Of a stretch of DNA of 21,357 nt, positions 1 to 21,357 are shown in pieces (within the stretch, counting starts at the first letter, position 1; each line of letters opens with the position of its first letter). The translations under genes and the position numbers were made by a program. Below the pieces are notes generated by a model. The model had not been told where the DNA came from. It did no database searches and saw only the letters and a list, made by a program, of their open reading frames with translations. The DNA comes from a virus. The stretch covers positions 1 to 21,357 of IMG/VR virus record IMGVR_UViG_3300048538_000084; one strand, written 5' to 3'.

Positions 1-263
1 GCTTGTCGTAACCTTGAGTTAGGGTCTTTAGCAGCTTTAGGGTGGTCTTTCATCTGTCCAGCAGACCGTGCACAGTACGACTTACGCCGTTTAGCTGCCT
101 TACTGCCAGCCTTAACTTTTCCTGTCACTGCGGTTTTTAGCTTAGAGCCGGGGTTTGCCTTGCGGTGAGCAGCCACGCCCTTTTTGGTCATACCAGCGCC
201 CGCACTTGTTTTACGGTAGTTTCCGCCTTTGCCAGTGGTGCGACGTATAGGCTTATCGGCCAT
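1..263 (-). CDS. DUF6321-like basic phage protein (partial, C-terminus beyond window)
   Basis: The first 87 codons are present; the gene runs off the left edge. The start ATG at 261-263 lies one base after the endolysin stop, with GGAG eight bases upstream inside the endolysin end. The product is very rich in Lys, Arg, Ala and Gly. It carries a GMTKKGVAAHRKANPGSKL segment (residues 24-42) and a KRRKSYCARSAGQM segment (58-71). These match what I recall of DUF6321, a family of small phage proteins with an RRKSFCARM core and unknown function, often coded near lysis or packaging genes. The basic charge would suit nucleic-acid or virion contact, but that is inference. The family call rests on memory of the motif. 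Confidence 0.75.
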   Translation of the reverse strand, partial: MADKPIRRTTGKGGNYRKTSAGAGMTKKGVAAHRKANPGSKLKTAVTGKVKAGSKAAKRRKSYCARSAGQMKDHPKAAKDPNSRLRQ

Positions 264-264
264 A

Positions 265-627
265 TCAGTAACTCCATATAGCGGGGTTGGGCAAATCTAA
301 ATCGTTATCTAAGTGGATAAACCGTTTAGAATGCGGCCCCGATTGGTTAATACCTATACGTTTTATACCATGTTGCAGGGCTATTTCAAGCAGTCTATGG
401 GCTTTCCAGCCACTTATTTGTATATCGACAGCCTTACCAGAGCAATGTGCACCGGGGTTTTCTTTCGCTATCTCAATGGGGTGGTCAAGACATCTATAGC
501 CAGAGCTAACGGGCAAAGCGAAGCCACAATCAGCGCGAATGTTGTTGAGTATGCTTTTAAAGTGTTCATCAAAAACCATACCCCCGCAGTGATGGCATTT
601 TAGTTCGTCGAAAGAAAAATAGTTCAT
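265..627 (-). CDS. Endolysin, peptidase M15 (D-Ala-D-Ala carboxypeptidase-like)
   Basis: A 120-aa single-domain enzyme predicted to cut peptide bonds in peptidoglycan cross-links at lysis. It fits the M15A/PF08291 family in length and motifs: an N-terminal FSFDELKCHHCGG, the SGYRC motif (residues 42-46), GAHCSGKAVDI (59-69) and RFIHLD (102-107). Likely zinc ligands are H61, D68 and H105, all present, so it should be active. There is no signal peptide or membrane segment, so export depends on the holin coded just upstream. Its ATG overlaps the holin stop as ATGA (624-627), implying translational coupling. The N-terminal CHHC cluster could be a second metal or disulphide site, or just a family variant. 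Confidence 0.9.
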   Translation of the reverse strand: MNYFSFDELKCHHCGGMVFDEHFKSILNNIRADCGFALPVSSGYRCLDHPIEIAKENPGAHCSGKAVDIQISGWKAHRLLEIALQHGIKRIGINQSGPHSKRFIHLDNDLDLPNPAIWSY

Positions 628-1019
628 TTTTTAAGCGTTTGCGCGATTTTTTCGCCACTTCGGCCAATAACATAGCCTCCGAGGCCAATCTCAAGGAGGA
701 ACCAAGCTTCTTTATTTAAGCTGTTAGGTAACCATCCCAAAGAATCCCCGACCACCAAGGTCAGAAAGGTGAGCATAGTGATGGGTCGCCAGTTAGATGT
801 CAACCAATGTTTTGACGAAGCTTCAGCGTGAACGATCTTAGACTTTGCCTCAAGCATTCCCGTTTCATAGTCAAACACGCGCTGCATGGCGGCAGCTTGT
901 ACGTCCAGCAGGTGCCCTTTGGCTTTGAGCTTTTCTTCGGTGCTGGTGTGTAGCTCATCGACTAGCTCCGCTGCAGGTTGGAATATACCGGCTATTAGCT
1001 CAACAACACCAAGGCTCAC
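624..1019 (-). CDS. Holin, GTA three-TM type (PF11351-like)
   Basis: A 131-aa membrane protein expected to permeabilise the inner membrane and release the endolysin. An N-terminal hydrophobic/amphipathic stretch (VVELIAGIF, residues 5-13) is followed by a charged helical region and the family signature around residues 63-83 (IVHAEASSKHW, then NWRPITMLTF). Two hydrophobic segments follow (about 79-96 and 105-119), before a basic tail ending in LKK. This is the pattern of the holin-of-3TM family first described from gene transfer agents. The start is GTG, overlapping the stop of the upstream gene as GTGA (1016-1019). It sits between an accessory membrane protein and the endolysin, the usual place for a holin. 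Confidence 0.85.
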   Translation of the reverse strand: MSLGVVELIAGIFQPAAELVDELHTSTEEKLKAKGHLLDVQAAAMQRVFDYETGMLEAKSKIVHAEASSKHWLTSNWRPITMLTFLTLVVGDSLGWLPNSLNKEAWFLLEIGLGGYVIGRSGEKIAQTLKK

Positions 1020-1273
1020 TTATCCGCCTTCCTGTCTAGCTTCTGATCTATAGCCCTAAGCATCTGATTAACCTCGTCAAACTCATGGCGAAGTTCTTCG
1101 CGAGTTGGGTACTGGCTAGCGACAAATACCTCTAGCTTGCTCACCTTTGCAAACAGTTGGTCATCCGTCTTTTGAAGGTCTTTTATTTCAGACCAGATTA
1201 CTCTAAGCACCCAGCCGATACCCGCCCCAAAAAGGCCAATAGCCGCATTTATGTATGTCTGGTCAAGTGTCAC
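1016..1273 (-). CDS. Membrane-anchored coiled-coil protein of the lysis cassette
   Basis: An 85-aa protein with one N-terminal membrane helix (about residues 8-27, INAAIGLFGAGIGWVLRVIW) and a hydrophilic helical remainder with heptad-like spacing (DLQKTDDQLFAKVSKLEVF, later REELRHEFDEVNQMLRAIDQ). The YPTREELR segment is one I associate with small proteins next to phage holins. It may modulate the holin, act as a second holin or help disrupt the envelope. It lacks a lipobox and is unlike a classic two-gene spanin, so no specific role is assigned. The start is GTG at 1271-1273, preceded by AGAGGG. Its stop overlaps the holin start, so the two are probably translated together. Confidence 0.65.
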   Translation of the reverse strand: MTLDQTYINAAIGLFGAGIGWVLRVIWSEIKDLQKTDDQLFAKVSKLEVFVASQYPTREELRHEFDEVNQMLRAIDQKLDRKADK

Positions 1274-1316
1274 TAGTATTACCCTCTACCGCGTTAAAAA
1301 TAGTGCCCAATTGTAC

Positions 1317-1493
1317 CTAATCGTCGCTACCCAAGCCAGACAAGGGGTAGACTTCCCCGCATTCGGCGCACTCCAAGGAGTGTAAAAGGTCGCACTGGTC
1401 ATAGGTCTGCCAAGTAAAGATACTTGAGCCACACTCGCCACATGATCGGTCGTAAGCTTCTGATTTATCAGGAAAATCTATAACATTAGCCAT
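1317..1493 (-). CDS. 58-aa zinc-ribbon-like protein
   Basis: A short gene read directly from the sequence: ATG at 1491-1493, TAG at 1317-1319. The protein begins MANVIDFPDK and has two CxxC knuckles, SCGEC (C18, C21) and ECAEC (C42, C45), 20 residues apart, ending in an acidic GLGSDD tail. The four cysteines are the layout of a small zinc ribbon, which in phages often binds nucleic acid or a protein partner. Only the fold is suggested here. The start overlaps the end of the metallophosphoesterase gene by eight bases, so the two are probably co-expressed and may work together. It is followed by a 43-base gap, unusually long for this genome. Confidence 0.75.
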   Translation of the reverse strand: MANVIDFPDKSEAYDRSCGECGSSIFTWQTYDQCDLLHSLECAECGEVYPLSGLGSDD

Positions 1494-2655
1494 ATCTAGC
1501 CATCCTTATGTCACATCGGTATCTAGCTATTTCTCCGAAATCCTTATGTAAAACAATAGCATTCATATCCCGCCCTGCGCGGTAACCTTTACCAGCGTGC
1601 CACGCGTCTTTGGCGGCGAGGGTACGGAAGCTCTCTACAGTACAGCCCCGAAGCTCCATTTTACGGGAATTGTGTATGTGACCACAATACCAATACCTAT
1701 GCTCAGAAGCCCCCCATTCTTCAGCTTTATCTGTAGCCATTAGGGAGCCTAGATCAGCGTGCTTTACAGTATCGCCGTGTGTTACGCCAATTAAGTTCTT
1801 CCCAAAGGCAAAGTAGTGGAATTTAGAAGTTGTAGGTTGAATAGTGACCCGAGGCTCGTTACTGAAATAGGCATCCATAAACGCCGCTAGCATCACACTA
1901 GAATGATCGTCATGGTTACCGATAGCGTTAATGACTTCAACGTGGGGGTGCTTTTTCAGCGCCAGCTTTACAACGTCCACCATCAACATGCAGCCTAGCT
2001 TTAAAACCTTAGCCCAACGTGTGTCCACATCAAGGCTATGCCCAGAACGGCTTGTAGTATTCGACATATTATCTGCATGAAAGAAGTCTCCCAGATTTAT
2101 GATTAGACAGGTGCTAGCAGGTGGCGTAGCTTTAACAAGTTGGTTTGCAGCGGAGAGTAGGTCTTCTCGGGCGATGTTTATATCGAAGTCTTCACCGGAT
2201 TCTTCAGACCATGCATACATACCGATATGGGGATCACCCATAGGGATAGCGACGACAATATCATCAGCGGAAGACTTAGGCATCTTAGTGGGCTTAGCCA
2301 CGCCTTTGTAGTCAGCCATCATTTCGTCAATGGCTTCTTTCATCGCAAGTAGACGTTGTTCTTCAGCGAGTTTCGACTTTACCCACTGGCCTGTCGGCAC
2401 ACCGTCTTCGTTGTAATAAGTCGATACCCCTGAGACTACAAACCCGTCTGGGACGGGTCGGGTCATATCGTTACTGGGGGCGTACCCCTGTTTTGCTGCT
2501 TTCTTACGTATCCCTGCAAAAGAAGCGCGCGCTGTTCGCTCACCAATACCTATAACTCTAGCGGCTTTAGCAATCGAACCTTGTTTAATAGATTCTTCAA
2601 CGAGTTGTTTTTGCTTCGGCGTACAGTAGGGCAACAGCCCTTTTAAATCAGACAA
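1486..2655 (-). CDS. HTH-domain calcineurin-like metallophosphoesterase
   Basis: A 389-aa phosphoesterase that probably hydrolyses phosphomono- or diester bonds with two metal ions; the substrate is unknown. The catalytic motifs are complete and in order: GDPHIG (140-145), LGDFFHADN (188-196), GNHDD (246-250), THGD (292-295) and GHIH (325-328). An N-terminal segment (about 12-55, with GSIAKAARVIGIGERTARAS) reads as a helix-turn-helix, followed by GYAPSNDMTRPVPDGF, which I recognise from a recurrent phage version of this enzyme. The start is TTG (2653-2655), chosen because AAGGGGG lies five bases upstream and the next internal Met (residue 64) would remove the HTH. It stands between fibre-linked genes and the lysis cassette. 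A role in DNA or nucleotide processing is inference. Confidence 0.85.
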   Translation of the reverse strand: MSDLKGLLPYCTPKQKQLVEESIKQGSIAKAARVIGIGERTARASFAGIRKKAAKQGYAPSNDMTRPVPDGFVVSGVSTYYNEDGVPTGQWVKSKLAEEQRLLAMKEAIDEMMADYKGVAKPTKMPKSSADDIVVAIPMGDPHIGMYAWSEESGEDFDINIAREDLLSAANQLVKATPPASTCLIINLGDFFHADNMSNTTSRSGHSLDVDTRWAKVLKLGCMLMVDVVKLALKKHPHVEVINAIGNHDDHSSVMLAAFMDAYFSNEPRVTIQPTTSKFHYFAFGKNLIGVTHGDTVKHADLGSLMATDKAEEWGASEHRYWYCGHIHNSRKMELRGCTVESFRTLAAKDAWHAGKGYRAGRDMNAIVLHKDFGEIARYRCDIRMARYG

Positions 2656-2660
2656 ACTTG

Positions 2661-2667
2661 CCCCCTT
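2661..2667 (-). promoter_or_regulatory. Ribosome binding site supporting a TTG start
   Basis: AAGGGGG on the minus strand, five bases before the TTG of the metallophosphoesterase gene. It is the main reason for choosing the rare TTG start over a downstream ATG. Confidence 0.55.
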
Positions 2668-2677
2668 GCGATAACTG

Positions 2678-2944
2678 TTACTGCTGCCTTAGAGTTTTAC
2701 TTGCCCTCTCTATGTCTGCTCTATAAGCAGCGCGGCAGTGGTTATCTTGCCATAAGAACACGTAGTTTATAGCAATTTGCAAGAAATACCAGAAGGTGCT
2801 TATCTTACGCATACGGTACGCTCTACCGCTTACTGACTCGTTAGGGTTGTCACTCAGGAATACAACCACGTTAACCAACTGCGAAAGTGCATCGCCAATA
2901 CGGACAATATAATCAAAGAGTGGCTTCAAGTCTGAAAGAGTCAT
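2678..2944 (-). CDS. Conserved small phage protein with NESVSGRAYR motif
   Basis: An 88-aa, mostly helical protein of unknown function. It contains a hydrophobic stretch (about residues 22-30, QLVNVVVFL), the motif NPNESVSGRAYR (33-44), and an aromatic helix (ISTFWYFLQIAINYVFLW, about 48-65) that could be a membrane or buried helix. I have seen the (N/D)ESxSGRAYR motif in small phage proteins coded near lysis or late genes, but know no function for it. The ATG follows the upstream stop by four bases, with AGGAG in the end of the upstream gene. With a possible membrane helix and the lysis genes nearby it could be lysis-related; this is a guess. Confidence 0.6.
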   Translation of the reverse strand: MTLSDLKPLFDYIVRIGDALSQLVNVVVFLSDNPNESVSGRAYRMRKISTFWYFLQIAINYVFLWQDNHCRAAYRADIERASKTLRQQ

Positions 2945-2948
2945 TACC

Positions 2949-3266
2949 CTACTCCTGTGGAATAGGTGCGAGTATTTCAGAAGCCCGTCCAGCAGCTATC
3001 AACCCATTAGAAGCAAGGTAGTTGACGCCATCAATGGTGTCTTGCTCTAATACGTTTATATTTTCTGCGGCTTGTATGTCATCAAGAAAAACGCGAATCA
3101 TCGTGTCTGTACTATCATACATCGCCACTTTTTCAGCCGCAGTAAAACGACTGCGAAACTCATACCGAGTTAGCTTAACCCTATCTGGCAATGGTAATGG
3201 GAGATCATTTGCTGCGTAACCTACAACGTTTCCATTCTTATCTATTACGTCTACGTAAACAGTCAT
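2949..3266 (-). CDS. Fibre-associated small protein (possible fibre chaperone), FRSRFTAAEK family
   Basis: A 105-aa protein. The first 30 residues look like short strands (MTVYVDVIDKNGNVVGYA). The rest is helical and includes LTRYEFRSRFTAAEKVAMYD (33-52), then DTIDGVNYLASNGLI and AAGRASEIL. I recognise this helical pattern from small proteins coded directly downstream of phage tail-fibre genes, where a chaperone or fibre-tip role is possible but unproven. It sits third after the 1292-aa fibre, nine bases behind the 154-aa gene, with AGGAT before the ATG. It has no enzyme motif, signal peptide or membrane segment. Confidence 0.6.
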   Translation of the reverse strand: MTVYVDVIDKNGNVVGYAANDLPLPLPDRVKLTRYEFRSRFTAAEKVAMYDSTDTMIRVFLDDIQAAENINVLEQDTIDGVNYLASNGLIAAGRASEILAPIPQE

Positions 3267-3275
3267 TAGTCTATC

Positions 3276-3740
3276 CTATGTTAAGTAGTACATTACTTTT
3301 CCGGTGACGCTAGTACCAGAATTAACGTTCATCCGCACCCTTAAACTGCTTTCAAAACGAAGATTACCGCCGACCCGCATATACTGGTCAATTATTTGAC
3401 CCTGCTCGTTAATCGCCCTAAATGCACCCATAGGCCAAATAGAACAAGATTCGCCCTCTGGAAAAGTGGCAGCGTTCACAGCAGACGTAGTTCTGGTTGC
3501 GTCTAAAACATTAGTACCGTCTATAGTTATGATGCAGCGGCTACTGGCAAAACCAAAAGCCTGCAAAAACGCAGCCATAAGATAACCTTCTGTCCCACTG
3601 ATATTTACAATATCAACAAGGGTGGCACTGCTAACAGCCGCAGCCGCCGAATAATTATCAAGAAAACTTCCGCTTGTTTGTGGCAGGGACGTAATTACTT
3701 TTTCGCCGCCGCCGCCGATTAACCCAGTCAGTGTACTCAT
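3276..3740 (-). CDS. Fibre-linked virion protein, probable beta-structured tip or accessory
   Basis: A 154-aa protein beginning MSTLTGLIGGGGEK, rich in Ser, Thr, Ala, Val and Gly, with alternating hydrophobic residues typical of beta strands (for example CIITIDGTNVLDATRTTSAV and the C-terminal VTGKVMYYLT). No catalytic motif is visible. Its ATG overlaps the stop of the 1292-aa tail fibre by one base (TAATG), so it should be made in fixed proportion to the fibre. That coupling and its composition suggest a fibre cap, second receptor-binding subunit or accessory protein. I do not recognise a named family. Confidence 0.6.
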   Translation of the reverse strand: MSTLTGLIGGGGEKVITSLPQTSGSFLDNYSAAAAVSSATLVDIVNISGTEGYLMAAFLQAFGFASSRCIITIDGTNVLDATRTTSAVNAATFPEGESCSIWPMGAFRAINEQGQIIDQYMRVGGNLRFESSLRVRMNVNSGTSVTGKVMYYLT

Positions 3741-6700
3741 TACATAATCCTCCAGCCGCGTGTTGAGTCTGCGAATATAAGAGTAATTCCTATATTTGCC
3801 ACGTCAAGCGTTAAGTTTTCTAGCAACCCCATGATTCTTTGTCCGTTTCTAGCTACAGTTGTATTTGTGTATGGCCCGTTAGATATGTAAACAGTATCCC
3901 CCGCAGCAGGGCTAGCTGGTAGGCTAAGTTGTATAGCACCCACCGTTACTGTTCTAAACGCGCCATCAGCAAGGCTTGTTGTACCGCCAGCAGTAACACT
4001 GCTATATTGGTTTATTGTGACCGAGCCGCTAGTGCCACCACCATACAGTCCAAGCCCCGCAGTAACCCCAGTAATATCGCCGTTACCATTACCAGTACCC
4101 GCACCAATTAAAGACCGTACTTCTGTTGCGCTAATGCCAGAATTTAGGCTTGGTGTACTGCCGTTAGACAATATTGCGGGTGTGCCGGTGTCATTTACTG
4201 TTGCTGTACCGGCACCAATCAAATTTCTAACTTCTAATGCGGTAATGCCGCTAGCCAAAGAAGGCGTAGAGCCGTTAGTGGTGATTGCTGGGTCTGCTGT
4301 GTTGGTTGCGCTAGTGTCTATACCGTCTAGCTTAGACTTATCTTCATCAGTCATTACCCCCCAAAGGGTTGTAGTAGCTGCTGACAAGTTTACGTTTGAG
4401 CCGGTAGAAGAAGTAACCGTAAAGCTACTCCCAGTCCTGCTTTGGCCTAAGTTTGTCCCTACGTTGACTTGTGCGCCGTTAGCTATGGTATCTAGCTTTG
4501 CTCCATCGGCAGAAACGTCCCTACCGTCTACAGTGCCGGTTACAGCAATATCGCCGGGAAAAGAAGAATCACCACTAGGGTTGTTAATAACTGCGGTTTT
4601 GCGTCCACCCCATGCTGAACCCCAGTTATCGGGAGATGAGGTAACAGTTAGACCTGATTCGGCGTTAATGTAGACCGCTTCGGCGGTTTGGCCCGTGGCG
4701 TAAGTGTTAGATTCACCTGCGTTTAGTACAAGCTGAGTGCCAGAATAGACTCGTATTTTATCTGTAACAACGCCAACATCAGCTTGTACTTCGTTAGCAA
4801 GCCAGTTAGTACCTAAAGAGCCTCCTGCGGGTGCCGCACCAATGTTAGCTGGTGTTAAGTTTCTAGTCGTCGTACTTGTTACGTGGCCTAAAGCGTTTAT
4901 GGCTATGTCTGAATAAACAGTTGCGCCTGTAAGTGCTGTTTGGTTACCGCCACCGTCGTTGGGATGGACGTAGTTGTTTGCTTCGCCGTCTTTTAAGTAA
5001 CCTGCGAAACTGGTGGTTAAAGAACTTAGCCCCTGCCGCGTCAAAGTAAGGATTTCAGTACCTATGTTGAAGCTAGCATCGGTAACGTAGTTGTTTGTGG
5101 CGGCGGTTAGATACCTTCCATCTAAGTCTTGAGTTAGCGTACCGCCATCTTGCTGCGTAAGCGTTAGTACCCCGTTAGTGGTGTTAAAGCTCACGTTAGT
5201 TATGTGGTTGTCGTACGCTTGATCCCACTGGCTAGAATTGCCTTCGGTACTGTACACCGTACCTGTTACAGTAATGCCGTCAGATTTAGTACGAAGCTTC
5301 TCCGCGCCTTGGTAGTAGAGTCGCACCTGAGAAGTGCTGTTGCCATCTATATCCCCAGCCAACATAACATTACGGACTGTCGTGCCCGCGTCATCTGCCG
5401 CCCATTGGTAGTACCCGCCGTCAGTAACAATGCGGCTGTACATAATATTGCTAGCGCCTAACCACTCAATGCGAGTATCGGCACTGGCACCAAAACGTAG
5501 CTCTATATCATCTTGAAACTCTTTTACCCCAGAGATGTTTTGTGTTGTATTCGTGGTTAGAGCATCGGTGATGCCGTAGCCAGAAACCGTAGTTGGCGTT
5601 GAGCTTACCCCTGTCCACGCAACTGCATCAGCGCTGTCGGCGTTTCCAGTAAGGTCACCAACGAAGCCGCCCCCGGCTGTTAGCTTGCCTGTAGACGGCT
5701 GGATAGTGACGTTGGATGTGCTGTACGAAAGAGTGCCAGAGTGCCACGTAACGGGGAAATTAGAGGTAGAACTAGAGGTGTTTATATTTAATCTGGTAGC
5801 GGTGCCCGTTAAATCGCCAGTAAAGCCCGCAGAGGTTACAGTGCCAGTCGTTGTTATGCTGTTATTTTGGAAGTCAGCGCTAGTTTCATTAAGTATAAGC
5901 TGCGCCACACTGCTTACTACAGTTGTACCGCTGTTACTTAGCAGTTGAAACGACATGCTAGCGCCAGTAGTAGAATCTGTGTTGACAGTAATTCTACCTA
6001 CGTTGCCCGCAGAGTCTGGTACACCGCCTTTATGGTTAAAGGTTACGTTCGCGTTGCCTTGCCCGTCGTTTGTGGTTAACGCTACCGAACCGGAGCCGCG
6101 ACCCGCTTCTATTGTCGTAGCGCTAGTCGAGATGGCCGATGTAGCGGTATCCTTGCTGGTAACTTGATCCAGCGTCAACCCCGTCACATAAGCACTGCTG
6201 TCCGTAGACCCGTCAGCTTTTAAAAAGTTAGAGGAAGAACCGCCTGTTGTAGAAATACCGTCAGTTATGCCATAACCAGAAAGCGTAGTCGGCTTACTAG
6301 TTATATTAGAAAACTGGTGTTGGTGGCTGTCGTTAGTCACTTGCAAGTTGTTGTAAGTGCCAGTAACGTCACCGCCGAACTGGGTAGTAGTCTTGACTGC
6401 CGCAGTGTCTAGCGCAGTTAAGGCAGTGCTAGTAGCAATATCGGCCTCTGTAAAAGTGCGGTTTCTCCAAGAACTATTACTAGAGTTGTACTGTAGGATT
6501 TCGTTGTTCGTTTCAGAAGTTAGAGTTACGTCGTGCAGGTCATGTAGGCCGGGAGAACGTGACCACCTAGCCATTATTGTACCGTTAGCGGCAGCGTTAA
6601 TTACATAAGCTGCAGGTATCTTAATGCCGAGCGAAGGTTCTGTAGCGGTAAGGCCACCATTTACACCTTGGTCTAGCCAAAGTATATCGCCGTCAGAAAA

Positions 6701-7618
6701 CGAAGAAGTGTCTACGCCAGAAATCTTACCAAAGAAAGTAACCTTGCCGTCACTACCTGCGGTTATGTCTTCAGAAGCAATCCCTAAGTAAGAAATCTCG
6801 TTATCCAAAACCGAAGCAACCATGAGTCCGATAGTGATACGAGAAGACGCGCCTATAGTCCCGGTAGACATTACTGCGGAACCTTTCGATATGGTCGAGC
6901 CTGTGTTGTTCCTTACGTTGTACTCAGTTTCTTGCCCTATCTGGAGTGTCTCACCTGAGTCTACAATCAAGTCTACCGTATTCTCGTCGGTGTTCCACGA
7001 CATAGTTCCCTGTGTGCCAGTCCCACCACTAAGCTGTAGTGCATCAGCGGTCATATCCCCGAACGTAGGGTCAGAGTCAGCTTGGTATTTTGCGTCTAGT
7101 TGAGTCTGGATAGCGCTAGTCACGCCATCTACGTACCCGAGTTCTGTAGACGTAATGGTGCCAATACTGGTGTTAGCTGGCAAAGTGGCAGACGTAGTAG
7201 CGCTTAAAGTAGTTGCAGCTACAGAGTCAGGCGTAGTAGCACCTACGGGGGTACTGTCTACAGTGCTGGACTGGACTGTTTTGTTGCTTAAAGTCTGGTC
7301 GCCATCGGGCGTAACTACCGTAGCAGCAGTAATACGCATCTGAAAATCGGTGAACTGCCCCCAAGCCAGTGCAGTGGTGCCTTCTTGCGCCCTAACTACG
7401 GTGAAAGAGTTAACTGTTGGCTTAGCGGTTACTTTAACTATTTCCCAGCTATCTTCTTGCCCTGAGTTGGAGTCAATACCAACAAGCGTGCAGAGGTAGA
7501 AATCCCCAACGGCGGGGGTAGGGAAGTCAGAACCGTCCTGTACAGTTACCGTAGTATCAGAGTTTGATATACCCTGCGCTATCCGGTTAAAGACGTTGTT
7601 ATAAAGTGTTTGAGACAC
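3740..7618 (-). CDS. Large tail fibre protein
   Basis: At 1292 aa this is the largest gene, a probable trimeric tail fibre. The N-terminal segment (about 1-100, with TVTVQDGSDFPTPAVGDF and RAQEGTTA) is a virion-attachment domain I know from marine phage fibres. LGYVDGVTSAIQTQLDAK (160-177) is a common fibre coiled-coil motif. Residues about 200-360 form a recurrent fibre domain (YNVRNNTGSTISKGSAVM). A long Thr/Ser/Gly-rich shaft repeats SGYGITD. Two near-identical units follow (about 1109-1136 and 1146-1173). The C-terminal 85 residues (QLSLPASPAAGDTVYI, RNGQRIMGL, GWRIM) look like a conserved head domain. The start is GTG with an excellent ribosome binding site overlapping the preceding stop. 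Confidence 0.88.
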   Translation of the reverse strand: MSQTLYNNVFNRIAQGISNSDTTVTVQDGSDFPTPAVGDFYLCTLVGIDSNSGQEDSWEIVKVTAKPTVNSFTVVRAQEGTTALAWGQFTDFQMRITAATVVTPDGDQTLSNKTVQSSTVDSTPVGATTPDSVAATTLSATTSATLPANTSIGTITSTELGYVDGVTSAIQTQLDAKYQADSDPTFGDMTADALQLSGGTGTQGTMSWNTDENTVDLIVDSGETLQIGQETEYNVRNNTGSTISKGSAVMSTGTIGASSRITIGLMVASVLDNEISYLGIASEDITAGSDGKVTFFGKISGVDTSSFSDGDILWLDQGVNGGLTATEPSLGIKIPAAYVINAAANGTIMARWSRSPGLHDLHDVTLTSETNNEILQYNSSNSSWRNRTFTEADIATSTALTALDTAAVKTTTQFGGDVTGTYNNLQVTNDSHQHQFSNITSKPTTLSGYGITDGISTTGGSSSNFLKADGSTDSSAYVTGLTLDQVTSKDTATSAISTSATTIEAGRGSGSVALTTNDGQGNANVTFNHKGGVPDSAGNVGRITVNTDSTTGASMSFQLLSNSGTTVVSSVAQLILNETSADFQNNSITTTGTVTSAGFTGDLTGTATRLNINTSSSTSNFPVTWHSGTLSYSTSNVTIQPSTGKLTAGGGFVGDLTGNADSADAVAWTGVSSTPTTVSGYGITDALTTNTTQNISGVKEFQDDIELRFGASADTRIEWLGASNIMYSRIVTDGGYYQWAADDAGTTVRNVMLAGDIDGNSTSQVRLYYQGAEKLRTKSDGITVTGTVYSTEGNSSQWDQAYDNHITNVSFNTTNGVLTLTQQDGGTLTQDLDGRYLTAATNNYVTDASFNIGTEILTLTRQGLSSLTTSFAGYLKDGEANNYVHPNDGGGNQTALTGATVYSDIAINALGHVTSTTTRNLTPANIGAAPAGGSLGTNWLANEVQADVGVVTDKIRVYSGTQLVLNAGESNTYATGQTAEAVYINAESGLTVTSSPDNWGSAWGGRKTAVINNPSGDSSFPGDIAVTGTVDGRDVSADGAKLDTIANGAQVNVGTNLGQSRTGSSFTVTSSTGSNVNLSAATTTLWGVMTDEDKSKLDGIDTSATNTADPAITTNGSTPSLASGITALEVRNLIGAGTATVNDTGTPAILSNGSTPSLNSGISATEVRSLIGAGTGNGNGDITGVTAGLGLYGGGTSGSVTINQYSSVTAGGTTSLADGAFRTVTVGAIQLSLPASPAAGDTVYISNGPYTNTTVARNGQRIMGLLENLTLDVANIGITLIFADSTRGWRIM
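4097..4290 (-). repeat. Two tandem 37-codon repeats in the tail fibre shaft
   Basis: Two copies, 111 bases apart, encode TNGSTPSLASGITALEVRNL and SNGSTPSLNSGISATEVRSL, each followed by IGAG. The DNA copies differ at many third positions, so the protein pattern rather than the DNA has been kept. This points to an old duplication under structural selection in a periodic shaft. Confidence 0.8.
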
Positions 7619-7620
7619 GG

Positions 7621-7902
7621 TTAGACCTCCTTAATTTTAAATACAAGCTCGTCTTGTATCTGGCGACCATCTGCCGTCACAACGCTAACTTCTACTTTGT
7701 ATTTTACTCCAGCGACTCCGCCTGTGGCCCAAAACTTTACGCGAGGGTCAAAAACACCGACATTTTCCACGGTAAGACCTACCGGAGAGACAGTGGCGGT
7801 AGCAGATTGAACGTTATCGCCGTCAGTTAAGAACTCGGCATAATCAATAGTGTAAGACAGACGTTCGTAAGGCTGCTGCGTTACGGTTCCTAATTTAGCC
7901 AT
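7621..7902 (-). CDS. Small Ig-like beta-sandwich virion protein
   Basis: A 93-aa protein with a beta-strand pattern throughout: QQPYERLSYTIDYAEFLTDG near the start, a TATVSPVGLTVENV strand pair, VKFWATGGVAGVKYKVEVSV (about 55-74) and VTADGRQIQDELVFKI. The WxxGGxxGxxYKVxV pattern is one I recognise from small phage proteins and phage Ig-like domains coded beside fibre genes, probably surface or fibre-network components. Its ATG overlaps the preceding stop by one base (TAATG). Its own last codons hold the ribosome binding site of the tail fibre gene, so translation through this gene may govern fibre expression. No enzyme motif is present. Confidence 0.65.
   Translation of the reverse strand: MAKLGTVTQQPYERLSYTIDYAEFLTDGDNVQSATATVSPVGLTVENVGVFDPRVKFWATGGVAGVKYKVEVSVVTADGRQIQDELVFKIKEV
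7625..7632 (-). promoter_or_regulatory. Strong ribosome binding site for the GTG-started tail fibre
   Basis: AAGGAGGT on the minus strand, seven bases before the GTG at 7616-7618. It lies inside the final codons of the 93-aa gene, and the near-perfect match supports the non-ATG start. Confidence 0.75.
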
Positions 7903-9554
7903 TATGAAGTCCTTTTAAAGACAAATTGTTGGAAAGGCCGGGAGAACAGAAATTGACTAGGCGGCTTGATAAACGTCCGTTCTTCGGGGTCGAAACTGTC
8001 TGGGTTAGCTATGCTATCCGCAAAGAAATGTACTGCGCAGTCTACCAGACAAGTAGGGAACACTGTCCTAGTAGCCGCGAGGGTATTGGTGTTAGTGGCA
8101 CTTACGTCCGCTAAAGGTTTCTTTATAAGAGTGCCTTCTGCGATAACTTGAGAAGTAGTCGCTATGTCTGAAACACCTTGCTTAAAAATAAGGGCATCAG
8201 CATCTACTGACGTACACTCGCCTGCTGTATTAGCGATGCCTACTTTAATAATAACGCCCTCTGAAGTAGCGCTAGCGAAGGGCAGGGATATATTGGCATC
8301 TACAAATCTGGTGACGGTTATCAGAGAATTGAACACATCAACACTTGCTAGTGCAGAAAAGTCAGATTCCCCACGCTCTGCTATTTTAGGTGAGGCTGTC
8401 ACGCTGCTAGATGCAGATATATCTGCTTCCCCGCGCGCTGCTATCCTAGCCTCGGGAACTACAGTCGCATTAGGCAAGCTCAACAAGGCTTCTAACTGCT
8501 GTGTTACAGTGTCGTCGTTCGCGATGCTAGCCGCCGTGGACACTACCGCACTACTTACCTTTACTATCACGCCCGACGCCACTACAGAAGCGTTAGGTAT
8601 AGGTATCGTTATAGCCGTACCTTCGAAAATTATGCTGCCTTGCGCTTGCAGGGCGCTTTCGGCGGCAGGGTCAGCCTCTACTTGTCCTTGGAATACTTGA
8701 TTAGCGTTTGCTAATACCTGTGACTCTGTAGAAAAGTTAGTAAATATAGGCGATGTGAGTGTAGAGTCAGCAACGAAAGTACAATCTGCTGCTATGACGC
8801 TTCCAGAAGTAATGCTTATAGTACCGTCAGGGATCACCGTAGTAGCGCGCGCTGTACTGTCCATTTCACCCGGCAGTATTAGTGTTGCGGTAGGTGCTAC
8901 GGACGCGATACCTGCTAGAGTTTGTGCGGCGCTTTGCCGGAATACAATGCCTGAGTCGGCTATAGTAAGCGTTGCGGTGGCAGGTATATCTAAAAACCCT
9001 TCATATACCCCGTTTACGCCTGTAGTGCCGTAGAACTCCCCCGTACCAAGTATGTCTGCGACGACATTTCTAGTAACGACTACGTTACTAGTTAGTGTTA
9101 CATCGGCAGTACAACCCCCGTCAGAAAACGCGGGCCTAATAAGCGTTGCGCCAGCACTTATACTTGCTGCGGAGGACGCGTCACTTTCACCCAGTACATC
9201 AGCAGGGATTGCCAATATAGACGCTGTAGCAGCCAAAGATACGGCGGTTTCGACAATACGTATTACAAAGGCGTTTACACTACCTATTGTAGTGTTCGCT
9301 GCCGAACCTGCGTAGATTTGCCCCGCTCTAACTACCGCGTTAAACGTGCCTAGAGGGCTTGCGTCTGCGGGAGTTGTACGGACTGCCGTGGGGGTAACAG
9401 TAGCAACGCAGGGGGTAGGAGCTACCCCCGAAAGTATATAGTTGGCTGCACTTGCTACAGAACAAGACGCCGTAACTTGTACGGAGCCTTGTGTGTAAGT
9501 CGATTTGGGAGCGGTGTTTACCGCCGCGCCGTCAGGCGTGTAGAAGGTACTCAT
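7902..9554 (-). CDS. Fibrous virion protein built of 20-22 residue repeats
   Basis: A 550-aa Ala/Ser/Thr/Val-rich protein with almost no charged clusters until its end. From about residue 102 to 510 it reads as a degenerate repeat of 20-22 residues, for example RGEADISASSSVTASPKIAE, GVSDIATTSQVIAEGTLIKK and PLADVSATNTNTLAATRTVF. Alternating small and hydrophobic residues suggest a repetitive beta structure such as a solenoid or prism. The C-terminus (about 519-550) differs: DPEERTFIKPPSQFLF and an aromatic-basic end, a type of tail I associate with marine phage structural proteins. It lies between a small fibre-base-like protein and the Ig-like/tail-fibre pair, so a fibre or whisker role is likely. 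No enzyme motif is seen. Confidence 0.7.
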   Translation of the reverse strand: MSTFYTPDGAAVNTAPKSTYTQGSVQVTASCSVASAANYILSGVAPTPCVATVTPTAVRTTPADASPLGTFNAVVRAGQIYAGSAANTTIGSVNAFVIRIVETAVSLAATASILAIPADVLGESDASSAASISAGATLIRPAFSDGGCTADVTLTSNVVVTRNVVADILGTGEFYGTTGVNGVYEGFLDIPATATLTIADSGIVFRQSAAQTLAGIASVAPTATLILPGEMDSTARATTVIPDGTISITSGSVIAADCTFVADSTLTSPIFTNFSTESQVLANANQVFQGQVEADPAAESALQAQGSIIFEGTAITIPIPNASVVASGVIVKVSSAVVSTAASIANDDTVTQQLEALLSLPNATVVPEARIAARGEADISASSSVTASPKIAERGESDFSALASVDVFNSLITVTRFVDANISLPFASATSEGVIIKVGIANTAGECTSVDADALIFKQGVSDIATTSQVIAEGTLIKKPLADVSATNTNTLAATRTVFPTCLVDCAVHFFADSIANPDSFDPEERTFIKPPSQFLFSRPFQQFVFKRTS

Positions 9555-9572
9555 AACACTCCCGTTATTTCA

Positions 9573-9995
9573 TTACGCTACGGTAACGGTAATTGCTCCA
9601 ATAGCGAAAGAAAGAACGTCACCGTCTAGCAAGGTCTTAGAAGATACTAGTGGGGCATGATACAACAAGTTGCCCGCCGTAGCTGCATCGAAAACACCAA
9701 TGTGTGTAATGGTGACTGAAGACCCTGCGTTGTTAGCGGGAAACGTAATTACTTTTGCATTGGACGAAACGCCGTCTGCGGGAGCAGTCCAGCCAGTGTC
9801 AATGTTGCCGCCATCTGCAGCGTCAACTCGGACATAAGTAGTCCAAGAAGCGTCATTCACCTCTGCGCCGCTAGCAGCATCAGTAGGGTCAGTGGTGAAC
9901 AGCGCAATATATACGCCAGAAGGTACTGGGAACGCGCCGCCCCGAAGGGTGGTCGTCAATATGTTTTGCTCGGTATAATCAGAAAACTGACTCAT
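9573..9995 (-). CDS. Phage virion protein of the ALFTTDP type, tail/fibre-associated
   Basis: A 140-aa protein of a recurrent phage family: an N-terminal helix (SDYTEQNIL), then GVYIALFTTDPTDAASGAEV (27-46), a run of strands (AKVITFPANNAGSSVTITHI) and a strand-rich end with GDVLSFAIGAITVTV. The family is generally seen in tail or fibre modules; its exact role is not known to me. It shares a layout with the 131-aa protein at 20433-20828: ALxTxD, then a GxEV element, then an (A/S)(I/V)TxxG strand and a late strand pair. It opens the second structural block, behind the adaptor gene, with AGAGGA before the ATG. Confidence 0.65.
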   Translation of the reverse strand: MSQFSDYTEQNILTTTLRGGAFPVPSGVYIALFTTDPTDAASGAEVNDASWTTYVRVDAADGGNIDTGWTAPADGVSSNAKVITFPANNAGSSVTITHIGVFDAATAGNLLYHAPLVSSKTLLDGDVLSFAIGAITVTVA

Positions 9996-10007
9996 GGTTT
10001 AAGTCCT

Positions 10008-10712
10008 CTATTGTGCAGGCACGCGCATCGGCGTATTAGGGTTGGAAACCGGATTTGGCGCAACTTGCACCGTTGCTTGTATCTCAATACCAAGAGCGTT
10101 AGCGAACGCCCCGTAGTGAGCCTGTGCGCGCTGCGCATTACCAGCGTACTCGCTGTCTTTGCTATATGCGCGGTACAAAATGTAGTCCTGAACCACATTA
10201 CTATAGATGTCAGGTACGCTAAGCTCACCTGTAACTGACCCCAGCGCTGGGGCTTCGGCTATATCCGAAGGGTACTTAGAGTAGATAACCTCAAGCACTG
10301 CCGTAGTCTTAGCAGGGGGGTAAACGTAAAACTCTAAGGGATTGCGGGGGTCATACATATAGTGCTGGATATTCCCAGACAGAGTTTCTGCATGCCAATC
10401 TGGCTTTTGAGAGTCTAATATTTCGCGGTTAATAAGACGTACGCCGCCAAAAAACTGCTCTGAGTTGTTAATGTTACGCGTAATCTCAATAAGTTTAGCC
10501 GCTGCTAAGCTCGGAGCCTTTAAATCCTGCTTACTGCCAGCTACTAAAGACTTCGTTACTGTAGTTACCATCGCGTCAGGGCGATACAGGACAACTTCGC
10601 GCTGCGCGTCATTAAGATACCGTACTAGTTCTTCTACGGGCCAACGGACAGAAGTTGTGTCTTGGAGTGTATCAATACAGCGCTTTAGTACACTACTAGC
10701 TTGTATGGTCAT
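10008..10712 (-). CDS. Head-tail adaptor protein (DUF6682-like)
   Basis: A 234-aa protein matching a phage family I know as DUF6682, which lies downstream of capsid genes and is thought to form the ring beneath the portal. Visible hallmarks are RWPVEELVRYLNDAQREVVL (23-42), RPDAM with a following GSKQDL stretch, QKPDWH, YDPRNPLEFYVYPPAK, VIYSKYPSDI and the helix DYILYRAYSKDSEYAGNAQR. The helical core with an inserted beta part resembles podovirus adaptor (gp4-like) proteins. The ATG follows the upstream stop by eight bases, with GAGG as ribosome binding site. The last 20 or so residues are Pro-rich. Confidence in the family is good; the adaptor role comes from family position. Confidence 0.75.
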   Translation of the reverse strand: MTIQASSVLKRCIDTLQDTTSVRWPVEELVRYLNDAQREVVLYRPDAMVTTVTKSLVAGSKQDLKAPSLAAAKLIEITRNINNSEQFFGGVRLINREILDSQKPDWHAETLSGNIQHYMYDPRNPLEFYVYPPAKTTAVLEVIYSKYPSDIAEAPALGSVTGELSVPDIYSNVVQDYILYRAYSKDSEYAGNAQRAQAHYGAFANALGIEIQATVQVAPNPVSNPNTPMRVPAQ

Positions 10713-10720
10713 CGTTTACC

Positions 10721-11347
10721 TCACACAAAGGGGCGTGGTTGGGTTTGTAAGGAACCTACTATGCGGCTAATGTTACCCTCATTCCGAGCGTTTTTACACA
10801 ACATTTTAGCCTTTTGTGAGTAAAAATTAGCTTCAGCGAGGTCAGTATAGGGCTGTCCCGGCGCAGACTTTAGCCTAGCTAGTGCCCCAAACGCTATAGG
10901 TTCGTGCCAATAGTCATATAACTCAGTGGCTAAAAACTTTGCGTCAACGGTGGGTCTAAGCGCTAAAGACATGTTTACTGGGTATACGTCGTCAGGCGTA
11001 GCAGACAAGTTAAGTTGTAACTCAGACTCGCTCTGCGTAACGTAATACTTCGTAGGCTTACTCTGCTGTGTCGCTACAAGTGGTAACGAGCTAGCAACTA
11101 TAGGGTGTATTTCATCCCCATCTACAGTCAAATAGATAATACGACTTAGTAGGTGGTTAGTCGGCACATCTACGTCGTATTGGTTAACTCCCGCCACAGT
11201 AGAAAACTCGTCAGCGGTGAATCGTAGGGCTAAAGAGTGTTCACAGAAGTATACGGCGGAATCAACAATCGCTTGCGCAGCAAATGTATTCGGACAGCCG
11301 GGTACGTAAGGTATCACGCGTGCATAAAAATCACTGACCGGCTTCAT
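10721..11347 (-). CDS. Head-tail interface (neck) protein, probable
   Basis: A 208-aa protein. An N-terminal helical region has YVPGCPNTFAAQAIVDSAVY and FCEHS, a central beta region includes GVNQYDVDVPTNHLLSRI and IIYLTVDGDEI, and a C-terminal helical region contains YWHEPIAFGALARLKSAPGQ. The order (AxxFCExS, a Y-x-V-D-x-P strand, then WxEPIAxGALARL) recurs in phage structural proteins coded beside capsid and adaptor genes. A stopper, adaptor or neck role is therefore likely. It pairs with the next gene, eight bases away. The start ATG has no clear ribosome binding site and lies 27 bases after the 91-aa gene, so it may be translated less than the capsid. Confidence 0.6.
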   Translation of the reverse strand: MKPVSDFYARVIPYVPGCPNTFAAQAIVDSAVYFCEHSLALRFTADEFSTVAGVNQYDVDVPTNHLLSRIIYLTVDGDEIHPIVASSLPLVATQQSKPTKYYVTQSESELQLNLSATPDDVYPVNMSLALRPTVDAKFLATELYDYWHEPIAFGALARLKSAPGQPYTDLAEANFYSQKAKMLCKNARNEGNISRIVGSLQTQPRPFV

Positions 11348-11374
11348 AGCTTAGACCCAAAAGTTCACAGCTAA

Positions 11375-11650
11375 TTATAGCGCTTCAGGAGGGTCAACCT
11401 CAATACCTTCACTAGCTAAGTTCTTAGGCTTACGACCGTACTTGGTCTTAGGCTTGGGCTTTTCTGTAGTTTTCACACCTACAGCCTTAGAAGCGTTTAG
11501 CTTGGCTGCTACGGCAGCGCCGACAGGCTCTAGCTTCCACTCGCCACTTGTAGACTTAGCAATGACTTGCTTTTTACCGTCAACCCACGCAATCATACGG
11601 TTCATACTGCATTCGCCGTGTAGTGCTTGGCAGAGTTCGTGTGCGTCCAT
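11375..11650 (-). CDS. Small basic protein downstream of capsid gene, unknown function
   Basis: A 91-aa protein I do not recognise. The N-terminal half is compact (MDAHELCQALHGEC, then IAWVDGKKQVIAKS and WKLEPVGAAVAAKL) and may form a small folded domain. Residues 60-77 are Lys/Pro-rich (TTEKPKPKTKYGRKPKNL), like a flexible DNA- or RNA-binding linker, and the end is acidic (EGIEVDPPEAL). The gene lies between the major capsid protein and the neck genes, where head decoration or minor head proteins are often found. It has AGGAG six bases before its ATG, immediately after the T-run of a predicted terminator, so its expression depends on read-through. Confidence 0.6.
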   Translation of the reverse strand: MDAHELCQALHGECSMNRMIAWVDGKKQVIAKSTSGEWKLEPVGAAVAAKLNASKAVGVKTTEKPKPKTKYGRKPKNLASEGIEVDPPEAL

Positions 11651-11661
11651 AAATATCTCCT

Positions 11662-11694
11662 AAAAGAACGGGGGCCGCGTACAGGCACCCCCGT
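11662..11694 (-). terminator. Intrinsic terminator/attenuator after the major capsid gene
   Basis: On the minus strand, nine bases after the capsid stop codon, ACGGGGG (11688-11694) pairs perfectly with CCCCCGT (11668-11674). The 13-base interior can form two more G-C pairs. TCTTTT follows directly (11662-11667). GC-rich stem plus T-run is the standard rho-independent terminator form. The next gene's ribosome binding site begins right after the T-run, and the gene series continues, so it probably terminates only part of the transcripts. It could also stabilise the 3' end of the capsid mRNA. Confidence 0.75.
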
Positions 11695-11702
11695 GTTTAG
11701 CT

Positions 11703-12692
11703 TTAAGCTACCAGAGCAACTGCTAGGCAGTCAGGCTTAACAACCTTGCGGCCATATACTGCCAATCCGCGAACGATGTCGCCGAAGTCAGTTTGGTTAC
11801 GCAGAGGCTCAGTCTTGCTGATGGTCATAGCAAATGAAGTTGCGTGGTTAGTACCAGCAATCATAGTGCGACGCGCAGCAGACGTATTGGCACCGCCGTT
11901 AGCTGTGGGAGTCAAACCAGAGACAAGCTCTTTGTTGAGTTCGCCACGAGGCAGGAGGTTAGATACGTAAACCGTGAAACGGTCTAGCATACCGATCTTG
12001 CCAGTACGGATGGTGCTAGAGGGATCGCCCATGAAGTTAGCTTGGCCGATGTCTGAACGCATCAAAATCTGACGGTCAAACGGAGACATAATCAACCAGC
12101 GACCTTCCTCGGGTACGTTTTGCTCGTCAAGAGCAGAAGACATACGAAGAATAGTCTCCAACAAGTTGTTGGCGGTAGAAGTGTCGATTGGCGAGGCGTC
12201 AGTACCCAAGTTGTATGCAGCAGACAGCGCACCAGCGGTTGCGCCAGTGTTAGATGCATCTGGGCCTTCAGTAACGAAAGAGTTAAAGAACACTTCGTCC
12301 TCAATGGCAATCTTCATCTGCTTGGCAGCGTCTTCAGTAAACATGTTCATTAAGTCCATGTCAGCTTGCTGCGCAAGTACGTCGTTGGTCTGCACGCTAA
12401 AATACTTAGCCTGATTGACCTGCATATCTTGGAAGATAGGCGTTGGGACTTCAGTGGACAGAGTAGAACCTGCGCCAGTGTAGTCGTTGATGGTGATTGA
12501 AGGCGCAGTGCGGATACGAATGGTATCGCCTTTGTTCTTCAACTCACCTTCGTAGTCAGTGTTGCAAATCTCTGACAACATAGTGTTTTGGTAGAATTTA
12601 GCGAGTAACTTCCCAGACCAGAGGGTAGGGATGAACGCGCCAGTGTACTCGGGCGACGTTGTGAACGCGCCATTAGTCGGAAAAACAGCCAT
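11703..12692 (-). CDS. Major capsid protein
   Basis: A 329-aa protein that forms the icosahedral shell. It matches a phage major capsid family with HK97/P22-type features: an N-terminal FIPTLWSGKLLAKFYQNTML (21-40), ICNTDYEGELKNKGDTIRIR (42-61), PSITINDYTGAG, and the spine-helix region AKYFSVQTNDVLAQQADMDL. Further on come EEGRWLIMSPFDRQILMRSD and the C-terminal FGDIVRGLAVYGRKVVKPDC. The length is normal for the family, and no separate prohead protease or delta domain is seen, consistent with the separate scaffold coded just upstream. The ATG is preceded by an optimal ribosome binding site, and a terminator follows the stop: the signs of the most highly expressed late gene. Confidence 0.92.
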   Translation of the reverse strand: MAVFPTNGAFTTSPEYTGAFIPTLWSGKLLAKFYQNTMLSEICNTDYEGELKNKGDTIRIRTAPSITINDYTGAGSTLSTEVPTPIFQDMQVNQAKYFSVQTNDVLAQQADMDLMNMFTEDAAKQMKIAIEDEVFFNSFVTEGPDASNTGATAGALSAAYNLGTDASPIDTSTANNLLETILRMSSALDEQNVPEEGRWLIMSPFDRQILMRSDIGQANFMGDPSSTIRTGKIGMLDRFTVYVSNLLPRGELNKELVSGLTPTANGGANTSAARRTMIAGTNHATSFAMTISKTEPLRNQTDFGDIVRGLAVYGRKVVKPDCLAVALVA

Positions 12693-12698
12693 GATTGG

Positions 12699-12706
12699 CC
12701 TCCTTT
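12699..12706 (-). promoter_or_regulatory. Optimal ribosome binding site of the capsid gene
   Basis: AAAGGAGG on the minus strand, six bases before the ATG at 12690-12692. Together with the GTG-fibre site it is the best match in the window, as expected for a protein needed in hundreds of copies. Confidence 0.85.
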
Positions 12707-12717
12707 ACAGAATTGGT

Positions 12718-13713
12718 TTACGCAGCGACACGACCTTCCATGTAAGCTGCGTCTATTTCGGCTTCAAGTTTACGTGCCTCATCAGACTTACCCGCTTTCT
12801 GCATGTGCGTTATTTTGACAAACATAGCCCTAATTTGATCGTTAGTGTATGTCTTGCCCTTTGGCGCAGGTGTAGATGGCGAGGAAGTGCTTTTTGAGGG
12901 TTGAATCTGACTCTCAATCTCTTTGTTAACAACCTGTTGTGCAGGATCAGCTTCTTGTTGGGAGTTCTTAAACAAGTTAACAAAATGTGCAACGCTATCA
13001 GCGTCACCTTCAGAAAAGGATTTTTCGGCCACAACCCGACGCGGTGCACGTAAGAGGGGGTCATGCTCGTCTAACCACTGAATCCAGTTAGGATCAGCGT
13101 TTACCTGAACGAAATCAGGCACTAAACGATGCAATTCCTGCTCAAACGATGTCTGGGTTACCTTAGAGCCAGTCTGTTCCAGCATTTCCCTAAGCTGGTT
13201 GTTCTCGCCCTGTACGGCTTCAAGCTGTTTATATAGCTCGGCGGATTCTTCTCTTGCGATTTTGCGCGATATTGCAATCAGATCGTCACCAAATTCTTGA
13301 CGGTCTTCATCAGTAACCAGATTTTGAAGCTGCTCGTGCTTGGCTTGCTCTTTGGCTTCTTCCACCGCTTTGTCAGAGGCTTTAACTTGCGTAACTAGAT
13401 CATCTAGCTTACTTGTTAAGTCTTTAACTTGTTGGTGGAGCCTAGGAACTTCCGCATCGTACATACCTTGTAGGGTTTTGTACTTCTGCTTCCAAACCTT
13501 GCCTTCTTCGTCTGGTTTTTCTGCCTCTACCTTTTCAGCAACAACTTCACTGGCTGGTTCTTGCGATTGTGCTGGCTCTTGCTTTGCTTCGGGTTCCACC
13601 ACTTCCGCTTGGGGAGCCGTATCGACTTCCGTTGCAGGGGCTTCTCCATAAAGCTGCTGGCTTAGTTCATCGGCTTCACTGGCTTGTGCTTGTACTTGCT
13701 TTGGTATTGGCAT
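12718..13713 (-). CDS. Capsid scaffold protein
   Basis: A 331-aa, strongly acidic, helical protein expected to guide capsid assembly inside the prohead. The first 70 residues are disordered and rich in Glu, Ala, Pro and Gln. EGKVWKQKYKTLQGMYDAEV (70-89) is a segment I know from phage scaffolds upstream of this capsid type. Coiled-coil stretches cover about 86-130 and 150-182. A C-terminal helical pair (about 290-327, with YTNDQIRAMF and SDEARKLEAEIDAAYMEGR) is the likely coat-binding end. I chose ATG at 13711-13713 over the GTG one codon upstream (13716), because AGGAG lies six bases from the ATG but only three from the GTG. It sits directly before the capsid gene. Confidence 0.85.
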   Translation of the reverse strand: MPIPKQVQAQASEADELSQQLYGEAPATEVDTAPQAEVVEPEAKQEPAQSQEPASEVVAEKVEAEKPDEEGKVWKQKYKTLQGMYDAEVPRLHQQVKDLTSKLDDLVTQVKASDKAVEEAKEQAKHEQLQNLVTDEDRQEFGDDLIAISRKIAREESAELYKQLEAVQGENNQLREMLEQTGSKVTQTSFEQELHRLVPDFVQVNADPNWIQWLDEHDPLLRAPRRVVAEKSFSEGDADSVAHFVNLFKNSQQEADPAQQVVNKEIESQIQPSKSTSSPSTPAPKGKTYTNDQIRAMFVKITHMQKAGKSDEARKLEAEIDAAYMEGRVAA

Positions 13714-13738
13714 CACTCTCTCCTAAAGCTCCAACTCT

Positions 13739-13768
13739 GTGACACGCTCCTGTTGGTCTGCGTGTAAC
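13739..13768 (-). other. Inverted repeat (hairpin) in the scaffold leader
   Basis: Two 9-base arms, GTTACACGC and GCGTGTCAC as read on the minus strand, pair at eight of nine positions around a 12-base loop. It lies in the longest gap of the window, about 26 bases before the scaffold start. No T-run follows, so it is not a standard terminator. It could be an RNA processing site, a translation control element or a protein-binding palindrome. Confidence 0.45.
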
Positions 13769-13787
13769 ATAATGGTTTGCTGGATAT

Positions 13788-14024
13788 TTACGCCTTACGG
13801 CGGTCTAAAACCTCTTGCGATTGTTCTACCGCGTTGAGGAAATCTCTTAGAACACTAGCTTGACCCTGCAAGCGGTGGATTACCCAAGGTTCTTCTGCTG
13901 TAACAAGTCTGTCTTTTACGTTATCCAAAAGGGTAGCAAAAAGCTCCAGTAACTTGTCATCACGCAGTTTACACTCGCGTAACGCCTGTACATGCTGTCG
14001 GTCTGTTTTATGCTCTAAAAACAT
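13788..14024 (-). CDS. Small helical head-region protein, unknown function
   Basis: A 78-aa, charged, all-helical protein (LRDDKLLELFATLLDNVKDR, then HRLQGQASVLRDFLNAVEQS). The RLQGxAxxLxxFLxxVE pattern recurs in small proteins coded just upstream of scaffold genes in several phage groups, so it is probably head-related. No biochemical role is known to me. It could be a minor scaffold or packaging helper. The start ATG has only a weak ribosome binding site and follows the upstream stop by nine bases. A 74-base gap with a hairpin separates it from the scaffold gene. Confidence 0.65.
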   Translation of the reverse strand: MFLEHKTDRQHVQALRECKLRDDKLLELFATLLDNVKDRLVTAEEPWVIHRLQGQASVLRDFLNAVEQSQEVLDRRKA

Positions 14025-14033
14025 AGGGTTAAC

Positions 14034-14582
14034 TTATATCATACCTAACGCAACTGCAACAAGTTCTTCGTCCGTTAAATTTCTAACAACTGTAGGTAAC
14101 GAAACTTGGTGTAGCGTTATGCCAGCGCCCAACTTGTTAGCTGCTTCCGCACTACCTGCTGGTACTGCTATGCCGTAATTTGTCACCCCGACACTGTTAG
14201 CCCCTTCTAATATGTTAGCAGTCTGCACTGTAGCTGTTGCGGGCTGTGCGTATATACGGAATTGGGGCGTAGTAGTCGTTACACCTTTCCGCTCTATTTC
14301 TGGCAGCGGCGCGGGATAAACAATATCTGGCGATTTTTCGGGTAACGGCGGGGCTGGGGGGCGGAATAGCGCTGGTGGCACTACCGCTATAGGCGGCGCG
14401 ATTTCCCACAACGCCTTAACTTCTGTAAATACTTCAGGAGTTGTAGCGCGCTTACGGAAGGGGAGTATCGTCCCACCCGTATTCTGCTGGGCTGGTTGTA
14501 CTACTTCGGGGCGTTGTTGCCCTAAAGCCGTAGTAAACGTATCAGCGCGGAATGTCCTAGCTGCGAAGGTACTAAGTGGCAT
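14034..14582 (-). CDS. Proline-rich virion-associated protein, unknown function
   Basis: A 182-aa protein without an enzyme motif. It begins MPLSTFAARTFRADTF, has a Pro-rich middle (about 62-95, with APPIAVVPPALFRPPAPPLP) that is probably extended or disordered, and a more ordered end (VGVTNYGIAVPAGSAEAANK, then VVRNLTDEELVAVALGMI). It is likely a structural linker or accessory surface protein, because it ends the block of structural genes and overlaps the 219-aa gene by 11 bases. The short acidic helix NLTDEELVAVALGMI at the C-terminus could be a docking element. I do not recognise the family. Confidence 0.6.
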   Translation of the reverse strand: MPLSTFAARTFRADTFTTALGQQRPEVVQPAQQNTGGTILPFRKRATTPEVFTEVKALWEIAPPIAVVPPALFRPPAPPLPEKSPDIVYPAPLPEIERKGVTTTTPQFRIYAQPATATVQTANILEGANSVGVTNYGIAVPAGSAEAANKLGAGITLHQVSLPTVVRNLTDEELVAVALGMI

Positions 14583-15231
14583 CCCTCACCACCGCAGTCC
14601 TGTTACCATTTTCGTCTACGGTGACTACTACGCGGTCTTTACTATCATCCAGATCACGGAACGTTTCAGTGCCAGTGCCCGCACCCGAGACTTTTCCGGT
14701 GAGCATTGACGCCATAAGGCGGACTAATTCTTCTGCGTTTAGGGATGACTCAAGCACCTGCTGCCAAACCGCTGTGGCGTTATCAGAGCTAGATGGGACA
14801 GCACTAAGATCGCCCGTAACAACGTTAGTCTTCGTTTCAACCGTATTGACCAAAGACGATATTTGCGCGGGGAACACCGCTGCGCCATCTTCCACAAAGT
14901 AGTAAGGAGTAGAGTAGTCGTCGGAAAACAAAACCCCTGTTATGGCGACAACCCTAGGGTCATACAGTAACTTCCAGTTGTTAATTAAAAAGTAGCTGTC
15001 CCCTGTAAAACCGCCGGGGATTGGGTCAAGCCCGGTGAACCGCATGGCAAAGTAGTATCGCTCGTTGTCAGCCCGTTCTACCCATCTAACCCAAGCCGAG
15101 TAGACTTCAGTACGTATATCTAGGTTAGTAACACCGTCGTTAACTCGGATCGTGCGCGTTTCGCCGTTGAAGCTGACTTTTTCAGCATCCAGCCATTCTT
15201 CGCCATGCGCCGCCCAGAGTGGTACTGACAT
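14572..15231 (-). CDS. Virion structural protein, tail/fibre-base type
   Basis: A 219-aa protein. The N-terminal domain (about 1-130) has short strands, then VYSAWVRWVE (43-52), YYFAMRFTGLDPIPGGFTGD, a FLINNWKLL strand and VVAITGVLFSD. I recognise the YSxWxxW, TxGxDPI and WKL order from a widespread phage structural family, probably a beta-rich tail or fibre-base domain. After a linker, the C-terminal part (about 165-219: EELVRLMASMLTGKVSGAGT, TETFRDLDDSKDRV, VDENGNRTAV) is a second recurrent phage module. Its ATG directly follows the stop of the 661-aa gene with no gap. The N-terminal domain looks related to that of the 472-aa protein in the same block. Confidence 0.65.
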   Translation of the reverse strand: MSVPLWAAHGEEWLDAEKVSFNGETRTIRVNDGVTNLDIRTEVYSAWVRWVERADNERYYFAMRFTGLDPIPGGFTGDSYFLINNWKLLYDPRVVAITGVLFSDDYSTPYYFVEDGAAVFPAQISSLVNTVETKTNVVTGDLSAVPSSSDNATAVWQQVLESSLNAEELVRLMASMLTGKVSGAGTGTETFRDLDDSKDRVVVTVDENGNRTAVVRDAT

Positions 15232-17217
15232 TTACTGAATTATCTCTTTCCAGTTGACGACCACCATTATCTTGGCGTTAGGGTAGTAAGCTGTTCGTGT
15301 CTTAGCAAAAAAGCTCCATATAACTCTAGACCCTTGAAAGCCTTTGATATTGCCGCCAGTTGCCGCGCCCAAGGATATGGGTGTCGTTAATCCAGCGTCC
15401 GAGTAAAGCTCCGCGCTATTGACGCTGACAGGTTTAACATAGACAGTTAGATCATCGTAGCTAGCGTTGTCAGTACCCGTAATTGTGTACCCGCCAGCGT
15501 TGAATGGGAAAGTAACCGTCATAGGCTCTCTGACGTTAATCCGTCCTGTTGTCGTCATAACAGCGGGTGATCCCGCAGAGATTGCCGCTATCGTGTTCTC
15601 AACCGTACCGCCATCATCGGGGAAGTTCTTAACCGCGCCATACTGCAAGTTGTTAAACGTGTCAGTAAGAATGCTGTCGTACCGACCTTTAAACATATCC
15701 TGAAGAATTATCTTGCCGCCTTCAAAGCTGGCTCCAGCCGTTGATATTTCGACATTAGTGCCAGTAACGGTAGAAAAAACATTGTCGTTATCGACGCTGT
15801 TAATTTCCATCTTCAGATCAATGATTGCATCGGCACCGTCGAATTGACCTACAGCAGCGCCCGTGTCGTTAAACGCATACGCGTTAATGGATGTAGGCAC
15901 ATACAGACTATGGTTGACCTCTCCATTTGCATGAAGCTCTCTTGGACTCAGTGCGAACAAGCGCTGCCAGTTATCACTGATGTTTGCTGTGACCGTCGTG
16001 TGGGGCGAAGCGTAAGTCGCGGGTGAGCCGTAGGCCCGAAGATCAATGTCACTCTCAGTCCATACTGCCGCAGACCATGATTCAACATACAAGTTAGTAG
16101 ACGAGCCACCCGTAGATTTACAAGAGTAACAAGCTGGCAGAGAAGCTGTTTGGCTCATCGCCTGAGCATATTCATTACCCTGATAATAGCTATGACATAC
16201 AACTCTCTGTCCTTCCTCGTACACACCGAAGCGTACACGACCAGCGCCGTGCCACTGTACGTCGATCCACCACAAGTTTACCTTTGCCAGATCAAGAACA
16301 ACCTGACTGTCGCCGGTTCCATCCAGCTTATCACCGTTCCACGACGACCTTGGGATAATTGTGTCTTTCTGTGCTGCCTCGGGAATGCTTGACCTGATTA
16401 CAACAGAAAGTCCGGTAGCGTCAGTGGCGTCAACACCGCCAGTGCCAACGCGGAACAGGAACCCGTTGTTAGCGTCGAACAATCCCCATTGACGAATGTT
16501 ACCTGTCGTAGCAGGGGCGTTTAAAAGCGCAGTACCCGCCCAGAGATGGCTAGAGCCAGCTACATAATGGTGGTACTGGTTGGATGACGAAGACGCAAAC
16601 CCATTGGCAGCGTCAACGGTGTTGTCCACACCTATCTTTATAGAGTGCCGTGTGTTGCTGTAATCGGCATAGCCTCCAGATAACTCGACAGGCGAGAAGT
16701 TGGCCGTAAATACTTCTTCCTGACCAAATACATAGTCGCCTAACTGAGTGCCGCCACTAACACGTAACTTGCCCCAAGCATCTAGCTGGGGCAGTCCTTC
16801 GGCAAATCGAATGTTTGCAGAGCCAGTAATGTCTACGTCCAAGCCATATTCAGGGTTATCGAAACCCATAATGTTTGCGCTGGGAATATAAACATCGTAA
16901 GCAGCTACGACTGTACCAACAACGGCAGAAGTATCGGGGTCAAGAATATCTTGACCCGCTATAGGTTGCCTGTCCTCAGTGTATCTATCCACGTTACTGT
17001 AGTGCACGGATAAATGCCCTGCGGAGTCAGTACCTTGGCGACCATGCAAATGCACCATCATAGTGGGGCCACCGGCCCCGCTTATCGTGTACATACGCCC
17101 AATCTTCCAAGGCCCAACACCACCAGAGAACTCTACTTCGGCGGTATGGACATGATAAATCCTATCGCCCTGTCCTCTCGGTGGTAGTTGAGTATTCCTT
17201 CTTTCGTTGTTAGGCAT
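15232..17217 (-). CDS. Large virion structural protein with conserved phage surface domain
   Basis: A 661-aa protein. Residues about 144-380 form a domain I recognise from many phage structural proteins: DAWGKLRVS (146-154), HHYVAGSSHLWAGTALLN, RQWGLFDANNGFLFRVGT (242-259), SVVIRS, WNGDKLDGTG (293-302), and VQWHGAGRVRFGVYEEGQ. The segment before it has strands and loops (YHVHTAEVEF and VGPWKIGRMYTISGAGG). The C-terminal third is beta-rich (TVTFPFNAGGYTITGT, SAELYSDAGLTTPI, KIMVVVNWKEIIQ). No hydrolase or glycosidase motif is evident. It is probably a tail or appendage surface protein. The ATG is preceded by AGGAG at six bases, and the gene lies 12 bases after the 472-aa gene. Confidence 0.7.
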   Translation of the reverse strand: MPNNERRNTQLPPRGQGDRIYHVHTAEVEFSGGVGPWKIGRMYTISGAGGPTMMVHLHGRQGTDSAGHLSVHYSNVDRYTEDRQPIAGQDILDPDTSAVVGTVVAAYDVYIPSANIMGFDNPEYGLDVDITGSANIRFAEGLPQLDAWGKLRVSGGTQLGDYVFGQEEVFTANFSPVELSGGYADYSNTRHSIKIGVDNTVDAANGFASSSSNQYHHYVAGSSHLWAGTALLNAPATTGNIRQWGLFDANNGFLFRVGTGGVDATDATGLSVVIRSSIPEAAQKDTIIPRSSWNGDKLDGTGDSQVVLDLAKVNLWWIDVQWHGAGRVRFGVYEEGQRVVCHSYYQGNEYAQAMSQTASLPACYSCKSTGGSSTNLYVESWSAAVWTESDIDLRAYGSPATYASPHTTVTANISDNWQRLFALSPRELHANGEVNHSLYVPTSINAYAFNDTGAAVGQFDGADAIIDLKMEINSVDNDNVFSTVTGTNVEISTAGASFEGGKIILQDMFKGRYDSILTDTFNNLQYGAVKNFPDDGGTVENTIAAISAGSPAVMTTTGRINVREPMTVTFPFNAGGYTITGTDNASYDDLTVYVKPVSVNSAELYSDAGLTTPISLGAATGGNIKGFQGSRVIWSFFAKTRTAYYPNAKIMVVVNWKEIIQ

Positions 17218-17229
17218 TACTAACTCCTA

Positions 17230-18648
17230 TCAGTCCGTATATGCTCTATCTTGCTCAGCAGTTAGTGTAACAACGTTGGACTTACTTCGCTCAACTGTAG
17301 CCGTAGCTACCACTGGCTTAGCTACGCCCTTGTTACCCGCGATAACTGTGATCGGTATGGTTGCGGAGTTTTCGTCTGCATCCACTCGACCGCCTTGCGT
17401 ATTGTTATCGAAGTCGATAGAGAACGTCAACGACGCAGCGTTGATCGTGCCTGATATATCTGTATCAGTATTATCGTCTAGGACAATCGCGGTAGCTGTT
17501 CCGTAGTCATCTGTTCCACTAACCGAGTCTGTGATGTAAGCAACGAAGTAGCCTGTGCTGCCTGTTTGTAGGAAGCTGTTAAAGTTAAGCTGCAACGTAG
17601 CGGCGAAGTCAAAGATTCGCTTGGTGCCAGCGTTATCGAAGAAGTCTACGTTGTTCTTGTCTTGAGGACGTAGGTTCTCAATAAACACACTGTTTGAGCA
17701 GATTAGCTGGTTACCCTCAAACCGCATAAGCAGGTCTTGAATATCACCGCGCTTTGTGCCGTCGTCACCAGCAGTGTTTATGTCAGTCGTCTGCCGTAGC
17801 AGATATTGGACTTTGGTGTAAATCTGCTGGAGCGTTTTATTGTCCCCATCAATAATGATTCGGAAATCAAAATCGTCGGCAGCGTCGTTAATGTCGATTG
17901 ACTGAGAAGAAGTGTAGTAGCTTACGTCAATGTTGGCGTAGGTGGCTGATTGTGACCCAGTAATCTCTGCGTCAGTGTTGACAACGTTGGAGTCAACAGC
18001 GTTAGACAGCAGTGCGTTAACGATAAACGCGCCTGTACTTGTCTGACCTGTATCAGAAAGAATAGAGTCGTCGTACGTAAAACCTTCCTCTCGGATATAG
18101 CCTTTAAAGAACGTCTGAGAGTCAAAGTTTCCGTTTGACGCATCCCCGAAAATCTGGATAGCTTGGTTAGGCTCGTCGTCAAAAACAAAGTCAGCAGGAG
18201 TCGCGCCTGAGACAAGCTGATAATACGCTTGACCGCCGGTATTGAACTCTCCCAAGCTCACCAAGCCTACATAACGACGCTTTAGGTTTCCTGTATCGGA
18301 AGTCCCTGCAATGTCGGGAGTACCTGCGGCTTCGTATTCGTTAAAACCACCGTCACGAATCGCGTTTCGCGTTGCGTCGTTAGCTGGCCCCCAGTCGTTG
18401 AACCTAGAACCGTCAAAACCAAATTCAAACTGACCAGATTTTGCGTCAATTGCGTACATAGGGAACGGGAAGCTGTTATAAGCAGAGGTTTCCCAAAGCT
18501 TAATAAACTTAGAATACAGCGCTTGGGCTGTAACACCGTCTTTAAAGACAAGGTTACCCGCCTCTAAAAGTGTGAAAGTACGGGCGGTGGTGTCAATCGT
18601 AATCTCGGTGCCAACAACAAGATCATCACCATCAATAATTTTAGCCAT
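17230..18648 (-). CDS. Virion structural protein of the LYSKFIKLWE/PFPM type
   Basis: A 472-aa acidic, beta-rich protein. The N-terminal segment (about 20-80) holds ARTFTLLEAGNLVFKDGVTA, ALYSKFIKLWE, then FPFPMYAIDAKSGQFEFGF, a run I recognise from a phage structural family of unknown exact role. The middle has long strand-turn stretches (RRYVGLVSLGEFNTGGQAYY) and a helix (LQQIYTKVQYLLRQTTDIN), and the end has VVTLTAEQDRAYTD. It lacks membrane and catalytic motifs. It is probably a fibre or baseplate-like component working with its neighbours. The ribosome binding site AAGGGGGA lies just before the ATG. The N-terminus resembles that of the 219-aa protein and the C-terminal tip that of the 588-aa protein. 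Confidence 0.68.
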   Translation of the reverse strand: MAKIIDGDDLVVGTEITIDTTARTFTLLEAGNLVFKDGVTAQALYSKFIKLWETSAYNSFPFPMYAIDAKSGQFEFGFDGSRFNDWGPANDATRNAIRDGGFNEYEAAGTPDIAGTSDTGNLKRRYVGLVSLGEFNTGGQAYYQLVSGATPADFVFDDEPNQAIQIFGDASNGNFDSQTFFKGYIREEGFTYDDSILSDTGQTSTGAFIVNALLSNAVDSNVVNTDAEITGSQSATYANIDVSYYTSSQSIDINDAADDFDFRIIIDGDNKTLQQIYTKVQYLLRQTTDINTAGDDGTKRGDIQDLLMRFEGNQLICSNSVFIENLRPQDKNNVDFFDNAGTKRIFDFAATLQLNFNSFLQTGSTGYFVAYITDSVSGTDDYGTATAIVLDDNTDTDISGTINAASLTFSIDFDNNTQGGRVDADENSATIPITVIAGNKGVAKPVVATATVERSKSNVVTLTAEQDRAYTD

Positions 18649-18662
18649 TTGTTAATCCCCCT

Positions 18663-20429
18663 TTAAGGAACGTAGTTTCTATCAAGTTGTTGCGCTACGG
18701 GCAGCGTAGCACTGGCCGATCCAAGCTCAAATCCGTATATGAAGAACGGTGTGTACCCTTCCGCGTATACTTTTATGTCTACGAATGTTCCCGCAGAGAA
18801 AGTGTACGTGTAGGTAGACGTAGTTCCAGATATATCCTGATCGTCTTGCAGTTTTGTAATAGAACCGGCGGTATATATTACCACATCAGAGCCAGCTATT
18901 ACCCCACTAATTGTCAGGGTAGCTTGCCCCGCTACTACATTAACGGTTGCGCCAGCAGAGCGTATGCTGGGTATTGTGGCCCCTGCGGCCACATTTATTG
19001 TCAAAGTACCAGAGGCCACGTTTACAAATATGGCCTCGTTTCCAGTGCTGCTAGTTGATGCAGGTGAACCTGTAGCGCCTGTAACATACCCTGTTGCTGT
19101 CGAATCCCAGTCTGCTGAACCAGCGCCAAGACTTGTAAGCTCTACAGCGTGATTTGAGCCATCGCTTTCAAAAACGCAATCTGTGATTTCTGTTAGATCA
19201 TTTGCTAATAAGCTAGCTGAATCGCGGGCATCGCTAAAGCTATTTCTTTCAATCGTCGATCCGCCTTGAGTTACAAGCCCGCAGCGGCGAAAAGTAGTGT
19301 CTGCTACCGTTGCATTACTCTGAAATATAAAAGTACCCATATCAGTCCAAGTACAACCAGTCATTGCCACGGTGGCATTATCAACCATTTCAAAGTTGCC
19401 ACGCGGCTGGGCTGGCGCGTAATTTGCGTTTTGGCTGGTTATAACGTCACTTCTAAACACCAAAGACGCATTAGTGTTAATAAAATTGACGGTACTTGAA
19501 GCATTGCGTACTTCTATTCTGTTGAAATCATCATACGTAAGAAACTCATCTCTTACGTTGATACTGCTGTTGTAATCTTCAAAAAACACAGCCGTTGCCG
19601 ATGTTCCTAACGACCAAACACCACGCATAATATAGCCGTTACTTTCTAGGCTAGGTTCACATATCCCAAACTTGTGAAAGCCCCCATCAACTGCCGTACC
19701 GTTCGCTGGGGAATTATTGTTGTTATCGTCATAAGCTGCCATTTGCATGAAGTTAGCAGCAGACGAATTTTCGGGGTCAGAAGGCAATATATTAGTATTT
19801 GTGCCACCCGTTGCGTTTAATTGCATTCGGCCAAATCTAGCGCAATCAAGTGCCGCCAACGGATCACGGCGTAAAGCAAAGCCTCTAGTAGAGTGTGTCC
19901 AGCCGACATATCTTGGCGCTCTACCTGCTGATCCAAGAGATGCAACAGATAAATTTGAGTCTGGGCCTGTCGGAGTATTTCTAAGGTCTACAACGTATAA
20001 CTGCCAACCGCCTTTGACGTTTACATCGTTTCCGTCTACGCGGTAGGTGTTAATGTTTGCAGTACCCGAAGTGCCTCCGTCTGCAACTACTGCCTGAACA
20101 CCTGCCCAGTTCGTTACGTTAAATCCTACGCCGTGGTTAGTGAAGAAAGGAATAAATACCCACATTTGCAGGACGTAACCGGCCACATCAGTAATCGTAC
20201 TGGCGCCGGTAGTTGTGGTGTCTAACAGTAAGGAATTTTCTCGGTTTGCCCTTCGGTTTGTGTTGGTAGAAAGAGCAAATCCACCCTGATAAAAAATCTC
20301 ATTATCAGAATCAATATTTTGGTTAATAATCGAATCGGCGTATTTGCCGCTCAGATTAACAACCGCACCATTACCGCCGTTACCATCGGTCAATGTGGTG
20401 TTATTTGCTAGTGCGTATGTACCCGCCAT
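18663..20429 (-). CDS. Fibre/appendage protein with beta-helix-like region
   Basis: A 588-aa protein. The first 270 residues look like a lectin- or sandwich-like module (VLQMWVFIPFFTNHGVGFNV, then GGWQLYVVDLRNTPTGPDS and YVGWTHSTRGFALRRDP). Residues about 302-436 show short repeated strands and turns with Asn/Ser/Thr ladders (RIEVRNASSTVNFINTNASL, FEMVDNATVAMTGCTW, SNATVADTTFRRCGL), as in right-handed beta-helices of phage adhesins. About 465-588 is a beta-rich end with LTINVAAGATIPSIRSAGAT and a terminal QQLDRNYVP. Carbohydrate binding or degradation is possible, but I see no defined active site. The ATG follows the previous stop by three bases with no good ribosome binding site, so it probably relies on coupling. 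Confidence 0.68.
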   Translation of the reverse strand: MAGTYALANNTTLTDGNGGNGAVVNLSGKYADSIINQNIDSDNEIFYQGGFALSTNTNRRANRENSLLLDTTTTGASTITDVAGYVLQMWVFIPFFTNHGVGFNVTNWAGVQAVVADGGTSGTANINTYRVDGNDVNVKGGWQLYVVDLRNTPTGPDSNLSVASLGSAGRAPRYVGWTHSTRGFALRRDPLAALDCARFGRMQLNATGGTNTNILPSDPENSSAANFMQMAAYDDNNNNSPANGTAVDGGFHKFGICEPSLESNGYIMRGVWSLGTSATAVFFEDYNSSINVRDEFLTYDDFNRIEVRNASSTVNFINTNASLVFRSDVITSQNANYAPAQPRGNFEMVDNATVAMTGCTWTDMGTFIFQSNATVADTTFRRCGLVTQGGSTIERNSFSDARDSASLLANDLTEITDCVFESDGSNHAVELTSLGAGSADWDSTATGYVTGATGSPASTSSTGNEAIFVNVASGTLTINVAAGATIPSIRSAGATVNVVAGQATLTISGVIAGSDVVIYTAGSITKLQDDQDISGTTSTYTYTFSAGTFVDIKVYAEGYTPFFIYGFELGSASATLPVAQQLDRNYVP

Positions 20430-20432
20430 CAG

Positions 20433-20828
20433 CTATACCAACATAATCTGTTTTTCAGGTATATTTACGACGAACGGGCCGTTAGTGCTTGTGTAATCAG
20501 CGCCCCAGCCTCCGACAAACAACGCTGTGTTGTTTTTGGAAGTGTCGTATATCATATACCCTGCGGCGGTTATAGAGGCTCTAGGCCACTCCGCGTTACC
20601 CCACGAAATAAACGCGCTACCATCTGTGTCGTTCTCCACGCAGCAGCTATGCAGCTTCATACCGCCAGCCTTATACCCGGCCCCAGTAACTTCCCCTACA
20701 GAGGTGTAGAGCGTTGTTTCCGGCCCTAGTTTGGCGTCTGCTGTGTATAGCGCGAGTTTACAGGAGTCATTTATAATTGACTTCAAAAACAACAACTTAG
20801 CGGCTGATGTTAACCCTGTTTGTATCAT
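20433..20828 (-). CDS. Phage virion protein of the ALYTADA type
   Basis: A 131-aa protein: an N-terminal helix (LTSAAKLLFLKSII), then CKLALYTADAKLGPETTLYT (23-42), SVGEVTGAGYKAGGMKL, WGNAEWPRASITAAGYMIYD (76-95) and a strand-rich end. The pattern ALYTxxAxLG, GEVxGxGYxxGG, WPxASITAxGxxIYD recurs in phage structural proteins coded near portals or fibres, with no role known to me. It overlaps the portal gene as ATGA (20825-20828). It resembles the 140-aa protein at 9573-9995 in layout, suggesting two copies of one fold in the two structural blocks. Confidence 0.62.
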   Translation of the reverse strand: MIQTGLTSAAKLLFLKSIINDSCKLALYTADAKLGPETTLYTSVGEVTGAGYKAGGMKLHSCCVENDTDGSAFISWGNAEWPRASITAAGYMIYDTSKNNTALFVGGWGADYTSTNGPFVVNIPEKQIMLV

Positions 20829-21357
20829 CCGTTGCGTCCTGTTGCGACGTTTCGCATCTGGTTACCGTCGCGACCGCCGACAGGCGAACCATCGGGTAAC
20901 AGGGGCGCAGCTTTCGAGCGCGTTGCGCCGGTGACGTTGCCTTGAGCATCACGCGCGAACTCGACGTTATCTGGTGCAGCACTCATAGACTCCTGTAGCA
21001 TCATAAGTTGTTGTTGCAACTGGGTAATCATCTGTTGCTGTTCTTCTATCATAGACACTTGGTTACTGTCTGGAACGACCTTATCGACGTTCATGTTCAA
21101 GTTCTTAGCCGCATCTCTTAACAACTCAGCAGTTCCGCGTGCGCCTACAATCTGGCTAGCTTGTTGACTGTTAAGTACAAGCTGTAAGAACTCGTTACGT
21201 CGAATCGCTTCAGCTTCTTTGACGACTAGCGAACTAGCCCCGCGTGCCACGATGTTAACGTCACCGACTATCTCAGGGTCTTGGTTATACCGTAGATTGT
21301 CTTGGTACAGGCGCTCAATGGCCGGTACGATAACGTTCTTGTCGATGTTGTTGATTA
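20825..21357 (-). CDS. Portal protein, C-terminal part (5' end beyond window)
   Basis: The open frame runs from the right edge to TGA at 20825-20827, giving 177 complete codons of a longer gene. The internal ATG at 21248-21250 is not a real start, because coding sequence with family motifs continues upstream: INNIDKNVIVPAIERLYQDN, then RYNQDPEIVGDVNIVARGAS. After ASSLVVKEAEAIRRNEFLQL comes IVGARGTAELLRDAAKNLNM, a coiled coil (MIEEQQQMITQLQQQLMMLQ) and a flexible Gly/Asn/Arg-rich tail. This pattern (IErLY, GDVNIVARGASSL, KE..R..EFLQ) matches the C-terminus of a portal family in short-tailed phages as I recall it. The portal is the 12-fold DNA entry ring at the head vertex. Confidence 0.72.
   Translation of the reverse strand, partial: INNIDKNVIVPAIERLYQDNLRYNQDPEIVGDVNIVARGASSLVVKEAEAIRRNEFLQLVLNSQQASQIVGARGTAELLRDAAKNLNMNVDKVVPDSNQVSMIEEQQQMITQLQQQLMMLQESMSAAPDNVEFARDAQGNVTGATRSKAAPLLPDGSPVGGRDGNQMRNVATGRNG

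Follow-up and report, generated by a model that had tools for sequence, protein, structure and literature searches.

Two remotely related bead-type proteins may serve two chain-like appendages in one phage genome fragment

Fibre I of the Ralstonia podophage GP4 reportedly consists of five gp80 dimers on a rope, and this is consistent with the 10 chains of gp80 sequence carried by PDB entry 8jou. In Shigella phage Sf14, gp31 forms a neck whisker made of gp31 dimers with the threading partner gp30 (PMC11821841). In Agrobacterium phage 7-7-1, gp014 is a small homodimer that builds a flexible garland round the baseplate (PMC12796354), and in Anabaena phage A-1(L) a 15-fold ring at the neck carries five fibres made of bead chains (PMC10966104).

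Here we compare with these systems a stretch of viral DNA of 21,357 nucleotides (IMG/VR record IMGVR_UViG_3300048538_000084, referred to as the window), in which all features discussed below lie on the minus strand. The original prediction held that two small proteins, of 140 aa (9573-9995) and 131 aa (20433-20828), are copies of a duplicated base protein, each opening a run of large beta-rich proteins and anchoring its own appendage system. Our preferred reading, to which we assign a probability of about 60%, is that they are two ancient paralogous beads for two chain-like appendages, a fibre I and a neck whisker.

The 140-aa protein and the fibre I genes

Judged by its sequence, the 140-aa protein is a homologue of the fibre I protein gp80 of GP4. 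It belongs to the Pfam family Gp80 (PF23140, E 6e-41, 140.1 bits for a cut-off of 27) and to phrog_240 (E 3e-28), and it matches the solved homologue, GP4 gp80 (PDB 8jou_a), with an E value of 1e-37. Moreover, its AlphaFold2 model has the same fold as 8jou_a (Z 18.4, rmsd 1.6 over 134 residues).

The gene directly after it encodes a 550-aa probable rope protein (7902-9554), the N terminus of which belongs, with ten others, to a set of similar rope N-termini, all from genes behind Gp80 genes; these eleven constituted the training set of a rope N-terminal profile. The internal-repeat z of the 550-aa protein is 6.3 (100 shuffles; background median 0.9), and since the 90th percentile of the background is 8.9, the repeat alone is not decisive for a rope. 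PDB sequence searches with this protein gave no relevant chain (a lipase at E 0.03), and those with the rope protein gp56 of BcepIL02 gave nothing. The following gene encodes a 93-aa protein (7621-7902) assigned to the 'fiber-tail adaptor' family PF23148 (E 3e-21, 76.1 bits, cut-off 27) and similar to 8jou_D (E 2e-12), and thus provides the Gp77-type companion. Beyond it lies the gene of a 1292-aa tail fibre (3740-7618), whose N-terminal 113 aa match the tail fiber protein family phrog_8469 (E 1e-14). Upstream of the Gp80 gene, a 234-aa structural protein (10008-10712; phrog_399, E 1e-55) and a 208-aa virion structural protein (10721-11347; phrog_437, E 3e-29) are both, from their position, probably tail adaptors.

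The 140-aa protein had been proposed as an anchoring base. Its homology to the GP4 bead gp80 speaks against this, and the anchoring role fits the 93-aa Gp77 homologue, which is encoded two genes past the 140-aa gene and is the probable anchor of fibre I. By analogy with GP4, dimers of the 140-aa protein would sit as beads along the 550-aa rope, and the chain would be held at the neck by the Gp77-type adaptor; the stringing is taken from GP4 and the family membership from sequence.

A remote relationship between the two small proteins

The 131-aa protein belongs to phrog_644, a family of unknown function (E 6.3e-8, residues 20-128). Since no Pfam family was found for it at E up to 1, the Gp80 cut-off not being reached, it was not classed as a Gp80 member; likewise, Gp80 was not among the 25/27 Pfam families listed for 78 phrog_644 members. 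A search of PDB sequences with the phrog_644 profile, up to E 10, did not recover 8jou. RRM_1, with a best E value of 0.0016 in one member, appeared amid scattered weak Pfam matches of the 78 members and was rejected. The cytosine deaminases found with the 131-aa protein (PDB sequences, from E 0.32) and an antibody chain found with the phrog_644 profile (E 0.39) were judged chance matches.

In plain BLASTP, the 131-aa and 140-aa proteins give no signal (E 1.2). The layout that they had been said to share is nevertheless present beyond chance, both in ordered-pattern counts and in profile alignment with controls, and comprises, in the 131-aa and 140-aa proteins respectively, ALYTAD and ALFTTD, GEV and GAEV, and SITAAG and TITHIG. 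Two of the motifs need a looser wording: 'GxEV' is literal in the 140-aa protein, whereas the 131-aa protein has GEV, and '(A/S)(I/V)TxxG' covers the motif of the 131-aa protein but not that of the 140-aa protein, which starts with T. As an ordered regular expression, the layout occurs in 47 of 190 phrog_644-family ORFs and 30 of 89 Gp80-family ORFs, but in a single one of the 2138 ORFs of 100-190 aa outside these families; the counts cover the loci fetched up to that point.

Profile-profile alignment and AlphaFold models had been suggested as checks of the relationship, and both were carried out. In hhalign, the phrog_644 and Gp80 family profiles align over 83 columns in one direction (probability 72.7, score 34.3) and over 103 in the other (probability 85.2, score 38.2). 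For the former, none of 300 column-shuffled profiles came up to the score, their highest value being 23.0, and reversal of the profile gave 17.5, while 10 unrelated families from the same loci gave probabilities of at most 0.4 (3 of 13 families were dropped for having too few sequences). Profile comparison with these controls therefore supports a remote homology of the 131-aa protein to Gp80. Alignments A2 (78 rows) and A3 (30 rows) were used for the profile tests, and their reduced versions A4 (68 rows) and A5 (26 rows), respectively, for structure prediction.

The AlphaFold2 model of the 131-aa protein (pLDDT 91.5) ranked 8jou_a first of 350,542 PDB chains in Foldseek, with weak values (E 0.12, TM 0.38), and in VIA it matched this chain with Z 6.3 and an rmsd of 3.6 over 105 residues, in a Z range that the tool calls common. 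VIA returned 12 viral entries at Z 6.2-9.3, followed by a drop to 3.4, and all 12 are viral fibre, arm, baseplate, tail or neck structures, including arm and baseplate proteins of phi812, A511 and T4. Arm and baseplate proteins carry appendages. An open-access search for literature on the phi812 'arm segment' found none, possibly through a fault of the query. Ten of the 12 entries also appear in the list of the 140-aa model, five at Z 6.8-18.4 and five at only 4.6-5.3, level with unrelated PRMT rows. Both models match the Sf14 whisker gp31 and, in the case of the 131-aa model weakly, GP4 gp80. Against predicted viral structures, Foldseek gave the 131-aa model eight matches with E values no higher than 0.001, including one structural protein from phage 7-7-1 and several proteins without characterisation.

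These Z values also bear on the possibility that the 131-aa protein acts close to the head, as a cement or portal-side protein, and has only a common beta arrangement with gp80. The tool itself notes that values of 6-9 can reflect such an arrangement, the gene adjoins the portal gene, and one of the 78 phrog_644 members weakly matches the phage cement family PF09956 (E 0.08). However, the nature of the 12 entries and the drop behind them, the controlled profile-profile link and the occurrence of phrog_644 genes next to those of ropes and fibres elsewhere (see below) make a cement role very unlikely. That the 131-aa and 140-aa proteins are remote relatives with a common predicted fold is fairly well supported by profiles and models.

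A recent duplication does not agree with the distribution of the two families, which are beyond BLAST range of each other and each of which occurs without the other in most fetched loci, mostly fragments; phiCbK has members of both. This points to an ancient split or separate acquisition. On our preferred reading, a single phage bead fold is represented in the window by two paralogues of ancient origin.

The surroundings of the 131-aa gene and its family

The 131-aa ORF is located directly downstream of the portal ORF, with a 4-nt overlap. The window holds the C-terminal end of this inferred portal gene (20825-21355; phrog_332, category connector, E 3.5e-10), which matches the 709-aa ORF preceding the 131-aa gene of locus L013 (7e-69). 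On the other side come the genes of a 588-aa cassette protein (18663-20429) and of three further proteins of a variable fibre block, namely a 472-aa protein (17230-18648), a 661-aa virion structural protein (15232-17217; phrog_1645, E 1.5e-40) and a 219-aa protein (14572-15231) with homologues in L002, L021 and L006. The 588-aa protein combines a variable N-terminal part with a constant C-terminal end, and its C-terminal [DE]Rx[YF] tail recurs in the 472-aa protein. Compared with L002/L003, the DNA flanking the variable part is 99.5-99.7% identical on both sides and positions 18925-20424 are unalignable; we consider the 588-aa protein a candidate receptor-binding protein. Direct DNA repeats were searched for in the window and nothing relevant was found.

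This order, also seen in L002, L003 and L004 (in L006 an 88-aa ORF intervenes), would suit a 131-aa protein acting as the base that anchors the 588-, 472-, 661- and 219-aa appendages, with the 140-aa protein as the base of a second block, and the arm and baseplate proteins mentioned above have the same fold. However, L013 and L017 have the order portal, 131-aa, 238-aa, 78-aa, scaffold, and the 588-, 472-, 661- and 219-aa genes are absent, the last from the interval between the 131-aa gene and the scaffold gene. Each small gene does open a run of beta-rich proteins in this window, but for the 131-aa gene this is not conserved, and because L013 and L017 keep the gene without the block, we reject the founding of the block by the 131-aa protein. 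In the block of the 140-aa protein, a separate gene, Gp77, encodes the adaptor. A pair of base proteins is thus an unlikely explanation. With two beads, as we prefer, the large beta-rich genes between them would form a variable surface-protein cassette and not a unit founded by the 131-aa protein.

Encoded beside the portal, the 131-aa protein would be a bead of the same fold, the dimers of which would probably be threaded by an extended partner. The most likely candidate is the 182-aa product (14034-14582), a homologue of the 238-aa protein of L013 and L017 (E 1e-16 to that of L013). Since the BLASTP likeness of the L013 238-aa protein to ropes (E 0.034 and 0.048) is composition-biased, it was set aside and replaced by a test with the N-terminal profile, in which the N terminus of this protein was the best non-training match (E 0.006, next 0.3; 10,511 ORFs). 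The 238-aa relatives would thus carry a rope-type N terminus, which the 182-aa protein of the window lacks.

The 550-aa protein is the only long-rope-like protein in the window, and both beads could sit on it in one mixed chain, the two genes serving one appendage. Paired bead genes can indeed share a locus: two phrog_644 genes are near each other in seven loci (L105, L122, L129, L134, L135, L174 and L182), and phrog_644 and Gp80 genes lie within ~1 kb in L127 and L148. In L013 and L017, however, the 131-aa gene remains beside the portal gene and is separated by ~5 kb from the gene for the rope, and the gene adjoining it in L013 itself starts like a rope, which renders a mixed chain improbable. 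The 131-aa and 140-aa proteins may well serve two different appendages, and from its model and gene position the 131-aa protein is probably the bead of a neck whisker or of a second chain-like fibre.

A degenerate-pattern scan of IMG/VR gave at least 541 confirmed phrog_644 relatives, and no paper with the name phrog_644 was found in the open-access literature. In Pelagibacter phage HTVC027P and L010, a repeat-rich rope-like gene directly follows the phrog_644 gene; in Roseobacter phage CRP-902 and MW202675, the phrog_644 gene directly precedes a fibre gene, a few genes behind an annotated 'tail adaptor'. A repeat-rich gene within two genes downstream was present for 41 of 84 phrog_644 and 20 of 31 Gp80 beads (expected ~0.29), a moderate enrichment in a score that discriminates ropes weakly. 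These counts cover 84 of 96 phrog_644 and 31 of 35 Gp80 beads; the counts leave out L001 and L103, together with beads that the simple gene map lacks and those with no gene of at least 100 aa on the same strand within two genes. The link to the fibre I and whisker fold gives this large family without assigned function a testable role, and the likely role would extend to many proteins annotated as 'hypothetical' in pelagiphages, roseophages, phiCbK-type phages and actinophages. A bolder proposal, which we regard as rather doubtful, is that phrog_644 supplies the bead module of phage whiskers and chain fibres in general, and that of two bead-on-rope appendages, made in this phage with paralogous beads, the neck-proximal one bears exchangeable receptor-binding proteins docking by the conserved C-terminal tail.

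Comparison with neck whiskers and other chain-like appendages

In VIA, the 131-aa model comes closest to two neck chains, 9mt4_K of Bas63 (Z 9.3) and 9c39_K, the whisker gp31 of Sf14 (Z 9.1, rmsd 3.0 over 105 residues), with which it shares the fold. The Sf14/Bas63 chains are also the second-best match of the 140-aa model (Z 9.2; Foldseek E 1e-4 to 4e-4 to 9mt4_K and 9c39_K). For the Bas63 neck, an open-access search found no paper. The gp31 relatives of Sf17 and FelixO1 fall in phrog_240, as does the 140-aa protein, and in these phages the order is portal, gp30, gp31, with the whisker bead two genes after the portal. The 131-aa gene is similarly close behind the portal in the window, L013 and L017, and its chain would form short neck whiskers like those of gp30/gp31 of Sf14. 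In contrast to the 131-aa locus, the thread gene of Sf17 and FelixO1 precedes the bead gene, and the whiskers belong to contractile-tailed phages. Nor is there a sequence link to phrog_644: in hhalign, the phrog_644 profile had a probability of 0.1 with two whisker gp31 sequences, so the 131-aa protein was not classed as a gp31 family member, and the phrog_644 link fell to 41.1/78.1 once these two were included in the Gp80 profile.

The garland protein gp014 of 7-7-1, which we infer from size and the published description to be chain A of PDB 9rkv, is likened here by structure (Z 6.2 with the 131-aa and 4.7 with the 140-aa model), but belongs to a large myophage and sits at its baseplate. The neck fibres of A-1(L), likened by description only, differ in their trimeric beads and in gp82N, described as pilus-like. 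As for GP4 gp80 (PF23140, 8jou), the 140-aa protein is in the same family, and its block has the gene order of Burkholderia phage BcepIL02, in which the bead gene is followed by those for the rope, a Gp77-like protein and a fibre. The 131-aa protein shares with gp80 a similar predicted fold and a remote profile similarity, but differs in having no Pfam match, a place beside the portal and no adjacent Gp77. Taken together, these likenesses suggest one bead-and-rope design used at neck, tail and baseplate.

Gene order and the fibre I genes

All assignable genes of the 21,357-base virus record lie on the - strand. In transcription order, the portal end is followed by the genes of the 131-aa protein (20433-20828), of proteins of 588, 472, 661, 219, 182 and 78 aa, of a scaffold-like protein (332 aa), the major capsid protein (329 aa), a 91-aa protein, two adaptor-like proteins (208 and 234 aa), the 140-aa protein (9573-9995), proteins of 550 and 93 aa, a 1292-aa fibre and smaller genes. 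Among the best 40 of 368 records, the capsid proteins of Rhizobium phage RHph_TM3_14A and its three relatives are closest (42% identity).

The 140-aa protein clearly belongs to PF23140, 'Podophage GP4 fiber I protein gp80' (Pfam, E 6e-41), and its solved homologue in a PDB sequence search, 8jou_a (E 1e-37), matches its AF2 model (pLDDT 86.7) with Z 18.4. Two genes further on, the 93-aa protein belongs to PF23148, 'fiber-tail adaptor gp77', with the PDB match 8jou_D. The order matches that of BcepIL02, where the gene behind the Gp80 homologue encodes a repeat-rich protein of 285 aa and the next a Gp77-like one of 92 aa (recognized by eye), ahead of a fibre. These homologies and the matching order argue that the 140-aa protein, judged by its sequence relatives, is a bead, probably strung on a rope protein, and that the base is encoded not by the 140-aa gene, as had been proposed, but by another, probably the 93-aa gene.

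Distant kinship between the 131-aa protein and Gp80

Relatives of the 131-aa protein are numerous, but its sole family match is phrog_644, of unknown function, with no match in Pfam or NCBIfam. The layout that the original prediction saw in both proteins stands with small corrections. The ordered pattern occurs in 47 of 190 phrog_644 and 30 of 89 Gp80 members, against 1 of 2138 other ORFs of comparable length. BLASTP did not link the two proteins. A first profile comparison of the families gave a probability of 48 (E 1.9e-4), which rose to 72.7 one way and 85.2 the other once mostly-gap columns were taken out; with two whisker gp31 sequences added to the Gp80 profile the values were 41.1 and 78.1. 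The score of 34.3 was reached by none of 300 column shuffles (best 23.0) or by the reversed profile (17.5), and ten unrelated families of the same loci gave probabilities of at most 0.4. When 10,511 ORFs were searched with each family HMM, members of the respective other family accounted for 32 of 71 and 31 of 73 sub-threshold matches. Speaking against a relationship, the phrog_644 profile did not find 8jou among PDB sequences, and a Pfam scan of 78 phrog_644 members gave no Gp80 match among the families shown. The profile-profile similarity called for by the original prediction was thus detected, and the 131-aa protein is remotely related to Gp80.

The AF2 model of the 131-aa protein (pLDDT 91.5, pTM 0.83) has GP4 gp80 as its top PDB match in Foldseek, a match weak by itself (E 0.12, probability 0.66, TM 0.38). 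In VIA-align, 12 viral entries, from fibres, necks, arms, tails or baseplates, reached Z 6.2-9.3, the next 3.4, and 10 of them recur with the 140-aa model. Five of these score Z 6.8-18.4 with the latter, among them 9c39_K and 9mt4_K, both at Z 9.2 (Foldseek E 4.1e-4 and 9.5e-5), and five Z 4.6-5.3, the level of unrelated PRMT entries.

Variable surroundings of the 131-aa gene

Two relatives, L013 and L017 (Gp80 85% and 84% identical), have the order portal, 131 aa, 238 aa, 78 aa, scaffold and capsid, and lack the 588, 472, 661 and 219-aa genes; L006 carries another gene set at this site. Against L002/L003, whose DNA is 99.5-99.7% identical to the window on both sides within the stretches covered, 18925-20424 is unaligned. 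In the 588-aa protein roughly 500 N-terminal residues are thereby exchanged and about 86 C-terminal ones unchanged, which looks like an allele swap in an exchangeable surface protein whose C-terminal end stays constant. In these relatives the 131-aa gene is thus a fixed portal neighbour with a variable cassette behind it, and the run of beta-rich genes that it opens in the window is not conserved. Five cassette genes of two phage types (window 17230-18648 and 18663-20429; L006 6883-8874, 8892-10169 and 10397-12685), among them that of a 663-aa homologue of the 472-aa protein, end in [DE]Rx[YF] motifs (QQLDRNYVP, AEQDRAYTD, AALERNFSNP, QFFDRNYRNP and PRIDRVYKNL), possibly a docking tail. Of 4318 ORFs at least 100 aa long, 32 have such an end where about 6 would be expected; the five genes, with their counterparts in related or overlapping loci, account for 24 of these.

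Elsewhere, the phrog_644 gene is directly followed by a repeat-rich rope-like gene in HTVC027P and L010. It lies right past the coat gene, ahead of a fibre or repeat protein, in CRP-603 and MiniFlayer (the latter with a 68-aa ORF between). Its position is not fixed, since in GMA1 and REQ3 it follows lysis genes. Divergent phrog_644 pairs, adjacent or nearly so, occur in L105, L122, L129, L134, L135, L174 and L182, with a repeat-rich gene within two genes past the pair in L105 and L134. MiniFlayer is a satellite phage that sits on the neck of its helper. In its stretch L095 5186-9997, the gene of a phrog_644-like protein (tblastn 34.5%, E 4e-4) lies close to that of a 1376-aa protein whose PMTGSG repeats are rope-like (repeat z 10.7), and the two, as bead and rope, may be relevant to that seat.

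Origin, a candidate second rope and comparison with known appendages

Among 263 sequences including the window, some overlapping or duplicate, both families are present in seven (the window, L013, L017, L100, L101, L127 and L148) and in separate loci of three contigs (L002/L011, L006/L024 and L007/L023); seven loci hold two phrog_644 genes. The phrog_644 and Gp80 families are thus old, and the window's two proteins could have arisen either by duplication or by separate acquisition. In phiCbK, gp72 (phrog_240; L101 5786-6175) and gp75 (phrog_644; 8854-9267) lie within 3.5 kb, ahead of the giant lectin-like gp76; they are candidate appendage parts, perhaps of its head filament.

The L013 gene past the 131-aa gene gave the best match to the rope N-terminus profile outside the training set (E 0.006; the runner-up had 0.3), the alignment starting at residue 1. 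The window's 182-aa protein is its homologue (E 1e-16) but lacks a rope-type N terminus; these sequence matches are suggestive, though not proof, of a second rope. CRP-902 gp53 (L091 12446-13372) and L134 6956-7288 share a YASGK start, to which only L134 adds a Cys pair; in gp53 it runs into rope-like repeats (z 36.9), and such proteins are possibly a second type of rope.

The analysis establishes the families of the 140-aa and 93-aa proteins, the gene orders and, for the 131-aa protein, a distant relationship with Gp80 and a predicted fold. We propose that both small proteins would form dimer beads on a rope, the 131-aa protein at the neck with the 182-aa protein as its putative thread. In CRP-902 and MW202675, the phrog_644 gene lies directly 5' of a fibre gene, a few genes past one annotated 'tail adaptor', roughly the slot of Gp80 in BcepIL02.

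The entry 9c39_K is Sf14 gp31, which Sf17 gp31 matches at E 7e-69, and 9mt4_K is taken as one of six Bas63 chains of matching sequence. Sf17 and FelixO1 gp31 fall in phrog_240 (E 2e-27 and 6e-29), also the PHROG of the 140-aa protein. Some phrog_240 members (e.g. FelixO1 ORF55, L264 34209-34541) are named 'head protein', which looks wrong because its members with solved structures here are the fibre I protein of GP4 and the neck whisker proteins of Sf14 and Bas63. The 131-aa family profile showed no link to the two whisker gp31 sequences, linking to gp80 instead. As described in PMC11821841, the neck whiskers of Sf14 are formed by gp30 and gp31 dimers, threaded by one gp30 copy. In predicted fold, the 131-aa protein is closer to the Sf14/Bas63 whisker bead (Z 9.1-9.3) than to GP4 gp80 (Z 6.3).
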